Shown in pieces: positions 1-64,000 of a DNA stretch of 64,000 nt (position 1 is the stretch's first letter; every line of letters begins with the position of its first letter). The DNA comes from Bolinopsis microptera. Lineage: Eukaryota > Ctenophora > Tentaculata > Lobata > Bolinopsidae. The notes below the pieces were generated by a model, which did not search any database, was not told the origin of the DNA, and saw only the letters and a program-made list of their open reading frames with translations. The stretch lies in NCBI RefSeq assembly GCF_026151205.1, contig NC_087079.1, positions 13,826,445 to 13,890,444 of the forward strand, read 5' to 3'. Position numbers and translations under genes: made by a program.

Positions 1-716
1 TATTGTTGACCTGATAGATGATAGTAGTCTTGCAGTCTTGGTTACATTCACTACGATCTCCTGATAGCTGCTCAATTTCTATACTGTAATTGCTTGTAAT
101 TCGGCAATTCGTCTCCAAATTTGATAACAATCCGCGAATCGCGCCGGTTTTTTAAAACAAATTGGCAACAATTCGGCATTTTCATAATAAAATTGTTGAT
201 AAATTGGTTAAATTATTCTCTGTGATATTCATATACGACAAGATAAACGCCATCTTAGCACGCGAGGACTCCTCGGACTACATTAAATATATTCCTTCTG
301 TAACGTCCTCAATAAATGTAGTACTAGTAGGTTTGTAGTGTTGTGATTAGTTTAAAACTAATATAACATCATATATTCACACTTTTTTGGACTAGTCGAC
401 TGCAGTCCGGTCGATCTCAAACAAGTATTAGATAGCTAGGTTGAGTGTTTTATAAAAATTCAAAACACTTTTGCAGGTATATGTCAACTTTTCATTGACG
501 TATAGCAGTATTGCATTTATATGCTATTTTATATCTATGCGCCATAAAAAATAGTAAACAATATTTATTGTTTTACTTTAAATATAATTTTACACTCATA
601 TGTCAAAATGTCAACCTTTTATTGAATGAGAAACGGTCAAAAATACGTCTTAAAAGTATTAAGTAATAAGTAACCACAAAAATCGAAGTCATGTCCTTTC
701 TACGACGCGACTCGGG
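1..716. other. Upstream non-coding sequence
   Basis: No open reading frame of useful size and no recognisable repeat family is visible here. The stretch is AT-rich and lies upstream of the TATA box of the GPCR gene. An AATAAA hexamer near 309 could be the end of a gene lying to the left, but no coding sequence supports that. Confidence 0.4.
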
Positions 717-724
717 TATATAAA
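717..724 (+). promoter_or_regulatory. TATA box of the LDLa-GPCR gene
   Basis: TATATAAA lies 57 bases upstream of the ATG at 781, which opens a hydrophobic signal-peptide exon. The spacing fits a transcription start near 745-755 and a short 5' leader. The element is judged by motif and position only. Confidence 0.5.
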
Positions 725-780
725 TGGCAGATGCAATGGCCTTATAGACATATTATATCAGATCGTAAACAACGTTGGAG

Positions 781-3700
781 ATGAAAACCTATCGTATTGT
801 TTTTATCCTCCATTATATTCGCTTGATACTATTGATAACCCAGTTTGGTTCTATGAGTATGGCTCAAACAAACAGTGATTACATTCAGAATAGTTAGTCT
901 ATAAATAGTTCAATAATTGAACGGTTTTCATATAAATACTAACAGTAATACTAATAGTTTATCATTTTACTTCAAGTCAACTAATTGAAGTTGAAAGTAA
1001 ACACTCCATGAAGATTGCTTGTATTTACAATCTACAATTTTTAAAAGTTCGACATTTAATTACAATGAGAACCTATGAGATTAAATATTATGGTCTATAT
1101 ACGTATATATTATTGTATGTGTATATATTATACATAATATATATTATACAGTTGATTAACAAAATTGTTGTAACTTTGTAGTTTGTAGGTACTAAAATGT
1201 GGGATTTGAAATTTCTACCCACTCAGATGACTAAGATACATAATTGTTTGTTTGGATATCATTTATAGCGAGGGTTTAATACAATTACAACGATTGGTTT
1301 CTGAGCGATTACAGAAAATCGCATATATATGACTCTTTATAAACTCTCAGTCACTCTGTATAATTTTAAATGTCAAGAAAACAGTTCACTTCGAAGTCAA
1401 ATTCTTTCAGGCAGTCTTACTCCAACTTGCGAGATTCAAAATAATGGAGGCTTTCTTAAGTACGTCTGCGAAGAACTAGCGAACTCAACATTGGACTCTC
1501 ACGAACTTGGTTTATACAAATGTGTTAACTCATCACTATTCTATACGACCCTCCGCGCCAGAATGAGCGGCAGGTGACTTTCTCTCTATATGTCTTTCAC
1601 CCTGTACTTATTAGATTAACGATTAAAAGTTATCGAACAACCAATGGTTGATTTACCAGGCTATAATATTCATAAACCGATTGAAGCTGCGGCGGAATGA
1701 CAGTCTGAGCGCCGCCCAGTAATGATTGATGTGCGTTACCATTATCTACATTATCAGATAATCTGATACAAAATGGCAAGGCTTTATCTTAATCGAAACA
1801 CTTCTAAAGGTACCATATTATCTCAGTCAAACAGTGACTGAGATAGTATTAGTAATATGAGTCACTGTCCAGTGTTACCTGAGGACCCCAGGCTATTATG
1901 TTCATTAACATAAATAAAGATTTGGCGGAATGACAGGCTGAGCGCGGCCCAGTAATGTCCAGTGTTCAATACTGTCCAACATTGTACTCAACAATGTTGT
2001 AATAGCTTTAGACTATACCTGTGTTATATTTTCAGGAATAGCTACGTTTCAGTCGATGAACTATGCAGAAATGACTTACATTACTACCAAGCTTGTGGAA
2101 TAGAATCAGAAATTCGTCAAATCGACACATTTTCTAGTTTTGCAACCGGTTCGATGGCAGGTAATGATTAATGATATTGATAATCATTGAATAGAATTAG
2201 TTAATCTATGTCAAATGTCAATTTATGGCCAACAAACATTGCACTCAAAATTTCGCCCTCTAATCATGTATACAATACTTATATGTATATTGTATATGAT
2301 ACCTAACTTTCTCAAACCAGGTGAATATCCATGTGGATATCTTTGCCTCCCAAAAATGTTACTACGTACAGTACGTAGTGTTCACATGGCTGATATCTAC
2401 TCTGACGGAATTTTTGGGATTCGTTCCTGCGACGGGAAGAATGACTGCCGTAACACAGACCTTGATGAGGCTTTCTGTGAAGATCAAAAAGACTCTGAGC
2501 TGTGTGACCTTATTTGCCCCCAATATGGTGATTGCAGGGACGAAAAGTTTTGTAATGGTTTTGAGTACGGTGTTCAGTGTACAGATTTTCTGGAGAAAAA
2601 TACCCATACCCGGAAGTATGTCACTGCAAACTTTGTGTGTGACGGAATTGAAAACTGTGATAATGGGAAAGATGAAAAGGATTGTGTGATCGATGAAATG
2701 ACGACAACGTGTCTCAATTTAAGAAATGGGGTTATAGTACCGCTTCGTAATTATACCCGATGTGCCGCAAGATTTCATAGCAGATTAGACTGGAATAACC
2801 CAGATAAAATGATACTATTTTGTGACGATTACAGCGACCAAACCAACTGCTCGGACCCATCTAGAGTGGGCATAGAATGCCCAGTCCGACGATACAACAC
2901 CACTATTGCCAAACAGATCATCTGTCTGAACTCATTACACGTCGAAACCATTCCCATCGACTCCATTCCACAAATATGTGACGATGGGATTGATAAGGCG
3001 TGTGTTTATAGCAGTGGCTCCTGTTTTATACACAAACACCTTTTGTGTGATGGTCACCCAGATTGCGGTGATAGTAGTGACGAACAGCTAGATCTATGCC
3101 AAATTATGACCACAAATAAATGTACGAGAAGGTATCTTTCCCAGGTTAAGGATGACATTGTTTTTCCTTTTGCTTGGGTGCATGACGGACTGGTCGACTG
3201 CAAGAATGGTGAAGATGAAAAGGTGCATTGGCCAATTTGTGGAAAGGGGTCAACACACCGCTTTGTTAGTCACGATGAAAATGAATGTGACGAGGTATTC
3301 CTATGTTACAACTCGGACCTAAAGTTTGTTAGCTTTTCCAACCTATGTGATAGGAAAGAATCTTGCAGTAATGAAATTGAGATCTGCAGTGTGTCGAGAA
3401 TTCAGTCTATACCATTTTCAACAGCTATAAGAGATGCCAAGATGAAACTGCGAATGCAACATTGCCTAAAAGGACTTATTGAAATATCAAATCTTACCAA
3501 CCAATATTGTTCAAAAGTAAGTTTTCTTTTCCCTGACACAGAGATCTTTGGACGGAACAAAACTACTGAGATAATTTTACCCGACGGAAAAGAAGACTGC
3601 AGATACTTTTATGGAGAGTATTACGTTTTTGCAAGCTGTTTGGGACGTTGCATGAATGCAACTTGCCCACTAAGAAGATCGATTAGGTGGAACTCTTGCA

Positions 3701-5601
3701 ATGGACAATTCGACAGGGATAAGATATTCACACCAGACAAAGAGGGTAAACTTACTTTCCTGCTTAAAGATTTCAAAACAGGAAAACTCGGCAATGATCT
3801 ATTCCTTTGTGAGAACGGCAAATGTATTACTTATGACAAAGTGTGCAACCTGGCTGATGATTGTGGAGATAGTTCAGATGAGTCAGGGTGCACTAACCAC
3901 TTTAAGTGCAATAAATCTGGTGTGTACCTTCCAATCACCCAGAAATGTGATAAAACTGTTCACTGTTCCGATATTTCAGACGAATGCAATGAAAGTTGTG
4001 GACAAGAAATCGTTAACAGCAGTTTCCTTAAGCTTGTTGGTTGGGCCATTGGAGTGTTAGCTCTCATCTTAAATTGTGTATCAGTATTTAAGAACATCTC
4101 TAGTATCAGAGCTACCAAATCAGAAGCTGCACTTCTCAACAAGAGCTTGGTTATTCTAATCAGCATGGGCGACCTCATGATTGGCATCTACCTTACCATG
4201 ATCTCGGTTTACAATACTTACCACAATAGAACGTACTGCTCGATTCAGCTGAACTGGCTTTCTAGTAACATCTGTGTCGCTTTAGGCATAATAAGCACTA
4301 CCGGCTCCCAAGTATCCTTGCTATCCATGACTGCTCTGGGCTTACTGAGAGCTTTCGGTGTATATAACAATTTAGTGATACCTAAGGAAGTCACAAACAA
4401 AAGTTTGATAAAAGTGGTCGTCATATTTTTCACTATCTTGGTGGTATCATCAGTTATTTCTTGGATGCCTTTAGTTGAAGAATTCGAAGATTTCTTTGTA
4501 AATGGTATGAAATACGAAAATTCAAACTCACTGTTTATTGGCTGTCCGGATAAATATGAACACCGAGAAATACTTCAGAAGTATTATGGTAGGATAGCAG
4601 CCAAGGACCTTACTTGGACTCAAATAAAGGTTCTTGTAGACGCTATTTTCTCCAATGACTATGGAGGAATTTCTCGTTACAAACTTTCTTTCTATGGAAA
4701 CGCACCTGTCTGCTTATTTAAGTATTATGTTAAAATGAATGATCCTCAACAGGGTTTTGTTTTCGCGATCATTTGCCTTGATTTTGCGTGTTTTGTAACG
4801 ATAGCAGTTTGTTATGGGGCAATAGTGGCAAAGGCAAAGAAATCTGCAAACAGACTGAAAGGCCTTGCTAACAAAAAAAATGAAATGAACAACCCTACGA
4901 GGAAAGCAAACGCCAAACTGCAAAGAGTTACGCAATGGATTATTTTCACGGATTTTGCATGCTGGGTGCCGTTCATCATTACATGCTGCCTTCACTATGC
5001 TGACATTTTAGATGCAACGCCGTGGTATCCCTTATTTTCAATCCTTGTTTTACCAATTAATTCGGTGATTAACCCTCTTCTATACGACATATCTCTGAGA
5101 ACATCAATAATTTCCATGTTCAACGAACTTAAAGGAAAGGCAGTCGCCTTTTTTCATTCGACAGAAGCAGTAGCAGCAGTTGCCGAGATAGCATCAGCAC
5201 CAGCATCAGCACCAGCATCAGCATCAGCATCAGCATCAGCATCAGCATCAGCATCAGCATCAGCATCAGCATCAGCATCAGCATCAGCATCAGCATCAGC
5301 ATCAGCATCAGCATCAGCATCAGCATCAGCATCAGCATCAGCATCAGCATCAGCATCAGCATCAGCATCAGCATCAGCATCAGCATCAGCATCAGCATCA
5401 GCATCAGCATCAGCATCAGCATCAGCATCAGCCGAAACACCAGTTGAGACAGTCGCAGCAGCAGAAACGGCAGCAGTATCAGAAGAATTAGCAGCAGTAT
5501 CAGAAGAATTAGCAGCAGCAGAAATAGCAGCAGTGGGAGCAGAAACAGCAGCAGTATCAGAAGAATTAGCAGCAGCAGAAACAGCAGCAGTAGCAATATA
5601 A
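781..5601 (+). CDS. LDL-receptor class A repeat GPCR (relaxin-receptor/LGR-like), four exons
   Basis: The exon model is 781-856, 1411-1573, 2036-2160 and 2321-5601. All junctions are GT-AG and phase-consistent, giving 1214 residues. Exon 1 encodes a hydrophobic signal peptide ([18 protein letters not shown]). The ectodomain is Cys-rich with many N-glycosylation sites and about six to eight LDLa-like modules, marked by [11 protein letters not shown] patterns around 2430, 2640, 3040 and 3840. The 7TM domain starts near residue 690. Landmarks are [10 protein letters not shown] in TM2, CWVP in TM6 near residue 1002 and NPLLY (the NPxxY motif) in TM7 near 1039; the usual DRY after TM3 is absent. 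TM2 resembles type C LGR/RXFP receptors, but no leucine-rich repeats were seen. The cytoplasmic tail is a run of Ala-Ser repeats (about residues 1079-1158) followed by an [11 protein letters not shown]-like repeat. It is probably a plasma-membrane receptor; the ligand is unknown. The last exon is the surest part. The exon 1 to exon 2 join is the least sure, since an acceptor at about 1319 has the same phase. Confidence 0.8.
1653..1722 (-). mobile_element. Short TTAC...GTAA element, copy 1
   Basis: A diverged 70-bp copy sharing TTACC-AGGCTATAAT...GGCGGAATGACAG...GCCCAGTAA with the family. The flanks are TGGTTGAT and TGATTGAT, an 8-bp target duplication with one mismatch. Confidence 0.75.
1875..1955 (-). 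mobile_element. Short TTAC...GTAA element, copy 2
   Basis: An 81-bp intact copy starting TTACCTGAGGACCCCAGGC and ending GAGCGCGGCCCAGTAA. TGTCCAGTG is repeated directly on both sides (1866-1874 and 1956-1964), an 8-9 bp target duplication. Confidence 0.85.
5191..5430 (+). repeat. (GCATCA)n hexanucleotide microsatellite inside the GPCR coding tail
   Basis: After a few imperfect units with CCA, an uninterrupted run of about 35 GCATCA units (5221-5430) encodes alternating Ala and Ser. All frames on both strands stay open through it, which creates long meaningless antisense reading frames. GCA-rich sequence continues to about 5700. Confidence 0.95.
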
Positions 5602-7168
5602 ACAGCAGCAGTATTAGCATAAATATTAGCATTGGCATCAGTATTAGCAGCAGCAAAAGCAGTAGCAGCAGTAACAGACACAGACACAGCATCTGCATCA
5701 GTATCGACATTGTCCACACCCGGCATAAACCAACTCTCACTAACTCTGGCGAATACTTTCAATTCTATCAAATTGTAACATTTATAAGTTTTGTTAACAT
5801 TAAATAAATATTTTCAAATTATTTTTGAGCTGAGACAACGTTTCATTTGTTGAGTACTATTGAGCCTGTTGAGTAAAATTTCTCTTGCAAAAGAAAAGCC
5901 TAAGTCTCATACTATGTACATATTACATGCATAAGATAGGTGTAGCTCTCACAGGGGTGTAGAATCATTCCTACAGTCCTGAGCTCTCGGCAGTCAGGAC
6001 TCTGAAGTTGAGAGAAATAAAAAAGCTGATTTCATTATCAAACTATAAATAGTAAAGACAGTAAGTGAATGATTCCCCTCCAGAATGATTTCCCGTCCCG
6101 ACATTTTCACGTTTAAAATGGTCTTATTAAATTATTTCAAAGAACAGCTTTTACTTAGACATAGCTTTACTTATTTGTACATGCATTTTCAATAGTATAT
6201 AAATATATACATACATATGTATAATGTATATTTATCTATACAATATTTTAAAATTGACGAAATTTCCCCGGCAACGGGGATACAGAAGAAAAAACACCGA
6301 AAATCGACCTCAAAATGACCCTCTGTTGAAGCCAAACCCAGCTCGCAAATGGAGTTGAAACCTCGCCATTTTTAGCAGGGTTGTAGAAAAAGGATAGGAA
6401 TAGGCTATAGCATTCTTAGAATTTTGATTTAGGCTTTAGATTTTTTATAATTAACGTCGGAAGTGAGGTTAAATAATCGTTAGAATAATGGCGTTATTTT
6501 AGCAAAGGTTTACTGCGCTGTTGCGTAGCAACGATAAAAATGCACGTGCGCGAGCAAGAACATCTTAACTACGCGCGTTGTTATGCTGTATCAGTATTAT
6601 ATGCTACGTCATAACTTCAAAACTATCTCACATTTACGCTCACGCTATGACTTATATTCACTAGCAGGAACCCGTCTAACCCAAAACCCTAAAGTGGTGT
6701 CAAGACTCGAGAGACTAAAATAATTATTACCTATTTAATTCGCGTTTTTGACACCACTTGGGAGTCCAAATTTTGGGCACTAAAATTATTATTCCTTGGC
6801 CAATTTTTTATTTTTTCATGCTGATTTGAAGGCCCTTAAAGCATTTGACCCAGTCAAAAAAGTTTCAGTTGTATATCTTTTACGGTTTTTGCGGAAAGTT
6901 GCGTTAAAGTTGATACCGTGGTGTCAGTAAAATGGCACGGATAAACACATCCATATATATCGTCTCGCTTTATATATAGTAAGATAACTTTGGTTGTGAT
7001 TGGTATTTTTTGATGCGGTAAAAAGTATCGTTTTGGGAATCCGAATACTAACAACGCTGTCTCCATTGTTAAATAAATTCCATTATGTCTACTGTATAAC
7101 AGAGCTGTATGATGAAGAGAAATTAAAACATAACTGATTTTTAAAATTTCCTCGAACAAAGCTTTCGA
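5602..7168. other. 3' flank of the GPCR and non-coding sequence
   Basis: The reading frame of the GPCR tail continues past its stop (see findings). AATAAA at 5803-5808 is a likely polyadenylation signal. From 5.9 to 7.1 kb there is AT-rich sequence with weak palindromes. An inverted GTGGTGTCAA/TTGACACCAC pair brackets about 6692-6765 and may be a small foldback element. No gene is supported. Confidence 0.4.
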
Positions 7169-7339
7169 CTAGCGGGTTTCTAGTATAGTATAGTTGGGCG
7201 CACTAACTGGTACAGGCCTGATTTGTTTGTAGCTTTTCAGAGCGTACCACTTCAACTCCTTAGCTTGCTTGACCATGTTGGCCTTCACTCTGTCGTTTGT
7301 TAAGTTGCCTTCTTCATCAAACATTGAGCCTACCGACAT
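7169..7339 (-). CDS. Short unrecognised ORF (56 aa), possibly a gene remnant
   Basis: A 56-residue frame starts MSVGSMFDEEGNLTNDRV, continues with a Lys-rich helical stretch (KQAKELKWYALKSYKQ) and ends PNYTILETR. Its composition is protein-like rather than repeat-like. An in-frame TGA lies ten codons upstream of the ATG. I do not recognise the family. It could be the last exon of a minus-strand gene, a retrocopy fragment or chance. Confidence 0.25.
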   Translation of the reverse strand: MSVGSMFDEEGNLTNDRVKANMVKQAKELKWYALKSYKQIRPVPVSAPNYTILETR

Positions 7340-9058
7340 GACGGTACACGACGCTGGTACCGGTACCGTTCACAGTTCTGTCACATGAGCTTTCAGGTTT
7401 ATTTGAATCCGGCATCCTCCAAAAGGACCCACACTGTACGTCAACAGAGCTGAGGAAAGTTTTGAAATGATTACAGATGCTATTAGTTACCTATCACAGT
7501 GCTGGCAAGCACGACCGGTGCATTTATTGTGGGTATACTATGTACCCCCTTTACTATTATACCCCCTTTACTATTATACCCCCTTTGGTACACGTTGCAA
7601 GCCTCTTTCGTGCACGCGAAGCGTGCACTCCGGCCGGAGGCGGCGGCCGAAGGCCGCCGCCTCCGGCAGGAGTTTTTCAGGCATTAAGACTCATCGGAAG
7701 TCGTTCAGCAGATTTATTTTAGTTCAAAACATTCTAATTTGGTGTCAAAGATGACAGGAATAAAAAATAGTTATGTTGAGATTTTTAAGAAATTTGCATA
7801 AAATACTCGCCAGCACTGTTATACGAAATTCGGTAAAAAACCCAAAATCGCCATATTCAGGTGCCTTAAAAACCATGTTAAAATCGAGTTAGAGATCTGA
7901 AATTTTTCAGGGCGTCTAGACGTTGACCAAATCGACTGCAAAAAAAGTTTCAGGTTTCAGGAACATCGGGAAGTGGGTTTTCTAGAACCCCTGTTTTACG
8001 ACAGATTGTCGTGACATAGATAGATATACATATATATTCAGGGATAGACGCTTTGCCAGTCAATTATAGGCTACATTCAGGTGTCTGTAGATTTGTACCT
8101 ATAAAAGATACAGCTATTTCCGACCACAGGTCTTAAAGATAATCGTTTACACTTCAGTTTCAATTATATCAAAAAATAATTTAACGTCATCATCACCACT
8201 TGATGACGTCATCAAATTAAGTGTTTTTAAAACTTTATTTTTGACAAAATAACAACTTTTCAAACTGATTTTACACCATTAAGGAGTAATTTTATTCAAA
8301 ATCTGAGGACATTTTCACCTTAGATAATTGTTCAAGCATTCTGAAAATCTACCGGAAAGTTTTTCTAGCTTGCTCCTTCATAAAGATATTCGTCATTGAA
8401 GTTTGTGCTTTTTTGAAGAATTATTTTATAAAAACGTCAATTTTGCGATTTAGTATTCTCTGGTGTTGGGCCATGCCTTGGGTTGTGGAGCTCAGTTCTG
8501 CTTCCTATAGATATAAATTGTGCATTAGGCTAGTTTTAAAGTTAAAAATCGAAAAGTTGCACACTTGGGGACACGCCCAAATTGATAAAAAATTGCTAAA
8601 ATCACTGAAAATTGCTGTTTTCGTCATTTTATGTCAACTTTAGAGTGCCGTTGTGATAACAGTTCTTCTTGAAATACTTTGAAACTTTGCATGCTTATCA
8701 AGCTATATATACAACAATTACATGCAAAATTTTACGGCGATTCAATATTGGATGCGCACGCAACGTCCGCTCAAAGTTTGCACGTGCGAAAGGTGAGAAT
8801 TTTGCTCATTTGTGATTTCCAACAAATTCTGCTTTGCCACGACAGTTTAATGTCATTATAAATGAATTTAATGCCAACTTGAATGAGTATTAAGTGGCAT
8901 ATTCAGTCAGTGATCGACCGATATGCTTACCTAAACACAAGGAAATGTTTTTAAAGGAAAAATTTCGAAATTGTTGAAACTTCCTCCTTATTAATGAAGA
9001 TATCAGTTTATATTTCGACTTTATAAAGTACCCTGACATTATAATCAAAAAGAGATGA
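7340..9058. other. Repeat-rich non-coding sequence
   Basis: This holds three copies of a CCCCCTTTACTATTATA-like unit (about 7543-7590), two GC-rich hairpins (7610-7666) and a dispersed repeat (about 7815-8000) whose reverse complement lies near 63635-63830. The rest is AT-rich. Short reading frames near 8413 and 8679 have no recognisable content. Confidence 0.4.
7610..7666. repeat. Two GC-rich hairpins with GAA loops
   Basis: An 8-bp perfect stem (7610-7617 with 7621-7628) and a 15-bp perfect stem (7634-7648 with 7652-7666) both enclose a GAA triloop. They are strikingly GC-rich in an AT-rich region. A T run follows the second hairpin shortly after. Function is unknown. Confidence 0.7.
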
Positions 9059-12000
9059 TATTTGACCAAAACCCATAATCATGGGTAGAGTGGACCGCTG
9101 CCAGTGTCTCTCTTTCCCAAACAAAAGGAAATGATATTAATTTGATTGACCGTTCTTATATTTAATTGTAAAACTAATAATGTTATTTATGTTATTACCT
9201 GTTCTACCTGTAAAAAACAATATGTTGGAGAAACAACTCAACCACTTCATAAAAGAGTCAATGGCCACAGAAATTGTGTCAAAGCCAAATCATCCACATT
9301 TTTATATGAACATTTTAATATTTCTGGTCACGTCTTCTCAGATGCTTCCATACAGATTGTAGATTATGTTGATTCTGACATGTCCACTGATGTCAAAAAT
9401 GATTTACTTCTCCTGGAGGATTACTGGATAGAGAAGCTTGGGACAGCATTCCCTCTTGGTCTTAATGACAAGAAGAAAGGAACGGGCAACATCTCCCAAG
9501 ATCGGGTTATGAATTATTTTAGTGGACAGATTGCTCGATACAAACGTGGCAGAGGGAATGGAAAGAAGAAAGTTCAGCCTAAGAAGTCTCTGGATACCAT
9601 AGAGTCTGATATTAACAGGCTGAAAGATAACATCTCTTCAGAACATTCCATATACAAAACATTAAAATGTTATAGCTTATCAGATTTAGACACTCTCTAC
9701 TCTTTGAGTCAAAATAATTCAGGATTGATTTACAACGTATGTTCCTCTTTCTGTTCAACATTTTCCCCCAAATACCATCAGAACAAATCTGAATCCAGTA
9801 ATAGAGAATTTATAATTGTTCCATTTAATTGCAAATTCATTGATAATCTTAACCTAAAATCTATTTTCTCTGACACTTCAGTCATTGATTTGCTTCCCAT
9901 TTTGATTCAGTCTTTTACACCATTACAGATTTATTATGAGTATAATGATCCTATAAGTCTTTCTATTTGTAACTATGCTTCATTCTTAAAGAAACTTTCT
10001 ATTTCTGATATTAAATCTATTTTAGGTAGTCCATGCGATTGTCACTCCTCCCCTTTCAATTATCCTCCTCATGGACATGTAGTTACTGGTAATTTAGATA
10101 TTGTTGATAATGTTGAACTTAGGGAAGTACTTTCCTACGGTTGTAAATACAGAATTCCCACATTTAAATCTCCAGATGAGATATATATGTCAGTTACCGA
10201 AGCTGTCGATAAATTTATAAAATCAAAAAGTAGAAAGTACTGTCAAAAAGAAGTAAAGTTCAGCGATTGGAAGGAAAAAGTGTTATCAATAGTTTCCAAT
10301 CGTATTGAATATTACAAGAAAAACTTTCCTGAAACATTTGAAATAAAAGAAAACACACTGGAAAAAGATGATGTTAAAAGAAGTCTTAAATTGCTGAAAA
10401 GTAAATACATTATTTGTAGTATCGACAAAGCTTCTGGTAATTTTTCATTTATTTGTAAAAAGTTTTATGTAAAAACTCTTGTCAATGAAATGGGTTTTGA
10501 TCCTAATACTCTAGAATGTATAGGTAATGATACATATAAACCCTGTAGCGAAGACGAGACTCATTATGTCAATAAAATATCTGAGAGTCTAAAGGAGAGA
10601 TTTAATGTACAAGTTGAAGATAAAAACTTGCGACTAGCACGCATCTTCTGGAACCCTAAGCTTCATAAGAACCCTTACAAGGCGAGGTTCATTGCAGGTG
10701 CCCGTTTTTGCGTTACGAAACAACTTAACGTCCAAGTTAACTGTTGTCTGAAACTTTTGAGGAAATACTTCAAGAAATACTGCGAGGCAATCTACAACAA
10801 CAGCGGTATAAACATGTTTTGGAGCATAGATTCCTCAAGTGAATTCCTTGAAGCTATCAAAAATAGCGATGTTTATAATATACAAGTATATGATTTTACT
10901 ACTCTTTATACCAGATTAGACTTGATTGAAGTAGAGAATATGATTAATGAAGTTGTTGATTTAATATTTTCAGACCGTAATAGATATATTTGTATTTCTA
11001 AAAGAGACAGTAATACATGTTTCTTTTCCAATAAAACCTATGATTGTCATGCCTGCTTTAGTCAAGATGACCTAAAAGAGGCTGTTAAATTTATTATTTA
11101 TAACACTTATGTCGTCTTCGGTGGGATTGTATTCATACAAACCAAGGGTATTCCTATGGGTGGAAATTCAAGTTCCCCTATAGCTGATCTCACTGTTGGC
11201 AAAAAGGAATTTAATTATATGAAACGTTTACTTCAGGAAAAGAAAATGGGATTAGCAAAGATATTATCCAATAATAAACGATATGTTGACGATTTATCTA
11301 TTATTAACTACCTTTACTTTCATAAATTGATTAAAGATATTTATCCTAATTCATTGGAGATGGAGCGAGCTGGTTCCAATAATAAAATCATTAACTACCT
11401 TGATTTAAATATTAATATTTCCACAGAAGGACTAGAAATATCAGTGTATAACAAAACTGATGATTTTAATTTTCATGTTGTATCCCTTACATTTCCTCAC
11501 AGTAACATCCCAACCGAGGTTGGCTACAACGTTTTTTCAAGTCAAGTTCTTAGATATGGTAATGTTTGCACTAGATTGGATATCTTTACCTCCCATCTTC
11601 ACAAAATATTCAAAATTCTAATTGATAGAGGATATAGCCGTGATAGACTGATTAAAGGCATTAAACGTTGTCTGAGGAAATATGATAACGTTTTCAGGAA
11701 GTTCGGTATTCTAGATGACCGTAACATTATTAAAGAACTCCCCTGATATCTTTTGATTTATTGAAACACGGGTACTAACTCTGCTAAACTGAACATATTC
11801 TGAATCTTAGGTGAATAAGTGTACAACGTGCTAAACCGAAGTTCAGACTGACCAGTGAAAATGGGCGAGCGTACCAAGTGTCATTTTAATTAGAAGTTTT
11901 AGTCAGTGATTTATTATTGAAGCTTGTAATTACAATATCTAATGCTCCTATAAATACTTTAATTAATTGTTTGTCCCGTTATTCTTTTTCCTTCCTCTTT

Positions 12001-12722
12001 TCCTTGTCATCCCCTTTAGTTTTAAGATTCTTGCTATAAATGGCTACAGCTAACACTATTAATGCTAAGTACCAAACAACAAGTGGGAGGTGGATCGTTG
12101 GTACCATTAAATCGATTTAACACCGCAATTCCAGTCGCAAGCCTGGGACCACTACTAGCATAGTCACAACATCTACAAAGCTGCCATATAGCCTGACTGA
12201 CAATTTTCTCGACTGACTGACAATGTTTCTTCTTTTTCCCCATTTAGAATACAAAGATTAGTACATTTTAGCTTATGATTAATATTATATTTTTACCTAT
12301 AGTTTACTTAGATGCAAAATGATACCGAGAATGAAATCGGTCGCTCGCTTTTCCCATTCATTTACAATTGTAATAGATTAAGAAGAACTACCCAAAGGCA
12401 GCTGTACTCAGCAATAAAGATTCAATAAACTTCAGCTAATTCAATAAGTAATAACTACCACCCTTACCCCGAAATACTAGGTATCGACCCGAACGCAACC
12501 CAAAGAGATTTTTACAGCATCTGATTGATGTACCTAATCAATCGAAACTTATTACAATTCGTAAGCCGTGAATGAATGGGAAAAGCGAGCGACCGATTTC
12601 ATTCTCGGTATCATTTTGCATTTGAGAACGGTCAATCAAATTAATATCATTTCCTTTTGTTTGGGAAAGAGAGACACTGGCAGCGGTCCACTCTACCCAT
12701 GATTATGGGTTTTGGTCAAATA
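9059..12722 (+). mobile_element. Naiad-type Penelope-like element with inverted ends
   Basis: The element carries one ORF with an N-terminal GIY-YIG nuclease and a C-terminal reverse transcriptase. A 98-bp sequence at 9059-9156 recurs as a perfect reverse complement at 12625-12722. A second perfect inverted pair of 51 bp lies at 12312-12362 and 12571-12621. The simplest reading is a near full-length plus-strand copy followed by an inverted, internally deleted copy (head joined almost directly to tail). Complex tandem and inverted insertions are known for Penelope-like elements. AATAAA motifs near 12412-12425 may end the plus-strand transcript. Perfect identity of the arms suggests a young insertion. 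Confidence 0.85.
9146..11746 (+). CDS. GIY-YIG endonuclease-reverse transcriptase of a Naiad Penelope-like element
   Basis: The frame is open for 866 codons. The N-terminal nuclease shows VIYVITCSTC...QYVGET (the GIY and YIG strands with inserted Cys-x2-Cys), then two His, an Arg (HKRVNGHR) and the late Glu in EDYWIEKLG, typical of Penelope-like nucleases. A CDC (CxC) motif follows in the linker (GSPCDCHSSPFNYPPHGH), as described for permuted N-terminal-nuclease elements. The reverse transcriptase has NPKLHKNPYKARFIAGA, motif A YDFTTLYTRL, motif B KGIPMGGNSSSPIADL and motif C RYVDDLS. No internal stop or frameshift is seen. The frame begins after a TGA with TTG, and the first in-frame ATG lies beyond the nuclease core. 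The true N-terminus is therefore missing, spliced in or truncated. Confidence 0.9.
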   Translation: MTVLIFNCKTNNVIYVITCSTCKKQYVGETTQPLHKRVNGHRNCVKAKSSTFLYEHFNISGHVFSDASIQIVDYVDSDMSTDVKNDLLLLEDYWIEKLGTAFPLGLNDKKKGTGNISQDRVMNYFSGQIARYKRGRGNGKKKVQPKKSLDTIESDINRLKDNISSEHSIYKTLKCYSLSDLDTLYSLSQNNSGLIYNVCSSFCSTFSPKYHQNKSESSNREFIIVPFNCKFIDNLNLKSIFSDTSVIDLLPILIQSFTPLQIYYEYNDPISLSICNYASFLKKLSISDIKSILGSPCDCHSSPFNYPPHGHVVTGNLDIVDNVELREVLSYGCKYRIPTFKSPDEIYMSVTEAVDKFIKSKSRKYCQKEVKFSDWKEKVLSIVSNRIEYYKKNFPETFEIKENTLEKDDVKRSLKLLKSKYIICSIDKASGNFSFICKKFYVKTLVNEMGFDPNTLECIGNDTYKPCSEDETHYVNKISESLKERFNVQVEDKNLRLARIFWNPKLHKNPYKARFIAGARFCVTKQLNVQVNCCLKLLRKYFKKYCEAIYNNSGINMFWSIDSSSEFLEAIKNSDVYNIQVYDFTTLYTRLDLIEVENMINEVVDLIFSDRNRYICISKRDSNTCFFSNKTYDCHACFSQDDLKEAVKFIIYNTYVVFGGIVFIQTKGIPMGGNSSSPIADLTVGKKEFNYMKRLLQEKKMGLAKILSNNKRYVDDLSIINYLYFHKLIKDIYPNSLEMERAGSNNKIINYLDLNINISTEGLEISVYNKTDDFNFHVVSLTFPHSNIPTEVGYNVFSSQVLRYGNVCTRLDIFTSHLHKIFKILIDRGYSRDRLIKGIKRCLRKYDNVFRKFGILDDRNIIKELP

Positions 12723-13016
12723 AAATATAGAAAATGCTAGATTTATTTTAATTTAACACCTGATTTTGCTTTATCAGGGTTCAAATTGACTGCAGTGATG
12801 ACTGATGACCTACCAACAGGTCTGTCCTTGTAAGCAGCAGGCGGGTATAGTGGTCGAGCATGTTAGTGAGGGCGGGGGCAGGGCTGAGTTGTACTCAGCG
12901 GAACAAATTATAAAACTGTCAGCTTCCTCCAGCTCTTTCTTCTTGTCGTGCATCCATTGCGGAAATCCCGACTGCAAGGAAAATAATAAATCGTATAACT
13001 CGCATGAGTTAAGATA
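12723..13016. other. Spacer between two mobile elements
   Basis: Short sequence between the Naiad element and the TTAA foldback. A 71-codon frame at 12805 has no recognisable domain. Nothing else is supported. Confidence 0.35.
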
Positions 13017-13974
13017 TTAAGGGGCCATACACCAAAACAGTGGTTTGTACCGTCCAGACCAAATGACCTCATAGGCAGTTCAGTGACCTTCTAGCGCACC
13101 GTTTCCACACCAAACAAAATTATTTTGAGAATACCTATTTTTGTAATCGAGCATTTCCTTACTGGGCCGCGCTCAGCCTGTCATTCCGCCAAATCTTTAT
13201 TGTTAATGAACATAATAGCCTGGGGTCCTCAGGTAAGCATTTCCTAGTTAATAAGAGTGCAATTTTCGGAAAAAATAATTTTTTGGTTGAGGCGCTATAA
13301 ATTAATTATTTCGTGCGGTATCGAGTTGAAATTTTGCTCGCCGTTTATTCACATCTATTTTTTGGCTTTGCAGATAAAAAATCAAATTTTCTCCCATAAC
13401 TTCAAAGGGAAGCATTTTAGGGTGTTTTGTTGTTTATAACTCATATATAAATGTGCTAGTTGCGGTTATTTTGCACCCTTCAAAAAGTCACTAGCACATT
13501 CCTATCAAAATTTTAGAAAAATCAGTAAATATAAAAAACGAAAAATGTGCCTAAATTTGTTGTTTGGCTTTACTTACTTTGAGGTCCAATAGATCTGAAG
13601 ATAAATGAGTAAAAACATTTTTGAGGGCATCAAAAACTGCGCCAGAATTCAGAAAACAATTTGATGTCAAGCATCACATCAATCCGATCTTCCCTGACTG
13701 ACTTTTTGTTAAAATAAGCCTGAAAAGGACAATTTTAGCTTTTTGACTTAAAAATTCATAACACACCAGCAAGAAATGATTAACTTATAGCGTCTCAACC
13801 AACAAATTATTTTTTTCGAAAATTGCACTCTTAACTAGGAAATGCTCGATTACAAAAATAGGTATTGTCAAAATAATTTTTTTTGGTTTGGAAACGGTGC
13901 GCTAGAAAGTCACTGAACTGCCTATGAGGTCATTTGGTCTGGACAGGTTTGGTGTATGCCGGATGCCCCCTTAA
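13017..13974. mobile_element. TTAA-flanked foldback element with long inverted arms
   Basis: TTAA at 13017-13020 and 13971-13974 bracket an element starting GGGGCCATACACC and ending GGTGTATGCCGGATGCCCCC. The arms (about 13021-13300, excluding a nested insert, and 13785-13970) are inverted copies of each other over about 190 bp, sharing for example GACCAAATGACCTCATAGGC on opposite strands. No transposase is present. A TTAA duplication is typical of piggyBac and some other cut-and-paste families, so this is probably a non-autonomous DNA transposon. A copy of the TTAC...GTAA element sits in the left arm. Confidence 0.75.
13159..13236 (+). mobile_element. Short TTAC...GTAA element, copy 3, nested in a foldback arm
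   Basis: A 78-bp copy flanked by GCATTTCC on both sides. The opposite arm of the host foldback element carries the same site without the insert (GGAAATGCTCG near 13842), so the empty site is visible in the same window. Confidence 0.9.
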
Positions 13975-14116
13975 GATTAATTAAGATTAATTTCTAACTA
14001 AAGTTACCAGGAGAGTAAAAAAATAATTTTGCTGGCGGTGTCAAAACAGGGCAAGTTTCTATTCGGTACACAATATATTTACAAGTACAAACAGTTGTGT
14101 TATCATAATTCAGAAC

Positions 14117-14193
14117 TTACTGGGCCGCGCTCAGCCTGTCATTCCGCCAAATCTTAATGTTAATGAACATAATAGCCTGGGGTCCTCAGGTAA
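14117..14193 (+). mobile_element. Short TTAC...GTAA element, copy 4
   Basis: A 77-bp copy flanked by the direct repeat TTCAGAAC (14109-14116 and 14194-14201). Confidence 0.9.
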
Positions 14194-14603
14194 TTCAGAA
14201 CCTGCTCACTTCTTAAAACTGAAAACTGATGTCATATTTCCATAGGGACCATTCGTCATCGTGATCATCGTAACGATCAATGGTACGCAATACACTTACA
14301 GTTATTTTAAAAACTGGCAATAAGTATTTTGGTATTTGTATTCCGGCTTGGACAGGTTTATTTTGATTCAGGTTTCTAGGCTCCATAAAAACGTGTACGA
14401 GGTAGCAAGTTCAAATCCAACTTTGGCTAATATATTTAAAAACCAAAGTGCAGCCGTCACTCACCAAAACGTTGTGTGAATGGCAGTGACGCACATTATA
14501 TTAATGAAAATGACACAAGTGCTGGAGTGCATGTGGTAACGTGCTGCACTGAAAAGACCCAAAAGTACCACATCTGAGATCGGAACCTCGTACACTAGTT
14601 TTC

Positions 14604-14818
14604 TTACCTGAGGACCCCAGGCTATTATGTTCATTAACATAGCCTGGTGGGACTGAACCCTCTAATACGCGCAAGTCTCTCTGACGGGCGCGTTTTTGCG
14701 CGTGGAATGCTGAGCGCGCAAAATATATGTTTTGTAATGATAATCGCATATCGCATATCAATATATGTAAATATATATAAAGATTTGGCGGAATGACAGG
14801 CTGAGCGCGGCCCAGTAA
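14604..14818 (-). mobile_element. Long variant of the TTAC...GTAA element, copy 5
   Basis: The ends match the family and the flanks are TAGTTTTC (14596-14603 and 14819-14826). About 135 extra bases sit in the middle, between the TTAACAT and AAAGATTTGG parts. The extra part contains GCGCG-rich and AT-rich blocks. It may be a less deleted progenitor form or a nested insertion. Confidence 0.85.
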
Positions 14819-14865
14819 TAGTTTTCTTGTGCTATGATAGGGATGCCCCATTCACATCTATTTTA

Positions 14866-15060
14866 GTCAACCATGAGGTCGGATCATCGAAAATAACATG
14901 TCAATTTTGTAGAAATAAAATATTTGCTGATCATAAAATATCATTACGTCTGTTAATAGAAATGGTTCAAATATCTTTAACCAGCTCAAGCACATTACAT
15001 GATCCTTATTTCAAACATGTTGTTTTCTCAAAATTAAAACCTATTGATGACAGTACCTGA
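14866..15060 (+). CDS. Possible terminal exon, unrecognised
   Basis: An AG after a pyrimidine-rich run (CTATTTTAG) opens a frame containing SKITCQFCRNKIFADHK and LHDPYFKHVVFSKLK and ending at TGA. AATAAA follows within ten bases. Composition and the Cys-x2-Cys pair look protein-like, but no family is recognised and no upstream exon was found. Confidence 0.25.
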   Translation, partial: VNHEVGSSKITCQFCRNKIFADHKISLRLLIEMVQISLTSSSTLHDPYFKHVVFSKLKPIDDST

Positions 15061-15096
15061 AATAATAAACCTCTGTTTTCGAGTTTATTGTATTTA

Positions 15097-15157
15097 TACA
15101 GTTTATAAACAGTTTATAAACAGTTTATAAACAGTTTATAAACAGTTTATAAACTGT
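15097..15157. repeat. 12-bp tandem repeat (ACAGTTTATAAA)
   Basis: Five to six near-perfect units of ACAGTTTATAAA in a row, ending with an inverted half unit (TTTATAAACTGT). Confidence 0.9.
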
Positions 15158-15943
15158 AGTGCAGATATGAGTGATGTTGACATGAAATGTAGATATGGAC
15201 AAATTAATGCTCGAGCTTAAACTATAGAATTCGGTTGAACGATTTCACTGTAACCACTGTATATAATCATTTTAATCTTTTGATGCTCATCCACTCCTTA
15301 CTTGCTTTTAAAACTGTTTAATCTGAAATCTTATGAACCATTTCTTCGAGCGTGCTAAATCACTTTACACTCTACAGTCGATCTTCGAGTTTGTTCTAAA
15401 AGAGCCCCCGACAGTTGAAACCCAGTTGAATCGATGTATTTTCGGACGCTGATCCCAAATCACCCCCATGACATAGGGTTAAAATGCTCCCCTAGCGAGA
15501 TATTCGCGAAAAACTGTCTCGATCACGTGATATGACCTTGACCATTGTTAATGATCTGGCCCGGCGCGCGCTACTTAGTAGCTCTTGCCATTTCGAGAAG
15601 AAAGCGGCGCGCGCTACTTCGAAGAAATTTAGACGAGTTACATCCGTCAAGATATGACCATGCAAGGAAGTTGGTCTAATTTCTCGTTAGGGTTATATAT
15701 ATATTAGGGTTTCAGCATATGCTTTTGTTAAGGATTGGGTTAGGGTTAGGGTTGGGATCAGATTAGAGGGTTAGGGTTTTGAATAGTCGTTCAGGGTCAG
15801 CTAGATAGAGAACGGGTTGAAGAAGTCACGTGACAGTTGAGTGTAGAGTGATTAATCATCATCCCTATTTCTTACGACTATGAGATGCTGATAGGAATAT
15901 AAGTAATTGTTGTATCACGTTGCGACCCCCACGGTCGTTTCAC

Positions 15944-16013
15944 TATCGTCCTGACGATACAGGGCGAGCCGCGCACTTCGTGCGCGGCGGGTCATACATT
16001 TACAACGTATGAC
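15944..16013. repeat. Cluster of three hairpins
   Basis: Stems are TATCGTC/GACGATA (15944-15959), CCGCGCAC/GTGCGCGG around a TTC loop (15969-15987), and GTCATAC/GTATGAC (15991-16013). The middle one is the same design, on the other strand, as the GAA-loop hairpins at 7610-7666. Confidence 0.6.
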
Positions 16014-16067
16014 AAGGTAATTGTAGACAGTAAATAAATGTAACATCTACCGTCAGTAATCAGTATC

Positions 16068-16163
16068 TTACTGGGCCGCGCTCAGCCTGTCATTCCGCCA
16101 AATCTTTATTCGGTTAAATCTTTATTATGTTAATGAACATAATAGCCTGGGGTCCTCAGGTAA
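16068..16163 (+). mobile_element. Short TTAC...GTAA element, copy 6
   Basis: A 96-bp copy with a small internal duplication (AAATCTTTATT twice), flanked by TCAGTATC on both sides (16060-16067 and 16164-16171). Confidence 0.9.
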
Positions 16164-17639
16164 TCAGTATCCAGTTTTAAAATGTTAACAGGCAGAAGCG
16201 CGTTAGGCTGATTCAGATCACAAATAACTGATTAATTGAGGTCACTCTGATGATCTTATTTGACACCCAACAGCCTCTCTAGAGCAGGTTACAACTAAGC
16301 TTCAGTTAGGGCGCCTGGATTGTTACACTCACTACTAGCTTATTATCTAAACACTTTTGTGCGGTTTTATCTAAGGAGAGTAAACATGATGCATAACAAC
16401 ATGGGTTCTTGACAATCAAGTTGATTCGAATAAATGTTTTGGGGATCATTGATCAAATTTAGCGGGTTAACAGGCGGGGTTATAATCCATAATAAATATA
16501 TAATCCATAATAAATATCATATTGAGGCATATTTATCTATTTTAAAAAGATTTCATCGGGGCAAATTTTTTCGCCAATAAATACACACTTATAGCTCTTC
16601 CTAAAAAAATATTTGAATTATAATATTTGTAATTTTTCATAATATAAGTGCTCACGTACATCACGAACAAATATAAATGCCAATTTGAACAAAATATGAA
16701 TGAAAAATCAGCACTTTTGCTTTTTGGTTTAATTAGTAGTATGTAGTAAGCAAAGCAGCATAATTTTTCGTAATACATTATTAATCAAAACCAATTATAG
16801 CTGTATCCCCTGACGTAGCACACGCACATAAATAGAAATATAAATTATAATTATCTTGTAACGCTCTCTTTATATCATGTTTGTTAATTGCAGTCTCCAA
16901 ACTGTCTCCGTTATCGCAATACTATTTTCTGTTTCAACCATGCAGGTTTCACATTCCGCCACCCCCTATCTGAAAGTCAAAACTGCAAGTACAACTTCTT
17001 CTCTTTTCTTATAGTTGGTACTTGGTACCGTACCACTACCAGCTGCACTCGACGTCACAAGAGCCAATATGTGCTTTTAATTATAGACACCATTATACAG
17101 TTAAACTCCGACGTACAGTTGTATGGAATTTGCATATAATTTAATACTTGTACTGTTAAGGTTGTACAGAGTGGCCCACAATCAACGCAAAGTTTATATT
17201 TTTGGAGTAACTTGGAGTCCGAGACTGGGCCGACTTGAAGTCTGCCTCGTTTGTTGTTGTCCGGACCGGTTCTCCGCTCCTTCTTTTCTCATGTGACAAG
17301 TTTTTAATTCAGATTGACCTTGGTATAAGAGTAAATTACTTTTCCTAAGTCAACATTAGTTCTACTCAACATTTGTTTATTGTTCTAGTTTCAATTTCTG
17401 TACGATAAAGTTTTTAATTTTGCAAATCTGACTTTTAAAATTTTCTGACTTTCAGCTCTTTTACAATCCAACAGTCCACATCAGAATTCTCTGCCCCCTC
17501 ATATTCTTTCGAATATTTCAGTTCCCTGGAAGTCGTAAAAGTATCAGGTATGCCCCAGGTACTTTCCCGATTCATATCTCAATCAAAGGGTCCAGCCGAA
17601 TCTTTGAATACCACAAAATGAGTTAATACCAGGTATACT

Positions 17640-17700
17640 AGGGTAATAATAGGGTAGTAATAGGGTAATAGGGTACTAGGGTAATACTAGGGTAAACAGT
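17640..17700. repeat. Minisatellite of AGGGTAATA-type units
   Basis: Irregular tandem units containing TAGGGTAAT or TAGGGTACTA, about seven copies. Confidence 0.75.
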
Positions 17701-17789
17701 AAACTGTTTCTGATGCCTGAGTTAAATTGTATTCTGCAAAGAGATATCTGATATCATGCACCCAGATTTAACGCTCTAGGAGTAGGACC

Positions 17790-17859
17790 ATGTTACGAAT
17801 AACTACATCGAGTAGGAAAGCGGAATCAAATCAGACAACAGATCTGCTTGAGGCGATAC
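17790..17859 (+). CDS. Candidate alternative first coding exon A of twinfilin
   Basis: An ATG opens MLRITTSSRKAESNQTTDLL and the exon ends at a GTAAGA donor after 70 bases, leaving one base of a codon. That phase matches the second exon of the twinfilin gene at 28294. An acceptor-like CGCTCTAG lies 11 bases upstream of the ATG. The MLR start is shared with candidates B and C. The case rests on phase, donor and the MLR start. It is weaker than for exons C-E because the RPQVQ motif is absent. Confidence 0.4.
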
Positions 17860-18780
17860 GTAAGATGAGAGTGGATATAGGCATTTGTTTTTTGTGTTAT
17901 TCAAACAATACTACATAATATGTGAAGCACTTAAATCCACTCCGAAGATCTTGTTTTAATTTTGTTGGAGTAGTGATTGTATGAAGCTGGGATTTTATTT
18001 ATTCTGCGACCTTCTTTTGACTTCATTAATTCTATTGTTCACGATGAAGTCAAACATTTTGGATTGTTATACTTATAATTAAAGTTATAGTCTTAAGCAT
18101 TATGATATTTCAAAAGAACCAGTACTACCGCATTGCTAAGAAATAATGACATTGGAACCGCATCAAAATATTTCAATAAAGACCAAAGCTGATGCAGCTG
18201 CAGTATATAATATATATTAACACCTTGCCCGAGCGTCTAAATCGAGGTTTTGGCATAACAACTTTTTGTTTTTGCTTACTCTAAACTATTGTCAACATAC
18301 AATGTGTCGAAAGTTTTCTCTCACAGATTTCAGTCTGAATATACTGTTTCTTCGGTATTCACCACAAATATTATCACCCCCTGTGCGTAAGCATGCGCAG
18401 TATCAGAACGTCAATCCAAAACCTAATAACCCATCTCAGTGACGAGAACCTTTAATCTTTATACATTCGCCTTACATGAGAACACATGATTATAAACCTA
18501 ACAAAAACCAAGAGATTACCGGTGGACTCGGTGGAGTAAAGGAATGTACTACTACTACTCATATTATTTGAAGTAAGTTTGATCCTATTCATTACACCAT
18601 CTCTATCGTTGATGACAATTAAATGTTCTGATCTGTGGATAAACAATTATTGAGTCGATCCAATAGTACTGACTGGAAAATGCCGCTGAGATGCTAGTGG
18701 TGCTGCTGCCGAGTGCAAACGACCCCTGCAGGGGTACAGTGCTATAATGCCGAATAATTTGTAACGTGATAAAGAATTAT

Positions 18781-18859
18781 TTACCTGAGGACCCCAGGCT
18801 ATAATGTTCATAAACGAATAGAGATTTGTCGGAATTACAGGCTGAGCGCCACCCAGTAA
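18781..18859 (-). mobile_element. Short TTAC...GTAA element, copy 7
   Basis: A 79-bp, slightly diverged copy flanked by AGAATTAT on both sides (18773-18780 and 18860-18867). Confidence 0.85.
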
Positions 18860-19695
18860 AGAATTATAGGCAACTTAATAAACATTTTTGGATGTTGGTA
18901 CCGTAAGTAATTTGCTGAAAAGATATGATTTAACTGGTATGTGGTATAACTTTTCCAAACCTGGCATTGATTGCGATTACTCCAATCTTGTCAGAAAAAT
19001 CATTTTAAGATAACATAAAATCGTACGTACCCGGTACCACTACCTCAGATATTTCGTACATTTTAATCGTGCTTTCTCGACCTGCAGCCTGCAGGTACTA
19101 TTCTATCTGATTTTAGTGTGATAGCTTGACCAGGTACATGATTTTGTCGAGTTCCAGGCACTTTCACACCTCCAACTTGGCTGAATGAGATAGACGTTGG
19201 GTTACCTCAAAACGAATCGTCAGGGAATCTTTACTTTTGTCTTGACACGATTTCTAGGGGTTCTTTTGCAATCTGACTTCTGTACTCAGACATTTTTTAG
19301 TTCTTTCCAAGGGCAAAAACCTAAAGATAAAACGTTTTCTGCTATTAAAACGTTTTTCAGCTATCCACGCGGTGCCTGACAGTGACTGCCACTCATTTGC
19401 GTTCAACATCATTGCAAGGTAGATATTTCATTCTAATTGAACGATGTTTAATTAGAATAAAATATTTATCTTACAATGAACATAATGCTTTTCAGTTGTA
19501 TAGCTTCTAAACTTTGAATCTCAATCTTATTCTTTTACTAGAACATTGAGTGCTTATCATCTAATTGGATAGATTCGGTTTATAATTCCAGTTTGGGTTT
19601 AAGACCGAATACCAATTGATGTGTGCATACCCAAGTTAATCGCTTTACTCTGCTTTTAGTGAGGATCACTAGAAAGAGGACCACTAGAAAAAGCA

Positions 19696-19792
19696 ATGCT
19701 AAGGAATCCGAGAGAAAAAAAGGAAACATGTAATAACCATAACATATTAGCAGAAACTCTGAAAGCGTGCGGATATGATAACCTCAATCACA
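19696..19792 (+). CDS. Candidate alternative first coding exon B of twinfilin
   Basis: A 97-base exon encodes MLRNPREKKETCNNHNILAE and ends ..NLNH at a GTAAGT donor in phase 1. It ends on an NH-like pair at the donor, as exons C and D do, and a good acceptor (CTCTGCTTTTAG) lies about 40 bases upstream of its ATG. It would join in frame to the exon at 28294. Confidence 0.5.
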
Positions 19793-19799
19793 GTAAGTC

Positions 19800-19900
19800 T
19801 TAGTACTATTTATCATTACCTTAGTACTATTTATCATTACCTATTTATCATTACCTATTTATCATTACCTATATTAGTACTATTTATCATTACCTTAATT
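19800..19900. repeat. Tandem repeat of TATTTATCATTACC
   Basis: Six units of a 14-bp motif, some preceded by TTAGTAC, directly after candidate exon B. Confidence 0.85.
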
Positions 19901-22900
19901 GATTAAAAACAAGATTACTGTAAAGTATGCATGAATTTTGTTATATGAAGTAAAATAATAAATTGATTTGCTTTCCATCTTTCTGATTTTATGGATTGAC
20001 ATTCTAAGAAGATTGCTATTTCTCATATGGCCGGGTTCTTGTGTGATATCAATATACAATTATAATCTTCTGACCATTACTAATGACTATGGTATTATCA
20101 ACTTCTCGAAATTAAAAGCAAGTTTTTGACTAATAGTCTGTTCACTGATTCTGCAGATTATACGTTACAGACCCAATTATACTGTAAAACAGTAACTAAC
20201 ATATTACTGACAGATGACGGATTCGAGAGGCTGGTTTGGAGAGGTTGAGACAAAAAAGAAGAAAGAAATGTCGTTAAGGTGTTTTTTTAAAAAAAGGATT
20301 CACAATACCTAAATACTTTAATATAGGCCAAGATACATGTTTCTCAACTGATCTTTAGACAGTGTAAAAAATCTCCGAATTCTGTTATCGTCCCCAACAA
20401 AATAGAATGCAGACATCAAAAATATATAAAACGGTCGAGGAATTATAATCATGACAAATTTCCAAACTGCAACATCCTTATCGCTTGATGTACAGATAAC
20501 TACAAAACATGGGCTAGGTCACGTACGGGTGAATAAACACCCAGGTTTTGGGTACAGTTTGTATTTTAGTATTTTCACCTACTACTGCAGACTGCTAAAG
20601 ATTGCATGTCGACACTCCTGGTTGTGTTAATTCTGGGTTACCCTGTGATCCTCACGTAGAAAGTCTAAAAAGGACAGTTTTCTGCCAGAAATTCATTTTG
20701 AGATGCAATCCACTTCACTGTATCACTACACGTACGCCATACCATTTTATTGCACGGTTTGTGTAGAGGAAAAGAATTTTCCTCTCAACTTATAACAGCT
20801 TTAAGCTGTTAATCTGATTTATGTTTATTGCATGGCGGATCTATTGCATGGCAGGTTTTTATAAAGCTACCACGTTTGTTGTCTGGCCGTTTGTTTCACA
20901 GTGAGTGTGACGACATCCTGAAATTTATGCTTATTGTTCATACTTTAATCGTTATTTCATTTCACCAAACATAACTTGATACAACCATACGTTGAATTTT
21001 TTCTAATTTTCACTCCATCGGGCATTTTTAACTAATAATAACCAATTTAGATGATGTTTACCGCTGATAATAATAATATGACGATATTTATAAATTATTA
21101 ATGGGAGGAGTTATGAGCGTGGTATAAATTGCATCTGATGAATAACATGATCCGATTAATTTTCCCGAGGCCAGGCCTGAGCTTAAAATTGAATCACACG
21201 TAAACTATGGTTTCAATATTTCTTGTTCGAATGTTTTCCACCTCTTGCCAAGTTGTTGTAATAATGTTGTTTAAGTATTTTCTAACTGCTACCATCAATC
21301 ACTTGTCTGTCATATTATAAGAAAACATGATTATTGAAAACAATGTGCGTGTCTTCAAAGATCATTTCTAAAAGACCATCCCATATTATTTGTTAGCTTA
21401 TCTCATCAGTCATATGATTATGTGTATTTGAAGCACGTTTTACCGTTTACGCAGTTTCTCGAAAGGTAATTTAGGTCATTTCTTTTTTCGTATAAATACG
21501 ATTCACGGATAAATTTTATCTAATAAGGCTTTGATTTGAATTTCCACTTCCACATAGTAACGTTATCATGGACATAAAGAGATATAAATTCTAACACTTT
21601 TCTCCCGATTCCAAAATTCAACACCTGTCAACTCTTTGCTAATGCTCATTTTGAATTAAAGCTATTGCAACAGCTATTTGATATTAGAGGTGAGTATCCA
21701 AAAGTCGAGCGTACGTCGGTTGTCATCGCAATGTCACAAATAGCTCAATATAAGGTAGCGTACGTGTCGAGGATAAGACTCACTGACAAGATGGTAGTAT
21801 GCTAAAAAGATTGGCGCTTCGTGGATATCGATCAGCTCAGTCAGCTTGATATTGCCCTGGCTGGGATCCGAAGCAGGTCTGAAATAGTTAAATGTATCGG
21901 TGCAACCTACGTTTCAGCACAATTTGCAGTCTGGTTTATACGTCTAGCGGACCATTTGAAAGGCTTCCAACTTCATACTCGTATTTAGCAGTCAAAACAA
22001 CAGCTTGAGCTCTCGCGACCAGTCAACTTCAGGTTTGTAAAATGCAGACTAGGTAGGAATTATTTCTTACGCATTTTCTAAAACCCAATGTTTGTAGGTA
22101 GTTGAGAGTGCCGTGTTGACTGTTGACTGGACGCGTGGTTGTTTGACGTTTCCAAGACACGTACCAGTTTTGTCACTTAAAAACCACCGGTTTCTTTCAC
22201 AGCCACCATTCATGTCACTATCGGCTGTTATATTTGAACGTATAATGCCATTTCAAAACGCCGGCCATTTAGATCTTTTTTGCTTACATAATTTGACATA
22301 AAATCCAGAGTTTCCTCCAGCTTCACAACTTTCATATCACTTTCAGCTACTTATATTACTTAACATAAAAGTTCTAAAAGTTATATTATTGAAACCCCTT
22401 AATTGTGAGATGTCATGTTGTAACTTGTTCAGATGACCAACTTGGACTTCACCAAGACATCATACCCTTGTACCACGTTAAAACAATTTTAACTCTCGGT
22501 CCAATTAATCGAACGTCAGTTCATAGTTAGGAACACTGTTAGAATAGTTGTTGAAAACAAACTGATAGTTCCAGTTTTAACACCATGTGACATAAAAGGG
22601 AACACAGCCTGGACCAAAGTAGCTCACACTTTCTATATAAGTAGCTCTGTTTAAGAAGGTTTACTGGTTTGGACCAGGTGTATCAAGGCGGCCAACACGC
22701 ACGTTCAAGGTATCTGGTGTGTGTGCAGTGCCAATATTATACCGGCTGTCCTGTGGTGTTTTTGGCGCCCATAATATGATAGTGTTCCTGCTTTTCTTTC
22801 AACTGGCCAAATGACCTCCATCATGCAATAAACAGCAATACTTGGCAATAACGGCCCCTGAATAATAATGATTCATTCTGCTGTACATGGATACCTAATC

Positions 22901-23879
22901 AAAATTCCACTTATCAGAACTCTGATCCTTTTTATTTGATTCACATCCTAACTTCAGGAGTTCCCATTTTTTTGCAAGAATGCACTCTTTTGTCTTTTTG
23001 ACACATTTTTGTGTCGTACTGATTAATGCCGATCTGTCAAGCATTCTTGCTGTTTATAAGACATCGGTGACATGGCACATGCCAAATGCTCTGATGATCC
23101 CAACCAGCGGAGAGAAAAAGTATAAGGATTACTTCTAGTCATGGTGACCCATGTATTTCAAAGAAGGAACTTGCGGAATGCGGATCATATTGCCATTGGT
23201 TTCCCAATTTCATAATTTTGTCCAATTTAAGTTGCCACCAAGTGTCATGCACCTATGAATTGATCAGAATCAAAAATCGTTTGTGGCAATCATTCGAATC
23301 AAGGGGAAATTACTTTATAGTGGTAATATTCACGAAATATCAAGTATAGTCATAACATCGCAATTTACTATGCTTTATCACTGTTATAAACTTAACTATT
23401 TGCACAACTAAACCTTATCAGATTTCTCCTTTTTCAGTAGGTTAACTTCATTTTGCCCCCTTGATAAGACAAACGCTATGTTCAGCTGAGAGTTTCAGTG
23501 CGCCTACCTTGTCACCGGTGGCAACACCCAGCAAAACTGGACAGTAACGTAAGCTAGGCATGTTGTTGTGTTGGTTTAACTACAAGTTAGGTTTCAGTTG
23601 TTCGAATTATACTAGCTGTTACAAGCAACACTGCAGTGCCGCTTTCGCGGCGGGAATACAAAGAAGTTGGAAAATATAGTGTTGTTATTTTATATAAAAA
23701 TATAGTGTTGTTATTTATTTATTTTATATCAGCCGGCTATTTCAGTTGCTGATTTTAACTTTTTAATCCGATCAAGGCAGATGAGTTTTTGTTCGTTATT
23801 ACGGCTTCTTCAAAAAGGCTTGTTTTGAATTTTTCGATTTAAAGGTTGAATATTAAAATGGAGTGATTGTAATAAATGC
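19901..23879. other. Non-coding sequence inside the twinfilin 5' region
   Basis: About 4 kb of AT-rich sequence with no recognisable exon. It contains a palindrome TAACAGCTTTAAGCTGTTA (about 20793-20811) and short duplications (ATAGTGTTGTTATTT near 23680-23715). If exons A and B belong to twinfilin, this is intron and alternative promoter DNA. Confidence 0.35.
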
Positions 23880-24638
23880 AGTAAATTTTTGAAATTCGTA
23901 AACGGTACCAGCTTTTGATATTTTTGTCATTCTTTAACTTCGACACTTGGTTTTTCTTCTGCTCCGAAACTAGCACGAAATTTATAGACGCTTTAAGACC
24001 AGTTTACAACCCTCAAAATTTTCAAAGCAGCGTAATTTTAATGACCAAGCACCAGAACCGAAAAACGATGAATCGATTTTTTGTAGCAATCGACCGATTT
24101 ACTTTATCATCAGCATTTTTATCAAACGAACATAATCTCAAATCATTTGTTATATACAAAAGTGTTGAAAATTTAAAACCCGAAGAATAATTGTCATCAC
24201 CTTCACGTTAATTATCATCCCTAACATTTATAGCTCCGGAAACCTCAGAATCGAACATAAGTGCTCAAATTCCAGGACCAGTACCACACAATGATCGCTC
24301 CAACTGGTCGAAATTTACAAACGAATCATAATTCTTCTAATGAACCGTCGCGCTGCCTTGTTGACAGTCAGAAGCTATTTAGGATCCCATTTTCAGTATG
24401 AACACTGAATACCTTGCCACACCACACACAAATACACAAATATCAACGTTTGTTTACCACCAGTGCATTTTCATCTTGTTGTTTTGCTCCATTGTTAATT
24501 TGTTTGATATGTTTTGATTTTCATAAATAATACGAAGTACTTAATGCTTGAAATCGGTGAAGACCCTTTGCCTTGACATCAGATATAAAATGTGAGGTTT
24601 AAATCAGTAAACTAAAACCACCTAGGCCTAGAAAGATC

Positions 24639-24744
24639 ATGCTCAGAAGACCACAGGTTCAAGAAAAGGTAAAAGCGTTTAATGGCCTAACAGAATCGCT
24701 GCATCTAACTGACTTTGGGTTTGGTGGCGAAATCATTAACCATC
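24639..24744 (+). CDS. Candidate alternative first coding exon C of twinfilin
   Basis: The exon encodes MLRRPQVQEKVKAFNGL and ends ..GEIINH at a GTAAGT donor, phase 1, 106 bases. RRPQVQ is also found in the proximal first exon (27724), and the phase fits the common exon at 28294. It lies in the first unit of the tandem duplication. A transcript starting here would give twinfilin a different N-terminus. Confidence 0.7.
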
Positions 24745-24861
24745 GTAAGTTTTCGATAAGCTCTGCTATATTTTGTTAGCATTTCTGCTAATGAAGTTGA
24801 TAAAATTGTTTATCCTCTGCGAGGCGTCGCATCCTCCAGTATCCAACTAAAAGTAAGATTT

Positions 24862-24946
24862 GTTTGACACGTGACAACGATTATAGGATATTATTGGTGA
24901 TCGCTGCTGGAAGCTGATGGGCTAGTCGAGCTGTCACGCGTCAGAA
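24862..24946. mobile_element. Short CACGTG-ended foldback, copy 1
   Basis: About 85 bp beginning TTTGACACGTGACA and ending TGTCACGCGTCAGAA, an inverted pair. The interior (GCTGGAAGCTGATGGGCT) matches the copy at 49421-49501. Confidence 0.65.
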
Positions 24947-26221
24947 AGGACGCGATCTCTTTTCAATCACTTCTTCGAGTTCTACAAGAAGGTGCTATCA
25001 GAGGTGCTAGAAGTTTCTGTACGTCTTTGACAACTCTTTCAGTCTTTGATCATGCATAAGTGCTCTTCATGTCTTAAAGTTAAACGCTATTCGTCATTAA
25101 AATCATTTTAATTATTTCAGTTACTTTTGCAACCTTAGATGTTTCAATTGCATATAGGCGCTATTTAATTCTAACCAAGTCTGCATAACATATTATTTTC
25201 TTCGAACTTGTCTGTTTCCTTTGCAACATTTTCGTAATAATATTAATCGCTGACCATAGCGAGTATGCCGAATATCAATATGTAGACAATAAAAAAGCCA
25301 GGTTTTCTACAACATCCGCATCAACATTCAACATCACAGCTTTTTACATGTCACACAATTTCAACTGTTACCAACAGTCTTCATAGTGCTTAAGGCATAA
25401 AACGTTCGTTTATCTAATGTAATCTGGGAAAGCCAAAGCCAATGAGACCATAATCATATCACACGTACGGATTATGGTCGGAAAAAATGGCCATAGCAGA
25501 GGAAAAACATTTAACAGTTTGCATTTAGTCCAGTATATTATTGTGTTCGGTACCAACCATGATGAACCAACGATATTTTTTCATTTTTAAAAATTCGACA
25601 CTTTCACTTTCGATTTTTCCACTACTCAGGAACTAACACAATATCTACAAAGCTTTTAAAACAGTTTACAACACTCAAATTTGTTAAAGCCACTGAATTT
25701 TAACTAATTTGTAACCAAAAGGAAACCTTAAAGTTTGAAAGACTTCTACAGTAAACGTTAATATTTATCAAACCCATGTTGTTGTGGGAGATGGGCCCAC
25801 TTAGGTGCATCCCCGAAAACCTTAAAGTATGTATTGCATCCAGTGAATGGCAAAACTCAACTTCAAGATTAATTATCAAACTTGAGATAAATTTCTCAGT
25901 AACCCCAGTTTTAAAGAAAACTCAAAGTCAAAATATTCGATCAGGACCACTATAATATAATCACTGATCGATAATTACAAACGAATCTTATAGCGAAAAA
26001 TTGCTCTTGTTGACAGTCAGTCCTCAGGATTAGCTATTGGTGAACACCAACTTTTGATTACCGATAGAGTTTTGCCTACTTGTTTTGCTTCACTGTAAAT
26101 GAACTTGTCGTGAATCAATGTTGATGCATAATATTTGATATATAATGGGGACATTTTGCTAAGATATCAGATAATGCAGTTTAAATTTGAAAAAACTTAA
26201 ACCACCTAGAAAAGTAAAAAG

Positions 26222-26327
26222 ATGCTCAAAAGACCACAGGTTCAGGAAAAGGTACAAGCATTTAATGGCCTCTCAGAATTGCTGTCATTGACTGACTTTG
26301 GGTTTGGTAGCGATTTCATAAATCATA
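26222..26327 (+). CDS. Candidate alternative first coding exon D of twinfilin
   Basis: The exon is 106 bases, the same length as exon C. It encodes MLKRPQVQEKVQAFNGL and ends ..DFINH at GTAAGT in phase 1. It is the counterpart of exon C in the second duplication unit. Most changes between C and D keep the reading frame and the length, which suggests coding constraint. Confidence 0.7.
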
Positions 26328-27513
26328 GTAAGTTTTAGATGAGCCATTATGTGAGTAATCCAGTGTTTGTGATGGTGGAAGGGATGCAATTCTAACAGCG
26401 TCAAAGTCAAAGTAATTTGTTAGATGACTTCAAACTGCACTTTCATTTTAACCGCACGTAAAAGCATTCTCAGATCATTGATTTATTTCCATCGTCCGAT
26501 ATTCTATCAATTTTGATTTTGATTTTTCGATCTCTCAATTTCATGGATTGATTCACTCTTATATTAAGATCGGTAACTTATAATCTTTGTATGAACAGTT
26601 AATTTTTCTGTCATCATTTATATATTTCATTGCTATTAGGGCACTATTTAATTACCAATTCTGTAACTTTCCTCGAACCAAATTTCATATTCCACCCGCA
26701 GTATGTGACTATTGGTAGTATTCGCAATGAACGCTACCACAACACCGAATATGCCATCAACCAAGCAGGTCAAGCTTTTATTTCAAGCTTTATTTCCCCC
26801 TAAATCCGCTTCAACACCGCTGCGATTAACGTGTCACTTAATTTCAACAGTTGCCTACAGTCTACAGAAGCTGTACTATAAGGTGTGAAATTTTCGTTTC
26901 TCTAGAAACGTACTACTGACTACTAGGACAATGAGGCCATATTTCATACGGTCTACAAAAAACACGGCCCGGCCATTTCACCGGGAAGTTGGTTAGCTCT
27001 CCCAATTTATCCACGCGTAAGAATAATGCAGGAGGCGACAATTGAGTCCAATTAAAGTTTAAAAGTGAAATTTAGTGGCAGGACGATGGCATTGCTTTTA
27101 AAACAGTTCCTGGTACATTCGTCTATGAAAGGGAGCCATTCGACAAAAGGTGAACACTCACCACCGAATAATATCAAGCCACCAACCAGGTGATGACAAT
27201 TCGACAATTTACCCGACAAAAAGAACTACTTAAATAAAAATTTGCGGTAAGTGTTTGGTAGTGACGCTGTTAAAGATTGGCAAGCTGGCAATTTAATGTT
27301 CCTCAAACATGTGATGAACGTAATTTCTGACATATGACTGAGAAGAGAAGAAAGGCCACATTATTAACTGTTAAACATATGTGTGGAGAGAAAGATAGAG
27401 AGAGAATGAGGGCCGGGGAAGTGTACATAACTGCCGTACTACTGCAATATAAATTGCATTAAATACGTGTTGAGACACACGCACTTATTATAGTACAACT
27501 CTTGCTTCAGCTC

Positions 27514-27520
27514 TATATAA
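27514..27520 (+). promoter_or_regulatory. TATA box upstream of the proximal twinfilin first exon
   Basis: TATATAA followed by GTATATAGG lies about 200 bases before the ATG at 27724. It is a plausible core promoter for the isoform starting there. Confidence 0.4.
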
Positions 27521-27723
27521 GTATATAGGCGTGTACATTGTGTGTCGTTGTTGTTGCGTTGTTGAGGGAGTTGAGAGCTGGAGCTACCGATGGAATGTCA
27601 GTAGAGTAATATACTGTATCATCCGAGCTAACGTTGGGATCCACTCCGCGCAAACACAGTCTCTGTCGATTCTTCTTTTTTCCGTGTCAGACTCTCTAAA
27701 TTTGTCGCTCTTCTCTTATGACC

Positions 27724-30700
27724 ATGGCGTCGGTTGCGAGACGGCCTCAGGTCCAGCAAAAGGCTGGGCTCTTTGAGGCATACCAACTAGGGGGCGAAGT
27801 CCCGGAATTACGAACAGTCGACTCGTCGACTGCAGGTAACTATGTGCGATAAATATGAATGATACTGTTCAGACTTACATTTATTCAAGATCCCTGAGTT
27901 GTTCACGGAGTATTAACGTACGGCTTCAACAGATACCTGTGCGTATATTTCCCTTTCATTTGTGACAGCATAAGTCTAATGTTATATGCACTTCGTGTAA
28001 TTGTTGTAGAGCAAGTAGAAATTACTACTGACATCGCTATTCGTTTTCACAGAGTGTCCGTTTAGCTTAAGTTTGACCTTTCTTTCCGTCACCAGCTGAG
28101 GCCGTATAATCAAATCTACATGGTTGTCGGAGTGAGCTGTCCTCTACGACCTTTATGTAATCCTATTGTTTAATGTTTAATTCTAGTGAAGCTGTCAAGT
28201 GATTTAATGTAAAAAGCTTATCAAACTCTATACGACTAGGCTTTCCTTTTTAAAGTAACCGCTGTAAATTGTGTTGAAACAGATTCGTTTCAGATGCTAC
28301 AGAAAATCTGGGAAATGATAATCCAAATAAACTCGGATCCCAGGCTGTCAAAGGTAATAAATCTACAAAGGAATCTTTAAACCGCCAGAAAAACTTTCGG
28401 ATATATCATATATTCATCATTCACTTTGTAAACTTTAGGTTTTTACCATAGACTGTAAGTGTAAGCGCACCGCTTTTAATTTGATTGCCAAAGTTATGAG
28501 ACCTCGGAAAGACCGTCCTTAAAATTTTATGTTTTTCAGCCCATCCCTCCTTGATAGAGTACATCACCAGCAACTACTATGATCGGGTTATGAAGGTCGT
28601 CATCAAAGACGGTAAGTTTCCTTTAGTACACATTATATTTTTAGAACTGACTTTATTAATGAAAACATTAAATATGTTCCTTACAGCGTTATTGCAATAT
28701 TTATTAAAACTATTTGCCTTGTGGGTTTTGCTAATAAGATGAGTTTTTGAAGCTTCTCAATGTTTTTGGTATAATCCCTGATCATTCCTGTTAAAATCCC
28801 TAACACACTATCTCCTTTCTCTCTAGGATATTTCTGTTTAGCATTTTGCCTGGGGCCTGACCAGAGTTGGGAGGATGACTACGATGATATGGTATTGGAA
28901 CTGCTAGATGATGACGAAAGTTGTTTTATAATCTACAGACTAGACGAGGCACGTGGAAGACATTTTGAACACGTGCTGATCACATGGCAACCGGAAGATG
29001 CTCCCGTAAGTTATTTACATCCAGATATTCAGTTACTTTCTAAACCAACTAGCTTCACTTACTTCTGGAATTCAGACTATTTATCACAATTTTAAACAAG
29101 ACTTTTGAGCCGATTTGTAAACTTAGTGACCTTATAATTCCTCTCCTAGGTGTCTGACAGGGCTGCATACACCACATCTAAATCAAACCTAATCGAGCTC
29201 TACGAAGAAGGGACATTCACTTACCGCCTAACCGGAGCAAATGACGTGAGTAAGTGGTTTCTTGGTGAATCAGATGTTAATAACTCGCGCAGCAATATCA
29301 TGCTTTTTACGGTTCCCAATGTTCGTATACTGTCAATACACGCAATTTTTAAACTCTTAGTTTAAGCCGTGAATGTTTTATAGTGTGACGTAGATTTCAA
29401 CGCTTTGAAATACGTGATGATGTCTGAGGGAGAGATCGAACCACTTAGCAAGTATGAAGAACTCAAACGAGAGGCCGTTTCAGAAGAGGTACGCGGTTTT
29501 TTATATACGATTTTTATTTTTAATATTAAACTTAAAGTGATAATAGGTATCTCACTGTCACGCGATTGGCAGCTTCAGAGAACAGGTGCTTCACTGCTGC
29601 AACCAGGCAACTACCTTCCTTCACTGCTGTTATCACGTGATTAATCGTGTGATACAACCATCAAATAATGGCAGCTGAGTTATAGTGGGTAGGTGAGAAT
29701 GCTGGTTTTAGATTTTATCAATATCCGGGAACGTTTGGTTATTGACTTTATAAGCGGCTGAATGTTCAAAGAACCTAGCTTCAGATATATGAAGTCTTTG
29801 TGCCTTGGCATCAATTTAAGATCAATCCACTGTAAGAGACAGGTACAAGATTTAGAGAACTTTACCATATAACCAAGCCATAAGCTGAACCAAGCATATT
29901 GTAGAAAATAAAGTTTGGCACTTTTTAAAAGAATTTGGTGACAATATCTTCAGCTTTGTACACTCATGCAGGTCTGTCAGCAGCTGCGACCCACGACCGG
30001 ACTAATTCAACCCAACGTTCAACACTTGTTCTTCTCAACAGAGTTTGAATGTCATGACTAATTGGCCACGCCGCATGCATGAGCATATTAGTACACATGT
30101 AAAAGTTACTGAAACCATTGACCTAGCACGACTTGTAAATTTATTATCTGTCTTTTTGTGAAGAAAATAGCCCTGGGCGAAGTAAAATAGTGAAAATACA
30201 TTTTGCAACACTTAATATCTTATGTTAGCAGTTCAAATACAATTTTGCAAACACTCTCCTTGGTGGAGCAACAAAGAACATTCCAGAGCAAGCCTTGTAT
30301 ATTTCTGAGTTCCTCTAAGTTCATGTTGGAAGTCTACATAAGCTGCCTAGTGCCTATTGAATACTTATTGAATATTGGTGACAGAGTTCCCCCACTATCT
30401 GGATCATTGGGTCAGGCTGTATCATGAGATTCTCCGTGATCACAGCAGAGTCGTGCTTGTTCACTGTTCAGTGGCCCACTCCCACAGATCTGTATTTCCA
30501 AACAGATGAGAAACTTGCCGGCACCGACAGTCACAGAGACAAAGGTAATTACGAAGGCCAATTTGCACATGCCTCCTCACGTTTTGACATGGCGACGGGT
30601 CACAATGGTACAGGCGCACGACTGTTCACATGCCGACTTTCTCACGACTTTCTAACTGCCGACTTTCTTAAAGAACTTTTTAAGGGTTTTTATATTCAGC

Positions 30701-33411
30701 CGGCATTTCATCGCATAATTTTTAACATGCCGCCACTTCATATCACTCATTTTTAATGGATTCTTTCTGCAAACATCCATCTCACAGCTTATTATATTTC
30801 AGAACTCACAACTGCTAGTAATTATAATAGGTATAATTCCCTGTTTTTATCTTCATCAGGTTTTACTTTGATTTACAAATAAACATGAACATGATGAGCG
30901 TTAATTATTTCAGGAGGTCGCCCGAAGCAGACAGATGAAGAAGATTCCAGATATAGATATGCAAGTTGATGATGATGCTATAAAAGAGATCAATAAATTT
31001 GTGAAAGGTTTCATCAACTTCGTACAATTCGTGAGTAAAATATTTGTCTTTAAAATGTGTACTTAATAAGATTAACATAAAACAATTAAAATCTTAGTTA
31101 TTCAGTTCGAGTTCATTTTTGGACTGTTACGATACGTTTAATGACTTGCTTTCAGAATCCAGATTCGGTGTACCGAGATTTGTGAAAGTGGCACTATCCA
31201 TATTTCACAGAGTTGTACCATATATTTGATTCACGGCTGTTCTGCATTGTTTTAGACAGTTCCGAGAAACAAAGCTATTAAAAGCAGCAATTTAAATTTG
31301 TATTCTTGGTTCTTTAAAGTATAAGGTTTCCACAAAAATAGCCAAGATTCCTTTCATGGTTTAAATGTTGAACCTAGATATAATATCTATACTGGGCGTA
31401 TTGTTAATTCGTAGAATTACCCTGCATATTGGAATGTGTAGAAACGAACCAGCAGTCCCATTTCTACTAAACACAAAGTTTTCAAAACCAATTGTGGTAG
31501 AGTGTATCACGTGATTAGAACTCAGTACTTTCTAGGCTACCTTCAGAATGACAGAATCAGGTACCGAATGTGATTATACTTACTCACCCTTTGACCTTTG
31601 TAGTGTAAACAGGCTTACTTGGTCAAGCTGTGCTGAATGTCGTCTATTCGTTGAAAGGTGGCTTCTCAGTCGCTTGGAATAGGTAAATGTGATAATGCCT
31701 TTTTTATTGGCTGAGTATATTGGCTGTTATGTTAGCAAATAATATCAATAATATTTGACTGATAATATCAACATCATTTAAGTCACATACTGGAATTTGT
31801 TAAGTGCGTAAAAGACTAAAATACATGATATTCAATAAATAAGAAATACCTTATTATATTAGTTGTTAATCACACGGCCACTGCCGGAAATAATTTCCCC
31901 GTACACGATCTGCAATACTTTTAGTTGTGAAACGTTAACCATTTATAAATTTAGCCGTTGACAAATGCAAACATTTGACCACGTGCGAAAGTTTCAACGT
32001 TCAAATAAATAACAAATGCTTTTACATTTTGGGACGATCATCAGGCGACTTGCTTATGCTACACGTTGCATATCCCTTTTGTGCCATGAGGCTACCAATC
32101 TAAATTCTGATTTTCAATTTTCGTTTTTTTATATTAATACAATTTTTAATATTTCGTTTTTAATGTATGCAGTATTTATGTGATGGCATCATATTGACAT
32201 TTTAAGTCACAAGTTTTAAAACCTGGTTTTTTAGTTTTTTGACACTATTTATTAGTATTTTCTCAATATAAATTTGACGTTTTACTAAAATGTGTCAACA
32301 ACAAATTTGGTGGTAAACAATTTTTAACCGAACAAAAAATTGATTTTATAACCAATAAGGTACATATCTTAACTGCCAACCCAATCAGGGTATTGACAAC
32401 AAAAAAGAGGTGATCCGCTGCTCTGACAGCAGAAACGTGAATGTCGATGAATTACCCGACAAGATGCCAGAAGCAGTTCCACGATTTAACCTCTACAGAT
32501 ACAGTCACGTTAAAGACGGCAAATTTACCGAATTTGTGCCAGGTAAACTAAATCCCCAATATTTCTACGCAATAGTTTCCACGCCGTCAACTTGAAACGG
32601 TTTAGTTTTTCAATCCTTAATTCCGAAAGAGACTCTCTTAGAAACAGGCTTTCTAAGAAAAATAGAACAACAGTCTGCACCAAAAGTAAGATCCAAACAA
32701 CAGAAGGTTCTCGAACCGACTATATTTAACTTTTACCCTCCATTTACACTTCAGTGTTTATCTACTACGTTCCGGAGGAGGGAACAGCCAAATCTAAGAG
32801 TCTGTACCCCTGTGCAATCGACGGATTCTTGAAGAAGCTGCAAAGTTATGGAGCAGACATAAAGCTTCGGGTAAGTAAAATGCACGGCAGAGTGCAGAAA
32901 GGTTGACCCGCACCTTATATTAATACTTTGAAGGTTGCCTAATGTGATGGCTGGTCAGTGGTCATGTTATAAGTAGCTGGTTTCTGGTTGGATGACACAG
33001 AGGCCTGTACGTAACTCCCACGGTTCAGCTAGTGTTTTATATACTGTAGTCTCCACAACCAACCTCCTGGACTTTCTTAAGAATAAGATTGAACCTCCTG
33101 GACTTTCTTAAGAATAAGATTGGACTTTCTTAAGAATAAGATTGGGTTCGCAAGAAGCCGGCTAATATAATTCACAAAATTGCAGTAACCATCGCTACAG
33201 GCTCTGACCTGGAACTAACCTAACTACTACAGGATTTAACATGTACACCTTTCAGCTGGAGTTCTCAGATCTACACGACATGACGGAGGGAGTTCTGTAC
33301 GAGCTGATATACCCACCAGACCGGTCGGAGCTGGAGAAGTCATTCCGAGAGATCAAACCTAAGAAACACGCTGGCAAGCGGGGCGGCTGGGTTAAAGTCC
33401 TACCCGTTTAA
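27724..33411 (+). CDS. TWF: Twinfilin, actin-monomer-binding protein (ten exons in this isoform)
   Basis: Exons are 27724-27835, 28294-28353, 28540-28611, 28827-29005, 29150-29245, 29384-29488, 30914-31030, 32389-32542, 32755-32870 and 33256-33411. All have GT-AG borders and the phases agree, giving 388 residues (the family is usually about 350). Two ADF-homology domains are seen. The first starts at LIEYITSNYYDRVMKVVIKDG and runs through QSWEDDYDDMVLELLDD. The second starts at AIKEINKFVKGFINFVQF and runs through RFNLYRYSHVKDGKF and SLYPCAIDGFLKKLQ. The end has the family's EVHP-like segment (YELIYPPDRSELE) and a basic tail (KPKKHAGKRGG). Twinfilin binds actin monomers and capping protein in the cytoplasm and limits filament growth. 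The first exon (MASVARRPQVQQKAGLFEAY) adds an N-terminal extension that is not typical of the family. Confidence 0.88.
29489..30913 (+). other. Large twinfilin intron
   Basis: A 1.4-kb intron. It includes a TATCACGTGATTAATCGTGTGATA palindrome-like region (about 29630-29653) and short reading frames without recognisable content. Confidence 0.6.
31031..32388 (+). other. Twinfilin intron between exons 7 and 8
   Basis: A 1.36-kb AT-rich intron. No nested gene or repeat family is recognised. Confidence 0.6.
33057..33146. repeat. Tandem repeat in the last twinfilin intron
   Basis: The unit AACCTCCTGGACTTTCTTAA... is present twice in full, and its GGACTTTCTTAAGAATAAGATT part three times in all. 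Confidence 0.85.
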
Positions 33412-36274
33412 CGTCCTCCACGTGATCCTTACTCACTCACCGCGTGATTAGTGGGATGATCAATGGGATTGAGACTGTTTTGGGCACTTAACAAAAAATT
33501 ATCGATGTAGGGTGATAACTTCAGGCCGGAAAATTCGGTCAAGGACTTCAAAAGGGCAGAAAAATAGCTAAAAGCAGATTATAAGAATTAATTTATTCAA
33601 GATTTTACCGGAGTACCATCTCTTTATAGCAGGGCCTGCAAAGCAAGCAATTAAACAAGTTCAAGTATTCGCAAAAGGTTGGAAAACTGTTATATTCGTC
33701 AGGTAAAAGTAGATCAGAATTTTTCGGCCATCACATGAATAGATGTTTGTCAGAATTCTAAGAAGCATGTCTAAATTATCATGGTGTATACAATTTTTTC
33801 TGAAACATACTATTTATTTTATGTATATCGAGGGTGAATTTATCATGCATAATTATTTGGATTGGAGTATTCATTTCTGTTCACGACAAACCAATCTTAA
33901 GATTAGTTAAAACTGAAAGACGCTGAGTTGATATTTGACTTGTAGCTAGTGAATCAATGTAATAATATTGCTGTTCAATTCCATATATAAAGAAAGTAAT
34001 TATGATATTGCGTTTCTTAAGAGTAAAACATTTTCAGACCCCTGACCCTTGATAGCAGCAGGCCATGTTCTTTGAGGAGTAGCTTATTGAATACAGAAAA
34101 GTAATTGACCACTACGCTCACAGTTTGATTTGACATGATCTGAATGAGTTAATGATATACGCATACATTATGCATATTATGCATACTATATGCATCAGTT
34201 TATGATAATATACACTTGTTTTCCAGTAGTTATGCGATAAAATAGTAATTTCAAACAAAATTGTTTTCTTTTGTGTACAGTGCAAAGTCTACTTACAAAA
34301 CGAACGATTATACGCAATTATAAACTTTAAACAAAATTATTTGCTACGCATCATGTATCGCAAGTGCAACTTAGTAATCTTATAAAACTGTTAGATATAG
34401 ATTTGTTTGCTGCAGTTTATCATCACTTCTTGCCATTACCATTTAGCATGACATACATTTAATAGCATGTCATATCTTTGTCGTTTAGTCACATCTGATG
34501 CTGCCGTGAACTTTTCTATCACATGTGCTTTACTCTGTCAACAGCAGTTTCACAGTTTGTTGATTTCTCAATTCTTTCTACCTCTGGTCTTTATTATACG
34601 TGAGCGTTTCATAACAAGGATTGAAGAGATCTGCAAGCCAATCACCAAGTTAAGGATATGACCTTATAACAACAATTAACATACACAGACTTGAAAGCAT
34701 TTAGACTTTAGAGGCCCCAATTATAGATTTATATGTAGTCGATTACCCATATAAGTATAACATAGTAATACTAGTCTAGTTGTACGATATTCTAGCCTGT
34801 GCTAGTATACACTGACTATGTTCTCCGTAATCAAGTTCGACACGTAATTTGCACTGTTTTTTATTTAAACACAAGTTTAACTCGCCACGTCCTGTCAACT
34901 TAAAGTTATATTCGATTGTGCACTCAGTTGTTCATGTCAGGCGGGGCTGATAATATTGGGTAATTTCCGATGGAACAGCAAGTTCACATAGACTTCCAGG
35001 CAGTTGTTTTCTCGATAGCCAGCGTCCTAGGCTCTTGTTGCTGTTACGTTTTGTTCACTAATTCCCACCTTACAGTGGACGTTCAGCGACGTTTTATCAA
35101 AGTTTTAGTCCTAATTGTGTAGTTTAGTTCATGCGGCTAATTCGAATAATTACTTGTTGCTACTAAGTACGGAATACTTATTATCTCCAAGACGGCTCGA
35201 CCTTTGATATCGTTCTTGACGTCAATTTCTTTGATGTCTTCTCTTTATACACATGTACTACAGTGTACACCTGTAGTTACCAGTATCTGTCTTAGTGCTG
35301 AATAGATAATACTGACTACAACTGTCAGATATAAGATAAGATATGACAAGAAATCGCGAAATTAAATTGTCAGAATTTGAAGAGCAGAGATTTATAACTA
35401 CATGCAGCTGTAATTTGATTTTTTCTCGAGATCTAATTTGCTTAATTATCTGGTTTGAATCAAATAATTCGATCTTCCACACCATATAAGGCTAAACGCC
35501 TCCTCCATTATTAAGGGATGAGGGATGAAACATATGGGAACATAACCACAGAGTGGCAGCCTATGGGTGACTTATGTCTTTATACGGTGTGGCCGACTAA
35601 TAATTGCCAAGTTTAATATTACGTGACACATTTCGACAGGTTGTTCGACTAAAACGAGAGAGGCTTCAAAACCATGATCACGTCTCGGCTTTTCTGTCAA
35701 GTCATAGCATATAAACATTTGGTAGTGTCACGATCCCTGTCATTACTATATTGTACATTTAGGAGGCGGGGTGGTTTATATTGTGGCATTTCGATCATGT
35801 CATCAATAGTTTTAGCATTAAAGACAGGGTGGATTTGGCAGTTGCGGGTAAGGCTTTGATTTTATAAAAGTATTCATAAGTAACATCACCCCGGGAGAAG
35901 CCTCACTGTGATAATTTTATTACAGGGATCATTTGACATTTTACTTATCTACCACGGCGAAATTTCCGTTTCTAGTTTCGCTGCTTCATGACCATTGATC
36001 ATCCCCATGACGTATTGTTTCTTTCTTCTCGTTTTAACATCACATCTGATAATGGCATTCCAAAGAAGCTGACATTTATCACAGTAGATTAAAATTGCTA
36101 TTGTTTGTTGTTTTTCTTGCTAATGTTAACACTTCTCTTACACGTATAATGCCATTCTGTAAGTGTACAAGTTCTGCTTTGACTGTGAACTTTAAATTGA
36201 AAATTTCCTCAAGTTAGCTAAATTGCGGCTCCACATTCAATAGCAATGCTCGTTGTATCATTACATTACTTTAC
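33412..36274. other. Intergenic sequence after twinfilin
   Basis: About 2.9 kb of AT-rich DNA. Short frames at 34467 and 35674 (+) and 35258 (-) show no recognisable domain. Nothing else is supported. Confidence 0.4.
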
Positions 36275-37957
36275 TTGCTTCGTTTTATCTTAACGACTCG
36301 TTTCACAATGCAGGATTCGGTTTCTCAAAATGACCTAAATGTAAACAGTGATTACGAGGAGGCTTTTACTCAACAGAGGAGCCCCGTTACTAGATCCTAC
36401 TCTACTCCAGCTAGACCTAGACCGCTACAATTCTCAAGGCCTCGGCATTACAACTACTTGGCTTCTGCTAAACCGGACTTATCTCCTACAGTAGAAGTAT
36501 CACCGCCAGAGAGGCCAAGTGCACCACCTTCAGCACCACCAGAAAGCCCTAATAATCTATCTTCAGACAGCACTGGTGCGCCAACACAGTCTGTAAGTCC
36601 TGGTGAGCCACCTCCTGATTCTATCCAAGAATCTCCTAAAGTAGCAGAGAATAGTCCCACTGGAACAGAAACCACATATTGCTCGGCAGACGCCACCACA
36701 CAGACACTAAACATGAAGTTAAGGGGACCTTACAAAGTTTCCCGTTCCAAGACTATTCCGTTTCTCCTGACCTCCGTGTTTCTCCTCCTGCTAGGTTTAG
36801 CACTGGTCACGGTCGGACTACTTATTGAGTTTCATTGGAAATATGAAATGGAGGTGTTTTACAAGCCTTGGTGGGCAGGAGGACTGGTCGTCGTGGCTGG
36901 AATATTTGTATCTATGTTTGGCTGTCTAAGGACACCTGCGGTTGCGGTTGTGGTGACAACAGTGTGCCTCCCCGCGTTAGCAGCCACCATTCTCCAGTTA
37001 ATCCTATCCGGACTGATGGCAGACGCTCTGTACCCAGATGCGGACAAGTTCTTCTGTTCCAGCAAACTGATAGATACCACCACTCTATACTGCAAATGTG
37101 ACGAGGATATCTCCTTCAATATCACAGTGAAAGGAGAGGTGTCGAGTTCTGCAACCAGTGCGTTCTGTGAGGATGAAATAGATTTTATATTCGAGATAAT
37201 GCTGGCGGTGGCTTGTGTCTGTGGGTTGCTGATTCTGCTGCTGTTCCCCTACATTATGTGGGTATACTGCACGGTCACCCGGCCTACTTATGCAGAGAAA
37301 CGGGCCAGTATGATGTTCAGTGGCACTATGACGAGATCTGGATCACTACTACACGCACAACGAGGCACGATTAGTCAGAGTCCTCTAGTCCTAGCCAACA
37401 CCATGAACAACAGATCATCAAGACCACCAAGCAGGGCCCAATCTGTTAACAGTGCTGGGTTTAGACCCATTGTCACTGTCCAGCGTGCTCAATCCATGGC
37501 GCTTTACCAGTCACCAGTGATAACCCATGGCGGAACTATGATGAGCAATGGAACAGGTACAATGAGGAGCAAGTCAGGGACACTGAAGAGCATCAAGGCA
37601 CCTCAGCCACCTAAAACGGAGACAGCGAGAGAGGAAACAGTCGGAGAACCCATCTACAATAACATCGAGCGCGATCCTATTAGAGCAGCAGAGCAACACA
37701 GATTCGAGATACCATCAGACATTCACGGAATAAAACCTACCAATAACAGGCAGTCCCTGTCGACTACTCCCTTATCGATTGCTAAACTACATAAATCAAC
37801 GAGACCATTTGAAGAAGACGATGATTCGTCGGATGATAACACAACAGATGTCGTGTACAACTTCAAATCGTCCCCCAAACAGTTGAACGGAACAACTCCA
37901 GGGAATATGCATATCTTGAACAGCAATATGCACATATCGGAGTATGCTAAGACTTGA
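36275..37957 (+). CDS. Four-pass membrane protein with long cytoplasmic tails
   Basis: An uninterrupted frame of 560 residues. The likely start is the second Met (36308, MQDSVSQNDLN), because the first ten residues look like leader read-through. The N-terminus is Pro/Ser-rich (SPPERPSAPPSAPPESP). Four hydrophobic segments follow: IPFLLTSVFLLLLGLAL (near 161-186), WWAGGLVVVAGIFVSMF, AVVVTTVCLPALAATIL and IMLAVACVCGLLILLLF. The loop between segments 3 and 4 has five Cys (CSS, CKC, CED) and a glycosylation site, so it is probably extracellular. The layout resembles sarcospan/CD20-type tetraspans, but no diagnostic motif lets me name it. The long C-terminal tail is rich in Ser, Arg and Asn with a PQPPK proline motif and an acidic EEDDDSSDD patch, suggesting cytoskeletal or signalling partners. 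Confidence 0.7.
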   Translation: MLRFILTTRFTMQDSVSQNDLNVNSDYEEAFTQQRSPVTRSYSTPARPRPLQFSRPRHYNYLASAKPDLSPTVEVSPPERPSAPPSAPPESPNNLSSDSTGAPTQSVSPGEPPPDSIQESPKVAENSPTGTETTYCSADATTQTLNMKLRGPYKVSRSKTIPFLLTSVFLLLLGLALVTVGLLIEFHWKYEMEVFYKPWWAGGLVVVAGIFVSMFGCLRTPAVAVVVTTVCLPALAATILQLILSGLMADALYPDADKFFCSSKLIDTTTLYCKCDEDISFNITVKGEVSSSATSAFCEDEIDFIFEIMLAVACVCGLLILLLFPYIMWVYCTVTRPTYAEKRASMMFSGTMTRSGSLLHAQRGTISQSPLVLANTMNNRSSRPPSRAQSVNSAGFRPIVTVQRAQSMALYQSPVITHGGTMMSNGTGTMRSKSGTLKSIKAPQPPKTETAREETVGEPIYNNIERDPIRAAEQHRFEIPSDIHGIKPTNNRQSLSTTPLSIAKLHKSTRPFEEDDDSSDDNTTDVVYNFKSSPKQLNGTTPGNMHILNSNMHISEYAKT

Positions 37958-39073
37958 GGACATTATGATCCAACTCGTTGGACTGCAAACTAAAATGTTA
38001 AGACGAGTATGATTTGAGAATTTAGATGAGAGAATGGACGGTACACTCATATTACCTGACGAAGCTAATTAGTACAGCAAGAGTTCATCTCGCTTAAGAA
38101 ACTTTGAGAACAGAGTGTTTGCTATCGTTCAAATGAGTTGTCCACTTTAAATTATAAGTCTCCTGACAGTTTGAGTGGTTGGGTCAGAAAATGTAAATAC
38201 TAGATTATACGAAGAACAAATCTTAAATTTATCATGAAATGGTTTAATTTGTGAATGACTAGCAGTCAGCTTTATCATAAGTTAATTAATTAGTATTATC
38301 AACGAATCGCCAAGGTCTGCAATATGTACGTTCGTGTATGCTTGAACTCTGAAACAGATTTGCTTTGATGAAAACATATACCCCGCGCCGTACGAATCAC
38401 ACGATCCCAGGCTGCGTCCGCTCCACCTTTGCCGCTAAATTGAAGGCTCAACAAATGGACAATGGCTCCACCAGCAGAATAAAGTGAAACAAAATATTTT
38501 ATATATTTGGTCAATCATAAAACTTATTATAGAGACACAAAGCGACAAATAGTTATACTATAGAGACCCTTGGTTCAGCATTTCAAATTGAATAACATCA
38601 AAAAATAAGTTAAGTAAGCCGATAATTGTCTAATTCTACTAAATCAAGGTCCCCGTAAGGGTTTCAAATATTCACAAAAAAGTCGTCAATTGGAACGCGC
38701 TAGGGGGTTATAAAAACGAAGCCAGGACATTTCAATTCATCGCAGAGATAAAGTGTGTACCGAATTTTATGTTTCAACTTCCACATAATAATGTTTAATA
38801 AGTTAAGTTTATTCAACTTCGAAAGGGTCAGCACTATAAAAGAACAGTCTGTATTTCGGCTGACATAAAATTTCAAGAGCGCCTCCGGGCGAATCAAATA
38901 ATCGTTAGGATCTTCGAATAAGTCTTTATAGTCGTCTCTTATCAAACAATCGATATAACTTATTCACCGTCAATGTGAAACATCATATAGTTTTAACAAA
39001 GTTTGTAATGATAAAATAAAATATGTTAAATTCGGGAGTGCAGGTTGTGATAACAAGTCTGTCAGACTGCTGC
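37958..39073. other. Intergenic sequence between convergent genes
   Basis: This holds the 3' ends of the tetraspan gene (+) and the KH protein gene (-). A minus-strand frame near 38700-38945 (RDDYKDLFEDPNDYLIRP) is not recognised and has no ATG start. Confidence 0.4.
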
Positions 39074-41095
39074 CTAATAACTCGGGTACGAAACATAGTT
39101 TTCCTGTCCTTGGCCTTCCGTTTTGTTGTTATCAGCCGCCGTTTCCGTGTTGGGATCGTAGTTGTAGGATTGGTTCTCAGCTTGTTGATTATCATATCCT
39201 CCGCTGTTTTGCTGGTTATAATATCCGCTGTTACCACCGTCACCACTGCCATATCCACCGCCACCACCGCCCCCACGGTTGTTGTAGAATCCGCTGCGTC
39301 CACCGCGCCCGCCGCGACCTCTCCCACGTCCACCGCCGTAATCATTCGCTGTCTCCAGCCAACTACCAGTATCTCCATAGGAACCCTTCTGCCATACCTG
39401 GGGATCGTAGAAAGTAACGTGCTGTTTTCCCTTCGTCTCAGTAATGCTGGCACATACCCTAACCACAGCCTCAACACAGCCCTGCAGATCTGTGTTTATT
39501 ACTTTCACTACATGCTCCTCTGAGTTTGGCAGCGGGTCGTTGTGAACGCCGATAAAACTGCTGTTAGTTTCTTCTTTGATTTGTTTTATCGTGGCTCCTT
39601 TTTGTCCGATAACTGCGCTGCAGGAATGTTGGGGGACCAGCAACCTGATGTCGAGTTTACCTGCGATGGAATGTTGTTGAAATAGGATAGACAAAAGTAT
39701 AAATCTTAAACAAACCGTCATGAAAAATAAGGAACCGACAGTTCCAAGTCATTCTCAATACTAAATCATTGAATATATCAACTTTATTTTATGATCTTCA
39801 AGACATTTAGCAACCGATTACCTCCTTCGAAAAGCTGCATTTTAGGAACAAGTTCATTCAAAATCTTGGCCAGGGATTCCAGCGGACACTGCACGCTCAT
39901 AACTCTGTCGGACGCATTGTGGGGTATCTCAGAATTGTTGGTTCCCTGAGCATAGATGGATATCTTTGATTCAGGAACAATAGATTTTATACTCTTGATT
40001 GTTTCACCGCCCTTGCCAATGATCACACGAACAGTTCTGGTAGGCACCAGAAATCTGTAGACATCATCAATAATCCTCCTCTTCTTCGACATATATCCGT
40101 AATCGACACCTTCTTCCCCACCGTAGTTAAAATCACCCTGACCACCTCCAGGCTGACCTTGGCCTTGCGTGTAGTAGGTCTGCTGGTTGTAACCGCCTTG
40201 ATTCTGGCTGTTGTAGTTATTGCCACCTTGGTTGTAATAGTTTTGTTTGTTATTGCCGCCCCGGCCCCGGCCTCTGCCTCCTCCTCGACCTCTGTAGTTG
40301 TTGTTGCCCTGGTTGTTGTAGCCGCCTCCCTGGTTGTAGCCACCTCCCTGGGACTGCTGTTCGTCCGGCTGAGCATCTGGAGCCTCCTGGTGATAGCTGT
40401 TGCCCCTAGTGCTAGCTTTGGGAGCATATTGATTACCAGTGTTAGCATTTGGATCGTATGGAGTTGCAGCGCTGCTCGCATTGGGATCGTAGGTGTACCC
40501 GCTGTCAGCTTGGCCACCGCTGTCAGCTTGGCCACCGGCGTCGTAACTGTAACCAGAGCTTTCCTGGTAGTTTCCACCGGCTCCGGCATCGTAGTTTCCT
40601 CCTTGTTCTCCCCCATAACTGCTGTACTCATCTGAAAATAATTATATTTTATTGCAAGAACTTTAATTTTAATGATTTGACATGTTGACTATCTCTGATT
40701 GACTAGTGAAATGCGGAGTTTTAGGGAAGCATTACTTGAAAATATTTCGAACTAACACATTCGTACTCCTTCACTCTAAATATTTGTTATATAGTAGTGA
40801 CGTGTTGAAAGTAATACAACTGTTGAAAGTACAAAACTTTACTGCTTTGTGACTTTGGAATCACGTTAAAAAATGTATCACGGACAATGTAAAACTTAAC
40901 AAGTTCAGAAAACAACTTAATGATAAAGTTATTGAAATAATTTGCAGATCGTTATCAATAGATAAGATCGTTATCAGTAGATAAGATCGTTATCAGTAGA
41001 ATCGTAATCAGTAGAATCGTTACTAGTAGATAAAACTAACCTGGGGGTGGGGGACGCTTTAGTCCGGCGTCTGAGCTGTAATCTTGATCACCCAT
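39074..41095 (-). CDS. hnRNP K-like RNA-binding protein with two KH domains
   Basis: Exons are 41041-41095, 39822-40631 and 39074-39660. Borders are GT-AG and phases agree, giving 483 residues. The N-terminal third is rich in Gly, Tyr, Gln and Asn, with an RGRGGGRGRGRGG box. KH1 (about residues 210-275) has VRVIIGKGGETIKSIKS (the GxxG loop is GKGG). KH2 (about 289-355) has SAVIGQKGATIKQIKEETNS. The C-terminus is again RGG and Gly/Tyr-rich (GRGRGRGGRGGRSG). KH pairs of this type bind C-rich single-stranded RNA or DNA in the nucleus, and the low-complexity tails suggest condensate formation. Spacing and sequence fit hnRNP K, but that family normally has a third KH domain at the C-terminus, which is absent here. 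Confidence 0.85.
40945..41035. repeat. Tandem repeat in the first hnRNP K-like intron
   Basis: Units of ATCGTTATCAGTAGATAAG and a shorter ATCGTAATCAGTAGA form repeat four to five times next to the splice donor at 41040. Confidence 0.8.
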
Positions 41096-41721
41096 GCTGC
41101 ACTCCTATTTAGTGTATAGGGTTAAATCTCCCAAATTATTAGAAAACTCATACCAGATAAGTTTTGAGAGAATGATATTCATACAGAAATGATATCTGAA
41201 TGCAATCTGCAAACAACATACAGAAAAATAACATTAATTGCACGGGGAATTAGTCTGACTACATAGTACCAGGGCCACATTAACTGACATATATAAACAA
41301 TTTTAGCCATGGATCAGCTGGAATAAGCTGTCTTGTTTGCATCTATGTTATTTGTTCGATATATTTAACAGTAATCCATGCATAATAAAACAGGTGTTAA
41401 AATAACATTTACAGGTTAAATGACAATTAACAAAACAGAAGCAAAAAATAGGGGTGACATTGTCCATTCGTCCGTTTGGTTTTGATGTGACAGCAGAAAA
41501 AGACGTTTCTTGGACAGAACCGGCAAATTAAACGACAAATGAGCTTTAAATAAAACAATCGTGAAAAAGAAAATATCTTTACATTAAGCAATTTTAAAGA
41601 CCTACTTAAGGACAAGATACAGATGAATGACCTCGTAGATAAATGGCAATTTAAGTCACACAATACAGACACGAAGAACATTGTCATCCCAACATGAATA
41701 ATTTCGATAAAGATTCTATCG
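41096..41721. other. Intergenic region upstream of the KH protein gene
   Basis: About 600 bp between the start of the hnRNP K-like gene and the end of DDX59. It must hold the promoter or trans-splice site of the KH gene. No motif stands out. Confidence 0.4.
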
Positions 41722-43472
41722 TTACTTCAACTTTACTTTCTCCCTATTTTCATTGATTGCTTTAGATTGTTTCTGATAAGCAAGATGAGGAGAATTTACA
41801 AGTTGAGTTGGTAACGTAACCATGGAAGAAACTGAAAGCTCATAGAGCTGCAAAAACATAGACTTATTAGTATTATTTATAAAAATAAAAGCAGTCCCAA
41901 TCTTGTTCTCACTCAGTGCCCTCCCAATCTGATGTACATACTGATCTGTATTTGGGGGCAAATCAAAGAGTATAACATGGCTAACAGACGGCATGTTAAT
42001 TCCTCTGCCGAGGATATTTGTGCTGACCAACACAGGATACCTCCCTTCTTCCAACTCTGATATTATCTTAGTCCTCGCTTCTTGTGTCTTGTCACCATGA
42101 ATAACAGCACACAGTATATCCTTGTTTATTAGATAGTCAGCTAGCAGAAGTGCACCAAGTTTGGACTCAACAAACACCAATACAGGAGGTTTGTTAAATC
42201 TCTTGTCTTGTAAAATTGATATGAGCTTTTTCTTTTTGCAATCATTTTCAACCCATAAAATCATCTGTTTTACTTTCTCAGTAGGATTGCTAGGTTTACC
42301 CACATTAATTTGAACTGGGTGATATAGAAGTTGCTTAGCATATCTTCTACTTTCCTCAGATATTGTAGCACTGAACATTAGGGTCTGATGACGGGACGGA
42401 AGGAGCCTCATTACAGATTTAACTTGTTCGTGAAAGGAAGCATCCAGCAAAACATCAAACTCATCTAAAACCACCGTGAAGCACTGAGATAAATCTGGGG
42501 ATAGTTCTAGTAGTCTTCCTGGAGTGCAAATGATAATCTGAATATTTGACTCTAATCGGTAGTTCTGTTGTGCAGTTGACAGACCACCCACAACTAGACC
42601 AGTTCTCATATTACGTATACCCTTACACAACTCTTTTGTCATTTTCTCAACCTGAATTGCCATATCCCTTGTAGGTAGAATGACCAAACCAAAAACATGA
42701 TCAGTTGATATTTTATCAACCCAGAACTGTATTCGATGGATCATGGGTATCAGATATGCACCAGTTTTACCTGTTCCTGTACCTGAACACACCAACACAT
42801 CACTACCATCAAGAACTATTGGAATGACTTGAGATTGAACAGCAGTTGGAATCTTATATCCACTATTATTCATATTTTGAAAGAGTGTTTCAATGAGATA
42901 AACTTGTTTAAAGTCAAGAATTGCCGGAGTAGCGTCACCATCCAGGACATGAACTTCAAGAGTTTTCCTAATTTCCTGATGCTGAACTATTGACAGTAGT
43001 GTGATTTCAGAGTCTAGTTTAAGTTGAGGAGACTGCAAGACCTTATCTGGAGTCAGTACAATGTCTTTACATTCAATGCTACAAACTTTACCAACATCCA
43101 AAACAATTTCAATCCCAAATCTTGAACAAATGATACATTTAGCTTCACTAGGCAATGCTGGTCGTTGTTCAGCTGAGTAAGTAGTGACTTTATCAATCTT
43201 AACAATTCTTGTAGTCTTGCTAATAAGATCTGCTTGTAGAGCCGACTGCTGACACTTTCCTTGATTGGTTTCTTTACATTCTGTACTGCATATGTCGACA
43301 TTGTACATGTCACAGATGTAAGCACCATACCTCCACAGACAACACACACTGGTTCTCCTGAAAGTGCTTTGCGCTGATTGCAACTGAGCTCAACTACTGG
43401 AGAGTCAGAGTCACTGGAGGAATCAGAGTTGTTTCTCCTCCGTTTGGAAGAATGATATTCAGTATCTTCCAT
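41722..43472 (-). CDS. DDX59: DDX59-like DEAD-box RNA helicase with HIT zinc finger (one frameshift)
   Basis: A single-exon gene. The frame from the ATG at 43472 breaks near 43330-43334, and one added base restores a 583-residue protein. The N-terminus is Ser/Asp-rich with a basic patch. A HIT-type zinc finger (CVVCG...ICDMYNVDICSTECKE) spans the break. A second, weaker copy follows (KCIICSRFG...VCSIECKD). The helicase core has a Q-motif-like PTAVQSQVIP, motif I SGTGTGKTGAY, Ia PTRDMAIQ, Ib GGLS and TPGRLLEL, motif II LDEFDVLLD, motif III SATI and motif VI HQIGRALSENKIG. Motif II (DEFD instead of DEAD) and motif VI (no second Arg) are unusual. DDX59 is an RNA helicase needed for normal development in vertebrates. 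An acceptor-like TTTTGTTATATAG abuts the ATG. Confidence 0.88.
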
Positions 43473-44240
43473 CTATATAACAAAAGCCAGTATCAGTCAA
43501 TGAATTAACTTTTTTTCAATCATAGCACCTACTAAAAAAACATTCTGTATTTAAAACCAGACTCTGGGATTAGTCGACAATCTGCGTTGTAAGTTTGAAT
43601 GTTACAATTTGCATGTCCCAAAAGGTTTCAAAATTGTCAGAAATTAAATTAGTCGTTGATTGCCTTGGTCTTACCTACGGCCAATGAACGAGGTTCTGTG
43701 GTTAAAAGAAACAAAATACAGTGATTTATCGGAGAGTTTGGGTAAAAAAAAAGCTGTAGTAATTTGGGTTTGAGGTAAATCAGGGTTCTTAAAATTCACA
43801 TTGTATATGTGAAACTCAATTTGGGGGAAGGAAATGGCTGCGGCTGTTTGCGGTAAATCAAGAAGTTGTAAAACGAGGTTTTATTATACCTGGTGTGCTA
43901 AGATGTAATTAATAATTATTAGACAATTTCTGTGATTTTAATGTGACTACATCTTCACAGTTCATAATGAAGCAATGGAAATAAACTCTGAACTTTGCAA
44001 AAGCAAATTAGACAAAATATAACTTGCTGGGTTATGAAGGATGCCTCAAATTGAATCAGATCTCTAAATCAGAGTATTAAGATAAGTATAGAGAAATGGC
44101 CAACTTAGATAGGTAACAATAAAAAACGCCAAACAAAAGGCAGGAATAAATTGTCAAATAATAGAAGAAAAGTAGGAGGAACTGCTGAAAAGTAGGAAAA
44201 GTATGAAGGTCTGCTCTGGACAGCTTGAGTAAGATAACAC
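43473..44240. other. Intergenic sequence upstream of DDX59
   Basis: AT-rich sequence with no recognisable gene. The region directly upstream of the ATG ends in a pyrimidine-rich run and TATAG. Confidence 0.4.
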
Positions 44241-45190
44241 CAGACCAGGGGGCACCATCTTAGGGGGGGGGGGGGCGCAAAATCGTCGTTTGAAGCAGTG
44301 TTGAATATTGGAGCAATTATATAATGTATATCTCCATCATAATATAGGCTAGTGTAAACATATATAATCAATAATACAAACAAATAGTATTATATTATTG
44401 GTAACTCGCTAGATTATAAATGTTATTTAAACACATATGTTTACGTCAATTATTACTAAAATTAATATTCTTTTTGCTTTAATATAATTACATGTCACAT
44501 AATTGATTAGTTGAATGAAACGTGTGCTACAAATGCTACGCCTCACGCAGAACTGCGTACCGCTTAGTACTTCATGCTTGAGCGGTACTGCTGTTCAAAG
44601 ATGCGCGCACTCAATTTAATCACAAATAACGAGCGCGCGGTTTTTGGAATTTCTCCATTAATATTATTCGATCTATTAATTAGATCGCAGTGCTCACGGC
44701 CTGTACTGCGTGAACGACAGAAATATGTTTTAAATTATTTTGCTTCTGAAATTTTGGCTCTAGTAATTAAGAAATGCGACATGTAATTGTAAGATAACAA
44801 TTAAATAGATCCTGTGCGCGGCGCCTACAGCTGACCTACGAATTTCTGAACAATTGAAAATTGTGGCTGTGTGCGCGGCGTACTGTATATGTGTTTGAAA
44901 TTGAAATTTGAATTTATTTATGAATATAACATTATGTATTGATTGTTTTGTGGTAAATAAAAATTTTTCTTTCCAAAAGAATGTGGGGCAATTTTGAAAA
45001 ACTTAACTGAGAACTGTGCATTCTGCTTTAGAAACACACTTTTTTAGAGATTTTACCGGCATATCCTCTAAAATCACCTTGAATTTGTTCAATTTTAGGG
45101 AGGGGCGCCAAAAGGGGAGGGGGCAACAGGAGGGCGCATTTTCGGCGGAGGGGGGGGGGGGGGGCGCCAACATGAACAGGCATCTCAAAT
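44241..45190. repeat. G-rich dispersed repeat pair and palindromes
   Basis: Two blocks with long G runs followed by GCGC (near 44263-44277 and 45150-45170), plus GGCGCCAAAAGGGGAGGGGG at about 45106, resemble one another and may be related repeat copies. Between them lie palindromes (ACGCAGAACTGCGT near 44536; GTACCGCT/AGCGGTAC near 44557-44588). No protein is recognised. Confidence 0.4.
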
Positions 45191-46280
45191 CATAGATAAC
45201 TTTACAAACTACAGACAATAAAACAACATTTTTATTCTGCAATGCTGGTATGACACGCTGCTGCTAATAAATAATGCTTTCAATGAAAAGGTTGATTTAA
45301 TTTACAGCATACAGAAGAAGTTTCGTTATCTACATATATATATTTCAAATGGAACAAGCATGGCCTAAAGTTAAATGCTTTAGAAATGAAATGTGCAGGT
45401 CGTGTAACAAGTAGCGGACACAATTCACAATTGCTTAGTTGTTCAGGCTTATTTGATGCTTTTAAAACACTCGTCTGTCAATCTAAATTGTTAGATGTAT
45501 CATTTAGAAGTCAGAAGATACTCAATTCAGCATCTACGAACGAATTTAATCACAATGCAACTTCGTTTTCTGCGAATTTATTATCAGCTGATGCATACAG
45601 TGTGCTTGTAGGTGCAACGCCACATAATAAAAAGTTATTCTGCCGATTAAAGTAAGCCATTTCATGATAAGATAAGTTTGGAGGATAAACATTCGTAGAT
45701 AAATATTTTAATGCAAATGAGCGCTCGATTCCTGAACAACGATTCAGGTGAAAGCCGCGCGTAATATTACTAGCAAAAAAATGCACAGAACATTTTCCTT
45801 TTATCATTTATCATTTATGACTTTATTTTTATTTTTATTTATCTTTACCTGTGGAGTGTGGACCTCAGGCTTTTTTGTTCATACACAAAATTGAAAATAT
45901 GGAGAAATAACAGGCCAGGCACCGCAAAATACATTTATCAGGCCTAAGTGGATCTCAATACAAGTTTGACCATTGTTAATGGTTTGGCGCGCGCTACTTT
46001 GAAGTAATCCAGATGAGTAACATCCGTTGCAAAATACATAATAATAATATAGGTGACAAGGCAAGCTTTTATTAACTATTTTTGCAAATGTACTATGCAT
46101 ATGATATAATAGCTTTATACTTGTGGCTTGGCGCTGATATGACGCTTAATATTGCATAATAATTAAATAACCCTCAATTTTTTAGTTTATTGCCAATAAC
46201 GGACGCTACTAATATACTTATACTATAATTGGCAGTGGAAGCAATTCCGATTTAATTAATCTCTCGACAGTCTTGATATT
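45191..46280. other. Unrecognised sequence with a dispersed repeat
   Basis: An 89-codon plus-strand frame at 45386-45655 looks protein-like (SGLFDAFKTLVCQSKLLD) but is not recognised and could be a decayed transposase. A copy of the GGCGCGCGCTACTT repeat lies at about 45966-46030, related to 15538-15660. Confidence 0.3.
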
Positions 46281-46425
46281 TGAAACAAATATTTTACGAG
46301 TATCACCCCTTAATGAATCCCGCGATTGACTACACTGTACAACTACTAGTAATCAGTAATTATGAATTTGGAATTGGTGTGCATTTTATTTAACGGGTGA
46401 TACTCGTAAAATATCTGTTCCATAT
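46281..46425. mobile_element. Small foldback element
   Basis: AAATATTTTACGAGTATCAC (about 46289) returns as its near-perfect reverse complement GTGATACTCGTAAAATAT (about 46397), giving arms of about 30 bp around a spacer of about 80 bp. This is the form of a miniature inverted-repeat element. Confidence 0.7.
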
Positions 46426-48549
46426 AGTCGACGAGTCCAACTCGGCGCGCGTCCTGGTAGGTTGTAAACCTACAACATTTTATTATCAGCATGCGCGCGT
46501 TATTCATGATGATTGAGTCAGCTAGTGATTCAATAAAATGTACGTACGTGCGCGCCGGTAGGGTGATCTGAATATTTGCCTTTAGATAATAAGACAAAAC
46601 TAGTGATACAACCCTCCAGTTCTTCTCGATCATTCGTTAGGTTTGCATGTAGTGTAGCCTATTATCATGAATGATTTCCTATTGAAGTCGATCAGTGATC
46701 TATACATGCATTTTGCGGGATTATTACATGTTGAGCAATAATCGTAAATCGAGGTGTCAGGTTGAATCGTTGGCTCATGGCTGTCACTTATCTTGGGACA
46801 AAAATAGAAAACTAAGCCATATATCTGCCATACGTTATCAAAGATTAAAAATTAGGCTTTTATAATGTCTGGTAGCTTTGAGGTTACGAGTTACCCTAAA
46901 ATTACTACTGTAAATTGTTCCTTTGTGCATTTCGAGCGCCTTATGTTGGTAAAATTTGAAATTTCGAGTTAACTGCCACATTAATGACTCACAGAGAAAC
47001 GCGCATTGTCTTACATTTCATCCGAATTTTAACACTAACTTAATGACAAATAAAACAGTTATATGAATACCAATTTGAACTTTTTGTGAAATTAATCATA
47101 AAACATGATTTAAAATCTAAATTGAAAGAAATCGAGAATAAAACGAAATCTTACGACCAACAAAATTATGTCAATAACGGGCTAGGTAGTGATGCAATCT
47201 TTTGTTTTGACTCGTGGCAACGGTAAACCAATCAGCTTACAAAATAAACCGATCTGGCACACCATCACGAATCTAACCGATTATTTTCAGCTCCCAGTCG
47301 ATATCAATTCTACTGATCTGGTAACTTGATTAATTTAATATCACGGAAACTCACAAACTAAAGTATTACGTAATCACTGAGGGGGAAGGAGGGGATTTCG
47401 AAATGACTACATTGATATTAATTCTACACATTGATGTCAGTTTTTAAAAAGGGAGGGGGTGTTAAAAGGGTCAACAAGTGATTACTTAATAGGTGAACGG
47501 CCCATAATTCGTCGTATACTTCATAATGACCTTTTATTCCAAAGGCTTGGAAACACCGAAATATAACTCAAGCAGACAAAAATAATCTGAAAACATTTTT
47601 GAAACGTTGCGTACATTAAATCAAAACAGTTAGAATGCAGTCCTTCAATATCTTTAAATACAGATCCTCATATTTAACTTCGGCGCAATCATTAATCCTT
47701 CCATTCCATATATTACGAGTATATTTTTAAATATCCTTCTTTGAGCAGCTGTTGTCTGCACAACGTTGCAACTTTGCGCAATTCGAAAGAATATGTTATT
47801 GCTGCAGGAACGCATATAACTTATAAGGCAATTTCTACTTAAGCTTTCTAATCCTCCTTAGAGTCTTTATTAATAGTATGCCAAAAGAATTCTAAAAATG
47901 TATTATATGTGTGAACACATGTCTCAACATTGATGTGTATTATTCTGTAAAAAGTACATTTCACCGTGTTGATATTTCAGTTTCCTGGAATGATACGGTA
48001 AATTCATTGAATTGCTGGAAAGCAGCTTTTCATTTGAGACTATTCTTAAGACCAATACATTAATTACGATTGTATTGAAGCAGTGCTGTATAAATACAGG
48101 AAGTCTATGGTTATAATTGTCCAGCGCAACAATTAGCGTGTGATATAATTAGGACAATTATTTTTGGAAATTCAACTAATTTATCCTTCATTGAAGTGTG
48201 TAGTGAGCGTTAACATTGGCAAGAAGAAAATGCGACATGCTATTTTCTTAAAACATTCAATGATTTGCCGGCAATTACCATACCACGATATGTTGTATTA
48301 TGTATAAGCCAATTACTAAATTAATTACGAGATCAAAACCAAAATTTATTTTCTCAAAAATGGTGGTCAATTTTCAGATTATTTCTAGAGATATTTATTT
48401 ATCTCACTAATTTTCCATTTACTGGTCTTATCATCTCAGCAGTGGGTATAACTGCGAGCGTAATTCTTGTTTTGACACAGTGTTACTTTGACAGACGTGT
48501 ACAGTTACCTACTAGTGACCTATTTAAGTAAAACTGGTTACTTCTGGGA

Positions 48550-48550
<1 letters not shown>

Positions 48551-48597
<47 letters not shown>
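48551..48597. repeat. (ACT)n trinucleotide microsatellite
   Basis: Fifteen to sixteen uninterrupted ACT units. Confidence 0.95.
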
Positions 48598-49420
48598 AAC
48601 TATGTCGGAACTAAGTCCGATCTATGCCAGATAACCCCTCCATATATCCCTGTCCCACATCAGGGTTCGCAGTTCCTCTTTAGAGTTTGTCCCAAATTCT
48701 TGGATAGTACCCTCTATATTCTATAACCCATCCTCTAACAGTAATTGGAGAATAACAGTAGAAATGTAGGAATGTAACTGAGAGATAATGAGATAACACA
48801 AAAACAGCTATCAGCCTGCTTATAACATTACACACAGTGACCAATACAGTAATTATTATTATTCTGTAATGGATATTACAGGAGAAACAATGATAAGCAG
48901 GGTAGGTATGACTGGTATGTTAAACTGTAGGGAGATCTAGCTTATTCAACTACATAAAATACGATGTAACGAATTTCTCGAATACACTACACAATCTATG
49001 TTAAATATTTATTCATTCCATCGTTTAAATAGCATAACTTTCACTTTTATTTTAAATTTCAAATCTTATCTTTGTATGCACAACTTAAAATCTTGATTCC
49101 GTCATAATGTGATCATAAAGACAATACATAAGATACATAAAATCTTCATGTCTAATATCACGCACGCAGATACAGTTAAAATACCGTTGCTATCAGGTAT
49201 CAAGATTAATCGCGGCAAAAATATTTCTCATTCCTTAGCATAAGCGTGATTCAACGGTAAAAAGAGCGAGAAAATTCATCGCCGAATCGTGTTAACCTCT
49301 TAAACAACAACAACAAAAAATTTTCCCAATAAAAGTTATGTACATTAAAATAAGCATCTTACAAAAAGTGATGCATATTATTATAAATCTGGATCTTGAT
49401 GGGAAAGTGATCCGTATTTG

Positions 49421-49501
49421 TTTTGACACGTGACAGTGATTCTGGGTTTTGACTGGTCAATGCTGAAAGCTGATTGGTTTAGGGCTCTCACGTGTCAGAA
49501 C
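49421..49501. mobile_element. Short CACGTG-ended foldback, copy 2
   Basis: It begins TTTTGACACGTGACA and ends CTCACGTGTCAGAAC. The interior GCTGAAAGCTGATTGG matches the copy at 24862-24946. With ends this short and no coding capacity it is probably a non-autonomous element. Confidence 0.65.
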
Positions 49502-49937
49502 ATATATGGTTCATGTTCCCACCAAAATCCAAATGTAATATTTAACACACGATATCATATTTCATACTAAACTATTTTAAGGCTCCAGTTTTAAAAATAT
49601 TCTTTTACTTTGCATCGTACTCTCATTTTCTTGGTCTTTTAAATAAAATACCCAATGATTTATAATTTCAAACTAGTAAGGTATGCTATACTGGTCCCAT
49701 CGAAATTAGGCTGAAACAAAGTTATCATTGACGTATGTTATATAAAGTTGTAAATAGCTTTTAAATAAGCTATTTAAATAATAATATAATAATAATAAAA
49801 TTTCCATTTGTGCAAAGTATAGTAGAGTTATCTGTGTTACAAAATATGGACTTAGTTTTGACCGCATTTCACTGAGACCGGTAGCATGCCTTTAAGTTTA
49901 AAACTCTTTAAAAAGTCAAAAAAAGTTCGCTCTGTTA

Positions 49938-50000
49938 ATAGTTAGCGTGCCGTGTTAGCGTGCCGTGTTAGTTAGCGTGCCGTGTTTAACGTGCCGTGTT
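49938..50000. repeat. Minisatellite of GTTAGCGTGCCGTGTTA units
   Basis: Four irregular units of TTAGCGTGCCGTGTTA; the last is TTAACGTGCCGTGTTTA. Confidence 0.85.
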
Positions 50001-51723
50001 TAGCTATATTTTACATTTATAAGCCCGTTTACAAGCAAGGTGGTAATCAACTATTTTTGTTGAAAATAAGCCAACTTATCTCGATAAACCAATTCACAAT
50101 TAGTAAACTTATTGATAAACCAAATTATCACGCAAATTGACTTTGGTAGTTGCCTTTACTGACTCCCTATTGAAAAAAAAAGTAGGAAGGAAAATTTTAA
50201 GCAGTGAAGGTGTAAGATCATGGTCCAAATTTGTCCTATTTCCAGACTTAACATTTAATAAGCGGCCCTTTACAAACACTGAAACTGAAAGAGTGAAATC
50301 CATGTAAAATTAATCACATTACTTTCTATACAGTAAACAATAATTAACTGCTTGAGAAAGCTTGCACGTCGGTGTCTACATGGGTTTTAATCATTATTTT
50401 AATTTTGTCTGCTACTTTCACTCATTTTCCACCCATTCGGTCACCGATCCTTGAAACTTACTTATCAAAACAACGACTCCAACAAATTTTCAAGTTAAAA
50501 ACGAAAAAACGAAATTCCCTACTTATATTCCTGTAGGAACTTATTTTGTTTTTTAAAAACAAATTATCATTAACAATCTAAAATCAATTTATTAGCGTTC
50601 ACGTTCAATTGGAGGATCAAAATAATAATTAACATAAATCGATCTTGGTAACACTGGAAATTGGGATCATCAAAACAATGATATTTTACGCTGCTTTGAA
50701 ACTTTTCAAATGTGCTTCACTTAACCCTACATTCAGAGTTCAGACAGCTGGATATTCAAAAAGTACAGTTATTATCCCAGATTCCGTTACTAATACGTTT
50801 ATAATTACCAATACCCATGAAGACTCCAATGTATCTTACCTGGCACCGTGTAATTTAGTAACATACTAGGCATGATACTCCCGAGATATTTAAAATAGTT
50901 TCAAGTTTGTGCTATTCATTAAGCGAGAAGACACAGCCGTATGTGCTGTGGATTTAACTTGTTTAAAACATTTAGCATTGAATGTAGCGGAGAAGATTAT
51001 ACTACGTTTTGAATTTTTGCTTAGGTTAAATTATACTTTAAAAACTTTTTTCATTAGTTACATAAAAAAGTTAAATTAAACTAACGAGCATTCCACTAAT
51101 CGTAATTCGTATATATGAAATTCCTTTAACTTGTAACATCAGTTATCTCGAAGGTTTGAGAAATTTTCAAATACTGAATTTCTTATTCATAATTCTAAAT
51201 ACATGACTATAGGCATCTCCTTTAAAAATACAGCTTTTTAATCGACGACAAGGATCGACCGGGACCAGGTTTTTGACCGGCATTCCGATAGATCCTTGAA
51301 GACAATTTTGTTGATTTCAAACATCTACAACAATCACTTAGAATCTGTAAGATCAATGAAAATTAACATACCATTACATTGTGCAAAATATATGGAAATC
51401 ACAATAAATCATACGTCAGTGAAAGAGACATGAAAATTTATAAACAAACATAATTTGCTTCATCGGCTCAAACCGAGTTTATTAATGGATAGTCACGAAA
51501 TTAATTGAACCCAGCAACATGGACTGGTCATTTAGCTATGCTGCACGGATGTCAATACTGGACAACCATACCAATATCAAAATAGTATCAAAACATTCCA
51601 CTATGAGAAAAACAGAACCAATCAGTGATCACTGGACAGCTTCCATTACTTCCCACGAAAATAGTACGAACACATCCAATAAATATTAGCGAGTGAAACT
51701 TAATTTACAAACCCAAACTTGCA

Positions 51724-53401
51724 TTATCTGCTTCCAATCAACTTCTTCTGAAAGACATTGAATAACATTCCAGCGAATTTATCGTCCTCCTCAATTGATG
51801 ATATCAACATTTGTTTAAACTGTGTCAAGTCCATGTCCAACTTAGCTGTAGGTCCTTCTGAAATAAAGTTTATACAGAATACTTCAATTAGTGTGGTATT
51901 CAGTGTTTACTGGAAAAACCTCTTAATTTTGTGTTCGTACGTGATAAAGACCCTTTATAGTTGATGACGCCAAGATCGGTGGGCTGCGTTAGTGTGCTTT
52001 TTGGAATAAGCATGCAGATTTATTTTAAAGCATACCACAAAAGAATATTTGGGATATTTTTGATAAGTAAATTTCAACACAATTAACAGAAAACTTACCG
52101 TCTTTATTTCTCTTCTCAAACAACATTCGTTTAGTCGGAGTAGCGGCACCCTTGCTCATCTTATGGGCTTGTTCAGGACCAGTCACTCTTGTAAAATCAA
52201 GCGGAGACATCAGCAATTTAGCTGAATCAGACATTGACAGAGACGAAGCTACACGGGACACTGCAGAGGTAGCTTCAGGAATGGATGCACGAGAGGGGGT
52301 GTCGAGGGAGAGAGACGGCTGTGGAGGGAGGGCTGAGGACAGTTTGATGGAGAGGGGCTGAGAGGGCTCAGAGTTAGAGGAGCGAGGAGATTGAGACTCT
52401 GCGTCACCTTCACCACTGGACAACTGTAAGGGTAGGGAGGTGGTTAAATGGACATTTGCCAAATATTCTACTGTCTACACTTCAAAGTACTCAGTGTAAA
52501 GTTTTAATATGTAACGTCATGACTCATGAAATCGAGCTTATTATCATACAAAGTTGGCTAAATGACAAATAAATCCTAATTAGCTCTATAAGATAATATC
52601 ATAACATAATGAGTTAGAGCTATTAATAACAAAGAATTTTGATAATATAATACTTACAACAATTTCTTCAGCACTTGAGGACGAACTTCCCTCGATACTA
52701 TAACAACTTAGAGGTCTTCCATTCCTGCAAAGATTTAAGGTCATATATCCGGCATCTCATGCCGCTTATCCGGCATCTCATGCCGCTTATCCGGGTAATT
52801 TAGAACCGTACCATGGGATGGCACATATTTACGACCCAGTTTCGTTTCCGTCAACGTAGTCAGATACAAAAACACAGACCCTATTAAGCGGGGAGGGGTT
52901 AATTAACAACTTTAACTCAGGGAGGTACCGAGTATCAGGGAGGTACCGAGTATCACTGAGCTTTAAAGTACCTTCGTAGTGCAATCGGGATGAGGAAGCG
53001 CCAAACGCCATCATGTAATTACTAACTTTAAATACTAAAGTAGACGCTCAATTTGCAAAAAGTTGAACTTAGTCACCAAACTTCTCGGAACTTATTTTAA
53101 AACACAGATAATTAGCTGGTTAGAATAAGTAGATTACACTCACGGTGTTGCTTGAACACTATTGATGAGATCTTGAAAAGAAATAGGAATACTTTTAACG
53201 TCTTTTAACGGTTCTTTTGCTAGTGAGAGATCAGTAATAGCTTCTGAGCTACGGCTCTTGCGTAGACCTACAAACAATTATCAGTTAGTGGCGATAATCT
53301 ACACAGGAAAAATACGAATAACATGAACAGAATGTTTAAAAGCATACGAAACGGAAGCTGAAGGAATGCCATAAAAAAGTATATTTAACATGTTAAGGCC
53401 A

Positions 53402-53435
<34 letters not shown>

Positions 53436-56398
53436 GGTCCCCCCAGATCAGAGCGCCTAGTTTGTCGTAAAATTGAGGTTAACTATTGCCTTCTCCTAGA
53501 GCTTTCATCCGTTTTATCTCAAATTTGGAACATATGTTCCTGAGATAGCCACAATTAGTTACAATGCAGCGATTTTTAAAATTTTGCTCCTATCTCTTTT
53601 TATGACGTTAACTGTTGACAATTTTAAGACGCCCACCCATGGTTAACCTCATATCTCAGCTTTGGAAAATTGTATTTGAAGTTTTCATTTACAATAGAAT
53701 TACAGGTAAACCTCAAAATTTTATGCGCGATATCTACAGATGCAGAAACTTTTTTTACGGTGGGGACAAAAGCATTCGAAAATTTAGATCGAGCTGTACA
53801 ACATATCTCAAAATCTCAAAATTGACCTCGGACCCCCCCCCCCCCCTGTGGCCTTAGCACCTAAACAACTTTCAACCACTTGTTTAATCTGTTTTAGGGT
53901 TCATTAATCTCAATTCACAAGAGAAGCTTACCTTCAAGATCGGGTACAATGTTAGACTCTCTCGTGTTATCAGGATGTTCAGAATTTGATCTCTTCATTA
54001 TCGTAACTGATTTGTTGACAGTTGGTATTGGGAGTAGATCAGGAGATTTCCTAGTTTCTCTAGTATCTGATATTACCTAAAATAACGGATGATTTATTGA
54101 ATATTGGTAATACAGGTCTCAATTTAAAATGGATAATGGATGATCTCCTTATGGTTTAACGAATTTAAGTTGCAAAAAGAGAAAATTATAGGGACTTAGG
54201 AGTTAGGGTGCGTATAGTTACAACATACTCTATTTTCGTAATTCAGATCATAATATTAGGTAATGGGTAACATGATACGATAACATCGATCATACTGTAT
54301 GACCGTATCATACGAAAATACAACAGACCTCTAGATCCAATAAAATCATAACTTAATTAACATTATTACTTAATTAATTAATCATTTAAAAATCATGACT
54401 AACCTCAACCTCCTGATCACTTATACTTGATTTTGAGTAGCGCTTGTGCGCTTCAGAGAACATGCTGAACAGATTATTTCCTTCTTTCTTCTGGCCTGTA
54501 AATACGATTGGAATTTAGAGTGTGCTTATAGAATATTATTTTGTAGAGCAATGACAAGGAAATTAGTGCATCTTCGTGTGCCGGTACAATCATAATGAAA
54601 GTACCTATCAAATAACTTGATGTGCCTAAATTCTGAATAATTTTCTACGCACCAGAAACTTTTAGACAATTATCACCATTTCCGCCGTGTTTCTCGGGGT
54701 TCTGATGTTTAACATGCGGTCTGTGGCCCTGGTGACCATTTCCGGGACCACTCCTGTGACCAGGGTTGAGACCAGGGTTGTGACTAATGTTGTGACCAGG
54801 GTTGAGACCAGGGTTGTGACTAATGTTGTGACTATTTCTATATCCTCCACCTCCTCGTCCCTCGTCTCCGCTCTTGAAATTGTTGTTCGTCCTGTAGTCG
54901 TGCTCGTGCCTGAAGCAATTAATTTAAATAAATCAGAGAGAATAATTCCTCCATCCTCTCAGCCGAAGTTCGCAAAAAGATCGTACTTGATATATAGTTT
55001 TCCTCATAAAATAAAGGTACAACTGTTTATCTTCCCGTCCGAGGCCTCGCTTGGTACACGAACACGGCATACTTGTGATACGGAAACTTATACCAAATTC
55101 TATCAGTAAAGATTTAATCTGGTTTCTGATATAATCAAGATAGCTATCATGCTTTGCATGCTGCATATTTAAAATATTATAAAACACCAGTACTATACCT
55201 GTAACTGTTGTTCCGATGATCGTGCTCGTCGTGCTGCTGGAATGTTCTAGAAGCGTTGTTTCTCTTCTTGTTATGCTGGTAAGGTGGGGAGGTGGCTGGA
55301 GAACAGTTGAGATCTGGTGAGGCAGACTGTCTGACTCGATCTTTTGATTTCTCGAACATTTGAAGGATGTTTCCGGAGCCTTCCGTTGGACTTTCGTTTC
55401 TTAATCTTAGTAATCTGGGGATACCAAATATAGTAGAATTAACTTGACTTACTAATGGAAGTTTACTTCAAAGTTATACTGACAGCAACAATTTGTGGTT
55501 CAATCATAGCTATGTTATCAACTCTACACTCTACAGCATTAACCTCATGTAACACGCGAGATCAAGTAAAATACTAGAACTCAGAAGAGAGAAAGTAAAT
55601 AACTAAATAAGTAATGGGTATTGTTTACCTGTGCAGCAGAGTAGATATCCTGATGCAGCCAGCATCGTCCTCAAACCAAATACTTTTGATGCCAGTGTCG
55701 CAGGCACCACTTATACAAGTTTTGTAAAGTAGATATAGGTCACATCGCTGGAATTCCAGACCGTCCACTAAGAGCTGAAAGTAAAATATATCATTATTTT
55801 AATAATTTTGATAAATCATTTAATAATAGGTATTTATAAATTTAATGTTCCATGAATTGATTATAACTTAGGAGGAGTTATTGCATACACCAAAATATCA
55901 GATTTTCACAGTAACTTAACTTACAAAAACTTCTTTTTATGTGATTCTTCAATATTAAAGTAAACATAAACCATTGTTACAAAAGGCCTGACGCGGATTA
56001 ACATACCTCAATGACATTATCTGACAAGCTTTTCCTGTTCAAAATGGTAAACCCGTAAAAGGGTGGCTCGGAGCGACTGAACACAAATATAGAACCGTGT
56101 ATATCTTGCTTGTGCTGGAGGAGTTACTAGCGTAAGTTATAAATACATTGGTAAAGCGAATAAAATACAACTTTTTGGATCACCTACATCATGAGATTGA
56201 CCCCCCCCCCCCCCCGGCCCCAGGGGTATTATAGTTATACATACTTAAATAAGAGTCAAAACTAACCCAAGCTTTTCCGTCGAATCTGTAAAACGCAACA
56301 TTATCCGTCTTATCCAAAATATGCGTTATGTTACTATCAATCTTTCTAATACTCGCAAGGTCAATTCTCCGTTCCTCCTCTTGGAAGATTTTATCCAT
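51724..56398 (-). CDS. DCP1: mRNA-decapping enzyme subunit DCP1 (11 exons)
   Basis: Exons in transcript order are 56267-56398, 56007-56114, 55629-55774, 55199-55414, 54653-54909, 54404-54495, 53932-54076, 53144-53267, 52658-52724, 52099-52423 and 51724-51857. All have GT-AG borders and phases close to a stop, giving 581 residues. The N-terminal EVH1/DCP1 domain is clear: RIDLASIRKIDSNITHILDK, then GSIFVFSRSEPPFYGFTILN, then LEFQRCDLYLLYK and SIWFEDDAGCIRI. The middle is disordered, with a GHNISHNPGLNP duplication. A short LLMSPLDFTRV motif lies near residue 510. The final exon (DLTQFKQMLISSIEEDDKFA) fits the helical trimerisation domain. DCP1 activates DCP2 in cytoplasmic P-bodies during 5'-3' mRNA decay. 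One intron carries a foldback element with a G32 run. Confidence 0.92.
52745..52955. repeat. Two short tandem duplications in a DCP1 intron
   Basis: CCGGCATCTCATGCCGCTTAT is present twice (52750-52792), and CAGGGAGGTACCGAGTAT twice (52918-52954). Confidence 0.85.
53393..53857. mobile_element. Foldback element with a G32 run in a DCP1 intron
   Basis: The left end reads TTAAGGCCACG followed by 32 G (53403-53434). The right end is 14 C (about 53834-53846) followed by TGTGGCCTTAG, the reverse complement. The ends are therefore inverted repeats of about 15 bp extended by the homopolymer. The interior (about 390 bp) has no coding capacity. TTAA on the left and TTAG on the right may be the remains of a TTAA duplication. 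Confidence 0.6.
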
Positions 56399-56915
56399 TG
56401 CAAATGCTTTTCCGTTAATTTGCTATGTAAAGTGATTTCATTTAGTTTAAAACTAAAGTTCACCATTATTGTAAATAAATCACGCTATATAGCAAGGAAG
56501 GACCTTTCAAAACAATATCACTACGTTAGAAAATTCATAAGTTTCATTCTTTGTTTTACAAAATGCAATATTGAGAAATTTCGTGAGAAGAGATCAATAG
56601 ATAAACAAAAATAAACAACTCCGCAGTAAAGCCAAAGTACCAATTGAATACTTTACAGAATTGTAACATTAATATAATACACCTCCTACAATCACAATCC
56701 TAATTTATGGGCATTCATTTATTTTGAACTGGGGTATACCTAAAGGAATAAGCCTCGTTATTCTATGTATGTGTATTTTAAAAGCAGGCATTGAAAATTA
56801 AAATTCATCAATTCTTTCGATTGAATTCTAGCTGATAATAACATCATGTACTAAGATAATATTAACAGTTCATAAATTCTGAAACACGCAAACCGTTCAA
56901 GAATAAAGGAATTTT
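56399..56915. other. Gap between DCP1 and the SON-like gene
   Basis: 517 bp, AT-rich. On the minus strand TTTACATAG lies about 24 bases before the DCP1 ATG and could be a cis- or trans-splice acceptor. No TATA box is obvious. Confidence 0.4.
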
Positions 56916-58771
56916 TCAATTTGTATCTGGAGCATAAGACAGATTATTCTCATCTGATTCCGCTAACTCAACAGGGGATTTACAATTAAACTTGGCAGCC
57001 TCTTTCTTTAAAATCTCCTTGATAGCATTGTAACAAGCTATCTTCCTGACTTCTTTTTTGCTTTTCTGTCCCTCCGAATGACTGTAAGTGCCCCAGGGAG
57101 TTGTAATTGTAATAACATGTGACCCCCCAATATACTGACTATACTGTTCAGGGTGAGGTTTATTTGCAGTTACACACAGTTCAAGAAGAGCTGCAGAAGC
57201 GTTCTTCCCATTGATTGGTTTAATCATCCAGTCAGCACCAGTAAGAAGTTGGGCATGTCTGGAGACAGTGGGGGTGCTGGTGTTAGCGGGTTTCACCACG
57301 TCGTAACTTCTGCCTGAAGTTTCTGTGGGATTTGCTACATCTAACACAGGTGGACTGATGTAAGGCTCAATTATGAAATCTGGTGGTTCAAGAACATTTG
57401 TTAGTTGACCTCCGCTGTAGAAATGTTTGTACAACATTTTATTACCAGCAGCGGTTTTGTTGGACGGGATAAATATGCAACGTAGAAAGCAAGATTCTTC
57501 TGCTTCTGCAGGCGGTTCCACACCCTTGTGCTCTGATTCAATCCTCAGGATTTCTTTTATAGCCTGATAAGCACATTCTGATTTGGCCTGTTTTTTACTT
57601 TTGGTCGCTTTAAACGGAGTGAAACACCCCCAATTTGTGGCCACATTCCATTTGAAAATACCATTGTCCTCTGAAACAAGTTTGAAAACTGGAGTTGGAA
57701 GCCCAAGAGCCTGATGCATTTCACTAAGACCACATACTGGGTTCTTCGTATTAACTATTTTGCAGATCCAATTGGGCCCTTCATTTTTGGCAAGACCCTC
57801 TGGTTTCTTCTTCACAAACTCCCGTTCATTCATTAGACCTTTCCTATCAATCTTAACTGTTATTTCAATTGGGGCGAGACTGCCAGCTCCAGTCGTTCCG
57901 AGTGGTTTACCTTCTCTCCAACCAAATTTCCTCATGATAAATTTCCCATAATTTTCTCTCAATGGTTTCAAGTTCATGAACATATCGGGTCTAGCAAAAG
58001 TTCTGATATCATCTGAATCAAGCTCTTCCCTGGACATTGGCTCAATCAAGCTTGCCCTGTGAACAATCCAGGGCCATCGTACCCCGTTTTACGTCTAGCA
58101 TTATCAGCTTCACTCAGTAGAGCCGAATTTCTGTCATCTTGATACATGTGGTACTCCATCATTGCAGCAGTTAGCTGAGATTGCGCCTGGGGGTCTCGTG
58201 GATTAGCTTCAATTTTAGCTTTAGCCATAGCCATTCTAGCCATAACTTCAGGAGGAATGGGTACTCTCTTAGGAACAAATCCTTCAGTTTCTTTCTTGTG
58301 ATGAGTACCACAAGAAACTGGGAAAGCTACTTTTGGCGAAACATGTTCTTGTTTTTTAAGTTCTTTTCTGGTAGTTTGCGTCTTTTCCCAGGATGTTGCA
58401 GATTTAAATTACACTGCATTCCTTCAATTGTTGGCGGTAAAGGAGCTGATGGGCTGAGGAGGCCCGGGAGGGTATTGATACCCATTAACATTTGTATTAG
58501 TAGCAGGGAAGTTATATCCATAACTTTGACTGTAATTATAGTATCCCGGATTCTGATTATAATTCTGATTGTAACCAGGCTGTCCTTGGAAACCTGTGCT
58601 GGGATGTTGAACATACTGACTAGATTGATAATCGTATTGAGCAGCTGAATTGTAAGACCCATTGTAACCATTATAGCTGGCATCATATTGAGTGTTGTAG
58701 TTACAGTTTGTAGCTTGAGGATAGCCTTGTTGGTGGTAGTTTGCCATCTGGACCACTACACCTCCAGGTAC
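56916..58771 (-). CDS. SON-like G-patch and double-stranded-RNA-binding protein (broken frame)
   Basis: One gene read in three frames. An exon acceptor (GTATTACAG) is at 58772 and the likely ATG at 58747. The N-terminal 110 residues are Tyr/Gln/Asn/Gly-rich. The frame then moves at about 58440-58480 (one extra base), again in the A6 run near 58355 (one base missing) and near 58050 (one base missing). With these, the protein is about 610 residues. A basic segment HPGKRRKLPEKN and a helical segment IPPEVMARMAMAKAKIEANP are followed by a G-patch (IMRKFGWREGKPLG). Two dsRBDs come next (FTPFKATKSKKQAKSECAYQ and HSEGQKSKKEVRKIACYN). G-patch plus dsRBD order recalls SON, a nuclear-speckle splicing cofactor, although SON has one dsRBD. 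I am sure of the domains, less of the name. Confidence 0.7.
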
Positions 58772-59074
58772 CTGTAATACAAAGTTGATCATGCATTTTT
58801 CAAATTAGTGAAAGTCACCTCGAGGAATTTATTGCACAATAGGTATCATATTGGAAAAAATGTTTCAATATGCCTGCAGATAGCATTAAATTTGGTGCAA
58901 AAAAATTATAACAAATTCAGACTGACAGAGTATTGATCTAGTAAGTAGTATGTTATGCTAGGGAAAAAAAGAAGTTAAAATGTCTTCGATTGTAAGAAAT
59001 GTTATCTTGGCTGTACCAAATTTATAACTATAGGGTAATAAATAACACACAATCAAAAAATCATTTACAGAACT
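58772..59074. other. 303-bp gap between the SON-like and OXA1L-like genes
   Basis: Short intergenic sequence on a run of minus-strand genes. An AATAAA on the minus strand near 58823 could end the OXA1L transcript. The only feature next to the SON-like start is the acceptor-like TTTGTATTACAG. Confidence 0.45.
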
Positions 59075-60361
59075 CTAAAAAGCTTTCTTAATATTAAGAT
59101 GAGGAGCAAGATCATTCTCAGCAGAATCTGGCCCAGTTCTTTTCCTTTTAACAAAACCTATATTAACAGTTGGTAACTCCACACCTACTTTCTTGTCTGC
59201 TCCATTATCTGGTTCACTCTCCTCAACAATTGATACACTATCACTGTTAAGAAGTTTTAATTTTCCATCTTCCTCTTCAATCAAATGTTGGCTTTCGGGC
59301 GCTTGCAACACTGCCTGTTGTCGTTTTTGTTCTAACAACAAAGTTTGTCTATCTAATGTTCTGGTTAACTCATAAAACAGTGATGCCGGAGGAATGAGCC
59401 TGTTCAGTGTCTCCTCGGCAGACAGCAGCCCAAATTCTGAGTACACCCTAGGATGTTGCAACACAACAGTATTCATGAAACAAGCAATCAAATTAGCGGA
59501 CATCATGTACAACAAAATATCTGATGGCAGGGAGGACAGTAAGCTAAAACCGACTGCAAGCAATGGGGATAGAGGTAAGATGTGGTTTAGTTTTAATTCA
59601 GGTAGGGGAAACAGCCAATGCATCGGATGTAGATATAGATTAAGGATTCCAGTTGCTACACACAAAGCAGGGAGGATCAAGTATGGATCATAAAGAGTGA
59701 GATCTGAACACCAAGGTAATCCACCAGTGGTTAGAGGAACATATTGTATCCTATTTAACCAGTGGAGTCCACAAAGAACGCTCACATGCATTCCTGCAAT
59801 CCAGTACATTGGGATGTATGTTAAATGGCCATACATGTTCCCTGTGAACCTATTAGTTTCATCAATACACAGCCCCTCCCGGTAGATAGTGAATCTTCGT
59901 TCCATGTTTGCCATCTTTAAAGCGTGAGCTTCACCTTTTGTTACCAGATTGTTGAAATATGTCAGAACAAAATGTGTGAGTTGTCTGGGACTTGTAACAA
60001 AGAAACGCTGTATCCTCCGTAAATTGTAGATATTGAAACCGATAAGAGGTAGCTTCAGGATAACACCACCTGCAATGATAGTGCTCCACCATGGCATTCC
60101 AGAGGACATTTGAAGATTGTCTAACAAAGTGGCTGCAATGTCTGAGGGCCAATAATGAAAAGGCCACATAAAAGTCAAATCAGGCAACTTTTCACATCCT
60201 TTTATCAAAACCTCTCCTGAACCAACTGACTGATGAATATTTCTTGTGAGCACGCAGGGTTTCTGAAACTTGTGATTAAGATTGGAGGTTTTAGAGGGTA
60301 AGTGTAGAGAACATGATATGATAGTTGGATATCCCCTCCGTAAAGCCAAAGCAGCTTGCAT
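59075..60361 (-). CDS. OXA1L-like mitochondrial inner-membrane insertase, copy A
   Basis: A single-exon 428-residue frame. The N-terminus is basic and hydroxylated (MQAALALRRGYPTIISCSLH), consistent with mitochondrial import. The YidC/Oxa1 domain is recognisable from WPSDIAATLLDNLQMSSGMP, the first membrane segment WWSTIIAGGVILKLPLIGF, a matrix loop, the paired segments around PMYWIAGMHVSVLCGL, and the family motif TTGGLPWCSDLTLYDPYLIL. The C-terminal tail is charged, as in OXA1 proteins that bind mitochondrial ribosomes. It inserts mitochondrially made and some imported proteins into the inner membrane. Its neighbour at 60663-61883 is a paralogue in the same orientation. Confidence 0.85.
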   Translation of the reverse strand: MQAALALRRGYPTIISCSLHLPSKTSNLNHKFQKPCVLTRNIHQSVGSGEVLIKGCEKLPDLTFMWPFHYWPSDIAATLLDNLQMSSGMPWWSTIIAGGVILKLPLIGFNIYNLRRIQRFFVTSPRQLTHFVLTYFNNLVTKGEAHALKMANMERRFTIYREGLCIDETNRFTGNMYGHLTYIPMYWIAGMHVSVLCGLHWLNRIQYVPLTTGGLPWCSDLTLYDPYLILPALCVATGILNLYLHPMHWLFPLPELKLNHILPLSPLLAVGFSLLSSLPSDILLYMMSANLIACFMNTVVLQHPRVYSEFGLLSAEETLNRLIPPASLFYELTRTLDRQTLLLEQKRQQAVLQAPESQHLIEEEDGKLKLLNSDSVSIVEESEPDNGADKKVGVELPTVNIGFVKRKRTGPDSAENDLAPHLNIKKAF

Positions 60362-60662
60362 CTTTTCAAACTCTCATGTCACCTGCTATAATGTACAGTT
60401 ACATAATATAAATTATATTAAAATCTGGTCTCGTGACTCAGAAAAAAAAGTTGTTCTAATAATTTTGTGGTTCATCTACAATTTAATTTATGGCAATGAA
60501 CCGAATGAACACATACATATTTTGGTCAGAAAGTTCTATAGATGTAAAAATAAATTAAGAAATAACTGATAATAAATTATAAGCAATTTATGTAACAAAT
60601 TGGGAATAATCTTGTAACTGTTAAGTTGTAAGAGGTAGAATAACCACTGCATGCTTCCAACA
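60362..60662. other. 301-bp gap between the two OXA1L-like genes
   Basis: AT-rich spacer. An acceptor-like ACATTATAG on the minus strand lies about 25 bases before the ATG of copy A. No promoter motif is evident. Confidence 0.45.
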
Positions 60663-61883
60663 TCACAATAAACGATTCTCATTAGCCTTTTCCAATTCTT
60701 CATTTTGATTGGAATTCATTGAGTTCATTTCCTTTATTAACTTGAGTTCTTCTTTCTTTATAGCCAACAGCTCTGTTCTAGTTGCCTCTATTTGATTCCC
60801 GATTAAAACTAATGAAGGAGAATGTTTTAAGAGAGGTTCAAACACTTGTATTTTACTCTCCAGTCCATGATATTCTCTGATAACAGGTTTGCGGAGAAGA
60901 AGTTGAATAATCAAACCAACAAAATTTGCTGAAATCCAGTATACGAGGACAGCTGAAGAAAACCAAAGTTGGGACATAGCTAAAATAACGAGTGGAGGAG
61001 CAAATTGAAGCCCATAAATCGGTTTTGGCAGAAGTAGTCCAAAAGGGTGAAACCTAGTATTGGCAATTATTAAGATAGAGTTTAACACTGGTAAGATGCA
61101 ATATGGATCAGGTTCTGCGAGGTTGGGAAACCAGAATATTCCACCTGTCATAAGAGGCTCATATGTTAAGTTTGTTAAATACGATAATCCTAGAACTGCT
61201 ACTAATGGAGTGAGTATAGTTGCATAAATTGGAACTAAATTAGGGTACAGAGCTAAGTTAAGTTCTGTACAGGTTGCAGCTCTTGCCATGTAAGCCAGCT
61301 TTATCCCCTCCTCAGAGCCGCTTTTGATGACATTCTCAAAATATGTCTTTAAAAAATGTGCAATCTGAATAGGTGATGCTTTCACATGCTCTTGAAATTC
61401 TTTCCTCCACCAAATGTGGAATGGATACATGCTCAGCTTTGTTAAAGCAGCAATCACACCAATTGAAGCCAACCAAGATATGCCTGTCATTGCTTGAAAG
61501 TTATCAAATGTATGAGCGATGACAGTCGTAGGCCAAGCATTGAACATTGACAACTCAGGGAGAGTCGTAACAACATTTACAAGCAGGTCAGGCACATCAT
61601 CAACCATGAACTCCTCCATTTCTGGAAATGTACCAAAATTATCAAGGCCCCCTTCTTTGCTGAAACCTGATCCAAATTTGTTCAGCACTCCTCTTTCAAT
61701 AAGTTTTTCATTCATCACAATAGTCCTCACAGAGATTACATTAGGAATCATGATGTTCACCGCAGCGGCTGGAGCTATCATTCTGAGCTTAGATGAAGGA
61801 TGGCGAGGACATATTGATAGATGATACTGCTTAGTGTTGATGGGAGGTTTCTTGCTGTAAAAATTTCGACATAAAGTAGCCAT
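60663..61883 (-). CDS. OXA1L-like mitochondrial inner-membrane insertase, copy B
   Basis: A single-exon 406-residue frame with a basic N-terminus (MATLCRNFYSKKPPINTKQY). The insertase domain shows AWPTTVIAHTFDNFQAMTGI, a membrane segment SWLASIGVIAALTKLSMYPF, LVPIYATILTPLVAVLGL and the family motif MTGGIFWFPNLAEPDPYCIL. Order and spacing match copy A, but overall identity is low by eye, so the duplication is old. A strong acceptor (ATTTCTTTCAG) lies seven bases before the ATG. The C-terminal tail is a charged helix (KKEELKLIKEMNSMN). Confidence 0.85.
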   Translation of the reverse strand: MATLCRNFYSKKPPINTKQYHLSICPRHPSSKLRMIAPAAAVNIMIPNVISVRTIVMNEKLIERGVLNKFGSGFSKEGGLDNFGTFPEMEEFMVDDVPDLLVNVVTTLPELSMFNAWPTTVIAHTFDNFQAMTGISWLASIGVIAALTKLSMYPFHIWWRKEFQEHVKASPIQIAHFLKTYFENVIKSGSEEGIKLAYMARAATCTELNLALYPNLVPIYATILTPLVAVLGLSYLTNLTYEPLMTGGIFWFPNLAEPDPYCILPVLNSILIIANTRFHPFGLLLPKPIYGLQFAPPLVILAMSQLWFSSAVLVYWISANFVGLIIQLLLRKPVIREYHGLESKIQVFEPLLKHSPSLVLIGNQIEATRTELLAIKKEELKLIKEMNSMNSNQNEELEKANENRLL

Positions 61884-63634
61884 TGGCCTGAAAGAAATGA
61901 TCTAATTAATTATATTGTGGGAAAAATAAGAAATATAAAACAGGTTTTCATATCATAACAAGCGAACTGGTCTTATTCAAACGTGGAACAAGGCATTATA
62001 AACTAACGATTTATAAAATTTAAACATTTAGAATACATTAGTCAGTTAATGAAATATTTTTAGAATAACTTTAATTACTTTTGCTTTGGAATTTTATTTT
62101 ATTTTTGAATTCATTGGTTAAGGCTCAGCGCCGTTATAATGATAAGTGGCTAGCACCGCGCTGATAGACGTTTGACTTAATACTTGGACTCCAAGCAATT
62201 ATAAATTGCACTAGTTATACTTCACGACAATCGCTTGTAGAACACAGGAGGTGACCGGGACATGATTTCAGGCCTGACCGGGACCGGGATACAAAATGTG
62301 ACTTGACCGGGACCGGGACCGGGGCCGGGACTGAGAATATCAACATCACATAAAAACTTTCAATACTTGGGGGCAAAATGTTGGAATAATGGATAACTAA
62401 GTATCTTCTAATTCTTTTAAAGAGGGTTCGCACAGTGGTAGTTTTATAAACCACTTTTAATTTATTGACCTATTATACCTAGTGGTAGTTTTATAGACCA
62501 CATTTAATTTATTTACTTATTATACTTAGTATTTATTTTTGGTGACTGTATCACCCAGTTTTAACATTTGATAATTGTACAGTTTATTGACGACACATTG
62601 ACTGAATGTTCTTTTATATTCTAATTTATATTCTAGATATTTTATTTATTTTTCAACAGACGACAACTTCCTGTTTTTTCTTCTATATTAGTTACTCATA
62701 TCTCTTTTACAGACTTTTTTACAAGGACATTGACAGATGATACTCACATTAGGCATTCATTATTGCATCTAAATTATTTCACTTGCATTAGGTTTAGAAA
62801 TTTATTCTCTGGTTAACAGATTTCAAATGTGTTTAATTAATTTGTAGTATGACAGTAAGGTATATAAGAAGTTATTTAATTTTGCTTGGGCTATTATATT
62901 GACTATTGAGGTTTAATTTTGATATGGAATTTGAATTCTATATAAATTTACACTATGTGGTTGGGGCATTTTGCATAGTAAATATGGTTACTACTCCTAT
63001 ATATATCATATTATTTGATTGGTATTCGATTTCTGATTATTTCTCCCTGAATATGATTATTATATCTCAATTTGGCTTTAGGTAGGGTGCCCCGCTAAAA
63101 GAACTGGATTCTTCCAGGAAGCATCCCGTGCACAGACCTTGGTCTACATATATATTAAATTATTAACCATTCATTCTGTATGTGCACGAAAATTTATTTC
63201 AATCAATTTACCGGGACCGGGATGAAAAATGTGACTTGACCGGGACCGGGACCGGGACTGGGATAGCTCAAAATTGCCAATCCCGGTACCGGGATTCCCA
63301 GTACCAGGAATTCCGGTCGATTACAGGTTAATTCATGATCATAATTTATTACTCAAACTTGTTTAGCAATTTTAAACATTGTTGTATTTGGCTCAGAGGA
63401 TGTTTAAAGATGAAATTCACAATGAATGAAAGGAAAAACTTAAAATCAGAGTGAATGAAATTATGTAAAAGATCCCGGTCAAAATCCCGGCAAATTTGAG
63501 TGATTGACCGGGACCAGGACCGGGACCAAGAATCCTGAATTAACCGGGACCGGGATCATAAATAAATAAATCAGCATTTGACCGGGACCGGGACCGGGAT
63601 AGCTCAAAATTGCCAATCCCGGTCACCTCCTGGT
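61884..63634. other. Repeat-rich sequence with CCGGGA hexamer blocks
   Basis: Blocks of GACCGGGACCGGGA occur near 62260-62325, 63207-63262, 63500-63555 and 63580-63600. The phrase TAGCTCAAAATTGCCAATCCCGGT is repeated around 63262 and 63598. A direct repeat of GTGGTAGTTTTATA-GACCAC (62434 and 62482) lies between. A related CGACCGGGACCAGG occurs at 51255. No gene is supported. Confidence 0.5.
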
Positions 63635-63830
63635 AGAACAGGGGTTCCAGAAAACCCACCTCCCGATACACGATACTCCTGAAACTTGAAACATTTTTTG
63701 CAGTCGATTTGATCAACGTCTCAGACACCCTGCAAATTTTCATAACTCTTCACTCAATCTTAACGATGGTTGTTAAGGCACCTGCATATGGCGAATTTGG
63801 GTTTTTTACCGAATTTCGTATAATATATGG
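63635..63830. repeat. Dispersed repeat shared with 7815-8000 (opposite orientation)
   Basis: Blocks such as AGAACAGGGGTTCCAGAAAA, TTTTTTGCAGTCGATTTGATC and TTTTTTACCGAATTTCGTATA are the reverse complement of blocks in the same order near 7.8-8.0 kb. Here it abuts a reverse transcriptase fragment. Confidence 0.7.
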
Positions 63831-64000
63831 TATGAGCTAGGCCTGTTCCAGGGAGACCCACTGTCCGTGATCCTGTTCCTTATAGTATTCAACATCCTAC
63901 TGGAACTTCTAGCTGTACTGTGCAGTCAACTTGGGTATGAGCCAAGCTTCAGTGATAGCAAGACCTCGAAGAAAGCATTTGCTGATGACCTAACCCTGTT
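63825..64000 (+). CDS. Non-LTR retrotransposon reverse transcriptase fragment, cut by the window edge
   Basis: An open frame reads LGLFQGDPLSVILFLIVFNI (the motif GxxQGDPLS followed by LF) and, 30 residues on, KKAFADDLTL (the catalytic FADD box). It begins abruptly at the edge of the dispersed repeat, so the element is 5'-truncated or fused. It continues past the window. The subfamily cannot be named from 58 codons. Confidence 0.8.
   Translation, partial: MWYELGLFQGDPLSVILFLIVFNILLELLAVLCSQLGYEPSFSDSKTSKKAFADDLTL

Follow-up and report, generated by a model that had tools for sequence, protein, structure and literature searches.

Twinfilin, a conserved protein, regulates the ends of actin filaments. 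The closest described system is mouse twinfilin-2, in which Twf2a and Twf2b arise from alternative promoters of one gene and differ only at the N-terminus, that is before residue 9 (2a) or residue 7 (2b); Twf2b is restricted to heart and skeletal muscle and its transcript lacks exon 1 (PMC3158069). According to the same source, a single twinfilin protein is typical of lower eukaryotes. Clusters of variable first exons are also known, for instance in UGT1, GCNT2 and the clustered protocadherins (PMC1885805, PMC3325998), and every first exon of UGT1 has a promoter of its own in front of it (PMC3325998). In the ctenophore Hormiphora, 718 genomic copies of the spliced leader are reported (PMC8527503).

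Here we describe a locus of the ctenophore Bolinopsis microptera that lies in a window of 64,000 nucleotides (contig NC_087079.1). In our opinion, this is probably a twinfilin gene whose common exons are preceded by several first coding exons, arranged in an array and used in a mutually exclusive way. The features on which we base this reading are collected in Table 1, where the five candidate first exons are called A to E.

Table 1. Features of the twinfilin locus, in positions of the window
Feature	Position	Strand	Details
CTAG element upstream of A	17776..17779	+	10 nt before ATG
Exon A, candidate first coding exon	17790..17859	+	MLRITTSSRKAESNQTTDLLEAI + 1 base; 70 nt, donor GTAAGA
CTAG element upstream of B	19684..19687	+	in ACCACTAG
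Exon B, putative first coding exon	19696..19792	+	MLRNPREKKETCNNHNILAETLKACGYDNLNH + 1 base; 97 nt, donor GTAAGT
Unit 1 of the tandem duplication, around exon C	23917..25383 (approximate limits)	+	repeat families D1, D3, D5, D7, D8, D10
Two CTAG elements upstream of C	24622..24631	+	first in ACCACCTAG
Exon C, putative first coding exon	24639..24744	+	MLRRPQVQEKVKAFNGLTESLHLTDFGFGGEIINH + 1 base; 106 nt, donor GTAAGT
Unit 2 of the tandem duplication, around exon D	25572..26866 (approximate limits)	+	repeat families as in unit 1
CTAG element upstream of D	26206..26209	+	in ACCACCTAG
Exon D, putative first coding exon	26222..26327	+	MLKRPQVQEKVQAFNGLSELLSLTDFGFGSDFINH + 1 base; 106 nt, donor GTAAGT
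Exon E, putative first coding exon	27724..27835	+	MASVARRPQVQQKAGLFEAYQLGGEVPELRTVDSSTA + 1 base; 112 nt, donor GTAACT
First common exon	28294..28353	+	60 nt, phase 1 at both ends, skippable in frame
Common exon	28540..28611	+	72 nt, phase 1 at both ends; first ADF-H domain begins
Common exon	28827..29005	+	ADF-H domain 1
Common exon	29150..29245	+	ADF-H domain 1
Common exon	29384..29488	+	end of domain 1 and linker
Common exon	30914..31030	+	linker and beginning of ADF-H domain 2
Common exon	32389..32542	+	ADF-H domain 2
Common exon	32755..32870	+	ADF-H domain 2
Last coding exon	33256..33411	+	tail (KPKKHAGKRG) and stop

The identity of the gene downstream of A to E is clear from its predicted protein: it is twinfilin. 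The protein has two ADF-H stretches within an E-value limit of 1 (PF00241, 2.4e-27 for the whole protein), and in a phmmer search against PDB its residues 70-380 align to residues 23-334 of Twinfilin-1. The top match is 7ccc_B, Twinfilin-1, at 4.7e-36, and twinfilins take the first nine places among 30 PDB sequences, counting 1m4j_A, which carries the PDB label A6 gene product and which we take to be a twinfilin; the protein thus stands nearer to twinfilins than to ADF-H proteins of other kinds. In the same alignment, K378 and R379 fall on K332 and R333 of 7ccc_B, a structure whose species is not given and whose numbering we assume to be that of mouse. K332 and R333 are the two basic residues altered by mutation in mouse mTwf1-11, in the tail that binds capping protein (PMC6249002), and with this pair present the C-terminus here is a predicted capping-protein-binding tail. 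Ten of the 11 matches of the protein in the genome belong to the present locus, the remaining one being a weak ADF-H match (E 0.04), so this protein search of the genome found no second twinfilin locus and no retrocopy.

The five ATG exons that the initial annotation had listed are indeed where it placed them, each with a GT donor and, at lengths of 70, 97, 106, 106 and 112 nt, with one base left over. Its observations on their ends hold as well: RPQVQ(E/Q)K is present in three exons (C, D and E), four begin with MLR (A, B and C) or MLK (D), and three have an NH pair ahead of a GTAAGT donor (B, C and D). The five donors are within the top 1-6% of GTs when scored with a matrix built from eight common donors. 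Exon E, the nearest of the five to the common exons, has a second in-frame ATG at 27718. Each of A to E can be joined in frame to 28294, as had been claimed, and with the nine common exons they give open frames of 374, 383, 386, 386 and 388 residues, respectively. The proposed link to 28294 rests on phase and proximity; since the exons at 28294, 28540 and 28827 all begin in phase 1, splicing to 28540 or 28827 would likewise be in frame.

Sequence comparison indicates that E is related to C and D, and that B is related to them more distantly. None of 2000 shuffles scored as well as the real pairs B-C, B-D and E-C, and 8 did for E-D; B and E have no significant likeness to each other (354 of 2000 shuffles as good). 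Exon A failed this alignment test, with 46-64 of 2000 shuffles as good as its alignments to the other exons. We also scanned both strands of the window for phase-1 exons of 18-42 codons that run from an ATG to a donor, and scored the 44 candidates against C/D. After C and D themselves, the best scores belong to E (40.5, or 39.5 from the upstream ATG) and B (38.0); the next candidate, at 18302 (MCRKFSLTDFS...), absent from the initial annotation, reaches 15.5. A score of 38 is reached by none of the 133 candidates in null stretches (20 of 10 kb from the same contig, best 14.5) and by none of 1340 in simulated sequence (best 28.5), and these scans led us to reject chance frames as the source of B to E. 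Exon A scores 10.5, a value reached by 10 of the 133 null and 80 of the 1340 simulated candidates; thus by alignment it is indistinguishable from chance, and it may belong to the exon family. A dispersed repeat was rejected as a source of the exons because genome searches with these exons turned up no other close copies: A has no close DNA copy elsewhere, a search with B recovered only B, and one with D recovered C while missing B and E, so a relative at the distance that separates B from C would escape such a search.

Exons C and D are copies of one ancestral exon, made by an old tandem duplication about 1.5-1.7 kb in length. The six repeat families follow in identical order in both units at a spacing of 1483-1662, and the DNA similarity of the units (138) compares with at most 21.5 in 40 shuffles; for the unit pairs A-C, A-D, A-E, B-C, B-D, B-E and C-E it does not rise above that of their own shuffles. 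The two exons are identical at 88 of 106 positions (83%), against 55 of 128 (43%) in the intron past the exon (Fisher 3e-10) and 196 of 353 far upstream (Fisher 2e-7). Six of the 14 codons that differ do so silently, and dN is 0.122 and dS 0.456 (NG86), a ratio of about 0.27 that rests on 17 changes, with a Fisher value for the contrast of 0.011 or 0.053 depending on rounding. This pattern points to constraint on both exons. One may suppose instead that E alone is in use, A to D being either duplicated first exons in decay or frames open by chance. This would agree with the absence of detectable kinship of A by alignment, the weak relationship of B and the small number of changes behind the dN/dS contrast. 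We nevertheless consider it unlikely, because the flanks of C and D have drifted to 43-65% identity and the two exons still have their frame, ATG, GTAAGT donor and most of the peptide, and because of what stands in front of the exons.

Exons A to D share a start signature, which we defined after the exons had been seen (post hoc) as CTAG 7-13 nt before ATG-Leu-Arg/Lys together with a phase-1 donor. Exactly four of the 44 window candidates carry it, and these are A, B, C and D; the candidate at 18302 does not. It is carried by none of the 133 null-stretch candidates and by one of 3959 in a 15 Mb simulation, so that 0.0008 would be expected per 11.6 kb, and four occurrences are difficult to reconcile with decay or chance. 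The longer word ACCAC(C)TAG precedes B, C and D, and is found within 30 nt upstream of one of 6280 null ATGs. Exon E has no CTAG, and its best AG is 33 nt upstream.

Exons A to D could also be first exons of another gene or genes nested in the region. Genes nested within introns are common in Hormiphora, where 1654 host genes contain 2357 of them (PMC8527503), A to D lie 2.0 to 10.4 kb from the twinfilin exons, and agreement in phase alone has a one-in-three chance for each exon. Yet RPQVQ(E/Q)K is common to C, D and E, and E is the one next to the twinfilin body; hence we find a nested gene very improbable and retain the reading of A to E as first exons of twinfilin.

No other reading explains C, D and E as well as the proposal that alternative first exons feed twinfilin; the same proposal is good for B and plausible for A. 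Its second half, a separate promoter for each, is tentative. In 300 nt of upstream sequence TATAWA occurs 55 nt before C, 83 nt before D and 202-276 nt before E, and is absent before A and B; at 20-120 nt from arbitrary positions it occurs in 631 of 5240 cases (12%).

The host genome contains 871 matches to a spliced leader of ctenophore type at up to 3 mismatches, against none in the reversed control. Among the matches listed, most places end in GAGGT, so that the leader genes are present in many copies and have a GT donor behind them; as in Hormiphora, the leader ends in AATTTGAG and has hundreds of genomic copies (PMC8527503). A first pattern, 24 nt of the Hormiphora leader at up to 3 mismatches, gave 3 matches versus 2 in the reversed control, and we accept the leader genes on the longer similarity around these matches and on the second pattern. 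The leader end with its donor, AATTTGAGGT, does not occur within the window.

Given that the host has such genes, A to E may be alternative trans-splice acceptor exons on longer transcripts instead of exons with separate promoters. One or a few long transcripts would then receive the leader at the CTAG AG before one ATG, and the acceptor, not the promoter, would select the N-terminus, which is compatible with the array. We see this as a realistic, if somewhat doubtful, possibility. Besides the leader genes it agrees with the position of CTAG in A to D and of ACCAC(C)TAG before B, C and D, and with other genes of the window, where an AG ends 0-4 nt ahead of five of seven guessed start codons; at three of these five, all on the minus strand (43472, 40631 and 61883), the bases before the AG look acceptor-like by eye. 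On the other side, the AGs of C and D lack a pyrimidine tract and reach only the 86-88th percentile of all AGs (matrix from nine acceptors), E is without CTAG, and TATA-like words, though common by chance, lie less than 100 nt upstream of C and D. Acceptor scoring ahead of the ATGs found 27% to 68% of random places equally good. The more specific idea of a switch, in which the acceptor that receives the leader picks the N-terminus and the duplicated first exons evolved as alternative acceptors in the ctenophore, is tentative and rather unlikely as it stands.

If the array functions as we propose, one mRNA would carry one first exon, spliced in phase 1 to 28294-28353, and the choice would depend on where transcription begins; in addition, an AG a short way ahead of each ATG may receive a spliced leader. 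The products would be twinfilins identical from 28294 on, with N-terminal extensions of 23-37 residues ahead of the first ADF-H domain. The actin-binding domains, common to all forms, would be unaffected, and the likeliest effect would be on where or when twinfilin is made or localised. Should the array prove conserved, the ctenophore lineage would have diversified actin control through exon duplication within a gene, not through gene duplication. The array is also a clean case in which to ask whether trans-splicing of a spliced leader is able to decide between alternative first exons that code for protein. We found no publication that ties such trans-splicing to alternative first exons or N-termini, and no published twinfilin with such a first-exon array, those of ctenophores and other invertebrates included, in a search that left most subscription literature outside.

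The first exons of UGT1 code for a large part of the protein. Chelicerate Dscam genes encode cell-surface receptors, with larger cassettes than the twinfilin exons described here. As in variable-first-exon clusters, homologous first exons stand in a row at our locus (B, C, D and E) and, as far as sequence can tell, common downstream exons would be joined in one phase. The locus differs from UGT1 in that its exons would give short N-terminal extensions, its promoters are putative and its host has spliced-leader genes. Dscam of chelicerates, likewise a gene of invertebrates, has 5' cassettes in a tandem array (PMC4835542), and trans-splicing in Hormiphora is not linked to a choice among coding first exons in the accessible part of PMC8527503. 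The initial annotation had called the arrangement unknown for twinfilin, and this is correct only in part: alternative N-termini from alternative promoters are already known in mouse Twf2a and Twf2b, and so are variable-first-exon arrays, while it is new how many first exons this twinfilin gene would have, how long they are and that tandem duplication gave rise to them. Like mouse twinfilin-2, the present case concerns a single twinfilin gene with alternative N-termini; unlike it, with its two forms and with no duplicated homologous exons described in the accessible part of PMC3158069, the ctenophore gene would have four or five such exons of 23-37 residues each, two of them tandem-duplicated.

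The five short exons, A (17790), B (19696), C (24639), D (26222) and E (27724), lie exactly where the initial annotation had placed them; by inspection of the sequence, each has an ATG and an open frame and stops at a GT donor with one base left over. Any of them, when joined to the nine common exons between 28294 and 33411 (AG/GT borders), gives an uninterrupted protein of 374-388 residues. By sequence this predicted protein groups with twinfilins: a sequence search returned 7ccc_B, Twinfilin-1, as the best match among solved structures (4.7e-36), and Pfam finds two ADF-H stretches. In mouse, according to PMC6249002, a basic pair of the tail, K332 and R333, is required for capping protein; K378 and R379 of the predicted protein align with this pair, provided that the numbering of 7ccc_B is that of mouse. 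Of the 11 matches from a whole-genome search with the protein, ten fall at the twinfilin locus and the remaining one is a weak ADF-H hit in another place (E 0.04), thus no second twinfilin or retrocopy was found. Since the 7ccc_B alignment begins at residue 70 of the predicted protein and residue 23 of the structure, about 47 N-terminal residues are without counterpart in 7ccc_B; judged by position, they would be encoded by the first exon together with some of exon 28294-28353. Both 28294-28353 and 28540-28611 begin and end in phase 1, hence their skipping would keep the frame.

The initial annotation proposed up to five alternative first exons of twinfilin. In our opinion, the sequence comparisons indicate that this reading is likely to be correct for C, D, E and B, while for A the chances of being a genuine member are about even. 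E and C have RRPQVQ(Q/E)K in common. No shuffle in 2000 was as good as the E-C, B-C or B-D alignment, and 8 of 2000 were as good as E-D; the B-E alignment is not significant (354/2000). None of the 133 candidates (phase-1 ATG-to-donor exons of 18-42 codons) found in 200 kb of the same contig reaches the score of B, 38, and neither does any of 1340 in simulated sequence.

C and D lie in tandem units with six repeat pairs in conserved order, at spacings of 1483 to 1662. The exons agree at 88 of 106 positions and the adjoining intron at 16 of its first 20, whereas gapped identity outside the exon is 43% in the intron and 56-65% upstream (Fisher 3e-10 for exon versus intron, 2e-7 for exon versus far upstream). 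The Nei-Gojobori estimates are dN 0.122 and dS 0.456, a ratio of 0.27; over 35 codons and 17 changes this is a modest contrast (Fisher 0.011 or 0.053 by rounding). C and D at least look constrained.

Exon A is not significant by alignment, 46 to 64 of 2000 shuffles being as good, depending on the partner. Simulation predicts 0.6 open phase-1 exons with a GTAAG donor per 11.6 kb, and the null stretches contain 0.8 per 10 kb on each strand. A to D share a start signature, which we defined post hoc from these very exons: CTAG ending 7-13 nt 5' of the ATG, then Leu and Arg/Lys. Of the 3959 candidates obtained in 15 Mb of simulated sequence, 48 start with Leu-Arg/Lys and 62 have the CTAG; a single one combines the two, so the full signature is expected 0.0008 times per 11.6 kb. 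None of the 133 null candidates carries it; in the window 4 of 44 do, precisely A, B, C and D.

Between A and B there is a further open phase-1 candidate at 18302 (+), MCRKFSLTDFS..., with donor GTAAGC and without the signature; its score against C/D, 15.5, exceeds that of every one of the 133 null candidates and lies below the simulated maximum. Repeated peptide-like stretches and their variants, in several frames (about 14027-14851 and 18650-18874), are probably an interspersed repeat with one copy between A and B. Elsewhere in the window, a long frame at 9146-11743 (+) has a GIY-YIG-like start (NVIYVITCSTCKKQYVGETTQPLHKRVNGHRN) and is, we presume, a Penelope-like retroelement. Another, at 2191-5598 (+), matches LDL-receptor class A in 4 stretches (2.1e-11) and carries a long simple repeat close to its end.

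Coordinates of the tandem units, guessed start codons and leader sequences
Feature	Location	Basis
Tandem unit holding C	about 23917-25383	repeat pairs
Tandem unit holding D	about 25572-26866	repeat pairs
Guessed start codons, AG 0-4 nt before	43472 (-), 40631 (-), 61883 (-)	
Spliced-leader copies	G000:C3:13511056-13533420 and other places genome-wide	degenerate pattern
Spliced-leader related sequence	L042, around 1450-1535	

A given mRNA would contain a single first exon, replacing the others, on the common body. The choice may lie with the promoter, the mechanism of mouse Twf2 and UGT1, or it could depend on which acceptor receives a spliced leader. The leader of the ctenophore Hormiphora printed in PMC8527503, used as query, led to a related sequence in the genome; this initial search, with 3 matches against 2 in the reversed control, is not decisive alone. 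A degenerate pattern with up to 3 mismatches finds 397 + 474 places (871) and none in the reversed control, and among the matches listed the majority read CAACACTACTATATAACAAATAATTTGAG then GT. These look like a family of spliced-leader genes of the ctenophore type; some copies on contig C3 are arranged in tandem with a period of about 591 bp. On this evidence the host is very probably a ctenophore. Trans-splice choice would suit the CTAG beside the ATG of A-D, the ACCAC(C)TAG preceding B, C and D (within 30 nt of 1 in 6280 null ATGs), and the AG found 0-4 nt before five of seven guessed start codons of other window genes, three of these in acceptor-like context, as judged by eye. However, the AGs of C and D have no pyrimidine tract, and 61% and 68% of random places have an equally good AG no more than 150 nt away. 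The contexts of the three tabulated start codons are TATAG, TTTTCAG or TTTCTTTCAG, as expected of trans-splice acceptors; one of the genes lies beside a DEAD-box helicase frame, one beside a KH-domain frame and one is unnamed.

That the arrangement was new for twinfilin holds in part. Alternative starts were already known, since mouse Twf2a and Twf2b arise by alternative promoters and are identical from residues 9 and 7 on (PMC3158069); an array of this kind was not found described in the literature searched, mostly outside subscription journals. UGT1, GCNT2 and the protocadherins are known to have arrays of variable first exons. In comparison with these, the present candidate case would add an actin regulator, a probable ctenophore host and short homologous N-terminal cassettes.
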